NCBI GenBank assembly: GCA_903813345.2
Contig: CAIIXF020000007.1
Coordinates: 33,696,538 to 33,760,537, forward strand
Source: Owenia fusiformis
Lineage: Eukaryota > Annelida > Polychaeta > Sabellida > Oweniidae
Length of the DNA stretch: 64,000 nt
Reading direction: 5' to 3'
This document shows, piece after piece, positions 1-64,000 of this stretch (position 1 is its first letter; each line of letters starts with the position of its first letter). A program made the position numbers and the translations under genes. The notes under the pieces were generated by a model. The model saw nothing but the letters and a program-made list of their open reading frames with translations, had not been told where the DNA came from and did no database searches.

Positions 1-559
1 AATTCAAAATCGAATGTAGTTTTAACATGGGAGTGATATCACACACCGCGGCCCAGTCAGATAGATTTCATCGCGCACTGAATGAATTACAGGGGCCGCG
101 TTGTGCAAAGTTAATTAAAATAAAGTGCGCAGAAATTCCGGCATTCAGTGCGCGATGATCAAATGATTATCTGTGAATAAAAAACGAATAAAAATTCGTG
201 GCACCACGAATTTGATTTTTTTCGAAAGACTGCGGAGTGAACCAGCGAAATGACAATTTTGGATAATATTGATGGCTCTAACGAGGAGAACTTTGAGATT
301 TCCCGATTCTAGCGCGCAGCACATCCAGGACATGCGCACTTTTATCAGATTTGATTCTAATATGGTTTCAAAGATAATGTTCATTAAAAGAGGGCGTATG
401 CATACAGATTACACGTGGCGTTATGTTGAAGTGACCCTTGCAAAGGGTTCCATTGAAAATATATTATTTTGGGCCATTTCATATCTTTTAATTGATATTG
501 TATAAAATATTTTCAATGTTTGAAAATTATAATCTTATAAATAACATTTTATGTAATAA

Positions 560-2060
560 AACTGTAATGAAATGGTAAATACGGAATATGATGCAATACA
601 ATGCAGTGCAATATGATGTTATACAATGCAGTGCAATATGATGCAATACAATGCAGTGCAATATGATGCAATACAATGTAGTGTAATATGATGCAATACA
701 AAGCAGTGTTATATGATGCAAAACATGCAGTGCAATATGATACAATACAATGTAGTGCAATATAATACAATAAAATGCAGTGCAATACGATGCAATACAA
801 TACAGTGCAATATAATGCAATACAATGCAGTGCAATACAATACAGTGCAAAACAATGCCGTGTGGTGCAATACAATGTAGTTCATTTCAATACAATGCAG
901 TGCAATACAATGTGGTAGAGTGCAATACAATGCAGTGCAATTCAATACATCGCAGTTCAATATAGTGCAATACAATGTAGTGCAATGCAGTGCAATAAAA
1001 TACAATACAGTGCAATTCAATACAATGCAATACAACACAGTGCAATACAATACAATGCTGTGCAATACAATACATTACACTGCAATAAAATACAATGCAG
1101 TGTAATAAAATGCAGTGTAAACCAAGACAATGCAATACAATACTATGCAATACAAAGCAATGCAGTGTAATACAATACAGTGCAACACAAGGTATAGTGC
1201 AATACAATGCAGTGCAATACAATACATCGCAGTTCAATACAGTGCAATACAATGTAGTGCAATGCAGTGCAATAAAATACAATGCAGTTACAATGTAGTT
1301 CAATTCAATACAATGCAGTGCAATACAATGTGGTACAGTGCAATACAATGCAGTGCAATACAATACATCGCAGTTCAATACAGTGCAGTGCAATACAATA
1401 CAGTGCAATACAATACATCGCAGTTCAGTGCAGTGCAATACAATACATTGCAGTTCAATACAGTGCAATACAATGTAGTGTAATGCAGTGCAATACAATA
1501 CAATACAGTGCAATTCAATACAATGCAATACAATACAGTGCAATACAAAACAATGCTGTGCAATAGAATACAGTACACTGCAGTACAATACAATGCAGTG
1601 CAATGAAATACAATGCAGTGTAATAAAATGCAGTGTAATTCAAGACAATGCAATACAATACTGTGCAATACAATACAGTGCAATATAATACAATGCAGTG
1701 CACTGCAATGCAATACAATATGGTGCAGTGCAATATATTGCAGTGCAATTCAAAACAATGCAGTGTAATAGAATGCAGTGCAACACAATGTGGTACAGTG
1801 CAATACATTATAATGCAGTGCAATACAAGACAATGCAGCGCAATACAATGTAGTACACTGCAGTACAATACAATGCAGTGCAATAAAGAACAATGCAGTG
1901 CAATATAATATAATACAGTGCAATACAGTACAATATAATGCAATAGAATACAATGCAGTGCAATACAATAAAATGCAGTACAATACAATACAATGATGTG
2001 CTATACAATACAATACAATACAATACAATACAATGCAATGCAATGCAATGCTATGAATGT
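560..2060. repeat. Degenerate pentamer satellite, left arm
   Basis: About 1.5 kb built almost entirely of 5-bp words of the form TRCAR (TGCAA, TACAA, TGCAG, TACAG). Because 5 and 3 are coprime, every reading frame repeats each 15 bp. Few of those words generate stops, so several frames on both strands stay open over long distances. Those frames are low-complexity artefacts, not genes. Confidence 0.9.
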
Positions 2061-3499
2061 ACACCTTCTACAGTCAAATAAACACAGATAAAATTGTAAT
2101 AGTATGTTAGTGTATGGAGTTTGAAGTGGGTGGGGGATACAATTACCAGTCTGCTGATTAATGACTTAATAACTTAGAAAAGATCTCCTAGCTTTTAACA
2201 GGTGGCACTTATGTCTACCTTATGTTCTTGAACAATCTCGTCTAAGAATACAGACCCGTATCCTGGATTAACCTGGGGGAGTGGTTTTACCAAGGGTGAG
2301 ATTTTGCCAAGAGGGGGGAGCTTTTTGACAGTTATGGCAAAAAAATCATGTGAAAAGTGCTAAGAATGGTGAAAAACTGCATGATTTTGAACGAATATTT
2401 GGCAAGGGGGAGGGAGTGAGGCCCCCTGGCTACGGCCATGGAATACATATAGGAACTTTCCTTCTCCCAGAAGAAATGGTATACAGGTATTACATCAATC
2501 ATTCTGGTATTTTGTATACGAAGGTCTGTAGTTACTTTATTGAAAGATGGCAGTGTACACTGTGTACTACCATTTTGAGGTCAGTTTGACTTTATAATTC
2601 TGCGCACTATAATCTGTAATTCTCATAGATATCCTCTCTAGAGGCATCACTGTGATCCAAATTACAATTTCGCAGGTCAAGTCTGCAGTCTTTCGAAAAA
2701 AGTTGAATTCGTTGTGCTACCCTTTCTTGTTGGGCATTTATTAACAGAAAACTATAATTACATCGCGCCAGCATATACAAGCTTCAGCGCGATATTTTGA
2801 GTGTGTTAATAAATAAAGTGCGCAGAAATCGATCTTACTGGGCCGCGGTGTGCGATCATCACTCATAAACAATTTTTAATTGCGCACTGAATGAATTACA
2901 GGGGGCGCGTTGTGCAAAGTGAATTAAATAAATAAAGTGCGCAGAAATATATCTGACTGGGCCGCGGTGTGTGATATCACTCCCATGTTAAAACTCCCTT
3001 GAATTTTAAACTCTGCGGTATATCCCCTTTCGCTTTCCATACTGCTCACTTTATTTATTTAGCCAGAATATTAACACACTCAAAATATCGCGCTGAAGCT
3101 TGTATATGCTGGCGCGATGTAAATATAGTTTTCTGTTAATAAATGCCCAACAAGAAAGGGTAGCACAACGAATTCAACTTTTTTCGAAAGACTGCAGACT
3201 TGACCTGCGAAATTGTAATTTGGATCACAGTGATGCCTCTAGAGAGGATATCTATGAGAATTACAGATTATAGTGCGCAGAATTATAAAGTCAAACTGAC
3301 CTCAAAATGGTAGTACACAGTGTACACTGCCATCTTTCAATAAAGTGTGTACTACAGACCTTCGTATACAAAATACCAGAATGATTGATGTAATACCTGT
3401 ATACCATTTCTTCTGGGAGAAGGAAAGTTCCTATATGTATTCCAGGGCCGTAGCCAGGGGGCCTCACCACCCTCCCCCTTGCCAAATATTCGTTCAAAA

Positions 3500-4545
3500 T
3501 CACTGCACTGCATTGTATTGTATTGCACTGCATTGTATTATATTGTACTGTATTGCACTGTATTATATTGCACTGCATTGTACTTTATTGCACTGCATTG
3601 TATTGTACTGCAGTGTACTACATTGTATTGCGCTGCATTGTATTGTATTGCACTGCATTATAATATGTTGCACTGTGCCACATTGTGTTGCACTGCATTG
3701 TATTACACTGCATTGTTTTGTATTGCACTGCAATATATTGAACTGCACCATATTGTATTGCACTGCAGTGCACTGCATTGTATTATATGGCACTGTATTG
3801 TATTGCACAGTCTTGTTGCACATTGTCTTGAATTACACTGCATTTTATTACACTGCATTGTATTTTATTGCACTACATTGTATTGCACTGTATTGAACTG
3901 CGATGTATTGTATTGCACTGTATTGTATTGCACTGCACTGAACTGCGATGTATTGTATTGCACTGTATTGTATTGCACTGCACTGTATTGAACTGCGATG
4001 TATTGTATTGCACTGCATTGTATTGCACTGTACCACATTGTATTGCACTGCATTGTATTGAAATGAACTACATTGTAACTGTATTGTATTTTATTGCACT
4101 GCATTGCACTACATTGTATTGCACTGTATTGAACTGCGATGTATTGTATTGCACTGCATTGTATTGCACTGTACCACATTGTATTGCACTGCATTATATT
4201 GAAATGAACTACATTGCATTGCACTGCACGACATTGTTTTGCATTGTATTACATTGCACTGCATTTTATTGTATTATATTGCACTACATTGTATTGTATC
4301 ATATTGCACTGCATTTTTGGCATCATATTACACTGCTTTGTATTTCATCATATAACACTACATTGTATTGCATCATATTGCACTGCATTGTATTGCATCA
4401 TATTGCTCTGCATTGTACTGCATCATATTGCACCGCATTGTATTACATCATATTGCACCACATTGTATTGCATCATATTGCACTGCATTGTATTACATCA
4501 TATTGCACTGCATTGTATTGCATCATATTTCGTATTTACCATTTC
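3500..4545. repeat. Degenerate pentamer satellite, right arm
   Basis: Reverse complement of the left-arm satellite (words YTGYA, such as TTGTA and CTGCA), about 1.05 kb long. It is shorter than the left array by several hundred bases, showing length change since the inverted arms formed. The distal part shifts to a longer-period variant with a repeated TTGCATCATA motif. Confidence 0.9.
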
Positions 4546-4939
4546 AGTTACAGTTTTATTACATAAAATGTTATTTATAAGATTATAATTTTCAAACATT
4601 GAAAATGTTTTATACAATATCACTTAAAAGATATGAATTGGCCCAAAATAATATATTTTCAATGGAACCCTTTGCAAGGGTCACTTCAACATAACGCCAC
4701 GTGTAATCTGTATGCATACGCCCTCTTTTAATGAACATTATCTTTGAAACCATATTAGAATCGAATCTGATAGAATCGGGAAATCTCAAAGTTCTCCTCG
4801 TTAGAGCCATCAATATTATCCAAAATTGTCATTTCGCTGGTTCACTCCGCAGTCTTTCGAAAAAAATCAAATTCGTGGTGCCACGAATTTTTATTCGTTT
4901 TTTATTCACAGATAATCATTTTTTCATCGCGCACTGAAT

Positions 4940-5125
4940 GTATACATCTGTATACATTGTATTGCATCATATTGCACTGCATTGTATTGCATCATATTGC
5001 TCTGCATTGTATTGCATCATTTTGCACCGCATTGTATTACATCATATTGCACCACATTGTATTGCATCATATTGCACTGCATTGTATAACATCATATTGC
5101 ACTGCATTGTATTGCATCATATTCC
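4940..5125. repeat. Third block of the pentamer satellite
   Basis: A short further block of the same TTGCATCATATTGCACTGCA-type satellite, followed by a second copy of the outer unique block. It shows that satellite end plus unique block were tandemly duplicated in the right arm only. The first right-arm copy has lost 33 bp that are present in the second copy. Confidence 0.85.
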
Positions 5126-5948
5126 GTATTTACCATTTCGTTACAGTTTTATTACATAAAATGTTATTTATAAGATTATAATTTTCAGACATTGAAAATA
5201 TTTTATACAATATCAATTAAAAGATATGAAATGGCCCAAAATAATATATTTTCAATGGAACCCTTTGCAAGGGTCACTTCAACGTAACGCCACGTGTAAT
5301 CTGTATGCATACGCCCTCTTTTAATGAACATTATCTTTGAAACCATATTAGAATCGAATCTGATAAAAGTGCGCATGTCCTGGATGTGCTGCGCGCTAGA
5401 ATCGGGAAATCTCAAAGTTCTCCTCGTTAGAGCCATCAATATTGTCCAAAATTGTCATTTCGCTGGTTCACTCCGCAGTCTTTCGAAAAAAATCAAATTC
5501 GTGGTGCCACGAATTTTTATTCGTTTTTTATTCACAGATAATCATTTTTTCATCGCGCACTGAATGCCGGAATTTCTGCGCACTTTATTTTAATTAACTT
5601 TGCACAACGCGGCCCCTGTAATTCATTCAGTGCGCGATGAAATCTATCTGACTGGGCCGCGGTGTGTGATATCACTCCCATGTTAAAACTCCATTCGATT
5701 TTGAATTATGCGCATGTCCCCTATAGCTTTCCGTAGCTTTCCGTAATTCACAGATAATAATTTTTTCATCGCGCACTGAATGCCGGAATTTCTGCGCACT
5801 TTATTTTAATTAACTTTGCACAACGCGGCCCCTGTAATTCATTCAGTGCGCGATGAAATCTATCTGACTGGGCCGCGGTGTATGATATCACTCTCATGTT
5901 AAAACTCCATTCGATTTTGAATTATGCGCAGGTCCCTATAGCTTTCCG

Positions 5949-6028
5949 TACTTCATGAAAAGAATTACAAAAATCATACAGCAATTATTGATTTGCTGTA
6001 TGATTTTTGTAATTCTTTTCATGAAGTA
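5949..6028. repeat. Perfect 36-bp-arm hairpin
   Basis: The arm at 5949-5984 is the exact reverse complement of 5993-6028, with an 8-bp spacer. It lies directly outside the foldback element and is followed by a tandem duplication of TGACCTGGTTTA. The perfect arms suggest a recent origin or ongoing gene conversion. Confidence 0.9.
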
Positions 6029-6178
6029 TGACCTGGTTTATGACCTGGTTTATTTATTTCATAATTCTTATATAATATACACTATAAAAAACAAGCCGTT
6101 AGACACCCTAGTGGGTATATGTCGCGGTTTAACAGAAATGACTTTCACACTTCACAAATGAAATCTTCTGAATTCCAG

Positions 6179-6374
6179 GTGCTCGGTGTAAACACGACCG
6201 TGACTGCAATAACACAATGTGCTGTGCGAAGCAGCACGGAGAACACATTTGCAAAAAACGCATAAAACTTTACCATAAGTGCTATGTTCCAAAAGGGGGA
6301 TTGGATTATACTCTTAACGAACTTTGCCCTTGTGAGCAGGGGCTTATATGCAAGGATGTCGGGACCATCAGAAA
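6179..6374 (+). CDS. Prokineticin/astakine-like cysteine-rich exon (internal exon)
   Basis: Preceded by an acceptor (ttctgaattccag) and ending at a donor (AA|GTAAGA), this exon encodes about 64 residues with nine cysteines. The order is C-x5-C-x4-CC-A, then C-x9-C, then C-P-C-x5-C. That layout is the prokineticin/astakine colipase-like fold, a secreted disulfide-rich signalling domain; CCA and CPC are its most recognisable pieces. The tenth family cysteine is missing here and should lie in the next exon. If not spliced, the frame ends at TAA 6376. The entry codon is split (only its last two bases, GT, lie here), so the signal-peptide exon lies upstream, probably left of the foldback or outside the window. 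A Dickkopf-type or other colipase-fold protein is the main alternative. Family known, function inferred. Confidence 0.62.
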
Positions 6375-7097
6375 GTAAGATAAGAAAAACATATTTCATT
6401 CAATGTAGATTATATTTTGCTCTGGCTCGCACACGTTCTTTTTAGTCTTTATTCTGGGGGAGGGTCCATTTAGAACCGTAGCAAGGTGTCTGAAACAGTA
6501 CGTGGGACTCCTAATGGGGGGGGGGGGCTAATATCGGGCCAAACTTTTCTAGAAAAATAAGTTTCTAAATATCTGAATTAAGATTTTGCCTCAGATGAAG
6601 ACATTTTCTACATACAAGGTTTTGACAATTCACATAAAGTAATTTTTGATATTATATCGGGTGTCGCTCCAACAAACGTCACACTTTTTTGACAAGTATT
6701 TTCGCTTATTATTAAATTGATTCGTCCTTTAAGTTTAAATCACTATTTCAGTTGGCCTTTAATAACTCCAATTTAGTGCAAAGGTCCATGGGCAAGTGAT
6801 TTTAGACGGTCATATCTTTCACCATGGGTACTTTCTGGTCATAAATACATTGTTTTTTATTAAAACAATATGTTTTCTTTCAAATGATAGTAAAATATCA
6901 ATCTAACTCTCTGAAAAATTATCGATAAGGATTGGCATTTTTAAAAAAAATGTTAGGCTCATTTTCTAAAAAGAGGATCTTGGTTTTCTCAATTTAAACA
7001 TATTGAAAGTTTCTTCTTCACTATATTTCTGAAAAGGGGATGCGTATTGAAATCCGTTTAAGTTAAAAACCACATATCCCATGTTATTTTCCCATAG

Positions 7098-7134
7098 GGA
7101 AAACTCGTGCTATCCATTGTTTTCAGCATAATTT
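7098..7134 (+). CDS. Candidate terminal exon of the prokineticin-like gene
   Basis: An acceptor with a pyrimidine tract (ttattttcccatag) ends at 7097. Joined in phase to the exon ending at 6374, it reads K-E-N-S-C-Y-P-L-F-S-A-stop. This supplies a tenth cysteine 12 residues after the ninth, close to the spacing in prokineticins. An AATAAA follows at 7238-7243. The exon is very short, so chance cannot be excluded; transcript data would decide. Confidence 0.33.
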
Positions 7135-7237
7135 TTGTAATCGAAAATTGATATCTTCAAAACTAGACTTTCAATACCATTCTACTTTTGACATGTTTGA
7201 AGAAGATTTATACCCTTGTTGAATAATCTTTTCATGC

Positions 7238-7243
7238 AATAAA
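7238..7243 (+). terminator. Candidate polyA signal AATAAA
   Basis: A canonical hexamer about 100 bp after the stop of the proposed terminal exon of the prokineticin-like gene. It is meaningful only if that exon is real. Confidence 0.25.
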
Positions 7244-8689
7244 AAACAGTGAAAGGGAGATCCTCTTTTGAGTAAATAGGTTCACCATTTTTCAAAAAAT
7301 ACTGCACATGGTCCTTTCTCAAAGTAGCCTAATGGTATCATTAACGAGAGGTCGTTGTAGTAAGTTCATCTCTCTGGTTTATATTATAGCTTTATAAGAT
7401 TTTGCTTTTTCTGAAGAACTTAATATAAAGTTGTTTCAATAATAAAGTTGTTTCAATCTATTAAAGAGATCAGTTTCATATTCTGTGAGAATTCCAATAT
7501 CAGACCTGCGCAATGGCGTTTTTGCCTGCTATCAGGTGATAGAATCTATCAATCAGTTTAAGTCTCAAAACATAGTATAGTGTAATTATTGCATCAATAT
7601 TCGTACCATTACACGCCTAACCATGGACAACGCACAGTGACAAAATATACCGTAGTACACTTTAGATGTACGGTGTCACTATTAACCGATTTAAAGCAAA
7701 TATGATGATGTAGGTTTTAAAAAAATTATCTGAGCAATACATTAACGATTTCAAGTTTGATTTCGTGTGTATTCGTTTGGGAAGACACTTAACTTTCTTG
7801 TAACGTTAAACGATTTTCAAACAGTGCTCGATTTTTTCGTAGTCAATCTACCCATATAGTTTGTCGTTTGAAAAATGTTGTTTTTCAAATATTTCCTTTG
7901 ATCATTTCCTCGCCTGTCGTCTAAGAATGTCGAATATTTTCATGAGAATATGATTCTCTAAGCTACACAATTTAGGACGGGTGCAATTAATAAATATTCA
8001 AGTATTTATTGAAATTTAAAAAATTCAGAAATGTGTGTTGTCAACCCGAATATACGTTGTCCCTGTAGTTGAAATTCATGAGATAAAATATTAAACAATG
8101 TAATGATTTAGTTTCAAAATTCATTAAGGTTTTTATGAGTAAAAAGTGATCTTTAACGAACATGTTCAAGTATCCTTTTTGCTTTTTCATCACATCGTAG
8201 ATTAATGGAAATAACGTCACAACGCATGTGCGTAAATAGACATTTCATGGTCCAAAGATTTCAATGGAGAGCAGTCTTCATCAAAATTTAAAATAATAAT
8301 AATATTTTAGCAAATTATTTATTTTCTGAGGATTCAACGGATCCTTGTTACACCCAACGAAGTGTTCGTTTTGATATATAAATCAGCAAAATCCATCCAT
8401 AGATCTTTCGGCCTTTTAATGATTTAATTTTCGGGATATTTTGCTAAAATCCCCCATTGGCCGCCATTATAAACTTTGAAAAAACTCAAATCCTCATCAT
8501 TTCATATCATTTGTTAACTGATCTAAACAACTCCAATCGCTTAGGATTCAACGGATTCTAAGAGATCGAAGCTAATACAATATGTTGACAACCCCTGTTT
8601 CAATATTTACCGCATAATCTGTCGGCCTTTTAGGTTATAAATTTGTCAATAGTGCCTCGGAATAGAATATGTTGAAAACTAGCACTGCC

Positions 8690-9317
8690 ACGGAGTTTGC
8701 CTCCAGCCTCTTTGATTATTTGGCGTCTGTACTTTACGTTTTGTTTTAGTTACATTGATAGATAGATGCCCTCTTCATGCAAATGTTCACAACATAAACA
8801 TCGTTTATCCCCGCATTTTTTAACGGTTTGTTGAATATGGTCAATGTCAAGGCTAGACGATATATATTGCGATTTGGTTACAATTGATTTGATGTTTTTC
8901 GGTTGTCTGCGACTGCATATTATTTTTGTTTTTGAGTACATAATCCATTCTCTCATCGTTTCCCTCATATTATTGACGTGTTCCATTCTTCGCGGAAACA
9001 TACTTCAATTTTGTGGATTATGAGTTGCGATGAATGTTAAAGTATTCTCCCTAGTTTTTTTCTTTTTAACTGTATTCAATATTTCTGTCCTGTTTAGCAT
9101 TGGTGCTTTTCGTATTGTGTCATCCATTATTTTTGACGGATAATCCAATGTTATTTAATGATCCTTGAGTTGTTTCAATTGTAATTCTCGTGTTTCACGT
9201 TCGGAGACAATGCATACTATTCGTCTCGCTAAGTTACATGGGACGTTTAATTTTGTATGTCTGGGATGACATGATTTAAAGTTAAGGTATTGGTGTGTGT
9301 CTGTTTCCTTGGAGTTT
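8690..9317 (-). pseudogene. Penelope-like retroelement RT fragment, decayed
   Basis: Read on the minus strand from 9317, one frame gives ETDTHQYLNFKSCHPRHTK, then an NLARRI stretch, YPSK, a TFIATHNPQN stretch, RRQPKNIKSI and finally CGDKRCLCCEHL. These are the thumb and linker motifs between reverse transcriptase and GIY-YIG endonuclease in Penelope-like elements. Two in-frame stops (TAA at 9155-9157 and a TGA just before the methionine at 9001) and a stop at about 8750 disable it. Past the stop, a GGKLRG stretch resembles the GETGxKLR part of the GIY-YIG domain. The 5' part is cut off at 9317, where a Helitron-like repeat begins, so the RT palm is missing. Frame continuity across the stops argues for fairly recent decay. 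Confidence 0.75.
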
Positions 9318-9326
9318 TTTTTTATT

Positions 9327-9353
9327 AGACTCCAGATTGAAAATCTGGAGTCT
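9327..9353. repeat. AGACTCCAGATT hairpin at the element boundary
   Basis: Inverted 12-bp arms AGACTCCAGATT/AATCTGGAGTCT with a 3-bp loop. The same hairpin marks one end of several copies of the Helitron-like family (30.3, 34.9 and 39.9-40.2 kb), so it is part of the element end rather than a host feature. Confidence 0.8.
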
Positions 9354-10782
9354 ATTGTTTTTGCCAGTATTCTTATTCTTATTATTATTCTTCTTCGGGA
9401 GTTTTTTCAGTAACTATGGGGTATCCAGTAAAGACCATAATACAGTTTATTTAGGTTCAGTATCTAGTTGGTGGGAAATTGGGTCAAATTTTTATCTAGG
9501 TCAAAGGTCAAGAACTAGGTCAAATCCAGTACTTTGTCACTTTTTTCGATTTTCTCAGTCGTCCTTCAATATTTTTGATCCATTTTTCTTTCATTGTGTT
9601 CCTGATAAAAAAGTAGTATTAAGATTGTCGATTTAGTTTTTTGATATCTCAAACCGATTTCGAGATATCGGTGTCCGAAAACGAGGTCCAAAAAAAATTT
9701 CTCCGAATCAAATGTCCAGGATATTAGTCTTATAGGAAATTTTCTCAGGATTCCGAATCTGAAAACGAAATTTAGATCAGACTTCCGGTTCTGAAGTACT
9801 GGCGTTTTGAAAGCTCAAAAATCGCTAAATTTTGAGCCCATGTTAAGTCAATGGGAAAAAAGATTTTTTTGAAGTGAAAAATACGAAATATAGACTAAGT
9901 TCAGCTAAATATAATGAAAGCTTTTAAAAGAATGAGACCTCAAAAGCCATCTAGCTGTAAAATTTGGACACCAAAATGCCTAGGTCAAAATCTAGGTCAA
10001 ATTCAAAGTTTTTTCTTATTTTTGCGATTCTGACACTACACTTTAATTATATTCTTCGAAATTGTGTATACATGTAGCCAAGAGTGTGCTAATAGCGTTA
10101 GCCTTTTGCCGTCAGAAAGTATTTTGACCCACTTTTGAGATATGGTGTCCGAGAAGTAGGTCAAAATAAAAAGTTCTCCAAATTTAACATTTGAGTTATG
10201 AATTAAGAATAGAATTTTCTCAGAAATCCGAATCTGCAAACCAAATTTCGATCCGACTTCCGGTTCCGAAGTTATGGCGTGTCCAAAAAGTAGGTCAAAA
10301 TAAAAATTCGCCAAATTTAATGTATGAGTTATGAATTAGGGGTAGAATTTTGTCAGGAATCTGAATGTTTAAATCAAATTTAGATCCGACTTCCAGTTCG
10401 GAAGTTATGGCGTTTTGAAATTTGGGAAAATCGATCTGATGGTGTCCTGATAGAAAGTCAAGAGTAGAGAAGAAAATATTGAAAAATTCATCCATCCTTC
10501 CTATCTGATCCTATCCTATCCTTCCTTCGTATCCTTTCCTTCCTATCCTATCCTCTCCTATCATATCCTTTCTTCCTATTCTGTTCTATCCTAACCTTCT
10601 TTCTTATTCTATCCTATCGTTCCTTCCCATTCTATCCTATCCTACCTTCCTGTTTTATCCATCTATCTTATTCTGGATGACTCAGCTTATTCTGGATGAC
10701 TCGGCTTATTTTAGATGACTGGGCTTAAAAAAGTCTGGATCTGGAGTCTGAAATTGAACTTCGTTCAATTTCCCAAGTCTAG
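9344..10782 (+). mobile_element. Helitron-like non-autonomous element, + copy J
   Basis: Begins TC right after an A (9343) and ends CTAG (10779-10782) right before a T. A 10-bp stem, GAAATTGAAC/GTTCAATTTC (10750-10772), ends 6 bp before CTAG. This A|TC...hairpin...CTRR|T layout is the Helitron signature. Inside are core sequence related to the about 475-bp units, a DR1 motif (9498-9510), a TCCT/TATCC pyrimidine microsatellite (10490-10670) and GGATGACTCGGCTTA repeats. No Rep/helicase is present. It is followed head to tail by copy K. Assignment to Helitrons is inferred from the ends only. Confidence 0.6.
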
Positions 10783-12543
10783 TTATTATTTTTCTTTAAG
10801 AGTTTTTTCAATAACTATAAGGTATCCAGTAAAGACCATTATACAGTTCATTTAGGTTCAGTATCTAGTTGGTGGGAAATTGGGTCAAATTTTTATCTAG
10901 GTCAAAGGTCAAGAACTAGGTCAAATCCAGTACTTTGTCACTTTTTTCGATTTTCTCGGTCGTCCTTCAATATTTTTGATCCGGGTTTTTTTCATTGTGT
11001 TCCTCATAAAAAAGTAGAAAATCTAGGGTCGATTTAGTTTTTTGGTATCTCAAACCAATTTCGAGATATCAGTGTCCGAAAACGAGGTCCAAAAAAAAGT
11101 TCTCCGAATCCAATGTCCAGGATATCAGTCTTATAGGAGATTTTCTCAGGATTCCGAATCTGAAAACCAAATTTCGATTTGACTTCCGGTTCAGAAGTTA
11201 TGGCGTTTTGAAAACTCAAAAATCGCAAAATTTGGTACCCCATGTTAATTCAATGGGAAAAAATATTTTTTTGAAGTGTAAAATACGAGATACAGACTAA
11301 GCACAGCTAAACATAATGGAAGCCCATAAAAGAAAGGGACCTCAAAACCTTCTTTTCATAAAAATTTGGACACCAAAATGCCTAGGTCAAAATCTAGGTC
11401 AAATTCAAAGTTTTTCCTTATTTTTGCGATTCTGACACTACAGATTATTTATATTCTTCAAAATTTTGTATACATGTAGCCAAGAGTGTGCTAATAGTGT
11501 TAGCCTTTTGCCGTCAGAAAGTATTTTGCCCCACTTTTGAAATATGGTGTCCGAAAAGTAGGTCAAAATAAAAAATTCTCCAAATTTAACGTTTGAGTTA
11601 TGAATTAAGTATAGAATTTTCTCAGAAATCCGAATCTGCAAATCAAATTTCGATCCGACTTCCTGTTCGGAAGTTATGACATTTTGAAAGCTCAAAAATC
11701 GCTAAATTTGGTGCCCCATGTTATGTCAATGGGAAAAAAGATTTTTTTGAAGTGTAAAATTCGAGATATAGACTAAGTACAGCTTAAAATAATGAAAGCC
11801 TATGAAAGAAAGGGACCTCGAAGGCTACCTAACTTCAAAATTTAGACACCAAAATCCCCAGGTCAAAATCTAGGTCAAATTCATAGTTTTTCCTTATTTT
11901 TGCGATTCTGACACTATGTTTAAATGATTTGCTTCAAAATTTTGTATACAGGTAGGAAAAAGTGTGCTAATAGTGTTAGCCTTTTGCCGTCAGAAAGTAT
12001 TTCTACCCACTTTTGAGATATGGTGTCCGAAAAGTAGGTCAAAATAAAAAGTTCTCCAAATTTAGCATATGAGTTATGAATTAAGGGTAGAATTTTCTCA
12101 GGAATCCGAGTCTGCAAACCAAATTTCGATCCGACTTCCGATTCGAAAGTAATGGCGTTTTGAAATTTCGAGAAAAATCGATCTGATGGTATCCTGATAG
12201 AAAGTCAAGAGTAGAGAAGAAAATATTGAAAAATGCATCCATCCTTCCTTTGTGATCCTATCGTATCCTTCTTATCTACCTTTCCTTCATATCCTCTCCT
12301 TCCTATCCTTCCTATTCTATTCCTTCTTCATATTCTATTCTATCATTCTTTCCTATTCTATCCTATCGTTCCTTCCTATTCTAGCCTATCCTTCCTTCCT
12401 TTTTCATCCATCCATCCATCCATCCATCTTTTTCTGGATGACTCGGCTTATTTTGGATGACTCGGCTTATTCTGGATGACTCAGCCAAAAAAAGTCTAGA
12501 TCTGGAGTCTGAAATTGAACTTCGTTCAATTTCCAAAGTCTAG
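10783..12543 (+). mobile_element. Helitron-like non-autonomous element, + copy K
   Basis: Second tandem copy with the same order: TTATTATT start without the full hairpin, DR1 (10899-10911), core units with EPEVGSKF-type translations on the minus strand, a TCC-rich microsatellite (12233-12430), then the GAAATTGAAC stem and CTAG at 12540-12543. Both + copies are opposite in orientation to the nine-copy array at 23-40 kb. Confidence 0.6.
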
Positions 12544-12835
12544 TTATTATTAAATTTATTTCAATAGAATACAAAAAATGTAAATACAGACATGTAAATT
12601 CTTAAATCGCCACAATGGCATTATATAAGAATAGGGGGCAGGTGGAAGTAAATATCTGTTATTAGTTTACTCCCATCCTTAATTGTAAGAACGTCCAGAC
12701 CAAGAACGGTATTTGAGTGTAACTTTCTTCCTTCGTGAATTTTATATTTGAGTTTATCGCATTTAGAGTGTTAAGAATTAAGAATATAGAGTGTTCTATA
12801 AATAATTGCTGTGTCTAATGTTGTTTTAGAGTAGT

Positions 12836-15270
12836 AAGTTACCAATTTCACCACCAGGTGGCTCGTTCGGGTCAGATAACATGGTAGGTATCGTAGAAAG
12901 TTCCCTTTAACTTAAATTACATCTGTTTTAGTGGTTAGGTTTTCATATAACCCTTATGTATCAAATAGTTATAAACATTAAAGTATGTCTACTAAAGCAA
13001 AATGCTATCTGTCCAATACAAGAAAAGATATTTCACTTTTCTGATTTTGTAACACGGGGTCTATGGGGAATCTACCCGAACTAGAAGTCACATTTTCGAA
13101 ACGAATTTAACTTTTAAAGTTGATAAACAATTTTCGAAACCATATTTCAAGAAGTACTTTCACATGTAGATTTCAAATATGACATCAATTTGACTGAATT
13201 TTGAATATTTAATGAAGTAAATAAAGATTATTTCTACTCGCATCATCTTGTCTATTGTTTGAATAGAATAATACATAAAGGCATTTTCATCTGTATCAAA
13301 GGGTTAAAATAGTACAAAAGCATTAAATCTGTAGTCTAGAAATTATCAAAATGTACAGGGTGTCAAAAAACAACAGCACCCCCCTCTACAGCAAAAAGTC
13401 CTTAATGTTCCATATCGTGTCATACCTCATTTAAAAGATAATCTAATTCTGGAGTTACTCCAAATTTCATCCAATAAAACTTAATATTAAATGATGCAAT
13501 TAATGAAATAATTGGTGATTATTTTACAAGAGTTCACAATATTACCAAAGAGTTGTTAAACAAAACTGATGTGAAATCATTTTATGCTGTTTAGTAAAGT
13601 ACTTAGTGATTGTTAAAATTAGATTGTAAGAATTGTTTTGCCATGCATGTGCATGAATGTTTTATTTGTTATTTGCTTTATTGGACCTATCTCGATGTAC
13701 ATTACATGTTCAAGAGACCAATAAACTTATTAATAATATTATTAAAAAGGTACATTGTTTCAAAGTTTGCTACTTCGGTACTTTGTTTGCTGCTCTGTTA
13801 CTGGTTAAAAGTCAAATCGTCAGAAAGTGAAATATGAAAGAATTACCCCAGATTTCAACTGCACTGACCATATGGGTTCATTTCTGAAAACAGGGTATAG
13901 GAGCCTCTTGAAAAAAGACACAGTAAGGGTGTATTTCTGAAGAATGTGAGGAAAGTGCGAAGAGGATTATGCAATGCTACACCTTCATGTGAATTTTTAT
14001 TGAAATCATATCCGTCCAGATAAGCTGCTGTTTGAGCAGCAACTAGTGGTCATACCAACTACTAAGAATCAGCTATAAATCTGTAATATTATATGATATA
14101 AAGCTGAAATTTCTCAGGTAACTCCAGAATTAAATTGTGTTTAAAATGAGATATGACACACCATGTAACATTAAGTACTTTTTGCTGTAGAGGGAGGTGC
14201 CGTTGTTTTTTGACACCCTGTATATATGCAACATTGTAAATGAAGCTTAATGGACATTGGATGTTTACAACTGAATACAATTATTTTAATAAAATAGTAC
14301 ATGAAAACAATTTCATCCATATTAGTGCTTAAAGGGTTAAAATACTAAAGAAGCAAAAAATCAGTGGTCTAGAAAAGATAAAATCTACATGTGCAACATT
14401 GTGAAGATAAATGAACATTGGACAACTGAATACATTTGTCTGAATAGCTAGAATAAAAAATACATGACAATTTTTATCAGAATTATAGTTCAAGGGGTTA
14501 AAATTGTACAGGAGCAAAAAATCCGTACTCTAGAAATTATAAAATGTTTATATGCAACAATGTAAATGAAGCTTAATAGACATTGGATGTTTACAACTCG
14601 AATATAATTGTCACAATAACACATGAATAATAACAATAACACATTTTTAAAAAAAATCAATGATTTTCGAAAAACAAATACCATGGCACTTTATCCTTTG
14701 TTAAATCAAGTTTATAATAAGATTAAAAAAGGGAATCAAAATCTTTTATTTTACCCATAGTACGTATAGATATGTAGATATGTAGTATAGCCCCGCTTTG
14801 TAACCAGGTTTTAGGATTCAAAGAGTTAATATCCCAGATGCGAGTAGAAATAATCTTGATTTACGACATTAAAAATTCACAATTCAGTCAAACTGATGTC
14901 ATATTTGGAATGTACATGTAAAATTACATCTAGAAATGTGGTTTTGAAAAGAGTTTATCAACTTTGAAAATTTAATTTTCTTTGATAATGTGATTTCTAG
15001 GTCGGGGAGATTCCCCATAGACCCCATGTTGTAAAACCACAAAAAGTGAAATATCTTTTCTTGTGTTGGGCAGATAATATTTTCTTTTACTGGACATATT
15101 TTAATTTGTATAAGTATCAGAATCACAAGGGTAATATGAAAAGACAACCACTAAAACTGATGCATATTCAAGTTTAAGGGAATTTTGTAATACCCTGCCA
15201 TGTTAATTCCCCCGAATCAGCCACCTGGTGGCGAAACTGGTAACTACCTACTCGCATCTGAGTAATTACT
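12836..15270. mobile_element. Foldback/long-TIR element with nested MITE
   Basis: Inverted arms of about 400 bp. The left arm starts GTTACCAATTTCACCACCAG at 12838; the right arm ends with its complement near 15245, before CTCGCATCTGAG. The middle has a tandem repeat of about 145-160 bp (units near 13303, 14335 and 14496) around a GTTAAAA...TCTAGAAATTAT core. A mariner-type MITE (13356-14220) is inserted in one unit. A partial further copy of the left arm is at 17940-18185. No transposase was recognised. Confidence 0.7.
13356..14220. mobile_element. Tc1/mariner-type MITE, TA duplication
   Basis: Termini CAGGGTGTCAAAAAACAAC...GTTGTTTTTTGACACCCTG with TIRs extending about 120 bp, flanked by TA on both sides. 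It is inserted within a tandem-repeat unit of the surrounding foldback, and the neighbouring units show the empty site (ATGTTTATATGCAAC). No transposase reading frame is visible across the 865 bp. Confidence 0.8.
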
Positions 15271-15610
15271 CAAAGCCTTTTTATTCACACACATGCCAAA
15301 TAAATCAAAAGATCAGTCAGACATTTTTTTATCAATAATATGCATTCACCATTCCAATTGCCTGGAGAAAAGAACTTTAACAAAATATTTTGTCAAGCCA
15401 CCCCTATGTCAAAAATGGAAAGAGGGCGCCACTATAATCACGCGGTACTAACTGACCGGGGCGTATCGAAACCAAAACGCCCCGCAAAACCGTTAATTTG
15501 AATTTCAAACCTACCCTTTCTTTGGACAATAAATGGTCTCACAGTACACCGTTTTTCTTCAAACTTGTTCCATTAAAACTTTCACAGAAATACCCTACAC
15601 TAGTTTCCAG

Positions 15611-16166
15611 AGTCACTCGTTTTAGCGGCGTTTTTGGTCCCCAGATGCGAGAAGATGCAAATCTTCAGAGATTTCAACCAAAAGCCTCGATAAATCGCCA
15701 GTTCTTCTATTATTCTCCCCTATATTTTGCACAAGGACTCCGATTACAACCCTCCATCTCTGCATCAACATATTTATTACATTAAACGCAGCAATTTCCA
15801 AAAGTACTATGCATGTGTTCGAAATTGATCAAAACGCCCCATTCTCTTCCAAAACACCCTGGATCGGATCTATTCAGAATGAAACTACACGTTTGTAGTC
15901 ATAGACTAAGTGGGGCGTTTTGGAAGACAACGGGGCGTTTTGGTCAATTTCGAACAGTTGCGTAGGACCTTTCGAAATTGCTGCGTTTCATGTAATAAAT
16001 ATGTTGATGCAGCGATGGAGGGTTGTAATGGGAGTCCTTGCGCAGAATATGGGGGAGAGTGCAGTAATAGAAGAACTGGCGAGATATCAAGGATTTTGGT
16101 TGAAATCTGTGAGGATTTGCATCTTCTCGCATCTGGGGACCAAAAACGCCGCTAAAACGAGTGACT
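15611..16166. repeat. Inverted repeat with GGGGCGTTTTGG motifs
   Basis: Arms 15611-15840 and 15932-16166 are about 230 bp each, reverse complementary with about 90% identity by eye, separated by about 90 bp. GGGGCGTTTTGG words recur inside and just outside (15460-15485, 15911 and 15932). Short open frames here mirror each other across the axis, so they are shadows of the palindrome. Probably a foldback MITE; its outer ends are unclear. Confidence 0.75.
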
Positions 16167-16357
16167 CTTTTTATTAGAAATTCTTCACAATGCTGTTGCT
16201 CCATATTGATATGGATGTCAAAATACAGATTGACACTTGTGTGTAGATATTCAAATGAGCTATACAGTCATGCCATCTTAAATCGTCAATTTTTATTAAT
16301 TACAGAGAAATATGCATGTAGGTTTACAGTTTTTTATAAAAATAATTTTTAATTTTT

Positions 16358-16416
16358 GTCCGCCGTGATGGAGCAGATTCACAGTTCACCTTTGCAACTG
16401 CTCCGTCATAGCGGGC
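16358..16416. repeat. Imperfect hairpin GTCCGCCGTGATGGAGCAG
   Basis: The arms GYCCGCnGTGATGGAGCAG and CTGCTCCGTCATAGCGGGC face each other across about 20 bp. A related GCTCCGTCAC word recurs near 16760. Likely a MITE end pair or a remnant. Confidence 0.6.
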
Positions 16417-16419
16417 AAA

Positions 16420-17470
16420 CAATTAAATATTAATTTTTACAAAAAAAATAAAAAGACAAAATACACCAATATCTCATTAATACCTTCAGAGTTATGCTGA
16501 AATCATATGTAAATATTATAGTTTCACAATATCGTACCATTAAAAAGTTACACAAGAAATGGTACATTTTGGAGCATGATTCTCCTGTGCCATTTTCAAT
16601 AGTTTTTCCTCCTAGCGTTATGGGTATTCAAACGAAAGTGAAAGTTACCCGCAAATGATATATCCATTGCATGTAATAAGTAATTTTCTTAGATAGAACG
16701 AAACATATGAGTTAAAAATAAATTGTGAAGTATTCTTAGTGTTTTAATGAAAATTAACATGCTCCGTCACAGAATATTGATGCGGCAAAAACCGAATAAG
16801 AACGAGACATTACATGTAAGTCCACTGTTCGTGGTTTTTGTATTCAAAAATTCGTCGATAAATGGATTCTGCTTGTGCCAAAAGTGGATTTGCATTTGAT
16901 GCGTGTTCGTAAATAGATATGTCAATCGACTCTACGTCTCAGATCATACACACTCATTGGCTTGTGATATCAACCAAAACAAGGTGTGTATTAATGATTA
17001 ACTTTCCTGTTATCTCAAAATCTGCTCGGAACTATACCATTAGATTACTATGGGCAATTCCTCTAAGAGAAAATTCCTGTGATTAAGCAAGGGGTACCAT
17101 TTGCACAATTCGAGAACTTATTGGCATACATGAAACCTGTTTAAAACAGCATTAATATTATTCAAAAGTGATTGTAATAATGATTCCCAGTCCTCTGCAG
17201 TTTGAAAAATGAAAATACCTGGGTGTCAATCCATAGATAATCCTTGAAATGAGAAATATTTTTTCGGATTATATGGTGCAATATTATAGTCAATAAACTG
17301 TTTTAAAGTGTATTTATGTTTTTTAGATGAAATACACAAGCGAAATGCATGAAAAAGCTCCCCAGATTCATTCTACAAACAACTCGCGGTCCTTTGAACC
17401 ATTACAAAAAAAATATTTGTCAAAGTGTGACGTTTTCGGAATCCCAATATAAGATGTTAAGTTATATATG
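16420..17470. other. Noncoding, no recognised feature
   Basis: AT-rich sequence without open frames, arrays or inverted repeats that I could support. Confidence 0.45.
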
Positions 17471-17484
17471 AAAATTGGAATGTG

Positions 17485-17720
17485 AACTTTTCAGTGATGA
17501 TTTGGAATGGAGGTTCTGGAGTACTCTTGACAGAATGCGATGTGCGGCACCCTGACATTACCATCAAAGTCGTGCACACCAGCCCCGCCCATACACCATG
17601 CTTAGAATCTTAGTTCCCAGAGATTGGTTGACTGGGGCATGAGATGGAATCACACCTGCCTCACCTGCTAAATCAAACATGCAGCATGCATAGGACTAGT
17701 CTCTAGTATCCCCTAAATGC
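17485..17720. other. GC-richer island with short open frames, unrecognised
   Basis: Base composition rises here relative to its surroundings. After an acceptor-like cttttcag (ending 17491), one + frame reads M-I-W-N-G-G-S-G-V-L-L-T-E-C and stays open for 36 codons to a TAG; a minus frame is also open. I do not recognise either product. It could be a small exon, a noncoding RNA exon or a SINE-like insertion. Confidence 0.25.
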
Positions 17721-17939
17721 CTTGAAGATGGAACAACGGGATATAGTATCGAACATATGTCTTTCAAGCACTGATATTATATGTACACTGCTCTTTTTAG
17801 AAATACAGTGAGACCAACAAAGCATCGCTTTAATTTTGGGATAGCTTTCTCAATTATGATGAGAATTTCATTAATTCTCTTCATTATTTAATAATGCTTA
17901 TAATACAGCTTCATTTGTATGGCATAAAATTGACAATTA

Positions 17940-18185
17940 CTCAGATGTGAGTATGTAGTTACCAATTTCGCCACCAGGTTGTTGATCCGGGGGAAATAAC
18001 ATGGGAGGGTATTACCAAATCCTATTCAACTTGAATATTCATCAGTTTAAGTGGTTGACTTTTCATATTACCCTTATGTATGTGAAAGTTATACAAATGA
18101 AAATATGTCCAGTAAAATAAAAGATTATCTACCCAACACAAGAAAAGATATTTCATTTATTGTGGTTTTACAACATGGAAAAGGA
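17940..18185. mobile_element. Solo arm of the 12836-15270 foldback family
   Basis: Contains GTTACCAATTTCGCCACCAG and the following about 240 bp of that element's arm, in the left-arm orientation, with no partner arm nearby. It shows the family is present in more than one copy in this region. Confidence 0.7.
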
Positions 18186-18533
18186 TCCGTCGTACTAAGT
18201 CTCGTATATATATTAAAAAAACAGCTCATTCATCACCATTATGACATATAATATCAAAGATTCTCGTGTGCAAAATCATCATTTACAAAATTTTAAATGT
18301 TAAAATATGATAAAGAATGTTGTTAAGGACATTGTTGACCTTTACCTTTAATTTTCAAAAGGAGGTCAGACTTTAATTTTTTTGTTTTTATCATTTAATT
18401 TGGTTCCATTGATTTAGCATGTGGATATCATCATTTATCCCATACTTGGACGTGTTACAGGTACATAAAGCCGGTTTGTAAAAACTAATTATATTTTCAT
18501 CAGCGGGCAGATATAGCTTTACGTCCGGCTCCG

Positions 18534-18562
18534 AGCGGGCAGATATAGTATATCTGCCCGCT
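18534..18562. repeat. Near-perfect palindrome AGCGGGCAGATATA
   Basis: 14-bp arms (18534-18547 and 18549-18562) separated by one base. A further direct copy of the arm lies at 18502-18515. Probably the compact end of a palindromic MITE. Confidence 0.75.
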
Positions 18563-18845
18563 ACGTCATAATCGCCGCTCGTATATTTGTTCATAATTTG
18601 TAACGTTCGCGTAATGACTGTAAACGACAATGGAGAAAACACAGACAATCGGGATCTGTTTGATGGTTTAAAAAAAGGAAGGAGCATCCACTTAAAACAT
18701 TCGAGAAAATAGATGTGGGAATATTTGAGAGAACAGAAAAATCCGCTCACGGCCAAGAAAACAAAACTGGACATGAATATTCTAAAATATTTCCACGATT
18801 GAACAATGTGAACCAGATGACCAAGATTGGTATGGGATAAACATA

Positions 18846-18985
18846 TTATCCTATAGTCGGTTCAGGATATTGGGATTATCCCTTGGTCAATATAATATAT
18901 TTTCCCTCGGGACCTGCGGCCCTCGGGCAAATATATTATATTGGCCTCGGGGTAATCCCAATATCCTGAACCTCATATAGGATAA
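18846..18985. repeat. Long imperfect palindrome (about 140 bp)
   Basis: TTATCCTATAnnnGGTTCAGGATATTGGG faces its complement. The centre is a CCCTCGGG...CCCTCGGG tract beside GACCTGCGGC. This resembles the GGGCCTTCGGCCC-centred palindromes at 46963 and 53580 in style but is not the same family. Confidence 0.75.
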
Positions 18986-19077
18986 TCTCTATGTATCAAC
19001 TTGATGATATCCTGATGTTAAGTCAAAATGGCAACCGTAATCATGAGCTATATCTTGTTCAACTTCTGTTTTACGGG

Positions 19078-19180
19078 GCTTCCACAGGCCTAAGCCACAC
19101 TAATTTCATCACTAAATTGTGCCCTTGGTAATACTGTTTATATTGAGGCATAAATACGATTGGCTTAGACCTGTGGAAGC
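19078..19180. repeat. Inverted repeat with GCTTCCACAGGCCTAAGCCA arms
   Basis: 20-bp arms at 19078-19097 and ending 19180, about 60 bp apart. One mismatch is visible. MITE-sized; no coding potential. Confidence 0.7.
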
Positions 19181-19216
19181 AATGAACCATTCAAATATAC
19201 ATCAAGTATTGTCTGG

Positions 19217-19334
19217 GTCACATTTGCTCCGATCCATCGACCGGCACCCGGCCGGTTGAGTGTTTTGTTCAATATTGTATTCAATTTTGAGCAAAATACT
19301 CAATCGGCCTAGTGAAAATCGGAGCAAATGTGAC
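19217..19334. repeat. Inverted repeat with GTCACATTTGCTCCGAT arms
   Basis: Perfect 17-bp outer arms with further pairing inside (TTGAGTnTTTTG against CAAAATACTCAA). About 118 bp, a MITE-like palindrome immediately after the preceding one. Confidence 0.75.
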
Positions 19335-19339
19335 CATAA

Positions 19340-21740
19340 GGCATAAGTAAAAAAACACACACACACAATGGTATACACAAAAAGCAGGTCATATTTGATT
19401 GCATCCGTTCAATATAAGATTAGAGTGCCTCCAAACTATGGCATACATAAATCTTGATATTGTTAAAATATTGAATGTGAATATATTCTTAAACCTCAGA
19501 AAAATGATAAATAAAAGAAAAGTACACAATTTTGACAAAGAAATTGTACACTCTTGGAATTGCCTGAAAACATATTCTTTAGTTAATTTTATTTCAAAGT
19601 AAGTATTGAATCGGTGAGTTTACACTATTACAGTACCTTAATTATTTCATAAGAATTTAACACATGTTCATACATTGGATTTACAAGGGCCGATCCAGAA
19701 GTCCTGATAAAATGCTCTAACTTAAAAGTTTATCCTTCAATTCGCATGTATTTTCAGAGTAACTGGGTCATTCATTTCCTCATAAATTGTAAAAATCTAA
19801 AATGTTGGTTACAAATATTTCTGAAGATATGGTTGCTATGGTAACCTCAATAACGCTATAACGGGACAGGGTAATATTTGTGAAGTTTAGATTTAGTTTT
19901 CTCTTGAATAAATGATCAAAATCCCAGTACAAGGTTGCTTAGTTCTACAAATGGCTGTTCTAATAGTAACTGCTGTTTATGTCATATTCTCATACGTGTG
20001 AAAGCATTGTAAATATTGTATTATACAGATAACATGCATGCCTCGTGATACAATAGACTAGACATGGGACAATAAAACTTTCAGGGATGAGATGTGTACA
20101 AAAAGTGGGTGATTTAAAAGACAAACCTGTATTCATAGTCAGAAAATAGTCTTAATCCAAGATATAACTGTCTGAAATTGTTTGCGATAACCTACCTGAA
20201 CTTTTGGAACTTTGCATAGTTGCACCTGAACGGTGTATTGTTAAGTTTGCTTGCTCATTTTTAGAAAATGTGATGACATCATTCATAAAATATATTCGAC
20301 CCGATATTCCATTTCATGTAAAATGCAAATGCGATTTGCTTGTATATTGTTGTAAATATAATATTTATTGTAAGTATTGTAAATATTGAAATGCAATTGT
20401 ATAATTTAATAGAGCTTTAATTATGTATAAATTACAATCTTATATTTTTGTTTCATTTTTATCCCACCTCGATCTAATTCTAATATATTAAGACATGTAA
20501 GCCATACTAGTATACTATTTGATGAAGATGAAGCTAAATACATATAATGCTATGAACTGTTGATTGTTCTACCCTCTATAGTCGTTCCAAAAGGTAAGTG
20601 GAGTGTAAATATGCTTCTAAGATCAACGTTCACGGGACTTATAAAATATGTGAAAATTCGAATGAAAATGTTTACGTTTTTTGACCCCTTGTGATGAGAG
20701 GCATATCTGAACCCCAAAACTCGAAGTTTTTTTTAGCAAATGGTGATTTAAAAAAAGCAAGACGTATCGACATCCTGAAACATTGGTTCTAATGTTGCTT
20801 CCCCATATTGTGCTACGGATATTTTATATTCTAGATATGAACTACAAGTATATCATATGCCATGTATGCCAAATATCACGATCGATATGGTCGAAATATC
20901 AGAGCCAAAGTTTCCACGAAAAATAACGAAATGACACTAACTCTTCCATTTTGAAAGAGAAGGTAGCAGTCGTTATCTTCTGCTGATTCTGAGAAGCGAT
21001 TATGCGGAAAGTCAACTTCAAAAACGTCACTTTATAACGCGACCAACGTAGGTAATCTGTGTGAACATTAATAGTAGGAGATGTGTTAATTAAGCACTGT
21101 ATGAGATGTGCTAATTAAGCATACCATACAATTTCCGAGTGAAGCCATTCCATGAATGTGGGCTTAATGAGAGATCCAAATAGTTTGCTAATTCTTATCA
21201 TGAGTACCAAATTACCAAAAGACGATATAATATCATTATTATATGCTTATATATTCAACATTTCTCCAAACTCCAAAATCCACGAAATCTTTTATCAAAT
21301 CTTTACTCAAATGGAAATAAATAATTGTTCGAGGAACGAAACGTAAAGAGGCTTTAACACATAGTTCAATGGGGAAAAAAGGTTGCCAAACTTATGGAGG
21401 GGAGTGTATATGTAATTTGAAGAACGTAGTTTTATTTTCTTTATTTTTGTTTTAAATCAATTTTGAATGACACTGCATACATTATCTCAAATATCGACCA
21501 ATGTTTTTTTATGTATACGTTAATAATTTTACCATTTTATAGTTTATTGTTGGATGTATGTTTTGCCCTATAATCAGTACATATAAATACTTTTAAAACC
21601 ATTCCTGACTCATTCTTTCGTGATATCATACTTGAAATTGAAAAATGAGTTTATTTTACTTTGTATTGCACTGGCATTTAAAATTTTCAAAATTTTGCGA
21701 AGGAAACTGGGTAAAATTACCTTTATTTAACTTTTCAATT
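19340..21740. other. Noncoding, nothing recognised
   Basis: AT-rich sequence with a short (CA)n at 19355 and a few short open frames lacking domain similarity or splice context. I cannot support a gene here. Confidence 0.45.
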
Positions 21741-21744
21741 AAGG

Positions 21745-22415
21745 TCCGAATATCATTCATTCACAGGGAGTCATGGCTGGCCGAATAATCATTAATTTTG
21801 CAAAGTGAGGCAAAATTCAGCTCGGACACAAGTTTTAAACATTGCAAAAGTCAGTACAAGGGGCATAGGGGCTATTGGAAGAAGGTGTGACTGGTGTGGC
21901 ATAGACAGTAAAGTGTTCATACTCATACAAGAATACATCTATACCCCTCCAAATTGCCACCACTTCCTTGCACATAAAGATGCGCTCATCTGTCCACGTC
22001 ATGCATGGTTCAGCCTTGAGTCAGCTGTGGGTTAAAGCAGAGAAAAGCAGCCCATGGGCAATTCTTTCTCGAGGTTTTGTAATATTTGGTGGAGAGATTG
22101 TGAGCACAGATCCTCCTGAGATAGCTCCAAAAGAAAAAGTCACAACAATTCAAGTCAGGGGAACTTCCATTGGCACTTAGCCCTTGCACTGATTTTTGCA
22201 ATATCTAAAAACTTGGTCCAGAGCCGATTTTGACCCACTGTGCAAATGGAAGGATTTCTCACCCAACCATTACCACATGTGAATGAATGACATATCATGC
22301 ATTGCAAAGAGGAGAGACGTGGCTTTATGGTACATTGAATGAAATTAATGTAGTCATCACTAGTTTTGTGATTTTATGAGGTAACTTACTTGTTGCGGTT
22401 TTTTGATACGCCCTG
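21745..22415. mobile_element. Mariner/IS630-type relic, rearranged copy
   Basis: The right end is ...TTGCGGTTTTTTGATACGCCCTG followed by TA, matching the end at 54366. The centre contains the transposase DDE remnant on the minus strand (22010-22201), with an ANGSSPDLNCCDFFFWSYL string. SPDLNxxDFFxWxYL is the second catalytic-aspartate region of mariner/IS630-type transposases. Relative to the 52478-54366 copy the central piece is inverted while the right arm is not, so this copy was rearranged. The gene is clearly dead. Confidence 0.65.
22010..22201 (-). pseudogene. Mariner/IS630-type transposase remnant
   Basis: An open minus-strand stretch of 63 codons with an ANGSSPDLNCCDFFFWSYL segment. 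The SPDLN block is the most conserved part of DDE transposases of this superfamily. The upstream DDE part and the N-terminal DNA-binding domain are absent, and the frame dissolves after about 30 residues. Confidence 0.55.
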
Positions 22416-22419
22416 TATA

Positions 22420-23070
22420 GTATCGAGTCAAACTCAAAGACGCTATAGATCTTTGGAAATTACCAGTTTCGGCTAAAACCTTGTCTATGGTTCTGAACAG
22501 AGGAGAAAGTTACCAGAATTCTTAATAAAAACAGATGCACAGAGGTATACCCCTCTAGTTCTGGATCGTTGAAATAGCCTGAAGAACTTTCAGCAGATGG
22601 CGAAGAAGACAGTGGGGGTTTAATTGTCTACTTTAACATATAAAAGATGATTCAAAGATCTCCCAGGATAAATTACAAAACATAAATAAATATGAAATCG
22701 GGTACATGGATGTGCGGTGTATTCGACGGTTTAATACAGGATTTATTTAAGTATTTAAGCCCTGGACTCCTGGATTCGTGTCCTGAATCATTCCTTCAAA
22801 GTGTTCTTTGCATGGTGTTCTTTGCATGGTGTTCTTTGCATGACCGCACAGTGGGAATGCAAAGTTTAGGAAACAATGCCTGTGTGGAATGAATCAGCCA
22901 CAATGCATGGAGTCTTGGGCTTAAATTCGATTTAAGTCAATCCGAACATTATTTAATCAATAACCAACTCAAGGTCATTCGTTGGATGATTGTCAAGGTG
23001 ACAACTTGACTCTACAGATTAATATTGATGCTTTGCCAGCCTGACCCTTGAGTGATTTCGTAGATAATAA
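22420..23070. other. Noncoding, nothing recognised
   Basis: Between the mariner relic and the Helitron-like array. The only open frame (22692-22892) has no recognisable domain and contains the 16-bp minisatellite. Confidence 0.4.
22797..22842. repeat. Three tandem GTGTTCTTTGCATG units
   Basis: Three near-identical 16-bp copies in a row. A minor minisatellite inside an unrecognised short frame. Confidence 0.7.
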
Positions 23071-23077
23071 AGGATAA

Positions 23078-25437
23078 CTAGATTGGTAAATTGAACAAAG
23101 TTCAATTTAAGACTCCAGATTGATTTACTTGAGTAAAGAGCTGAGTAAGTAACTGAGTAGGAAGCTGAGTAAGTAGATGATTAAGTAATTGAGTAAGTAG
23201 CTGAGTAGGTAGCTGAGTAAGCAGCTGAGCAGGTAGCTGAGTAAGTAGCTGAGTAGGTAGCTGAGTAAGTAGCTCAGTAGGTAGCTAAGTAGGTAGCCGA
23301 GTAGGTAAGTAGGTAGGTAAGTAGGAATTTTTGACCGGAAGTCGGATCGAAATTTGGTTTGCAGATTCGGATTCCCGAGAAAATTCTACTCTTAATTCAT
23401 AACTCATATGTTAAATTATGAGAACTTTTTATTTTGACCTACTTTACGAACACCATATCTCAAAAGTGGGTCAAAATACTTTCTGACGGCAAAAGGCTTT
23501 TACTATGAGCACACTCTTTGCTACCTGTATACAAAATGTTGAAGCAAATCCTAAAGGTGTAGTGCCAGAATCGAAAAAATAAGGAAAAACTATGAATTTG
23601 ACCTAGATTTTGACCTAGGCATTTTGGTGTCCAAATATTGAAACTAGGTAGCTTTTGAGGTCCCCTTCTTTTATCGGAATTCATTATCTTAAGCTGTACT
23701 CAATCTATATCTCGTATTTTACACTTCAAAAAATCTTTTTTCCTTGACCTTCTATCAGGATACCATCAGATCGATATTCCGAAATTTCAAAACGCCATAA
23801 CTTCCGATCCGGATGTCGAATCGAAATTTGATTTAAAGATTCGGATTCCTGACAAAATTCTACCCCTAATTCATAACTCATACGTTAAATTTGGCGAATT
23901 TTTATTTTGACCTACTTTTCGTACACGCCATAACTTTGGAACCGGAAGTCGGATCGAAATTTGGTTTGCAGATTCGGATTCCCGAGAAAATTCTACTCTT
24001 AATTCATAACTCATATGTTAAATTTGGAGAATTTTTTTATTTTGACCTACTTTTCGGACACCATATCTCAAAAGTGGGTCAAAATACTCTCTGACGGCAA
24101 AAGGCAAACACTATTAGCACACTCTTTGCTACCTGTATACAAAATTTTGAAGCAAATCCTAAAAGTGTAGTGCCAGAATCGCAGAAATAAGGAAAAACTA
24201 TGAATTTGACCTAGATTTTGACCTAGGCATTTTGGTGTCCATATATTGAAACTAGGTAGCTTTTGAGGTCCCCTTCTTTTATAGGAATTCATTATCTTAA
24301 GCTGTACTCAATCTATATCTCGTATTTTACACTTCAAAAAAATCTTTTTTCCTTGACTTTCAATCAGGATAACATCAGATCGATTTTTCTCGAAATTTCA
24401 AAACGCCATAACTTTCAAACGGGAAATCGGATCGAAATTTGGTTTGCAGATTCGGATTCCTGACAAAATTCTACCCCTAATTCATAACTCATACGTTAAT
24501 TTTATTTTGACCTACTTTTTGGACACGCCATAACTTCCGAACCGGAAGTCGGATCGAAATATGGTTTGCAGATTCCGATTCCTGACAAAATTCTACCCCT
24601 GATACATAACTCATAAGTTAAATTTGAAGAATTTTTTATTTTGACCTACTTTTGGGACACCATATCTCAAAAGTGGGTCAAAATACTTCCTGACGGCAAA
24701 AGGCTAACACTATTAACACACTCTTGGCTACATGTATACACGATTTCGAAGCATATAATTAAAGTGTAGTGTCAGAATCGCAAAAATAAGGAAAAACTTT
24801 GAATTTGACCTAGATTTTGACCTTGGCATTTTTGTGTCCAAATTTTTAAGCTAGATGGCTTTTGAGGTCCCCTTCTTTTAATAGCTTCCATTATATTTAG
24901 CTGAACTCAGTCTATATTTCGTATTTTTCACTTCAAAAAAATCTTTTTTCCCATTGACTTAACATGGGCACCAAATTTAGCGATTTTTGAGCTTTCAAAA
25001 CGATATAACTTCCGAACCGGAAGTCGGATCGAAATTTGGTTTTCAGATTCGGAATCCTGAGAAAATTTACTACAAGACCAGTAGCGTGGACATTGAATTG
25101 GGAGAACTTTTTTTTGGACCTCGTTTTCGGACACTGATATCTCGAAATCGGTTTGAGATATTAAAAAACTAAATCGACCTGTTTTCCCCTACTTTTTTAT
25201 GAGGAACACAATGAAAAAAACCCGGATTGAAAATATTGAAGGACGACCGAGAAAATTGAAAAAAGTGACAAAGTACTGGATTTGACCTAGTTCTTGACCT
25301 TTGACCTAGATAAAAATTTGACCTAATTTCCCATCATCCCAGATACATTCCCTAGTTGATCATGTAAGTAGCTTAAAGTAAGTTCTTCTAGTTGGTGAGA
25401 AATCTTGTAAGGAGGAAGAGGAAGAAAGAAAAATAAT
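23078..25437 (-). mobile_element. Helitron-like copy A
   Basis: CTAG 23078-23081. Carries an AGCTGAGTAAGT-type minisatellite (about 23130-23330), three core units (signature TCTGACGGCAAAAGGC near 23478, 24090 and 24692) and DR1 at 25295-25307. It follows unique DNA on its low side. Confidence 0.6.
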
Positions 25438-25439
25438 AA

Positions 25440-26588
25440 CTAGATTGGTAAATTGAACAAAGTTCAATTTAAGACTCCAGATTGATTTACTTGAGTAGGT
25501 AGCTGAGTAAGTAACTGAGTAGCAAGCTGAGTAAGTAGATGATTAAGTAATTGAGTAAGTAGCTGAGTAGGTAGCTGAGTAAGTAGATGAGTAGGTAGCT
25601 GAGTAAGTAGCTGAGTAGGTAGCTGAGAAGTAAGTAGCTAAGTAGGTAGCCGAGTAGGTAGGTAGGTAGTTAGGTAAGTAGGAATTTTTGACCGGAAGTC
25701 GGAGTGAAATTTGGTTTGCAGATTCAGATTCCTGAGAAAATTCTACCCTTAATTCATAACTCATAAGTTAAATTATGAGAATTTTTTATTTTGACCTACT
25801 TTACGGACACCATATCTCAAAAGTGGGTCAAAATACTTTCTGACGGCAAAAGGCTATCACTATTAGCACACTCTTATCTACCTGTATACAAACTTTTGTA
25901 GCAAATCATTAAAGTGTAGTGCTAGAATCGCAAAAATAAGGAAAAACTATGAATTTGACCTAGATTTTGACCTAGGCATTTTGGTGTCCAAATATTGAAA
26001 CTAGGTAGATTTTGAGGTCCCCTTCTTTTATAGGAATTCATTATCTTAAGCTGTACTCAGTCTATATCTCATATTTTACACTTCAAAAAAATCTTTTTTC
26101 CTTGACTTTCTATCAGGATACCATCAGATCGATTTTTCTCGAAATTTCAAAACGCCATAACTTCTGAACCGGAAGTCAGATCGAAATTTGGTTTTCAGAT
26201 TCGGAATCCTGAGAAAATTTCCTATAAGACTGATATCCTGGACATTGGATTCGGAGAACTTTTTTTTGGACCTCGTTTTCGGACACTGATATCTCGAAAT
26301 CGGTTTGAGATACCAAAAAACTAAATCGATCCTAGGTTTTCTATTTTTGTATGAGGAACACAATGAAAAAAACCTGGATCAAAAATATTGAAGGACGACC
26401 GAGATAATTGGAAAAAGTGACAAAGTACTGGATTTGACCTAGTTCTTGACCTTTGACCTAGATAAAAATTTGACCTAATTTCCCATAATCCCAGATACAT
26501 TCCCTAGTTGATCATGTAAGCAGATTAAAGTATGTTCTTCTAGTTGGTGAGAAATCTTGTAAGGAGGAAGAATAAGAAGAAAAATAAT
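25440..26588 (-). mobile_element. Helitron-like copy B (shortest)
   Basis: CTAG 25440-25443, an AGCTGAGTAAGT minisatellite (25495-25680), one core unit and DR1 at 26447-26459. Confidence 0.6.
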
Positions 26589-26590
26589 AA

Positions 26591-28456
26591 CTAGATTTTG
26601 GAAATTGAACGAGTTCAATTTCAGACTCCAGATCTAGACTTTTTTTAGCCGAGTCATCCAGAATAAGCCAAGTCATCCAAAATGAACTAAGTCATCAAGA
26701 AAAAGAAGGATGGATGGATGGATGAAAAAGGAAGGAAGGATAGGATAGAATAGGAAGGAACGATAGGATAGAATAGGAAAGAAGGATAGAATAGAATAGG
26801 AAGAAGGGATAGAATAGGAAGGAGAGGAAACGAAGCAAGGGTAGATAGGAAGGATAGGATAGGATCAGAAAGGAAGGATGTATGCATTTTTCAATATTTT
26901 CTTCTCTACTTTGACTTTCTATCAGGATACCATCAGATCGATTTTTCTTGAAATTTCAAAACGCCATAACTTCCGAACCGGAAGTCGGATCGAAATTTGA
27001 TTTGTAGATTCAGATTCCTGACAAAATTCTCCCCCTAATTCATAACGCATACGTTAAATTTGGCGAATTCTTATTTTGACCTACTTTTCGGACACGCCAT
27101 AACTTCGGAACCGGAAGTCGGATTGAAATTTGGTTTGTAGATTCGGATTTCTGAGAAAATTCTTCTCTTAATTCATAACTCAAACGTTAAATTTGGAGAA
27201 CTTTTTATTTTGACCTACTTTTCAGACACCATATCTCAAAAGTGGGTCAAAATACTTTCTGACGGCAAAAGGCTAACGCTATTAGCACACTCTTGGCTAC
27301 ATGTATACACAATTTCGAGGAATATAATTAAAGTGTAGTGTCAGAATCGCAAAAATAAGGATAAACTATGAATTTGACCTCGATTTTGACCTAGGGATTT
27401 TTGTGTCCAAATTTTGAAGTTAGGTAGCCTTCGAGGTTCCCTCCTTTCATTGGCTTTCATTATTTTAAGCTGTACTTAGTCTTTATCTCGTATTTTACAC
27501 TTCAAAAAATTTTTTGTTCCCATTGACATAACATGGGGCACTAAATTTAGCGATTTTTGAGCTTTCAAAATGTAATAACTTCCGAACCGGAAGTCGGATC
27601 GAAATTTGGTTTGCAGATTCGGATTCCTGAGAAAATTCTATACTTAATTCATAACTCAAATGTTAAATTTGGAGAACTTTATATTTTGACCTACTTTTCG
27701 GACACCATATCTCAAAAGTGGGGCAAAATACTTCCTGACGGCAAAAGGCTAACACTATAAGCACACTCTTGGCTACATGCATACAAAATTTCGAGGAATA
27801 TAATTAAAGTGTAGTGTCAGAATCGCAAAAATAAGGATAAACTATGAATTTGACCTAGATTTTGACCTAGGGATTTTTGTGTCCAAATTTTGAAATTAGG
27901 TAGCCTTCGAGGTTCCATTCTTTCATAGGCTTTCATTATATTTAGCTGAACTCAGTCTATATTTCGTATTTTTCACTTCAAAAAAATCTTTTTCCCCATT
28001 GACTTAACATGGGCACCAAATTTATCGATTTTTGAGCTTTCAAAACGCCATAACTTCCGAACCGGAAGTCTGATTCGAATTTGGTTTTCAGATTCGGAAT
28101 CCTGAGAAAATTTTCTATAAGACCAATATCCTGGACATTTGATTCTTTTTTTTGGACCTCGTTTTCGGACACTGATATCTCGAAATCGGTTTGAGATATC
28201 AAAAAACTAAATCGACCCTAGGTTTCCTACTTTTTTATAAGGAACACAATGAAAAAAACCCGGATCAAAAATATTGAAGGACGACCGAGAAAATCGAAAA
28301 AAGTGACAAAGTACTGGATTTGACCTAGTTCTTGACCTTTGACCTAGATAAAAATTTGACCCAATTTCCGAGGAACTAGATTCTGGACCTAAATTGACCA
28401 AATGACTGACTTTACTGAAAACCTTATGGTTATTGAGAAAACTGGGTTAGAATAAG
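26591..28456 (-). mobile_element. Helitron-like copy C
   Basis: CTAG 26591-26594. Instead of the AGCTGAGT minisatellite it has a GGAAGGATAGGATAGAATA purine microsatellite (26695-26885). Two core units; DR1 at 28333-28345. Confidence 0.6.
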
Positions 28457-28458
28457 AA

Positions 28459-30430
28459 CTAGACTTTGGAAATTGAACGAAGTTCAATTTCAGACTCCAG
28501 ATTTAGACCATTTTTAGCCGAGTCATCCAGAATAAGCTGAGTCATCCAGAAAAAGATGGATGAATAAAATAGGAAGGTAGGATAGGATAGAACGATAGGA
28601 ACGATAGGATAGAATAAGAAAAAAGGATAGGATAGAACAGAATAGGAAGAAAGGATATGATAGGAGAGGACAGGAAGGAAAAGATACGAAGGAAGGATAG
28701 ATAGGAAGGATAGGATAGGATAAGATCAGATAGGAAGGATGGATAAATTCTTCAATATTTTCGACTTCTCTACTCTTGACTTTCTATCAGGATACCATCA
28801 GATTGATTTTCCGAAATTTCAAAACGCCATAACTTCCGGACCGGAAGTCGGATCGAAATTTGATTTAAAGATTCGGATTCTTGACAAAATTCTACCCCTA
28901 ATTAATAACTCATACGTTACATTTGGTGAATTTCTATTTTGACCTACTTTTCGGACACGCTATAACTTCGAAATCAGAAGTCGGATCGAAATTTGGTTTG
29001 CAGATCCGGATTTCTGAGAAAATTCTACCCCAAAGTCATAACTCAAACATTAAATTTGGAGAACTTTTTATTTTGACCTACTTTTCGGACACTATATCTC
29101 AAAAGTGGGTCAAAATACTTCTGACGGCAAAAGGCTAACACTATTAGCACACTCTTGGCTACATGTATACACAATATCGAAGAATATAATTGAAGTGTAG
29201 TGTCAGAAACGCAAAAATAAGGAAAACCTTTGAATTTGACCTAGATTTTGACCTAGGCATTTTGGTGTCCAAATTTTGTAACTAACTGGCTTTTGAGGTC
29301 CCCTTCTTTTGAAGGCTTTCATTAAATTAAGCTGAACTCAGTCTATATTTCGTATTTTTCACTTCAAAAAAATCTTTTTTTCCCATTGACTTAGCATGGG
29401 CACCAAATTTAGCGATTTTTGAACTTTAAAACGACATAATTTCCGAACCGGAAGTCGGATCGAAATTTGATTTGCAGATTCGGATTCCTGGGAAAAGTCT
29501 CCTCTTATTCTTTAGCTCATATGTTAAATTTGAAGAATTTTTCAGGTTGACCTACTTTTCGGACACCATATCTCAAAAGTGGGTCAAAATACTTTCTGAC
29601 GGCAAAAGGCTAACACTATTAGCACGCTTTTGGCTACCTGTATACAAGATTTTGAAGAAAATTATTAAAGTGTAGTGTCAGAATCGTAAAAATAAGGAAA
29701 ACTATGAATTTGACCTAGAATTTGACCTAGGCATTTTGGTGTCCAAATTTTGAAGCTAGGTAGCTTTTCAGGTCCCCTTCTTTTATACGCATTCATTATG
29801 TTAAGCTATGCTCAGTCTATATCTTGTATTTTACACTTCGAAAAAGTCTTTTTTCCCATTGGCTTAACATGGGCACCAAATTTAGCGATTTCAAAACGCT
29901 ATAGCTTCCGAACCGGAAGTCAGACCGAAATTTGGTTTGCAGATTTGGATTCCTGAGGAAATTTTACACTTATTTCATTACTCATACGTTGAATTTGGAG
30001 AACTTTTTCGTTTGACCTACTTTCCGGACGCAATATCTCAAAATGGGTAGAAGTAATCAAAAAACTGATTACTCAACGTCGAATCGTCTTTTTCTTGGCT
30101 ACACGTTAAAAAAAATTTTTTTGAAAAATATTGAAAAATGACAAAGATAATTAACAAAATGATAATTTGACCTAGATTTTGACCTTTGACCTAGATAAAA
30201 AATTGACCCAATTTCCGAGAAACTAGATACTGGACCTAAATAGACCATATACAGGACTTGACTCAATGTCTTCTAGTTAAGGAGAAAACGTGTGTAGAAG
30301 AATAATAAAGAAGAAGAATACTGACAAAAGTAATAGACTCCAGATTTACATCTGGAGTCTAATAATAAGCAGAAGAAGAATAAGAAAACTGACGAAAACA
30401 ATAGACTCCAGATTTCATCTGGAGTCTAAT
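28459..30430 (-). mobile_element. Helitron-like copy D
   Basis: CTAG 28459-28462, a purine GGATA microsatellite (28555-28745), two core units, DR1 at 30180-30192, and two AGACTCCAGAT hairpins at its far end (30335-30425). Confidence 0.6.
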
Positions 30431-30432
30431 AA

Positions 30433-33223
30433 CTAGATTTGTGAAATTGAACAAGTTCAATTTAAGACTCCAGATTTATTTGACCTAGATAGATCAGTAA
30501 AGAGCTGAGTAAGTAACTGAGTAATTAGTTGAGTAAGTACCTTAGTAGTAGTTGAGTAAGTAACTGGGTAAAAAGCTGAGTTAGTAGCTGAGTAAGTAGC
30601 TAAGTAAGTAATAACTAATTAAGCAATTGAATAAGTAGTCAAATAAGTAGCTGAGTAGGTAGGGAGGTAAAGTAGGGTATGTAGGACTTTTTGAAAGTTT
30701 ATTTGATCAATCTGCATCGTGAATACTGGCAAGTGCGAATTTCAAACTTCAAAATGGCTTAGAATCTTAACCCGGGGTCGGATTGCAATTTTGATTTCAG
30801 ATCCGGATTCCTTAGGAAATTATGCCCCTAATTCATAACTCATACGTTAAATTTGGAGAACTTTTTATTTTGACCTACATTTCGATCACCAGATCTCAAA
30901 AGTGGGTCTAAAAACTTCTTGACGGCAAAAAGTTAACATTATAAGCACACTCTTTGCTACATGTATACAAAATTTCGAAGAATATCATTGAAGTGTAGTG
31001 TCCAAATTGCAAAAATAAGAAAAAACTAAGAATTTGACCTAGATTTTGAACTAGGTATTTTGGTGTCCAAATTTTGAAGGAAAGTAGCTTTTGAGGTCCC
31101 CTTCTTTTATGGGCTTTCATTATGTTTAGCTGTACTCATTCTATATCTTGTATTTTTACACTTCAAAAAATTATTCGGTCCCATTGATTTAACATGGGGC
31201 ACCAAATTTAGCGATTTTTGAGCTTTCAAAACATCATAACTTCTGAACAAGATGTCGTATCGAAATTTGGTTTGCAGATTCGGATTCCTGACAAAATTCT
31301 ACCCCTAATTCATAACTCATACGTTAAATTTAGATTTTTTTATTTTGACCTACTTTTTGGACACGCCATAACTTCCGAACCGGAAGTCGGATCGAAATAT
31401 GGTTTGCAGATTCCGATTCCTGACAAAATTCTACCCCTGATTCATAACTCATAAGTTAAATTTGAAGAATTTTTTATTTTGACCTACATTTGGGACATCA
31501 TATCTCAAAAGTGGGTCAAAATACTTCCTGACGGCAAAAGGCTAACACTATTAGCACTCTCTTGGCTACATGTATACACGATTTCGAAGAATATAATTAA
31601 AGTGTAGTGTCAGAATCGCAAAAATAAGGAAAAACTTTGAATTTGACCTAGATTTTGACCTTGGCATTTTTGTGTCCAAATTTTTAAGCTAGATGGCTTT
31701 TGAGGTCCCCTTCTTTTAAAAGCTTCCATTATATTTAGCTGAACTCAGTCTATATTTCGTATTTTTCACTTCAAAAAAAAGATAATTGACATAACATGGG
31801 ATATCAAAATACCAATTTTTTAATTTTTCAAAACGCCATTACTTCCAAACCAGGTGTCGGATTGAAATTTGATTTGCAGATTCGGATTCCTGAGAAAATT
31901 CTACCCTTAATTCATAACTCATACGTTAAATTTGGAGAAACTTTCATGTTGACCTACTTTTCGGACACTATATCTCAAAAGTGGGTCAAAATACTTTCTG
32001 ACGGCAAAAGGCTAACACTATTAGCACACTCTTTGCTACCTGTATACAAAATTTTGAAGCAAATAATTAAAGTGTAGTGTCAGAATCGCAAAAATAAGTT
32101 AAAACTATAAATTTGACCTAGATTTTGACCCAGGCATTTTGGTGACCAAATTGTGAAGCTAGCTAGCTTTTGAGGTCCCTTTATTTTATAGGCTTTCATT
32201 ATGTGAAGCTGTACTCAGTCTTTATCTCATATTTTACACTTCAAAAAAATCTTTTTTCCCATTGCCATAACATGGGGCACCAAATTTAGCGATTTTTGAG
32301 CTTTCAAAACGACATAACGACATAACTTCCAAACCTAAAGTCGGATTGAAATTTGGTTTGCAGATTTGGATTCCTGAGAAAATTCTACCCTTTATTCATA
32401 ACTCATACGTTAAATTTGGAGAACTTTTTAGTTTGACCTACTTTTCGGACACCATATCTCAAAAGTGGGTCAAAATACTTTCTGACGGCAAAAGGCTAAC
32501 ACTATCAGCACACTCTTGGCTACATGTATACAAAATTTCGAAGAATATAATTAATCTGTAGTGTCAGAATCGCAAAAATAAGAAAAAACTTTGAATTTGA
32601 CCTAGATTTTGACCTAGGCATTTTGGTGTCCAAATTTTTATGAAAACAAGGTCTTGTGGTCCCTTTCTTTTATGGGCTTCCATTATGTTTAGCTGTGCTG
32701 AGTCTATATCTCGTATTTTACACTTCAAAAAAATATTTTTTCCCATTGAATTAACATGGGGCACCAAATTTAGCGATTTTTGAATTTTCAAAACGCCATA
32801 ACTTCTGAACCGGAAGTCAGATCGAAATTTTGTTTTCAGATTCGGAATCCTGAGAAAATTTCCTATAAGACTGATATCCTAGACATTGGATTCTGAGAAA
32901 TTTTTTTTGGACCTCGTTTTCGGACACTGATATCTCAAAATCGGTTTGAGATACCAAAAAACTAAATCGAACCTAGGTTTTCTACTTTTTTATGAGGAAC
33001 ACAATGAAAAAAACCAGGATCAAAAATATTGAAGGACGACCGAGATAATGGGAAAAAGTGACAAAGTACTGGATTTGACCTAGTTCTTGACCTTTGACCT
33101 AGATAAAAATTTGACTTAATTTCCCAGAAAGCCGGTTTCAGTCTCTAGTTAACCATGTAAGTTGGATTAAGTAAGCTGTTATAGTTGACGAGAAATTTGG
33201 TGAGGAGGAAGAAAAATAATAAT
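30433..33223 (-). mobile_element. Helitron-like copy E (longest)
   Basis: CTAG 30433-30436, an AGCTGAGTAAGT-type minisatellite (30490-30690), four core units (signatures near 30915, 31530, 32000 and 32478) and DR1 at 33088-33100. Confidence 0.6.
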
Positions 33224-33225
33224 AA

Positions 33226-35029
33226 CTAGATTGGTAAATTGAACAAAGTTCAATTTAAGACTCCAGATTGATTTACTTGAGTAAAGAGCTGAGTAGGACG
33301 CTGAGTATGTAGATGATTAAGTAATTGAGTAAGTAGCTGAGTAGGTAGCTAAGTAGGTAGCTGAGTAAGTAGCTGAGTAGGTAGCTGAGTAGGTAGCTAA
33401 GTAGGTAGCCGAGTAGGTATGTAGGTAAGTAAGTAAGTAGGAATTGTTGAAAGTATATTTGATGGATCTGCATTGTGGATACTGGCAAATGTGAATTTTA
33501 AACAAATGTGAATTTTAAAATGGCATAGAATCTAAACTGGGAGTCGGATTGAAAGTTTATTTGCAGATTTGGATTCCTTAGAAAATTCTACCCTTAATTC
33601 ATAACTCATAAATTAAATTTGGAGAACTTTTTATTTTGACCTACTTTTCGGACACCATATCTCAAAAGTGGGTCAAAATACTTTCTGACGGCAAAAGGCT
33701 AACACTATTAGCACACTCTTTGTTACATGTATACAAAATTTTGAAGCAAATTATTAAAGTGTAATGTCAGAATCGCAAAAATAAGGAAAAGCTATGAATT
33801 TGACCTAGATTTTGACCTTGGCATTTTGGTGTCCACATTTTGAAACTAGGTAGCCTTTGAGGTCCCCTTCTTTTATAGACTTTCATTATGTTGAGCTGTA
33901 CTCAGTCTATACCTGGTATTTTACACTTCAAAATTATATTTTTCCCTATTGACATAACATGGGGCCAAATTTAGCAATTTCTGAGCTTTCAAAATGCCAT
34001 AACTTCCGACCTGGAAGTCGAATCAAAATTTGGTTTGCAGATTCGGATTCCTGAGAAAATTCTACCCTTATTTCATAGCTCATATGTTAAATTTGGAGAA
34101 CTTTTTATTTTGACCTACATTTCGGACACCATATCTCAAAAGTGGGTCAAAATACTTTCTGACGGCAAAAGGCTAACATTATTAGCACACTCTTTGCTAC
34201 CTGTATACAAAATTTAGAAGCAAATCATTTAAGTGTAGTGTCAGAATCGTAAAAATTAGGAAAAACTATCAATTTGACCTAGATTTTGACCTTGGGATTT
34301 TGGTGTCCAAATTTTGAAGCTAGGTAGCTTTTGGGTACCCTTCCTTTATAGGAATTCATTATGTTAAGCTGCACTCTGTCTATATCTCATATTTTACAAT
34401 TAAAAAAAGTCTTTTTTCCCATTGACTTAACATGGGGCACCAAATTTAGCGATTTTTGAGCTTTCAAATCGCCATTTCTTCCGAACGGGAGGTCGGATCG
34501 AAATTTGGTTTGCAGATTCGGATTCCTGAGAAAATTCTACACTTATTTCATAGCTCATATGCTAAATTTGGAGAACTTTTTTAGTTTGACCTACTTTCCG
34601 GACGCCATATCTCAAAATCGCTAAGAGTTATCAAAAAACGGATGGCACACTCTCGATTTGTTTTTTTCTAAGCTACATGTTGAAAAAAAGATGAAGGAGT
34701 TACCACAAGTAACAACGAAGATAATTGACAGAATGTTAATTTTACCTAAATTTGACCTAGTTCTTGACCTTTGACCTAGATAAAAATTTGACCTAATTTC
34801 CCAGAAACTAGGTTGATGGGCTATGTTAGCCATGTAAGTAGGTTAAAGTAAGTTCTTCTAGTTGCTGAGAAAAAGTGTTCGGAAAGAAAGAAAGAAAGAA
34901 AGAATGAATAATAATAAGAAGAAAACTGGCAAAAGCAATAGACTCCAGATTTTCATCTGGAGTCTAATAATAAAGAAAACAGGCAAAAACAATAGACTCC
35001 AGATTTTCAATCTGGAGTCTAATAATAAT
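33226..35029 (-). mobile_element. Helitron-like copy F
   Basis: CTAG 33226-33229, an AGCTGAGTAGGT minisatellite (33285-33440), two full core units plus part of another, DR1 at 34765-34777, an (AGAA)n tract near 34880 and two terminal hairpins (34940-35025). Confidence 0.6.
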
Positions 35030-35031
35030 AA

Positions 35032-36615
35032 CTAGACATGTAAATTGAACAAGTTCAATTTAAGACTCCAGATTTCAAACTTTTTTTAAGCTGAGTCATC
35101 CAAATACTTTTAAGCTGAGTCATTCAGAATAAGCTGAGTCAGCTAGAATATAGACATTTAGACAACTCTTAAGAATGTTATCTTCGACTCCATTGGCTTA
35201 ACATGGGGATATCATCATATTGACTTTTCGAGACTTCAAACCGCTATAACTATCTAATCAGAAGTTGGATCGTTGGAAAATTCTACCCTTAATTCATAAC
35301 TCATACGTTAAATTTGGAGAACTTTTTATTTTGACATACTTTTCAGACACCATATCTCCAAAGTGGGTCAAAATATTTTCTGACGGCAGAAAGCTAACAC
35401 TATAAGCACACTCTTGGCTACCTGTATACAAAATTTCGAAGCAAATCATTGAAGTGTAATGTCAGAATCGCAAAAATAAGAAAAACTATGAATTTGACCT
35501 AGATTTTGACCTAGGCATTTTGGTGTCCAAATTTTAAAGCTAGATAGCCTTCGAGGTCCCCTTCTTTTATAGGCTTTCAGAATGTTAAGCTGTACTCAGT
35601 TTATATCTGGTATTTTACACTTCAAAAAAATCTTTTTTTCTCATTGACATAACATGGGGCACCAAATTTAGCGATTTTTGAGCTTTCAAAACGCCATAAC
35701 TTCCGAACCGAAAATCGGATTGTAATTTGGTTTGCAGATTCGGATTCCTGGGAAAATACTACATTTAATCTATAGCTCATATGTTAAATTTGGAGAAATT
35801 TTTATTTTGACCTACTTTTCGGACACAATATCTCAAAAGTGGGCCAAAATACTTTCTGACGGCAAAAGGCTAAGACTATTAGCACACTCTTTGCTACCTG
35901 TATACAAAATTTTGAAGTAAATTATTAAAGTGTAGTGTCAGAATCGTAAAAATAAGGAAAAACTATGAATTTGACCTAGATTTTGACCTAGGCATTTTGG
36001 TGTCCAAATTTTGAAGCTATGTAGCTTTTGAGGTCCCCTTCTTTTATAAGCATTCATTATGTTAAGCTGCACTCAGTCTATATCTTGTATTTTACACTTC
36101 GAAAAAGTCTTTTTCCCCATTGACTTAACATAGGCACCAAATTTAGCGATTTTTGAGCTTTTAAAACGCCATAACTTCCGAACTGGAAGTCTGATCCAAA
36201 TTTGATTTGCAGATTCGGATTCCTGAGATCATTCTACACTTATTTCATAACTCACATGTTGAATTTGGAGAACTTTTTGTTCTGACCTACTTTCCGGACG
36301 CCATATCTCAAAATCGGTAAAAGTAATCAAAAATCTAATGTCATATCTTTGCTTCGGTTATTTCTTAACTACATAATGAAAACAAGATGAAGGAGTTCCG
36401 ATAATTATAGAAGAAGATAATTGAAAGAATGTTGAAAATGTAAGATTTGACCTAGTTCTTGACCTTTGACCTAGATAAAAATTTGACCTAATTTCCCAGA
36501 AAGCCAGAAACATTCCTTAGTCAACCATGTAAGTTAGTTTAAGTAAGATGTTATAGTTGGTGAGAAAATCTGTATGGAGGAAGATGGAAAGAATAATAAA
36601 AATAAAAATAAAAAA
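35032..36615 (-). mobile_element. Helitron-like copy G
   Basis: CTAG 35032-35035. It has neither class of microsatellite, only a few AAGCTGAGTCATC words. Two core units; DR1 at 36460-36472. Confidence 0.6.
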
Positions 36616-36617
36616 AA

Positions 36618-38524
36618 CTAGATTTTGGAAATTGAACGAGTTCAATTTCAGACTCCAGATCTAGACTTTTTTTTAGCCAAGTCATCCAGAATAAGCCAAG
36701 TCATCCAAGATAAGCTAAGTCATCAAGAAAAAGAAGGATGGATGGATGGATGGATGAAAAAGGAAGGAAGGATTGGATAGTATAGGAAGGAACGATAGGA
36801 TAGAATAGGAAAGACGGATAGAATAGAATAGGAAGAAGGGATAGAATAGGAAGGAGAGGATACGAAGCTAGGGTAGATAGGAAGGATAGGATAGGATCAG
36901 AAAGGAAGGATGGATGCATTTTTCAATATTTTCTTCTCTACTCTTGACTTTCTATCAGGATACCATCAGATCGATTTTTCTTGAAATTTCAAAACGCCAT
37001 GACTTCCGAACTGGAAGTCGGATCGAAATTTGGTTTGCAGATTCGGATTCCTGACAAAATTCTACCCCTAATTCATAACTCATACGTTAAATTTGGAAAT
37101 TTTTTATTTTGACCTACTTTTTGGACACGCCATAACTTCCGAACCAGAAGTCGGATCGAAATTTGGTTTGCAGATTCAAATTCCTGACAAAATTCTACCT
37201 TTAATTCATAACTCATATATTAAATTTGGAAAACTCTTTATTTTGACCTATTTTTCGGACACTATATCTCAAAAGTGGGTCAAAATACTTTCTGACGGCA
37301 AAAGGCTAACGCTATTAGCACACTCTTGGCTACATGTATACACAATTTCGAGGAATATAATTAAAGTGTAGTGTCAGAATCGCAAAAATAAGGATAAACT
37401 ATGAATTTGACCTAATTTTTACCTTGGCATTTTGGTGTCCAAATTTTGAAGTTAGGTAGCCTTCAAGGTTCCCTTCTTTCATAGGCTTTCATTATTTTAA
37501 GCTGTACTTAGTCTATATCTCGTATTTTACACTTCAAAAAATCTTTTTTCACATTGACATAACATGGGGCACCAAATTTAGCGATTTTTGAGCTTTCAAA
37601 ATGTCATAACTTCCGAACCGGAAGTCGGATCGAAATTTGGTTTACAGATCCGGATTCCTGAGAAAATTCTATACTTAGTTCATAACTCACACGTTAAATT
37701 TGGAGAATTTTTTATTTTGACCTACTTTTCGGACACCATATCTCAAAAGTGGGGCAAAATACTTTCTGACGGCAAAAGGCTAACACTATTAGCGCACTCT
37801 TGGCTACATGTATACAAAATTTCGAAGAATATAATCAATCTGTAGTGTCAGAATAGCATAAATAAGAAAAAATTTTGAATTTGACCTAGATTTTGACCTA
37901 GGCATTTTGGTGTCCAAATCTTGAAGCTAGATGGCTTTAGAGGTCCCATTCTTTTAAAAGCTTTCATTATATTTAGCTGAACTCAGTCTATATTTCGTAT
38001 TTTTCACTTCAAAAAAATCTTTTTTCCCATTGACTTAACATGGGCACCAAATTTAGCGATTTTTGAGCTTTCAAAACGCCATAACTTCCAAACAGGAAGT
38101 CTGATTTGAATTTAGTTTTCAGATTCAGAATCCTGAGAAAATTTCCTATAAGACTAATATCCTGGACATTTGATTCGGACAACTTATTTTTGGACCTCGT
38201 TTTCGGACACTGATATCTCGAAATCGGTTTGAGATATCAAAAAACTAAATCGAACCTAGGTTTTCTACTTTTTTATTAGGAACACAATGAAAAAAACCCG
38301 GATCGAAAATATTGAAGGACGACCGAGAAAATCGAAAAAAGTGGCAAAGTACTGGATTTGACCTAGTTCTTGACCTTTGACCTAGATAAAAATTTGACCC
38401 AATTTCCGAGGAACTAGATTCTGGACCTAAATTGACCAAATGACTGACTTTACTGAAATCCTTATGGTTATTGAGAAAACTGGGTTAGAATAATAAGAAG
38501 AAGAAGAAGAAGAAGAAAAAGAAT
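36618..38524 (-). mobile_element. Helitron-like copy H
   Basis: CTAG 36618-36621, a purine GGATA microsatellite (36730-36920) closely matching that of copies C and I, two core units, DR1 at 38371-38383. Confidence 0.6.
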
Positions 38525-38526
38525 AA

Positions 38527-40201
38527 CTAGATTTTGGAAATTGAACGAGTTCAATTTCAGACTCCAGATCTAGACTTTTTTTAGCCGAGTCATCCAGAAT
38601 AAGCCAAGTCATCCAAAATAAGCTAGGTCATCCAGAAAAGGATGAATGGATGGATGGATGAAAAAGGAAGGAAGGATAGGATAGAATAGGAAGGAACTAT
38701 AGGATAGAATAGGAAAGAATGATATAATAGAATAGGAAGAAGGGATAGAATAGGAAGGATAGGAAGGAGAGGATACGAAGCAAGGGTAGATAGGAAGGAT
38801 AGGATAGGATCAGAAAGGAAGGATGGATGCATTTTTCAATATTTTCTTCTCTACTCTTGACTTTCTATCAGGATACCATCAGATCGATTTTTCTTGAAAT
38901 TTCAAAACGTCATAACTTCCGAACCGGAAGTCGGATCGAAATTTGATTTGCAGATTCGGATTCCTGACAAAATTCTACCCCTAATTCATAACTCATACGT
39001 TAAATTTTGCGAATTTTTATTTTGACCTACTTTTCGGACACGCCATAACTTCGGAACCGGAAGTCGAATTGAAATTTGGTTTGCAGATTCGGATTTCTGA
39101 GAAGATTCTTTTTTTAATTCATAACTCAAACGTTAAATTTGGAGAACTTTTTATTTTGACCTACTTTTCGGACACCATATCTCAAAAGTGGGTCAAAATA
39201 CTTTCTGACGGCTAACACTATAAGCGTACTCTTGGCTACATGTATACAAAATTTCGAAGAATATAATTAATCTGTAGTGTCAGAATCGCAAAAATAAGGA
39301 AAAACTTTGAATTTGACCTAGATTTTGACCTAGGCATTTTGGTGTCCAAATTTTGAAGCTAGATGGCTTTTGAGGTCCCATTCTTTTAAAAGCTTTTATT
39401 ATATTTAGCTAAACTCAATCTATATTTCATATTTTTTACTTCAAAAAAATCTTTTTTCCCATTGACTTAACATGGGCACCAAATTTAGCGATTTTTGAGC
39501 TTTCAAAACGCCATAACTTCTGAACCGGAAGTCCGATCTAAATTTGGTTTTCAGATTCGGAATCCTGAGAAAATTTCCTATATGTCTAATATCCTGGACA
39601 TTTGATTCGGAGAACTTTTTTTTGGACCTTGTTTTCGGACACTGATATCTCGAAATCGGTTTGAGATATCAAAAAACTAAATCGACCCTAGGTTTTCTAC
39701 TTTTTTATAAGGAACACAATGAAAAAAACCCGGATCAAAAATATTGAAGGACGACCGAGAAAATCGAAAAAAGTGACAAAGTACTGGATTTGACCTAGTT
39801 CTTGACCTTTGACCTAGCTAAAAATTTGACCCAATTTCCGAGGAACTAGATTCTGGACCTAAATTGACCAAATGACTGACTTTACTAGAAACCTTATGGT
39901 TATTGAGAAAACTGGGTTAGAATAATAAGAATAATAAGAATAAGAAAACTGACGAGAACAATAGACTCCAGATTTTCAATCTGGAGTCTAATAAGAAAAC
40001 TGACGAAAACAATAGACTCCAGATTTCATCTGGAGTCTAATAATAATAAGAAAACAGGCAAAAGCAATAGACTCCAGATCTCAATCTGGAGTCTAATAAG
40101 AAAACTGGCAAAAGCAATAGACTCCAGATTTTCAATCTGGAGTCTAATAATAATAAGAAAACTGGCAAAAGCAATAGACTCCAGATTTTCATCTGGAGTC
40201 T
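38527..40201 (-). mobile_element. Helitron-like copy I, with five terminal hairpins
   Basis: CTAG 38527-38530, a purine microsatellite (38640-38830), one full core unit, DR1 at 39803-39815, then five tandem hairpin units to 40201. It abuts the unique DNA upstream of the PDF gene. Confidence 0.6.
39963..40201. repeat. Five tandem AGACTCCAGAT hairpins
   Basis: Hairpins at 39963-39989, 40014-40038, 40069-40094, 40119-40145 and 40176-40201, each with an 11-12-bp stem, separated by AATAAGAAAACTGGCAAAAG-type spacers (period 50-57 bp). Each is one unit of the element end, amplified in place. Confidence 0.85.
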
Positions 40202-40203
40202 AA

Positions 40204-40752
40204 TAAAGGCCCAAGACTTGGTGCATTGCGGCTGTTTCATTCCTCTCGGGCGTTATTTCCTTATCTTCACACTCGATGCTGCGCATTTCGTGCAAAGGTT
40301 GAAATAACATCTTTTTGAGGAATGATCCAGTCCACAATGTACTGAGCCCATTGGTGAAGAGCAAGCCACTGCGCAATATTAGTGAGTTGCCTTCTGTATC
40401 ATTCCTGGCTCACATTGAATCAACATATTCAGATAAACAATGACGTTCACCATTGGAATCTATAGTGAAAGCATTCTGATTCTGAACAATGCATGTGAAT
40501 AAATGCGATAAAATCTTACATTGACTGAGTCAGGTTTGATGAGAATTGATAAGATGTATCATAATCTCGAAAAAGCTTGAGGACAAGTTATGGAAAACCT
40601 GCGTAATGAAGCTTTAGAAGCAAGCCAATCACGCCACATCTTGCGACTAACAATGAACTAGTCCAAGATTAGCTACGTACAATTGCCCTCGTGCTTGAAT
40701 CATTGCCTAACGAATACGATAATTAACAGAAATCAGGTGTGAATCGTAACAA
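40204..40752. promoter_or_regulatory. Unique upstream region of the PDF gene
   Basis: About 550 bp of single-copy, moderately GC-richer DNA between the repeat array and the TATA box. No coding frame. A TGACG half-CRE occurs at 40441-40445. No canonical CACGTG E-box was seen. It likely holds the proximal promoter elements. Confidence 0.4.
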
Positions 40753-40760
40753 TATATAAA
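40753..40760 (+). promoter_or_regulatory. TATA box of the PDF gene
   Basis: TATATAAA lies about 27 bp before a TCCTCAACC initiator-like start (about 40780). It is followed within 85 bp by a strong donor, as expected for a short noncoding first exon. Confidence 0.6.
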
Positions 40761-40779
40761 GGTTCGTCCCGTATTCCTC

Positions 40780-40836
40780 AACCTTTATAAGACATTGGAC
40801 ACGGAGGAACATTCGGATAACAACAATAAAATTAAG
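40780..40836 (+). other. Putative noncoding exon 1 of the PDF gene
   Basis: Runs from the predicted start downstream of the TATA box to the donor AAG|GTATGT at 40837. It contains no ATG in good context. Exon 2 begins exactly at its ATG after an acceptor, so the 5'UTR must come from an upstream exon; this is the best candidate. The transcription start is inferred. Confidence 0.5.
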
Positions 40837-43800
40837 GTATGTTTAGGCATGTTTGTTAGTTTGTCACCTAGAAGAACTCATTGTATCTGATTGCTTAAAG
40901 TTCTTGGAATAATCTGGAAATACCTCTTTAAAAATAACAATGCTAAATAATCAACAAGTGTTATAATGCGAGCTTTAGATAAATTAAAATGCAATTTCTC
41001 TGACTCATGTTAACTAAGAAAAGAGAGGTATTTTTCAAAATACGCAAGCTACAGAGAACTCATTAATGAGTTATAATTCATTTGAAAACTTGGTTTCAGT
41101 TATTTTTTATCATGATTCTCGTATAGCAATTCCTCATGTGAAGATGCCTCTCGGCTCCTTCAAAACTGTTTTTTGTCCATTAGACAATATGTTAACGATT
41201 CCAATTTGGAGTCACATTTAACAAAGAGTCTTTATTCTTTTAAGATTGAATTGCACATCGTTATAATTCATCATTATTTTCGTGGATCTTTTTGCAAAGG
41301 TGTTTCAGGTATGAACTTTGTACATTTCGTTGTTTACTAATCAATTTTGTAATCATTGTTTGTCTTTTGCATATCATTTTATTAATGTGTTGACTTATTC
41401 TATCTGATCATTTGTAAATCTTAATTATGAGGTGTACTTGGCTCCATAACCAAAGAAATGTATCAGATCATGGTTATCATGGTAACCCAAAATGGATTTC
41501 TTTTGACTGAAAAAGTTTTAATTTCTTCAAATATTGATTAAACGGTGGAAAATTGTACAGTTCTCGGATAAGTCAGGGAAAAGTGGGGAAGTTTTTAAAA
41601 TTATGATTTTTATCTTGGATCACAAACTTTTATTTTATTTTGTCTTTTTGTCTTATTGAAATAAGGCATCTTGTCAGGGAATTTCAAAATCAAAGGATTG
41701 GTGAACTGAATTGACCACACGTTTCTCTAAAGCAGTCACCAAAAAATTCAGAAAATTTTACACATCTTCAATCTAATGATCATCTTTTGTATTGTAATAG
41801 TTTAATTTGAAATATATACACGAGGGTATATCATAAAGTTCTCATGATATCTCTCTATTTTTTTTATTTTTCAATATATGAATTTTTCACAGAATGTGTA
41901 GCATAGAATGCTGTATTGTCATTTAAGAAATGGTTGCCAAAGTAACCAGAAATCAAGGCACTCCGGGCAAATAAAATATCGTGCAAGAAGAGCCCCAACT
42001 AACCATGTTTAAATGCATAATAAGTTATCAAATAAGCTATGAAACACATCAAATTGTTAAATACCATGTACTAGTATTCTTGAGTGTTTTGAACTATTAT
42101 AATGGTCATGTGAATTGTGTGATCTCATAATTGTTGGATTTACACTAGAGCCCTGAGACTTGGCTGAAAGACCCTAAGTCTTGGCTAAAACGTTTTAGCT
42201 TTAAAACGTTTTACAAATGTAAATCCAGATCGGTTAAATAGCTAAATCCATCGGTTTTAGCTAAGAGCTCTTAGCCCGTTTTTTGCGTTGCACCGAACGA
42301 ACGCTTTAAGGGGACTTGTAAAGCGGCACCAAAGCGTAACAAAGCTTGATTAAAGCGTCGGGGCCGTAGTAGGTCGTAGAAAAGCTCGAAGTTAAGCGGG
42401 ATGTTCGGCAAGAGCGCCAAAATTTTTTAAACTGTTTAAAAATTTTGGGCGCTCCGTTACGAATTGATTAAAGCGCCGAGAGCGTATCAAAGCTTAACAC
42501 ACCGTAACAAAGCTCAGCAAAGCTTGACCCAAAGCGTAGGAAAGCTTAACAGAGCTTGGTTCAAAGCGGGGACCCCAGTCTCTTCACGGTCTGTTACCAC
42601 TTGACACGCTTCGTTTAGATGTCTCAAGCTTTGCTACGATCTGGCATGAAGATCTGACACGAGGTCAGACGCTTTCATCAATATCTGACACTCTTTGTTA
42701 CGCTTTCATGAAGGACTCTCAAGCTTTTTAAGGAATTGAGACGCTTTAATCAAGGATTGAAACGCTTTGTTAAGCTTTGTTACGCTTGACAAGCTTCCTC
42801 ACGCTTTCTCACGCTCTTTCACGCCGTGCGACAAACATCATGTCTTCTTCAGATAGGTCATGACCTGGTCCATCTGGAAATTCTGGATCTTGTTGTTCTG
42901 CCATCGTCTTCTCGAGTCACAGATGCAATGGTTTTATGGATCTTTATACAGCCATTTGATCAAAAGCGTCATGATAAAGGCGATCTCGAAAATGCACAAC
43001 AGAGCTTGGCAATCGTATCAGAGCCTGATTAAAGCGTCATAATCGCATCAAAGCGTAATAATGCTTACCAAAGCTTATCAAAGCGTTATTTTAAGCGTAA
43101 CAAAGCCTGGTCGAAGCGGGATAATAGCGTGAGGAACCGTAACAAGTCGGGAAATCAGAGCGTATCAGAGCTTATCAGAGCGTAACATTACTTAGGAGAT
43201 CGTGATATTTTTGGAAAGGTAAACATAAATGACAGCGCTTAGCTCGCCGATTTAAAGCGTGGCATTCGCCGTTGGTGTGAAAGTAGCTTTAAAAATATGT
43301 GGCGCTCTTGCCGAATATCCCTCTTTACTCCGAGCTTTTCTACGACCTATTACGACCCCGACGCCTTAATCAAGCTTTGTTACGCTTTGGTGCCGCTTTA
43401 CAAGCCGCTTTAAAGCGCCATCAAAGCGCCGTTGGTGTGAACGTAGCTTTAGCAAAAAGTATAGAAGCGGGAAAGGAATAGCTATATGACTGAACCGTCC
43501 TTCAACCAGTACTGAACTGCTTTTTTTCATTTTACATGTATACCTACATATCTCTAAGACGTTTAGAAAAAAAGGTGTAAACTCAATCATATTTCGTAAG
43601 ATGTCTTGAAAATGGTGGTGTAAACTCAACATAATTTTTCTAAAACGTTTTAGCCAAGACGTCTTGGAATGCCGCGTGTACAGTGTAAATAGGTCTAATG
43701 GATGATTATGATGCTTCATTAGAAGTGATGTTAGACACTACAACTGTTTTGCCAAATATTCCAAGGAAAGTCGATTTTCGACTTTAGTTCATCTTAAATA

Positions 43801-45293
43801 AATAATAGATCACACATAGGGTGTAATTTTGTTGATATCTTTGCAACATATTTGCTTTAGACCATCTGTAGTATGAGCAAAGGATTTTTCGAACTAAACT
43901 AAACTTTTTATCAATATGAATATTATTTTTCTGATGATCCCTGCATCTATCAGTCATTTCTGATCATTAAGCTCTGGTATCACATCTAATGAAGCATATA
44001 AGCATCCCCTATGACATCACACAATTCACATGATCAATTTATTTTATAGTAAAAGCATTTAACAACATATTCTAGATAACATTTTAATGTGTTTGAGAGT
44101 TTATTATGTATGTAAACAAGGTTAATTAAGCTCATTCTCTCAATTATTTTTATTTGCCCCGGGTATATACTTTTCTCTATATTGTTTTAGAAAACTCATC
44201 AGACATTTCTTTTGTTCTCAGTATCATATGTTCGGAGTGAAACGAAACATCTATCCGGACCTCATTGGAACAAAACGACATATACACAACGTGTTTAGGT
44301 CTCTCAATATTGTAATTGTACAAAGGAAAGTTTGGTTGATAAAAAAGTAATTTGTTAATGAAATAAAAGGTTTACTTTAATTTTTATATGTTTTGGGGTT
44401 TTTGTTTTAATTTTTGAACACTTTTTGTTAAATCAATCAAAAAGGAGTGGTATCGATATGGTGAACTTTTTGAACACGCGTTTCTCTTAAAGCAGTCATC
44501 AAAACATTCTGAAAATTTTACACATCGTCAATTTAATGGTCATCTTTTGGATGGTAACATTATAATTTGAAGCATATATATATATCCCTTTCTCTATATT
44601 GTTTTAGAATCAGACACTTCTTTTGTTCTTGGTATCATATGTTCGGAATGAAATGAAACATCTATCCGAACCTGATTGGAAAAAAACGACATAAAAACAA
44701 TGTGTTTAGGTAATTGTACAAAGGAATGTTTGGTTGATTTTAAAAAAAGTATCTTGTTAATGAAATAAAATCGTTATCTTAATTTTTATATATTTTGGGG
44801 GGTTTTGTTTTAAGTTTTTGCATACTTTTTGTGAAATCAACCAAAATTTCCTTTGTATAACTGTAATATTGAGAGATCTAAGAAAATGTTGTTTATGCTA
44901 TTTTGTTCCAACAAGGTTCGGAAAGATATTGTTTTTCATTCTCAAGAATTATGAGAAAGGAAAAAACAACTGAACTAATTAAATATTCAAAAAATGTTAA
45001 CAAAAACAGTTATAAAAATATATCTAAATGATTTTCGCATAAAATTGTTGTCAATCAGTGACCATTACAAAAATGACCGTTTTTTTACAGAATGTTCAAT
45101 AATTGGTTTAAAAGAAAAACAATGTTGAATTCAGTTCACCATATCGATACCAATCCTTTGGGAAAATTAGGGGAATTTTGATTTGTAAATCGTTTTATAT
45201 GGCCAAAATTCCATTGAAGACTTAAGACTACGAAGAACAAAATACGTCACTAAATAACAACCTTTTAATTTGAATTATTTGTTTTTTCATAAG
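40837..45293 (+). other. PDF intron 1 (about 4.5 kb)
   Basis: Starts GTATGT and ends TTTTTTCATAAG. It holds the foldback at 42139-43689 and a module repeated directly and inverted (about 41690-41840, 44160-44345, 44455-44760 and, inverted, 44820-44940). No further exons were recognised. Confidence 0.5.
42139..43689. mobile_element. Foldback element with AAAGCGTAACAAAGCTT arms
   Basis: Ends TTTACACT...AGTGTAAA. The subterminal GACTTGGCTGAAAG/TCTTGGCTAAAACGTTTTA blocks are inverted at the two ends. Inner arms (42290-42420 against 43300-43450) share CGGCACCAAAGCGTAACAAA and its complement, and GCTTTGTTACGCTTT-type words recur throughout. Short open frames inside are by-products of these words. 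No target duplication was evident. Confidence 0.7.
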
Positions 45294-45407
45294 ATGAAGA
45301 TTACATACAGCATATGGGTAGCAGTTTTCGCTATTGTGCTAGGGCTGGTGACAGTTCACGCATATCATCCTCGCTCACTCAATTCAATAGATGATCTCGA
45401 CAGAGTT
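45294..45407 (+). CDS. Pdf: PDF exon 2 (signal peptide)
   Basis: Acceptor TTTTTTCATAAG runs directly into ATGAAG, so the start codon is the first codon of the exon. 38 codons, ending GTT|GTAAGT in phase 0. The hydrophobic core is residues 8-21. Confidence 0.85.
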
Positions 45408-45998
45408 GTAAGTAATCTAGCTATTGTAAAAACACAAAGATAAATACTCATTTCCAAATTCTCACTGATTTTCTAATGTACCAGGCACGTCTGTTATGTT
45501 CTACGAGAAGCACCAGATTTAATGCATTGCTTCGGCCCTTGCTCTGTATGTAATATAGGTTTGATTAATATGATAATAAAACCTTTAAAAACACCAGATT
45601 TAGAAGGAACCTGTATGCTGGTGATTTAACACGTTTATAATGCACGTTAACAGTACCGCATTTACATGATTAATTTGTGAGACCATCCACGAGTTGCATT
45701 GTATGCAGCTAAATTCGAGGCCTAGTTGAGTGTATACAATTACAGATCAAATGGGGTATTGCATCACTTATTAACCCTCCGATTTTTAACTATCAGCATT
45801 AAATTTCATATTCTCCTACCATCGAATAAGATTTATTGCTCATTTTTGTTCCAGGATATTGCCAAATTAGCTGCAAAAATACTATCCATCACAGTGGCGC
45901 GTGGTAGCCCAGTGTATAGAACTGAGAAGCGTAACGCAGGGTCTTTAGAGGCCGTTCTTGGACTCCCAGACCTTGATGACGCTGGACGAAGAAAGTGA
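45294..45998 (+). CDS. Pdf: Pigment-dispersing factor / cerebrin neuropeptide precursor
   Basis: Two coding exons, 45294-45407 and 45855-45998, joined in phase 0, give 85 aa. Residues 1-23 form a signal peptide (MKITYSIWVAVFAIVLGLV, cleaved near VHA). Residues 24-62 are the precursor-associated peptide. K63-R64 is the dibasic cleavage site, followed by NAGSLEAVLGLPDLDDA (65-81), Gly82 as amide donor and a final RRK. N-terminal Asn, the central LxLP and the C-terminal amide are PDF family marks; length 17 and LPDL match molluscan cerebrin. Arthropod PDF is a circadian output peptide acting on a secretin-type receptor; the role here is inferred. The splice sites are GTAAGT and TTTTTGTTCCAG. The gene converges on the bursicon gene. 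Confidence 0.9.
45855..45998 (+). CDS. Pdf: PDF exon 3 (mature peptide)
   Basis: Acceptor TTTTTGTTCCAG ends at 45854; 47 codons then TGA at 45996-45998. It contains the whole mature peptide with KR before it and GRRK after it. The open frame extends upstream of the acceptor to 45726, but that part is intron. Confidence 0.92.
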   Translation, partial: DIAKLAAKILSITVARGSPVYRTEKRNAGSLEAVLGLPDLDDAGRRK

Positions 45999-46121
45999 AC
46001 TCGAAAATATCTTGCATATGCCATGGTTTTTTAAAGAGAATCAACGAATTGTGAAACGAACATAACTTAACGTTCGGAATGTCTACGAAATCGAACCGTG
46101 ATAAATCCATAGTTAATTGAC

Positions 46122-46127
46122 AATAAA
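46122..46127 (+). terminator. PDF polyA signal AATAAA
   Basis: Canonical hexamer 124 bp after the PDF stop codon. It implies a short 3'UTR ending near 46145, about 140 bp from the opposing bursicon polyA signal. Confidence 0.7.
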
Positions 46128-46286
46128 CCATAAAAATGATATATACTCGAATCCCTTTCATTTGTAACTGCATCAAAAAGAATGTGGAGATGATGTGACT
46201 GTACGAATGTACAAAATTGAAATGAATGCAAGAAAATATTACGTTTTTAGTTACGAAATCATACAATACTGTTATATTATGTAGTT

Positions 46287-46292
46287 TTATTG
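46287..46292 (-). terminator. Bursicon polyA signal AATAAA (minus strand)
   Basis: TTTATT on the + strand, about 345 bp after the bursicon stop codon in its direction of transcription. First canonical hexamer downstream of that stop. Confidence 0.55.
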
Positions 46293-46635
46293 AATATGTA
46301 GTAGTGAGCTTAGTAGAGCACTGTAAACTTATCAGATTCATTCAGTAGCGATAACACTAAATGATATAAATGATAACCATCATGTAGGTCATACAGAAAT
46401 TATGATTCCACAGTGATTATTGTTCCAATAACATGATGGCTCTGATAAAGTATAAACTAATAATCAAAGGAAAATGATTGCGATGAGGTCAGACATACAC
46501 TTATGGAGAGTCGGTATTATTTCTTCAACGTCTAGTCACTTTCATTTGTTTTTTATCATCGCATGTGTTAGGCAAGAATATGGTAGTTTGCTGAAGTTTT
46601 ACGTTCATAGCATATAAAGTAATAGTCATCCTTTG

Positions 46636-46810
46636 TTATGGACGAACACTGTTGAGTACATTTTCGAGGTTGTTATGTTTTACAATTTGTCGATCCAAAC
46701 AGGGGCGACAAATACACTCACGGGCATATTTTATTAGTCGTCTGATATGTCTGCCTCCATCACACGAGAGGATTACTTGCTGTACACCAGATTTCGTCAG
46801 TTGGCAGCAA
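46636..46810 (-). CDS. burs: Bursicon exon 3 (C-terminal half of the knot)
   Basis: Acceptor CTTTTATAG on the minus strand; it begins T-TGC-TGC-CAA, completing the split ACT codon. 57 residues and TAA at 46638-46636. It carries CCQ, SC and ARECICRPC. A 20-residue tail follows the last cysteine, longer than in most insect alpha subunits. Confidence 0.88.
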
Positions 46811-49800
46811 CTATAAAAGTAAGAAATTCACATCACAGATTACCCATTACTGCTTATAGGCTAATGGTAAAGTTCTTTGTTATTTTTTATCTGAATTATC
46901 TGTATCTAAATAAGAGTAACCGAATTAAAAGATCCAAATAAGAGTAAGAGAATTAATAGTACAATAACGTCATTTCTAAGGGCAATATAGTGAAATATTG
47001 GACCGAGGGCCGAAGGCCCAAGGTCCAATATTTCACTATATTGCTCGCAGAAATGACGTTATTAGTATTATTACCACCGTTAACGACCAGGACTGAAACA
47101 GCAAGAAAATCTTACGCATTGAACGATATCTAATTTCCCGGGGAAAATTGCCGGTCCAGAATATATTCTAGACCGGTCCATATGGACCACCACTATGACG
47201 TCACACATTTCTCAGGTCGATATAGTAAAATGGGTGACAGGTCATCTCAACCCCAAGTCATCTCAACCCCAAGTCATCTCAACCCAGTCCAACTCAACCC
47301 CACGTCAACTCAACCCCAAGTCAACTCAACCCTGTAAAACTCCACCCCAGTAAAACTCAACCCTATTCATTTGTGCAATGTCTAATTTAATTTCTTATTA
47401 AGAATAATTTAAATTATTAATTTCTGAAAATCTAGCGTTTTGCATGATACTTTGAATAGAAAGTTGTAAAAGTATTAAAAAAACGGTTAAGCTCAAGGAT
47501 AATTCATCAAGTTGTCACTATTATTGAATTTAAGACATATTTTGAAATCAGATTTTAGATAATTTAGAAATAATTAACAATGTAATATAACTTTTTATTT
47601 ATATGAACATGCTTTAACAAAATCATTAACATTTAGTAATTTATAAGAAAGCATAGACGTAGCCAGGAGGAGTTCGCACACACCCTCCCCCCAATTTTGA
47701 AGGAAGTTGCATCATTTTTTGTCAAAACATATCTTTTTTTGGCTCGCTTATGCCACGATCGGCACCCCCTGACTGAAAACCTAATTTTTTGGGCGATCGC
47801 ATCCCTCCTGACTGAAAGCTGGCTATGCCCCTGGAAAGCAATGGTCATGTTCCAGTTTTCCAAATAATCAAGAGTGTCAACCTCATAGGGATTACAACAA
47901 AACAAACGTATTAGCAAGATTAATAAAATTACCCATATTTTAATCCTATTAGTACCATGTTGACATTTTGGAGATAAACTCATTATTAACTATCATACAA
48001 AAAGGCAGTGGTCTAAGAATGAAAATCACATACTGAATCATTCGAATTATTTTTATGAAATAAACTTTCTTATAAGTTTATCAATATATAGAAATATAGG
48101 GGTTGAGTTTTACTGGGGTTGAGTTTTACAGGGTTGAGTTGACTTGGGGTTGAGTTTTACTGGGGTTGACTTGACTTGGGGTTGAGTTGACTTGGGGTTG
48201 AGTTTTACTGGGTTGAGTTGACTTGGGGTTGAGATGACCAGGAAGCGTAAAATGAACGCCTTCTAAACTAGCACTAAAACCCCTAGAACTGGCCCGGCAA
48301 GGTGGTAATAATAGATCTAAATAAGAGTTCAAGAGAATTAAAAGATCTTAATAAGAGAAAGAGAATTAAAAGATCTAAATAAGAGTAAGAGAATTAAAAG
48401 ATCTTAATAAGAGAAAGAGAATTAAAAGATCTAAACAAGAGTAAGAGAATTAAAAGATCTTAATAAGAGAAAGAGAATTAAAAGATCTAAACAAGAGTAA
48501 GAGAATTAAAAGATCCAAATAAGAGTAAGAGAATTAAAATATCTAAATAAGAGTAAGAGAATTAAAAGATCCAAATATGTGTAAGAGAATTAAAAGATCT
48601 AAATAAAAGTAAGAGAATTAAAAGATCCAAATAATCTTGCATTCTGGCGGCCATCTTGGAAGTTTTTGGATAAATCTTGGCATCGTGATTCCAGGAAAAC
48701 CACTAAACAGATTTACTTCAAATTTTCACACATGTTATATGGTATGAAGTTCTAGAGCTGATTAACTTTTCGGTGGCCATCTTGCATTCTGGCGGCCATC
48801 TTGGAAGTTTTTAGATAAATCTTGTCATCGCGATTCCAAGAGAACCACTTAACAGTTTTACTTCAAATTTTCACACATGTTACATGGTAAGAAGTTAAAG
48901 AGCTGATTCACTTTCCGGCGGCCATCTTGCATTCCGACGGCCATATTGGATTTTTTAGATATATCTTGGCATCGCGATTCCAGAAAAACCACTTAAAAGA
49001 TGTACTTCAAATTTTCACACATGTTATGTGGTAAAAAGTCCTAGCTCTCAATAGTTTTTCGGTGGCCATCTTGCATTCTGGCGGCCATCTTGGAAGTTTT
49101 AAGATAAATCTTGTCATTACGATTTCAGGAAAACCAAACAGATTTACTTCAAATTTCCACACATGTTAGATGGTAAGAAAGTCTAAAGGTGATTGACTTT
49201 TTGGTAGCCATCTTGCACTCTGGCGGCCATCTTGGAAGTTTTTAGATAAATCTTGTCATCATAATTCTAGGAAAACCCCTTAACAGATTTACTTCAAATT
49301 TTCACACATCATGTTACATGGTATCTTGCATTCTGTCGGCCATCTTGGAAGTTTTTATTAGATAAATCTTGTCATCACGATTCCAGGAAAACCACTTAAC
49401 AGTTTTACTTCAAATTTTCACTCATGTTACATGGTAAGAAGTTATAGAGCTGATCAACTTTCAGGTAGCCATCTTGCATTCTGGCAGCCATCTTGGAAGT
49501 TTTAAGATAAATCTTGTCATCGCGTTTCCAGAAAAACCACCTAACAAATTTGCTCCAAATTTTCACACATGTTACATTGTAAGAAGTTCTACAGCTGATC
49601 GATCAATTTTTCGGTGGCCATTTTTCATTCTAGCAGCCCTCTTGAACGTTTTTAGATAAATCTTGTCATCGCTACTCCAGGAAAACCACTTAAACTGATT
49701 CTCTTAAAATTTTTACACATGTTACATGGTAAGAAGTTCTAGAACTTTTCGTTTGTACTTTATACCATATAATAGATGAATTGAGTGTATGATATCAATT

Positions 49801-52800
49801 GACTTTTAGAATTTATAAAGGTCTCGTGACATGGTGCACAATGAAAGGTTGTCCATACATATAGGCCACATACATATATTTTCTCTTAAAAGAGCTTCAA
49901 TTTCGTAATATACTCAGATCAATGCCAATTAAGCATACATTTCACTCTAAAAAATCACTGTGCATTGTTGGATTTCAAAGAAATGTTTGACGTTTTCAAT
50001 AATCCATTTTCGTGCCTTTTGCCCCTGTTTATATCACTATAAAAGCTGTTTTCTGTATGAGGGAAGACTTGTTTTCGTATAGCACAGTCTGTATAGGTTG
50101 ATACACAATATACATGTTCTATCTATTCCATAGAATTTTGTGCCTCAACGTATCCATACAGGTTGTAGAGCTACTATTGACAATATCTATCATTTGGTTT
50201 CAAGTTTTAAAAACTTAAATGCTTCATACACCTTTTAAACCACACTTAGGTAGCAACAGAATAGAATGAACTGTGTTTTATTTTTAAGAATACCCAGCTG
50301 TAACAAAGAGGGGTGCATTATTTTATACCCACTCACTTCTCAATACACTTACATGTACCTTATTCCCATCTTCATTTTTAATAGAGAGATTTCGAATACC
50401 AGTATAACGTAAATTTTTTGAAGCCGTTTGATTACGTCATCATTTATTGAAGAGCTATAGAATACGTCCATAAGTGTGATATTCTCACATATGGACGACG
50501 ATTTATAAGAATATCACACTTATGGACGTACATGTATAGAGCTGCGCAACAAATGCATGATGACGTAAACAAACACTTCATAAGTTAACCGTTACGGGAA
50601 TAGAGAGATTTCGATCATATGAAAGCATACGTTATGTTTACGCGTATAGGCTATTAGCTATACGCTATAAGTATAAGTGAATCAAGTTTGTCGTTTATGC
50701 AAAAATATGGACTTATACGTATCGAAATGTATATTTCATTGATCAATTCTTATGATCTTTTCACCAAGAATGAATCGTTTTCTCCTCCAGATTCCTCGTT
50801 TATAAGGTGGATAAGATAGTAATATGACTTCGTGCCAAATATCACCGTAATTTCTCACAAATAACTATTTAAACGAGATAAGTATTTATTCACTTATATG
50901 AACAACGTTTATTTTTAAATAGATAGAGCTGCGCGATAAGTGATGACATAGTACACACACGTTACACGTTAATAAACATTGTAAACAGCTATAAGTGAGT
51001 TGCGAAATCTCTCTATTATTAAAATGATGCTACTTACTTATAGAATTATTCAGAATTTAATTACAAATCATATTTATGTGAAGGTCGTAGTCAAGGTTGT
51101 TTATCATACTAATCATGGGATTTCAACTAGAATTGAAAGCCCATGTACTAATGAAACAATAGACAAAATAATTTTAAGGGGGAATGTGTATGCGACACAT
51201 ACCGAGTAAGAAAATCGTGAAAATAATTTTGTAATTCATTCACAGGCGAGGTATGTATTAAACCTTTTACAGGGTGGTCCAAAAAAGTGAACCCCCGCAA
51301 CGGGCCATATTTCCCTTATTACCTTTAGGAATCCTTTCATATTTTTACATGTTGTAGAGGAAGGTCTTAAATATTTGTTGGTACCATCCATTTTTCTTAG
51401 TCTTGCAATTTGCAGAAATTATAAGCCCTAACCAAATGTTACTGAAAATGGATAAAATGTGATTTTCAACTTCCGCGATTCTTCAACCCTTCGAGACCCT
51501 TCCCCTGACAATTTTTTTAGCTGCAGTCTTACATCTAGCATCCTACCTCTATTAGTTGCAAAGATATTGTGATCCAAAGAAATGTACTAAGTATCCATAG
51601 ACGAAAGTTTTTCCCAGTGAAATCGCAACATACCCCTATATGATCTTGAAATGTCAATATCTTCATTAATCATGGACCAATTCTAATGAATTATGGCTCA
51701 AAACATTGAATATTAGATTTCTTTTGCTTTTCTAAAGATATTTGGTGAAGGGCTTCTCAGATTCTTAGTCACAGGGGGCAACTTTGTCCCCCTCTAACCA
51801 TTTGTGTGGGTGACATGCCCCTTAACTGTTGAACAGTTAAAACTGCTTCAAAATGATCAATGAACATGTGAAATGTGTTTTCTGCTCAAAAGTATCCCAT
51901 TTGTCATGTGGTAGGGTTTTAAACTTGTATCTCTAACTGAAAGCTGTTTTAAGAATATCAACGTGCTTCAACAATTTCCATGAATTACATTGGTAAAATT
52001 CTGCACAATCCAATTTTCAGGCATGTTTGTTTAAGTCTTGTAATTTCTTCACAATTCAAGACTGAGAATAAATTATGGCATCAACAAAATTTTTAGACCT
52101 TTCTCTACAACATGTGGTAATATGAGGCAATTCATGCAAGTATTAAGGAAAATATAGCCTGTTGCAGGGGTTTATTTTTTTGACCACCCTGTATATATCA
52201 TCATTCTCAGTCTACTTCATGCGATATTGGTGATGAAGATCATGAGTACCCCATTGATACTAATTATTATCTTCAAATCTGTTGTATCGCTTAATAAAGA
52301 TAGGAACCATATACTTTCATGATATCACTAGGTTTTGTATTGGAATGGACTTCAAAAAGATCTTCAAGGGTTCATTATACAAATCCGAGACATATACAAC
52401 TAGTCAAAATGCACATACTTTGATATAATTGAGGACTCAACATATCTACGTTTAAAAATCATAAAAATACATGTATACAGGGCGTATAAAAAACGCAACA
52501 AGCAGTTATCTCATAAAATGGCAAAACTAGTTATGACGGTATCTGGTCAACTCGTACCCAAGATAACTCGTACCCAAGTCAAGTCGTACCCAAGACAACT
52601 CGTACCCAAGACAACTCGTACCCAAGACAACTTGTACCCAAGTATATGTTTTGTTTTGAATCAAGTGTTGGGCTGGGAATGGGTATAGATATACATATTA
52701 TAATGGTTACGTACAGTTCAGAATAGTTTGAAGTATGTAGAAGAGTTTTTGGAAGAAATCGATTGAATTTTTTGACCAAATATATTGGTCACAGATTCAG

Positions 52801-55051
52801 ATGTTCGAGGGAGGAGATTTATGTTTATTCCACATATTCATAATCATTGTTCACAATATTAGTGGTATTTTTGTATGTTAATGAGTGTTTGGAACAAGTA
52901 TCAGATCTAATTCATCTTGAAATATGGTATTATCAAAAATATAAAGATTTTCAAAACTTGCGCCTATTTCTTATTAAACAGATAATCTATTTAGGATTTC
53001 ATATTATCAGATTAAAGAATGATAATGATGATAATGATAATGATTTTTTTAATAATCATTTATTTCATATATATACTATACATAAAATAATACAATAATA
53101 ACGTTTGACTAGGTTACAAGTAATATTATTGTCAAACTGAAAACCTTAATGTAGTTACATTCATAATTTTTACTTTACAATGATAATGATAAGTCACATT
53201 CATAAAATTAAGCAATAAAAAATGTTCTAAATAATATGAATATCAAATATTATTTTGGTACTTATTCATACATGATATAATACATTTTGCATGCATGTGC
53301 TCAAATATAATCCAATAAAGTTCCAAATGGAAAAGAAATTAACAGATTAAAATTTCTCTAAATGCACTAAGCTAAATTATTACCACCTTGCCGGGCCAGT
53401 TCTAGGGGTTTTAGTGCTAGTTTAGAAGGCGTTCATTTTACTATATCGACCTGAGCAATATGTGACGTCATAGTCGTGGTCAAGAATGCATCTCAGACCG
53501 GTCGAGAATGCATTTAACGACCGGCAATTTTCCCCGGGAAACAAGATATCATTCAGTGCGTAAGATTTTCTTTTCTTGGGCCTTCGGCCCTCGGTCCAGT
53601 ATTTCACTATATTGCCCGCAGAAATGACGTTATTGTACCATTAATTGTTTGATTCATTTGTTGAAAAGTTACTGTTGTAATTATATTTATTTATATATAT
53701 GTATTACAAAAAAAGTTGAGTCTTCTAAATTCAGAAAAAATATTGAGGCACATTATAACATTAAACATTTTGACACAGACTCAATTTGTTTTCTTATATG
53801 CACCCATAATACTGAAAATCAACTTGGGTACGAGTTGTCTTTGGTACAAGTTGTCTTGGGTACGAGTTGTCTTGGGTACGAGTTGACTAGGAAGCGTTAT
53901 GACTACATCAATTTCATTCGATGTACCATAAAGCCATGTCCCTCCTCTTTGCAACGATATACCTGTATGTTATTCATTCACGTGTGGTCATGGTTCAAGT
54001 TTCAAATATTGCAAAAATCAGTGCAAGAGCTAAGTGCCAATGGAAGTTCTCCTGACTTGAATTGTTGTGACTTTTCTTTTGGAGCTATCTCAGGAGCATC
54101 TGTGCTTACAATTCCTTCACCAGATATTGCACTTGGGCCCCGTACACTGACTTTCGCGATGTTTATAAATTGCTCCCAAGCTAATTTTGGCCCACTTTGC
54201 AAAAGGAATGATTACTCGCCCAATCATGACCAAATATCAATGAATGATATATCATTGGAAGGAGGAGACACATGGCTTTATGGTACATTGAATGAAATCA
54301 ATGCTGTTATCACTGGTTTTGTGCTCTTCCGAGATAACAATCTGTTGCGTTTTTTTATGCGCACTGTATAACAATATTTAGCACTAATTTATCAACTTAC
54401 AGAGAAATACCTAGGGTGCTGTAAACCTGTTTGGGAATCAAAATTAAGTGCAATTCAATTTTGAGAATTTTAGAAAAGCACTTGATTTCGCGAAAAACGT
54501 ATTTAAAACCTAATATGATAATAATTAAATTGGAATAATGACAGTGACTAAATGAATAAATTAAATAATCCAGCTTACGTGCAAACTTTATCCATTGAGG
54601 TAAGGTCTGCATTTATGGAGCTGTAAGACGCACATTGGCCCCTACATCCCATCGACAGTACCTGGGTAGGACGGCAGGACTTTGCGAACTCCGGGGGCGG
54701 CTCCACATGCAACATCAAAGGTTTTACGCTGCATTCTTTATTATGTGCCAATATATTGTCGGATAAACCCTTTACATTTGTCACACTTGCTACTGAGAGA
54801 ATGAGCAAAATGCCTAAAAATTAAGTTTAATCTCAAGCAATGTGCTAGTGATAGGTGGTATCAAGATGTGGAACTAAATTTTTGCGTGAAATAAACATGG
54901 GCTGATTTTTCGAATGTTTTACGAAGTCCTTAATTTACATGTACATTGTGTACTAACGAAAATATCATATATGCATATTCCACTAACTTTAAAACGGTAT
55001 TATGTAATACTCACGTATTGCGCATTCTTCAAATGTGCTATCTGTCATCAT
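46636..55051 (-). CDS. burs: Bursicon alpha-type cystine-knot hormone (three coding exons)
   Basis: Exons 55051-55015, 54813-54579 and 46810-46636 join in frame (split codons CGC and ACT) to 148 aa. Residues 13-27 are the hydrophobic signal core. The mature region has 11 cysteines (40, 59, 69, 73, 90, 92, 93, 107, 123, 125, 128), the bursicon number. Key motifs: GCRGQCASY (knot C-x-G-x-C followed by ASY), VCTCC, and ECICRPC near the end, the hallmark of the alpha subunit. C1-C2 is longer than in insect alpha subunits. In arthropods bursicon alpha pairs with a beta subunit and activates the LGR2 receptor in tanning; in lophotrochozoans its role is less clear. Intron 2 is about 7.8 kb and full of nested transposons. 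No beta-subunit gene was found here. Confidence 0.88.
46905..46951. repeat. Left remnant of the 28-bp minisatellite
   Basis: Two units of the AATAAGAGTAAnnGAATTAAAAGATCY repeat that resumes at 48313. The element at 46952-48312 is therefore inserted inside this array. Confidence 0.7.
46963..47063. repeat. About 100-bp palindrome
   Basis: AATAACGTCATTTCTAAGGG faces its complement around the centre GAGGGCCGAAGGCCCAAGG, with few mismatches. It forms the left end of the surrounding MITE. Confidence 0.8.
47233..48246. mobile_element. Tandem-repeat foldback element with 8-bp duplication, copy 1
   Basis: Flanked by GTAAAATG at 47225-47232 and 48247-48254. Ends GGTGACAGGTCATCTCAACC and GGTTGAGATGACCAGGAAGC. 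Each end is an array of about 15-16-bp units (GTCAACTCAACCCCAA and relatives), inverted at the two sides (47240-47368 and 48098-48240). The middle is AT-rich with no transposase; a minus frame at 47633-47983 is unrecognised. An 8-bp duplication fits hAT-like or P-like integrases, but the termini match no family I can name. Confidence 0.75.
48313..48632. repeat. 28-bp minisatellite
   Basis: About 11-12 copies of an AGAGAATTAAAAGATCTAAA-based 28-bp unit, with alternating TCTAAA, TCTTAA and TCCAAA variants. Two further copies lie beyond the inserted element at 46905. Confidence 0.85.
48636..49745. repeat. 145-bp satellite, about eight units
   Basis: Units start CTTGCATTCTGGCGGCCATC at 48636, 48781, 48926, 49070, 49212, 49325, 49473 and about 49621 (142-148 bp, one shortened to 113). 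Each has GGCGGCCATCTTGG, GATTCCAGGAAAACC and TTCACACATGTTA blocks. It is noncoding, in bursicon intron 2. Confidence 0.85.
49746..50380. other. Noncoding intron sequence
   Basis: Part of bursicon intron 2, AT-rich; no exon, array or inverted repeat recognised. Confidence 0.45.
50381..51015. mobile_element. MITE with ATAGAGAGATTTCG termini
   Basis: ATAGAGAGATTTCG at 50381 faces CGAAATCTCTCTAT at 51015. An extra copy of the terminus is at about 50601, so it may be a composite. It contains the hairpin at 50463-50530. No coding frame. Confidence 0.6.
50463..50530. repeat. Hairpin with perfect 23-bp arms
   Basis: TACGTCCATAAGTGTGATAT (50463 onward) pairs perfectly with 50508-50530 over 23 bp. 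Further outer pairing TACGTCATCAT/ATGATGACGTA (50434 and 50558) extends the stem. Confidence 0.85.
51270..52191. mobile_element. Tc1/mariner-type MITE, TA duplication (922 bp)
   Basis: Termini CAGGGTGGTCCAAAAAAGTG and its complement, TIRs of about 100 bp with mismatches, TA on both sides. Terminal CAGGGTG is shared with the 13356 element, but the rest differs. No transposase frame. Confidence 0.8.
52538..53895. mobile_element. Tandem-repeat foldback element with 8-bp duplication, copy 2
   Basis: Flanked by GTTATGAC at 52530-52537 and 53896-53903. Ends GGTATCTGGTCAACTCGTAC and GTACGAGTTGACTAGGAAGC. Terminal arrays of a 16-bp unit, GTACCCAAGACAACTC, lie inverted at the two sides (52552-52640 and 53820-53890). 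Its tail AGGAAGC, its GGTCAnCTC subterminus and the 8-bp duplication match copy 1, while the repeat unit differs. It carries a reversed 53376-53647 MITE inside. Confidence 0.75.
53376..53647. mobile_element. Reversed copy of the 46952 MITE, empty-site version
   Basis: Reverse complement of the 46952-48312 element without the nested foldback: AATTATTACCACCTTGCCGG ... GAAATGACGTTATTGTACC. The junction CATTTTACTATATCGACC shows the uninterrupted target of copy 1, proving the 8-bp duplication there. Confidence 0.75.
54000..54200 (+). pseudogene. Mariner/IS630-type transposase remnant
   Basis: The + frame gives a KSVQELSANGSSPDLNCCDF stretch and then loses similarity, consistent with a frameshift relative to the 22010-22201 copy, which continues FFWSYL. 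Only the region around one catalytic aspartate survives. The longer open frame spanning 53649-54371 crosses element boundaries and is not a gene. Confidence 0.5.
54367..54572. other. Intron sequence, nothing recognised
   Basis: AT-rich segment of bursicon intron 2 between the mariner relic and exon 2. Confidence 0.4.
54579..54813 (-). CDS. burs: Bursicon exon 2 (signal core and first knot half)
   Basis: The acceptor TAATTTTTAG precedes 54813; the exon runs 235 nt to the donor TGCAC|GTAAGC. It encodes ILLILSVASV, then ECSVKP, KSCRP, GCRGQCASY and DKVC. Reading through the donor gives an immediate stop (ACG TAA), which is why it looks like an isolated 77-codon frame. The TTG at 54808 is not the start. 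Confidence 0.85.
55015..55051 (-). CDS. burs: Bursicon exon 1 (tentative start)
   Basis: ATGATG at 55051-55046, 12 codons plus one base, ending at the donor C|GTGAGT; the phase matches exon 2 exactly. The N-terminus MMTDSTFEECAI is acidic, unusual for a signal peptide, although Arg13 then precedes the hydrophobic core. A TATAAT sits about 65 bp upstream. A different first exon farther upstream remains possible. Confidence 0.45.
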
Positions 55052-55113
55052 AAAAAGTTGTTCTTTCAGCAGTAATCTCCCCAAATCAGTCAGGTTTATG
55101 GCACTGTCTTCGC

Positions 55114-55119
55114 ATTATA
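55114..55119 (-). promoter_or_regulatory. TATA-like box before bursicon exon 1
   Basis: GTTTTATAATGC on the minus strand. A start about 30 bp downstream (near 55088) would leave a 5'UTR of about 37 nt before the ATG at 55051. Confidence 0.3.
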
Positions 55120-55129
55120 AAACAAAACA

Positions 55130-57645
55130 AAATTCACATCCCACACATTTGATATTAACTTTACTTTGAACTATTTGAAAAGTATTCAAATGAGTTATTA
55201 TATCAAAGCTTAAAATACTCCATTAACAGTAATATCGATTCATACTGGTAAATGTATTCCGAAACAACCCCTCATATGTAGGATGGTTACTTAACAGGTT
55301 TCTCGAGAGGAAATTGTTTCATTTACAATCAAATGAATCCGAATGAGACAGGGCAATTATCATTGAAACATAAGAACTGTAAGTCAAGCTGTATTCTATT
55401 ATTGTCGTGTAAATTGCACCAACACATACGGATATACACGGACAAATTCATTCAAGGGAAATCAATCAGGAAGAACTGGTGTGGTATATTTTAATCGAAT
55501 AGCCAGTCAACGGTCATGCAACATACTTCTCAACTTGTAAAATCCTGAGTAATTTTTCTAAAACCTGAAAACCCCAGGTTTTCCGGGCTAAATTTTTTTT
55601 TCCATTTTCCAGGTTTAACCAAAGTCTTAATTGAATATAACGATACATACGTGAGGCTCTTATAAAAAAAGTTTTCTCAGTGTTTATCTGAAAAATAGCA
55701 TCCCCCATGAAGGGCGAATTTTTCTATGACACGTCGTGAGTAGGTGCTCAAGGATGGGCCACAAGTGAATTTCTCAAGACAAAAAATGGCGACCATTTTG
55801 AAACTAGGCGAGCTTTTGAACCAGGAGTCATAAGGGAGTTTTCTGTATTGATGCAGAATAAACTTAATAAAACAAAATAACTTAAAACAGGAATCCTATC
55901 GACAGAGGTTTTAAGTCAAATGGTCCAAACGTGGATTTCGTGAGACATATGGACAAATGATGTTAACTAAAATGGCTGAAAATAAAAAAACGGATATAAA
56001 TTTTTGCCGATTTTTTTGTAAAAAAATATTATTTCACATAACTACTCTTTACAGTGACATGACTTTTTACATTGAAGAACACCTGAAATTATTTGTAAAG
56101 CTAGGAAATGGGACAAAAGTGAATTCTACGAGATAAACGGATAAAAAATTTTGCCGATTTTTTGTAACAAAATTATTTCATACAACTACTCTTTACACTG
56201 ACATGGCCTTTAAATTAAAACGGGAATCCTATGGACAGAGGTTTTGAAACTGGCGAATTGTTGACAGACAGACGGACGGACGGACGGACAAGTGAGTGAT
56301 TGCAATAGGTCACCATGTGAGCTAAAAACAGGTGTTTTACGGTAGATTTATCAAAAAGCAGTAGTTATTTTTCAAACATTGATTTTTTTTCAAACATTGA
56401 TGGATTTTTCAAAAACTGTAGTTTTACGGTAGACTTTGAGAAACGGTAGATTTTTCATAAAATGGTAGTTTTTGGAACTATTTTGAACCAATTTGAACTA
56501 TCAAATTGTCAATGTGCACTATTGAAATGCCACCAAAGAATTTGATTCACATAATCAATTCAACAGATAAAGTGTATATATTCTTTAGTGTACAATGTTT
56601 TTGTACAAAAAAGGAGCAGATTGTATTATTCTAAAGAACACTGTGACATTAAGAATAAGATTTAGTTAAATGCGATCAGAAAATAAAACAGTATGACAAA
56701 AATTAATGAGTAATAAGACATTGTAAGACTGTTGATTGAATTGCTTATTTACATGTAAGTTGGCCCAGAACAAGTATTATTGTTAGTACCTCAATTGAAA
56801 CACTCAATTCTGATTGGTTGATGAGCGGTCAACAATATGTACTAGTATGCATTAAAAATGAGATTTAGTAGAAATACAGTACGGGAGAAAACGGTACGGG
56901 AGTTTTGTTATTTTTAAGGAAAAACAAAAAAATACGAGAGATTTTCGTAAAAAACGGGAGGTTGACAGGTCTGTTAATTCATACATAATACAATCTCATT
57001 CAGTTATTTACTTGAAAAACAACCTTTTCTGAAAATGTACCGGAAAAAACTACACTCTTTAAATCAACCGGAAAAGTACCATAGGCTGGCAGGTCTGCTT
57101 GAATTGTACCTGCTAACCTGCTATACTATACCATATACAGTCCCGCTCAATTCCAATTTCCAAATACTAGAAAAATACCGCATTTTTGAAAAACTTCCAG
57201 ATTTAGTAAAAATATTCCGCAAAAATAAAGAAATTATACTACATCAATTTTTTTTATTTTAGGTTGGCAGATCTGCTCGGACTATACCGACTATACCGGC
57301 ATGAATATGTACCAAGGTGTTAACTTCATTTATAAAGTAAACAAAACATGATTTGTGATAAACCCCTTTATTTTTTGTATTATTATGCAAACTATAAACA
57401 ACGACAACAACAAAAAATCTCAGTACAACTGATGCAATAAGTCCTGATAACAAGCAATAAGCAATAAAAGATTCTACCATTAAGGTATGGATTGTATCGT
57501 TAGAATGGATTGAATTGGGTTGGTTTCATGTAAAAGGTGGAGAGGATGGAGCATTTTCAAAATGTGGAATTTCCAGAGTTTGCAAGCAGATGCTTGAACA
57601 TATGATACATACTGTACAACTACATTTATTTGTATGTGACTACAT
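55130..57645. other. Noncoding, nothing firmly recognised
   Basis: AT-rich; a short (GGAC)n tract near 56273-56290; a CAGGGTGACTCAA end (minus orientation) near 57668 that looks like a mariner-type terminus. No supported gene. Confidence 0.4.
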
Positions 57646-57650
57646 AAATA

Positions 57651-57828
57651 AATTGAGTCACCCTGTATAAACTGTACCCTGGATTGTACACCCCTCAACC
57701 TTGCTGTGTGCGCAGAAATGGGCTGGTATTCACCATATGAGTGGCAGATACTTGTAGCAACTCGATACAAAGATCGTTGTGAAGCCATGGATCCCACTAG
57801 ATTATCATGGCATCACCTGTTTAGGTAA
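57651..57828 (+). other. Open + frame of unknown identity
   Basis: One + frame stays open about 58 codons from 57651, including C-x2-C-x3-C near its start and MGWYSPYEWQILVATRYKD later, and closes at a donor-like AG|GTAATG. The minus strand also has a 105-codon frame here. I recognise neither. It may be an exon or transposon residue. Confidence 0.2.
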
Positions 57829-57839
57829 TGTCCTCAGTG

Positions 57840-59720
57840 TCCTATGGGCCGTTAATGGTCTGGGGTTAATTACATATATTTTAGCAATATTTTATTTATG
57901 ATGTAATTGTTTTATACATGTATTTATTATATACAACACTCTAATATTATATGGCAGATAATTATCAACTTGTATCATGCCTCCACAGTCCACATTCCAG
58001 TAATCAAGTTTTTGAGATCATAAATGTAGTAAAAGTTTCATGAAATTTCAGAAACTCCATACTTTTTGAATTCCTGATCCAATCTAACCCAATCCACAAA
58101 ATTTACACGAAACCAATCCACTTGATCCAATCCATATTTGAATGCTTACCACCAAAAATGGTTTGATGATAGTCAAAAAGATGTTTCTTCACAAAAAATC
58201 AAAGAATAAATGGTACGCTCACATTAAACATATCCTTGATAATATTGACAATTTGACATAGATTGATATAATACAGTTGACTGACCTAACCTCTAAGAAT
58301 CGTTTCATAAAACTGGTGAGGCAGAAGTCAACAAAATCTTCATCTAGACAAAATCCGAGATTTAATAACAAACTAAGGACTTACAGTATATTTTTAAACC
58401 ACAATTGACTTTAGAAAACTACACAAAATGTACATGTAGTAGAGTAAAATTCACAAAACTATGTATAAGTTTTCAAGGTTTGAAAAAGTCTCAATGATGT
58501 TTGCCTCCGAGAACATAATTTTTTCTTCTTAAACAGGCAATGCGCCTATTTTTGAAGGAAAAGGACAAAATGTTATTTGAGACATATTACTCACACACTC
58601 AATCAAATATGATAAAAACTTTAATTTGGCTCAATACTGAAGTGAAAAAAATTACAAGCATAGAAAACAGCATTTAAAGTTCAGAGATCAAAAGAAGTGA
58701 ATAACCACTTTTCACAAAGTGTATGTTTTAAATAACTCTTGAATTAAAAAATGGCATATGGTTGAAAATCTTATCAAAAATGAATGTGTAATTAATGCAA
58801 ACAATGATGCCATCTTTCAATGGCATTGCTAAAAACTTGAAATATATAAATTGATAGATCAAAAATATTTTTTCAAGATCTAGGGTCAACTCTGATGTGA
58901 TCTGTTTGAGCTGTTTTTGGTGTCAAATGAAAGATCGGGTACTTATTATCCATTGGAAATACTATGAAGATCAAATGTAAGACTTCATTTACGCATTTTA
59001 CGCATTTTGATGGAACTAGATAACAGCAACTCCGAAGATTCCTTCTCCTCGCATTTAGTCTATTCAAACCACATAATTGACCAGTTGAAAAATGTTGGTT
59101 ACATTCACATGGCCGCGGGTGGAAATAACCGGGGGGAAATAACTAGAAAAAAACTCGTGCTTTGCTTGAGATACTGTTAACATATTATCTGAGAGTTAAA
59201 TGCCTTGCCAAGAGCATGCACATGAAATTAAATATGAAATACATCATATTCCTTAGATAAATCTTTTTAAACCTATATCACAATTTCTGCTTCAAACATG
59301 ACAACGTACAGCTAAAGTGTACACCTGTATATTTTGTCACTATACATTGTCAATGGTTAGGCATGCTTAAACGTATTACTATGCCAAAACTCCTCTGAAT
59401 AACCCCCATGCATACATATTTCCCAATATGATACATAAGTAACTTATGTACAGTGCACTGGTGGGCACATAATCCTAAAAAAACCATTATTACATGTACA
59501 TGTTACATTCTACATGCCCTTGCCTAACTGAAGTGATTGGAGGTAAACCATATAGAAACATTAAAGAATGCGAAAATGTGACAGAAAATCAAACAAGAAT
59601 AGCACCACAACTTTTGTAAATTGTAATTGTATAGTAGTACTACAGTAGATGATAATTACATTGAAATGTCATTGAAAGATGCAATTTATATCTCCCACAT
59701 TTAATGATCTTATACATATA
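57840..59720. other. Noncoding, nothing recognised
   Basis: AT-rich; no arrays or hairpins of note and no open frame with domain similarity. Confidence 0.4.
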
Positions 59721-60951
59721 CAGTAAAACCTGTCTAATCCGAACACCCATGGGACCAGCCAAAAGCGTTCAAATTGGCAGGTGTTCACATTTCGAGGATA
59801 TTGTTGAAGGGGGGGGGGGATTTTCATTGTTCAGTCCACTATATTGAACACTTAATACTAAGTCAGAAAACAATACATGTTGTTGATGAGTTTATTCTAC
59901 AATAGGCCTATAGCCTATATGCTATTTTTATTTACATTTTGAACAATTTCATTATTTTAGTAAAAATAACTTATATTTTGGCAAAAACTTTGTAATACAC
60001 TGACAGTATAAGTATATGATAGTCTCGTACGAAATCTTACGCTTCTCAAATGACTTATCCCATATTATGGTTATATAGCACTGCTTTACTTTTGCTTGAA
60101 AAAGTCCTTCATTGTTGTTTGTTTTTTGGCACTTTTAGTATTAGCAATATTTGAGGAGACATCGTCTTCAAGTAAAAAGATGTATAATCCTCCCTTTTTA
60201 GGAGGCATTTTAGTGATAGGATATTACGAAGTTGCATTTTTTCTCTTTCTCGTGAAATTTTGTCTGCAATTGTGTCTGTGTTGTCTTTGTGATTATAAAA
60301 CATTTACTGATTGAATCTTAGCTATCATAACAAACCCATGGGATATAAAACATCTAAGACCTGTTCATAATCCAAATCAAAAACATCCAGTTAATTTACA
60401 ATAAGGATAAACCAATTATCTCCCAGATTCTCACCTTTCTCTTAATCCAAATCAAAAACATCCAGGTAATTTCTAATAATGATAAATCAATTATCTTCTT
60501 GATTCACACTTTTCTCTTAATCCAAACATAAAACATTCAGTTCTTTTCTAATAGGATAAACCAATTAACTCCTGTATTCACACCTATTCAAATCACCCTG
60601 TTGTTTTCCACAAATAAGGGATGTCACTGAGACTAAATAAGTTAATTAGGACAGTATTGGATCTTTGATTACATTGTACATGTATATGTAAAGATAAACA
60701 ACAACTATAGCATTGACTCAATATGTGGCTATTATTGAAATGTCCAGACATTTGATTTCTGATAAAAATGTTCAGATTAGACAAGTCACTTTTTCATATC
60801 TGGTTGTTCACTGTTCAGATTAGAAGGTGTTCAGATTTCAAGGTTTATTTAACATGGGAGTCAATGGTAGGAAAAAATGGGACCAAAAAAAAAGTGTTCA
60901 AATTGGAAGGTGTTCGGATTAGCCAGGTGTTCAGATATACAGGTTTTACTG
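59721..60951. mobile_element. Pogo/mariner-type MITE, TA duplication (1.2 kb)
   Basis: Ends CAGTAAAACCTGTCTAATCC and TTCAGATATACAGGTTTTACTG, flanked by TA. Subterminal repeats of GTGTTCAGATT/GGTGTTCGGATTAGCC type cluster at both ends. The middle has three tandem units of about 70-75 bp (60367-60580). A TTG-started hydrophobic frame at 60096-60314 is not convincing as a gene. Confidence 0.7.
60367..60585. repeat. Three tandem 70-75-bp units inside the MITE
   Basis: Each unit has TAATCCAAATCAAAAACATC, then a GATAAACCAATTA block and a TTCACACYTTTCTCT block. Noncoding. Confidence 0.75.
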
Positions 60952-61051
60952 TATTGCCAAAATGTCAGTATAGTAATTTCGGAGCAAATGTCTAAATTGA
61001 TATGCTTTATGTTTCTTCATACATGTTGAACAACACAGTACTTAGTCATTT

Positions 61052-61095
61052 CTATGAAGAATCATAATCTTCTGATTCCACTGGAATTGCAAATT
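61052..61095 (-). CDS. Candidate alternative last exon of the transporter
   Basis: Minus-strand acceptor TTTCTTTCCCCAG precedes a short frame FAIPVESEDYDSS-stop. The acceptor is strong, but joining it in frame would need the weak donor GGAC|GTGCAA inside the last codons of the main frame. It may instead be part of a 3'UTR intron or chance. Confidence 0.2.
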
Positions 61096-61117
61096 CTGGG
61101 GAAAGAAAGAATGTAGG

Positions 61118-61123
61118 TTTAAT
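61118..61123 (-). terminator. Possible polyA signal ATTAAA (transporter)
   Basis: Variant hexamer about 305 bp past the transporter stop in the direction of transcription; no AATAAA is closer. Confidence 0.25.
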
Positions 61124-61426
61124 ATAAACTAAACAATAATGAAATGCAAAATCAATGAACTATATACAGAAAATATACCATTCTTTGGAAATAATCAAAA
61201 ATAAAACATGCAGATTTTTCATAAAACTTTGTTTACAGTTCACTTTTAAGTATAAATCATTCTAACATTTAAATTCCAATTATGGGTATGTATTACATCA
61301 AGTTTCAAGACAAGTAACTTTCAGAAATAAACACATTGCTGGTCCGACATCATCTACCTTTTCTCACCCTGTACTGCCATATGGTTTACCTCCAATCACT
61401 TACTACCTGGATGTTCCCAATTTAGA

Positions 61427-62794
61427 TTATATTCCCCTCATTGCACGTCCAAGGAAGTATAGCTCAATGTCCTCCAAGGATTTACCTTTTGTTTCTGGCA
61501 CAGTTTTCCACACAAAAATAGTGGCAATAAAGCAAAATAATCCAAACAACCAAAATGTCCCATCCTGTCCCAGAGATTCTTGCATTAAAATGAACTGCTT
61601 TGTGATGATGAAACCCACAAGCCAATTGGTGAAGCATGAAATGCTACTAGCTGTTCCACGTGCCCTTACTGGGAAGATTTCTGAATTCATCAACATTGGA
61701 ATGGGACCCCAGCTAATCGCAAATGACATTGTAAACAACACAAGGCTCCCAACAGCTACCCAACCAGCCTCTGATTTGACATGGTAGAAACCGCCAAATA
61801 TAAAACATGCTATTGTCATCCCAAGTCCACCAATTTGAAGCAGTGTTCTTCTTCCAGCTCTGTCTATTATTAAAGAAGAGAATAATGTTCCAATCACTTG
61901 AACAGCACCAATGATTACTGTGGATTGATTTCCATTCTTAAATCCAGCACTCTCAAATATTGTTACTGTATAAAACATAACAATGTTTATTCCTGTCATT
62001 TGTTGAAAAATCATAAGTCCAATAGCAGCTTTTAATGGCTGATATAGTTCTGGCCGTTTGAATTCTCTCCAAGACATGGTTTCATTAGGGTCCATACTGT
62101 CCTCAATATCACGATACTCGTCTTCAATGTCACTCTCTGGACCTCTCAACCAGGTCAACACTTTCAATGCATCCTGTTTACGATTTTTGAGTGCATACCA
62201 TCTTGGTGTCTCTGGCATAAATAGCATCAGTAGAAAGCTTAGGAGGGGTGCTACAATTCCAATATTTGCCAGTTGTCGCCATGACACATACATTCCACAT
62301 ACATAAACAAACATGATTCCGAATGTCACAGATAATTGTACACATGTCCCTAACGCACCTCTGATCTCTTTAGGAGCCATCTCTGAAATGTATACTGGAG
62401 TGCAAGACATAATCATTCCACATCCCATTCCACAAAGAATTCGACCGATGTAAAATGTTGTCACATTCATTCCTGCAGATATAAACGACCAGCCACAAAT
62501 GAAAGGAATGCTAGTGAAGATAAGGGCTCTTTTTCGTCCATATTTTTCCATTACAAATGCAACGAAAGGGCTCCCCAAAACGCCTCCTATTGACATTAGC
62601 GATGCAAACCATGTTGACTGCTCCTCGTTTAGAAAACCCCAGGCTATAAGTGAAGGGTTTGCCGGTGAGCTATACCCAATTACATAACCGAACGACAATG
62701 GCCCAAGGAAGGCGCATAATGATGCAATGATGAGATTCCGTTTATAGGCATTACTTCGAGAATCAACAAGTCGTATTCCATCATTTTGTATCAT
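61427..62794 (-). CDS. SLC2/Tret1-type facilitated sugar transporter (intronless)
   Basis: 455 aa, single exon, complete. A plasma- or organelle-membrane 12-helix MFS permease for hexoses or trehalose, family class III (GLUT6/8, Tret1). Motifs: YGRKR after TM2 (85-89), YISEMAP...RG (135-146) at TM4, PETPRW (194-199) after TM6, a charged central loop (200-250), QQMTGIN in TM7 (264-270), DRAGRR (311-316), GPIPMLMNSEIFPVRARG (363-380) and PETKGKS (433-439). The start ATG at 62794 gives a cytosolic N-terminus of about 20 residues. The C-terminus is short, ending AMRGI. No polyA AATAAA lies near; ATTAAA (minus) is at 61123. Lack of introns suggests a retrocopy or ancestral intron loss. Substrate cannot be told from sequence. 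Confidence 0.92.
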   Translation of the reverse strand: MIQNDGIRLVDSRSNAYKRNLIIASLCAFLGPLSFGYVIGYSSPANPSLIAWGFLNEEQSTWFASLMSIGGVLGSPFVAFVMEKYGRKRALIFTSIPFICGWSFISAGMNVTTFYIGRILCGMGCGMIMSCTPVYISEMAPKEIRGALGTCVQLSVTFGIMFVYVCGMYVSWRQLANIGIVAPLLSFLLMLFMPETPRWYALKNRKQDALKVLTWLRGPESDIEDEYRDIEDSMDPNETMSWREFKRPELYQPLKAAIGLMIFQQMTGINIVMFYTVTIFESAGFKNGNQSTVIIGAVQVIGTLFSSLIIDRAGRRTLLQIGGLGMTIACFIFGGFYHVKSEAGWVAVGSLVLFTMSFAISWGPIPMLMNSEIFPVRARGTASSISCFTNWLVGFIITKQFILMQESLGQDGTFWLFGLFCFIATIFVWKTVPETKGKSLEDIELYFLGRAMRGI

Positions 62795-62799
62795 TTTTA

Positions 62800-63260
62800 A
62801 TCGTCAACGTAATGTCATATAAAATTTAAAAGGAACGTGAACTGCTACACGTTAGAAGTTTACAAACACATTCCTATCATGCTAGAAGTGATTTCAGAAT
62901 AAAATTAGATACAAAACATTTATATTTCGTGGAATAAATATCATATATATCAATACATTGGCCTGATGTAAGCTAATATTATCATACAAGAATACAAACA
63001 CATATAACTCAGTTTTGAAATGTAATAGCGTGATCGGACTGTGTACTCGAAGAAGTAGGTCAAAACAAAAACATGTAGATAACAATTGTTTTATAACTAT
63101 CCTGCGTATCCAGACTAACAGTAAGTATATATCATATCATATCAATATTTATTTCAAGTCGGATAATTTTTGTACAATAAACATTAGCACAAGCGCTATT
63201 GACCGACATATAGACATAGAAATCTTTAAAATAAAATTAAACATGTTAGACTAGGTACAG
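62800..63260. other. 5' flank of the transporter, no recognised elements
   Basis: AT-rich. No convincing TATA box, exon or repeat was identified upstream of the start codon. Confidence 0.4.
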
Positions 63261-63266
63261 TGTTAT

Positions 63267-63682
63267 TGTTAAGGTACAGCTGGAAAGTAACATTTTGGTA
63301 AAAAATTGCTATACCAGCACATGTTATTTTCTGGTACAAAATAAAGTATGAAGACATGTATCAATTTCCTTGCTTTTTCAGGAAAGTATCATTACATTGT
63401 CTTCTTTTAGAATATCTGGTAGGCGTTCAAATGGAACTCCAGGGAATTCTGATATTTCACACTTTCTGTTTTTCCAAATTTTCTTTCAAAGTTTCCAGAC
63501 AACACAGGAGCTACCATTGACCTGTTTCCAGGTTTACTAAAAGTAGACAGTGTAATGATACTTTCCTGAAAAAAGGAAGGAAATACACGCATGCCTTCAT
63601 ACTTAATTATGTACCAGAAAATAACATGTGCAGGTATAGCAATTTTTTACCAAAATGTTACTTTCCAGCTGAACCTTAACAA
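63267..63682. mobile_element. Foldback MITE with GTTAAGGTACAGCTGGAAAG arms
   Basis: The left arm at 63267 and the right arm ending 63682 are reverse complements over about 140 bp with scattered differences (ACAGCTGGAAAGTAACATTT and its complement). The short minus frame at 63407-63592 lies in the palindrome and is not coding. Confidence 0.75.
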
Positions 63683-63689
63683 GATAAAT

Positions 63690-64000
63690 ACTAGAATTGT
63701 TTTCATGGCCTGAGTTCGTCGCTAACTTATTTATACATCTGAGATTTGTCATGGCTCCAGAGGCGCATCACCAAGCATTAAAAACCCTAGGCAAGCTGAG
63801 ATTCTGAAAAACAACGGATCTGTTGTTTTTGCTTTTTCTCGGAGCTCCTTACCTTAATCTTTAAAATTTTTGGACCACTATGTAGCAACGTTATTTGTCT
63901 TCAAAATGACCCTAGTTGTAATCATGTTTATCCAGCAAATTATATCAAGAAGTGTCTTTGTATTTTTCAGGTGAGAGAAAGTCGAATTCTCAAAATTGTA
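63690..64000. other. Noncoding tail of the window
   Basis: No open frame, repeat or splice-bounded exon that I can support. Confidence 0.4.

What the first reader, a model, noticed from the sequence alone, without database searches (positions are those of the whole stretch)
46636..55051. Bursicon alpha-type hormone gene assembled across a transposon-filled intron
Two exons 7.8 kb apart join in frame to give the 11-cysteine bursicon pattern, including GCRGQCASY, VCTCC and ECICRPC. None is evident as a long ORF. The extended C1-C2 spacing and 20-residue tail after the last cysteine are unusual for the alpha subunit.
Basis: partly seen in the sequence, partly recalled or inferred. Interest (0 to 1): 0.85.

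Follow-up and report, generated by a model that had tools for sequence, protein, structure and literature searches.

The report
Extra bursicon-like hormone gene
A gene in three pieces for a small secreted cystine-knot protein most likely lies here; it resembles one half of the hormone bursicon but looks like an extra relative, because the same genome carries better candidates for bursicon alpha and beta elsewhere.

Summary
Exons at 54813-54579 and 46810-46636 (minus strand) join in frame across a GT-AG intron into an 11-cysteine knot with a 20-residue tail. A possible first exon (55051-55015) adds a start codon. Both exons are the top two window hits for 4 of 14 cystine-knot queries, including recalled fly bursicon alpha; the reversed window gives nothing better than E 0.17. 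The intron holds high-copy repeats.
The genome (498 Mb; fits the annelid Owenia fusiformis, not proven) has better candidates for bursicon alpha (C10, E 2.0e-12) and beta (C7, E 6.9e-10). The window gene is an additional, diverged relative; its best in-genome match is a one-frame gene 1.35 Mb away (40% identity). C1-C2 is longer (18 against 13) and C8-C9 shorter (15 against 20) than in bursicon alpha; the latter equals VWF, mucin-2 and norrin. The tree is unresolved. Second bursicon alpha genes are already reported in Platynereis and two bivalves. New member of a known kind.

The parts
55015..55051 (-). candidate exon 1: start codon and N-terminal part of the signal peptide (MMTDSTFEECAI and first base of the next codon)
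   Evidence: phase fits exon 2. In the upstream 9.2 kb of the window the relaxed scan listed 11 start/donor combinations at 6 donors (peptides up to 45 residues); this donor is the nearest, and 4 of the 6 lie above 61 kb, within or beside the sugar transporter frame. Acidic start is unusual; least certain part
54814..55014 (-). intron 1 (201 bp, GTGAGT...TTTTTAG), inferred
54579..54813 (-). exon 2: signal-peptide-like core (ILLILSVAS), C1 to C5
   Evidence: GC 46% against 34% for the intron
46811..54578 (-). intron 2, 7768 bp, phase 2, GTAAGC...TTTATAG; holds several repeats
46636..46810 (-). exon 3: C6 to C11, 20-residue tail, stop
   Evidence: GC 42%
46286..46291 (-). possible polyadenylation signal AATAAA, about 345 bp after the stop
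   Evidence: motif only
46963..47063 (.). near-palindromic short repeat in intron 2 (arms 46963-47011 and 47015-47063)
   Evidence: I16, 90% complementary; 40 places scored of 1343 candidates, the window among them, all matching, at 95-100% identity on the better strand
51266..52182 (.). repeat element with inverted ends in intron 2
   Evidence: arms 51280-51449 and 52013-52182, 76% complementary; copies of 51266-51900 listed on C1 to C11
52530..53895 (.). composite of high-copy repeats in intron 2, with inverted 16-bp tandem arrays
   Evidence: 142 matches from 40 scored of 3154 candidates, copies of 52530-53026 up to 98-99% identical

Best explanation
A functional gene for a small secreted cystine-knot protein of the bursicon/CTCK kind. 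Three exons on the minus strand give a 148-residue precursor: a signal peptide, then one 11-cysteine knot with no N-glycosylation site. Shown: exons 2 and 3, the frame, the cysteine pattern, the similarity to bursicon alpha, and better bursicon alpha and beta candidates elsewhere in the genome. Inferred: exon 1; that it arose by duplication from a bursicon-alpha-like ancestor, perhaps with L003; that the large intron is removed by ordinary splicing; that the extra cysteine of CxCC links two chains, so the product is a disulfide-linked dimer, either a homodimer or a pair with the bursicon beta subunit; and that as a secreted signal it acts on a leucine-rich-repeat GPCR, most likely of the bursicon receptor class. 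The altered first and last loops suggest a changed partner or receptor.
For: Joined frame, splice sites and 11 cysteines. Pfam DAN 4.4e-5. Whole-genome search with the protein, other than the window itself: L003 1.7e-8 (40%), L004 2.1e-4 (34%), L005 0.546. Scores over 14 references: L003 143, fly BURS 129, L004 119, VWF 113, MUC2 108, norrin 91, NBL1 87, L005 86, PDB 'Bursicon' 72, gremlins 62, 57 and 54, L014 62, fly PBURS 44 (the VWF and MUC2 rows are partial, without C1). CRPC ending shared with L003, L004 and fly BURS. No N-glycosylation sequon; the paper says this of cnidarian Burs/GPH, bursicon and norrin, unlike GPH subunits (PMC4079206 passage). Bursicon alpha and beta candidates present. 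Two bursicon alpha genes reported in Platynereis (PMC3890597 passage) and in a scallop and a pearl oyster (PMC5996578 passage).
Against: C1-C2 of 18 (not 13) and C8-C9 of 15 (not 20) depart from bursicon alpha. Best PDB match is the VWF knot (2.1e-6), then MUC2 (5.7e-4) and NBL1 (0.0012), ahead of the chain named Bursicon (0.0096); that chain is itself not found by recalled fly bursicon alpha at E up to 10, whose best PDB match is NBL1 (0.0021). The tree does not place it; the best tree puts it with L003 (64/38) beside the DAN/gremlin group (55/81). Fly BURS, DAN and Cys_knot searches of the genome do not list it. No good type-B receptor was found with a recalled human LGR5 query: the best hits (31%) are the loci that match TSHR at 56%. 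Exon 1 is uncertain. No expression data.
Confidence: 0.55

Rival explanations
1. A stand-alone norrin-like or VWF/mucin-type CTCK factor: a disulfide-linked extracellular dimer acting on Frizzled/LRP or matrix rather than an LGR hormone.
For: Spacing C4-C5 16, C7-C8 13, C8-C9 15 equals human VWF and MUC2; C8-C9 15 also equals norrin. Best PDB hits are VWF 2.1e-6 and MUC2 5.7e-4. VWF is one of four queries that find both exons. Norrin and bursicon share the same cysteine pattern (PMC4079206 passage).
Against: Scores lower than L003, fly BURS and L004 (VWF and MUC2 rows were partial, lacking C1, which lowers them). Norrin C4-C5 is 23, not 16. Ends CRPC as L003, L004 and fly BURS.
Confidence: 0.22
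2. A BMP antagonist of the DAN/gremlin/NBL1 family, with L003.
For: Pfam DAN 23.9 bits over cut-off 22; L003, its best in-genome match, is best matched in the PDB by NBL1 (6.9e-11); best tree joins window and L003 to this group at 55/81.
Against: CTCC keeps the seventh cysteine that gremlin and NBL1 lack (passage); scores to the three gremlins only 54-62, to NBL1 87; this genome has a clear gremlin elsewhere (L006, DAN 3.8e-34). One survey found nbl1 in a brachiopod and a phoronid but in no other spiralian assembly it used (PMC13121700 passage).
Confidence: 0.13
3. The last exons of a larger mucin/VWF-like protein whose other exons lie outside the part read.
For: VWF-like spacing; such proteins end in this domain (recalled), and L005/L014 in this genome have VWF/mucin-like knots (naming by motif).
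Against: A signal-peptide-like core starts 26 residues before C1 and a start codon in phase lies about 200 bp upstream. None of 8 cysteine-rich segments in the upstream 9.2 kb of the minus strand looked to me like a VWC, VWD or TIL domain (by eye, segments of 30 residues or more only), and a sugar transporter frame lies at 62803-61427.
Confidence: 0.05
4. A decayed or silent copy.
For: Repeat-laden intron; no transcripts seen here; weak donor contexts by a recalled generic matrix (2.2 and 3.1 bits).
Against: Open exons, canonical splice sites, all 11 cysteines kept; no second copy among the 5 matches listed.
Confidence: 0.05

Closest known systems
Bursicon alpha (burs)
   Same: 11-cysteine pattern with CxCC and CxCRPC, CASY after C4 as in fly BURS (recalled), single secreted knot
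   Different: C1-C2 18 against 13, C8-C9 15 against 20; another gene (L004) is the better match to fly BURS
L003 gene, same chromosome, C7:32389886-32390305
   Same: 40% identical; C8-C9 of similar length (16); similar end before and through C.CRPC
   Different: coding region in one open frame; C1-C2 13, C4-C5 20; closest PDB match NBL1
VWF and mucin-2 C-terminal cystine knots
   Same: identical C4-C5, C7-C8, C8-C9 spacing; best PDB scores
   Different: C-terminal domain of very large proteins (recalled); no sign of such a protein just upstream
Norrin (NDP)
   Same: same 11-cysteine pattern and C8-C9 of 15
   Different: C4-C5 23 against 16, C1-C2 15 against 18; lower score
Bursicon A-1/A-2 of Platynereis; two bursicon alpha genes of scallop and pearl oyster
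   Same: second bursicon alpha genes in lophotrochozoans (passages)
   Different: sequences not available here, so orthology with the window gene was not tested

Membership tests
bursicon alpha | 11 cysteines with CxCC and CxCxxC | tested here: met
   pattern also fits norrin, so not decisive
bursicon alpha | loop lengths C1-C2 13 and C8-C9 about 20 | tested here: not met
   18 and 15; fly BURS (recalled) 13 and 20, L004 13 and 20
bursicon alpha | best match of a known bursicon alpha in this genome | tested here: not met
   L004 2.0e-12, L003 7.3e-8, gremlin 0.0028; window not listed (split exons are handicapped; query recalled)
bursicon alpha | tree placement with bursicon alpha | tested here: inconclusive
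   p-AU 0.274 for window+L004+BURS; 0.395 with L003 added
bursicon alpha | pairs with bursicon beta and activates LGR2/rickets | not testable with these tools
   needs expression and assay
DAN/gremlin/NBL1 | seventh conserved cysteine absent | tested here: not met
   window has CTCC; definition from PMC4079206 passage
DAN/gremlin/NBL1 | Pfam DAN profile above cut-off | tested here: met
   23.9 against 22 bits; L005, a VWF-like knot, also passes with 22.5, so weak evidence
DAN/gremlin/NBL1 | tree placement with the DAN/gremlin group | tested here: inconclusive
   window+L003+group in the best tree at 55/81; window alone with the group p-AU 0.309
norrin | loop lengths 15, 9, 3, 23, 1, 0, 13, 15, 1, 2 | tested here: not met
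   C1-C2 18 and C4-C5 16 differ; the other eight agree
VWF/mucin CTCK | C-terminal domain of a large multidomain protein | tested here: inconclusive
   no candidate upstream domain in 9.2 kb, judged by eye, and a signal-peptide-like exon 2 speak against it; no transcript
GPA2/GPB5 (thyrostimulin) | N-linked glycosylation sites, which bursicon and norrin typically lack | tested here: not met
   no sequon in the 148 residues; distinction from PMC4079206 passage. A GPA2-like exon lies elsewhere, C8:11271088 (naming by motif, recalled)

The most novel reading that the evidence does not exclude
An old, third alpha-type cystine-knot hormone of an early-branching annelid, with a bursicon-like first half and a VWF/norrin-like last loop, acting as a homodimer or as an alternative partner of bursicon beta and so forming a second hormone with its own receptor preference.
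Probability: 0.2. Interest if true: 0.45.

Novelty: new member of a known kind. Interest (0 to 1): 0.3.

Why it matters
Bursicon is best known for hardening insect cuticle, yet it occurs in animals that do not moult. An animal with standard alpha and beta subunits plus further alpha-like ones would let one test whether these hormones diversify by swapping partners. It also shows how a short secreted-hormone gene, split by a 7.8-kb repeat-laden intron, hides from searches for long reading frames.

Tried and rejected
Alternative first exons: 11 start/donor combinations at 6 donors passed a relaxed scan of the upstream 9.2 kb, two of them at the donor I kept, one at 57734, eight within or beside the sugar transporter; the stricter scan printed none below 60.5 kb. 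Shared intron position: the bursicon beta exon (L019) seems to end phase 0 just before C5, the window gene phase 2 after C5, and the GPA2-like exon after CC, so no shared intron was seen (donors read by eye). Tree of 15 rows: unresolved, 2 of 12 inner branches starred, both inside the gremlin group; AU tests rejected none of the six groupings tested, and two more were already in the best tree without good support. Receptor: a recalled human TSHR query listed 29 matches, among them two loci at 56% and a third, split one at 48-52% (six of the fetched loci compared); a recalled LGR5 query gave no convincing type-B gene among 20 matches, which does not show absence. Pfam on the two exons separately gave nothing. 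Pfam on six other long window frames gave nothing at E 0.01. ARAGORN found no tRNA in the window. A three-term paper search for bursicon-like, norrin and invertebrate gave no paper. In the held library 2 papers hold both bursicon and Owenia; the passages I read in them do not describe Owenia bursicon.
Full report
Observation. On the minus strand, 54813-54579 and 46810-46636 join in frame over a 7768-bp GT-AG intron. The knot has 11 cysteines, spaced 18,9,3,16,1,0,13,15,1,2, followed by a 20-residue tail. Exon 2 opens with a hydrophobic stretch (ILLILSVAS, mean hydropathy 2.76, against 2.86 and 3.46 for the N-terminal cores of L003 and L004). A candidate exon 1 at 55051-55015 gives a start codon in the right phase; its acidic start makes it the weakest part. 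The model is then 148 residues long, with no N-glycosylation sequon.

Is it more than chance? With 14 reference knots searched against the 64-kb window by tblastn, both exons were the top two hits for 4 of 14: L003 (2.6e-7 and 0.004), L004 (2.6e-4 and 0.093), recalled fly BURS (2.5e-4 and 0.004) and VWF (4.2e-5 and 0.061). Exon 3 alone was the top hit for L005, L014, norrin, MUC2 and the PDB chain named Bursicon; exon 2 alone for GREM2, and tied with another place for NBL1. Fly PBURS, L006 gremlin and GREM1 had neither exon on top. The reversed window gave at best E 0.17. L003, L004 and the VWF fragment had first been found with the joined protein, so of the four only fly BURS is independent of it. 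Pfam gives DAN 4.4e-5 (over its cut-off) and Cys_knot 6.3e-4 (under it) for the joined protein; neither exon alone gives a family, and genome searches with these two profiles do not list the gene. Scores against 6 of 14 references (L003, L004, fly BURS, VWF, MUC2, norrin) beat all 1000 shuffles that keep the cysteines in place; the other scores are reached by 1 (L005), 2 (NBL1), 5 (PDB Bursicon), 8 (L006), 21 (GREM2), 30 (GREM1), 51 (L014) and 245 (fly PBURS) of 1000 shuffles.

Which animal? The genome holds 498,259,871 bases in 525 contigs. C1, C5, C7, C8 and C10 are 37 to 62 Mb long and C18 is 50 kb; match positions show that C2, C3, C4, C6, C9, C11 and C12 reach at least 30 Mb. Owenia fusiformis is reported at 505.8 Mb with 12 chromosome-scale scaffolds (PMC9977687, passage). 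The fit is good but I did not prove the species.

Relatives in the same genome. Recalled fly bursicon alpha finds C10:3698236-3698511 (2.0e-12), L003 (7.3e-8) and gremlin (0.0028), not the window. Recalled fly bursicon beta finds C7:22932292-22932483 (6.9e-10, 48%). Gremlin is at C8:13520194, a GPA2-like exon at C8:11271088 and another knot exon at C8:11279432, and VWF/mucin-like knots at C7:8254690 and C7:31077563; these names go by motif. Weaker Cys_knot matches on C5, C7:35657124, C18 and C1 were not followed. The window protein itself finds L003 (1.7e-8, 40%), L004 (2.1e-4, 34%) and L005 (0.546). In the other direction L003 finds gremlin (2.0e-5), L005 (9.6e-4), L004 (0.0048) and then exon 3 of the window gene (0.0069), so the pair is not a clean reciprocal best pair, though split exons lower the window's score.

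Classification. For: similarity to L003, fly BURS and L004 is highest, and 15 columns are invariant among window, L003, L004 and fly BURS, including CRPC. Against: loop C8-C9 (15) equals VWF, MUC2 and norrin rather than bursicon alpha (20), and C1-C2 is longer; the best PDB match is VWF. The tree of 15 rows has long branches and is unresolved outside the DAN/gremlin group (85/93) and its two starred gremlin branches; AU p values for six groupings range from 0.111 to 0.395, and two groupings (window+L003, 64/38; window+L003+DAN/gremlin, 55/81) are already in the best tree without good support. I therefore file it as a bursicon-like CTCK protein and not as bursicon alpha proper.

Intron. Three stretches are high-copy: 46963-47063 (40 places scored of 1343 candidates), 51266-51900 (95 matches from 40 scored of 1908 candidates for the whole query) and parts of 52530-53895 (142 matches from 40 scored of 3154 candidates). 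Tandem arrays cover 48309-49741. For 49900 to about 51265 no copy elsewhere was listed, apart from one inverted match within itself, but only 40 candidates were scored. Copies at 95-100% identity suggest recent activity of two of these repeats (inference).

Function. Shown: gene structure apart from exon 1, cysteine pattern, relatives. From papers: bursicon is an alpha/beta heterodimer (PMC4772807 passage), insect bursicon receptors are type-B LGRs (PMC11863921 passage), homodimers act too (start of the abstract of PMC8567023 in the listing), and Platynereis larvae express bursicons in the neurosecretory centre (PMC5747525 passage). Inferred: the window product is a secreted disulfide-linked dimer with an LGR-type or related receptor. 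Receptor searches found type-A-like LGR genes but no convincing type-B gene with a recalled human query.

Novelty. Second bursicon alpha genes are reported in Platynereis (A-1, A-2) and in scallop and pearl oyster. In the search listings and passages that I saw no paper described this gene. The case is a new member of a known kind, of moderate interest mainly for its altered loops and for the genome's three alpha-like genes.

Noticed in passing
window 61427-62803 (-): Open frame of 458 residues for a sugar transporter (Pfam Sugar_tr, 2.4e-105), the nearest recognised neighbour upstream of the gene.
   Followed up: partly
window 585-2051 and 3504-5123: Two long arrays of 5- to 50-base units (ATACAATGCA-like), one the reverse complement of the other, facing each other about 1.45 kb apart.
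   Followed up: no
window 10145-12482, 23792-28745, 31235-32860, 36675-38828: Blocks with tandem units of about 122-133 and 474-484 bases, most of them next to ATCCT arrays and a 19-base unit (CTTATTCTGGATGACTCGG), in both orientations.
   Followed up: no
L003, C7:32389886-32390305: One-frame gene for a 140-residue knot protein, a mix of DAN (NBL1 6.9e-11) and bursicon-like features, with CTCC that NBL1 lacks.
   Followed up: partly
L004, C10:3698224-3698520: One-frame bursicon alpha candidate with a long acidic 64-residue tail after the last cysteine.
   Followed up: partly
G000 C8:25756265 and C8:25775714: Two glycoprotein-hormone-receptor-like loci 19 kb apart with the same score and 56% identity to a recalled human TSHR membrane region.
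   Followed up: no
PDB 8enb chain A: Labelled Bursicon, but recalled fly bursicon alpha does not find it at E up to 10.
   Followed up: no
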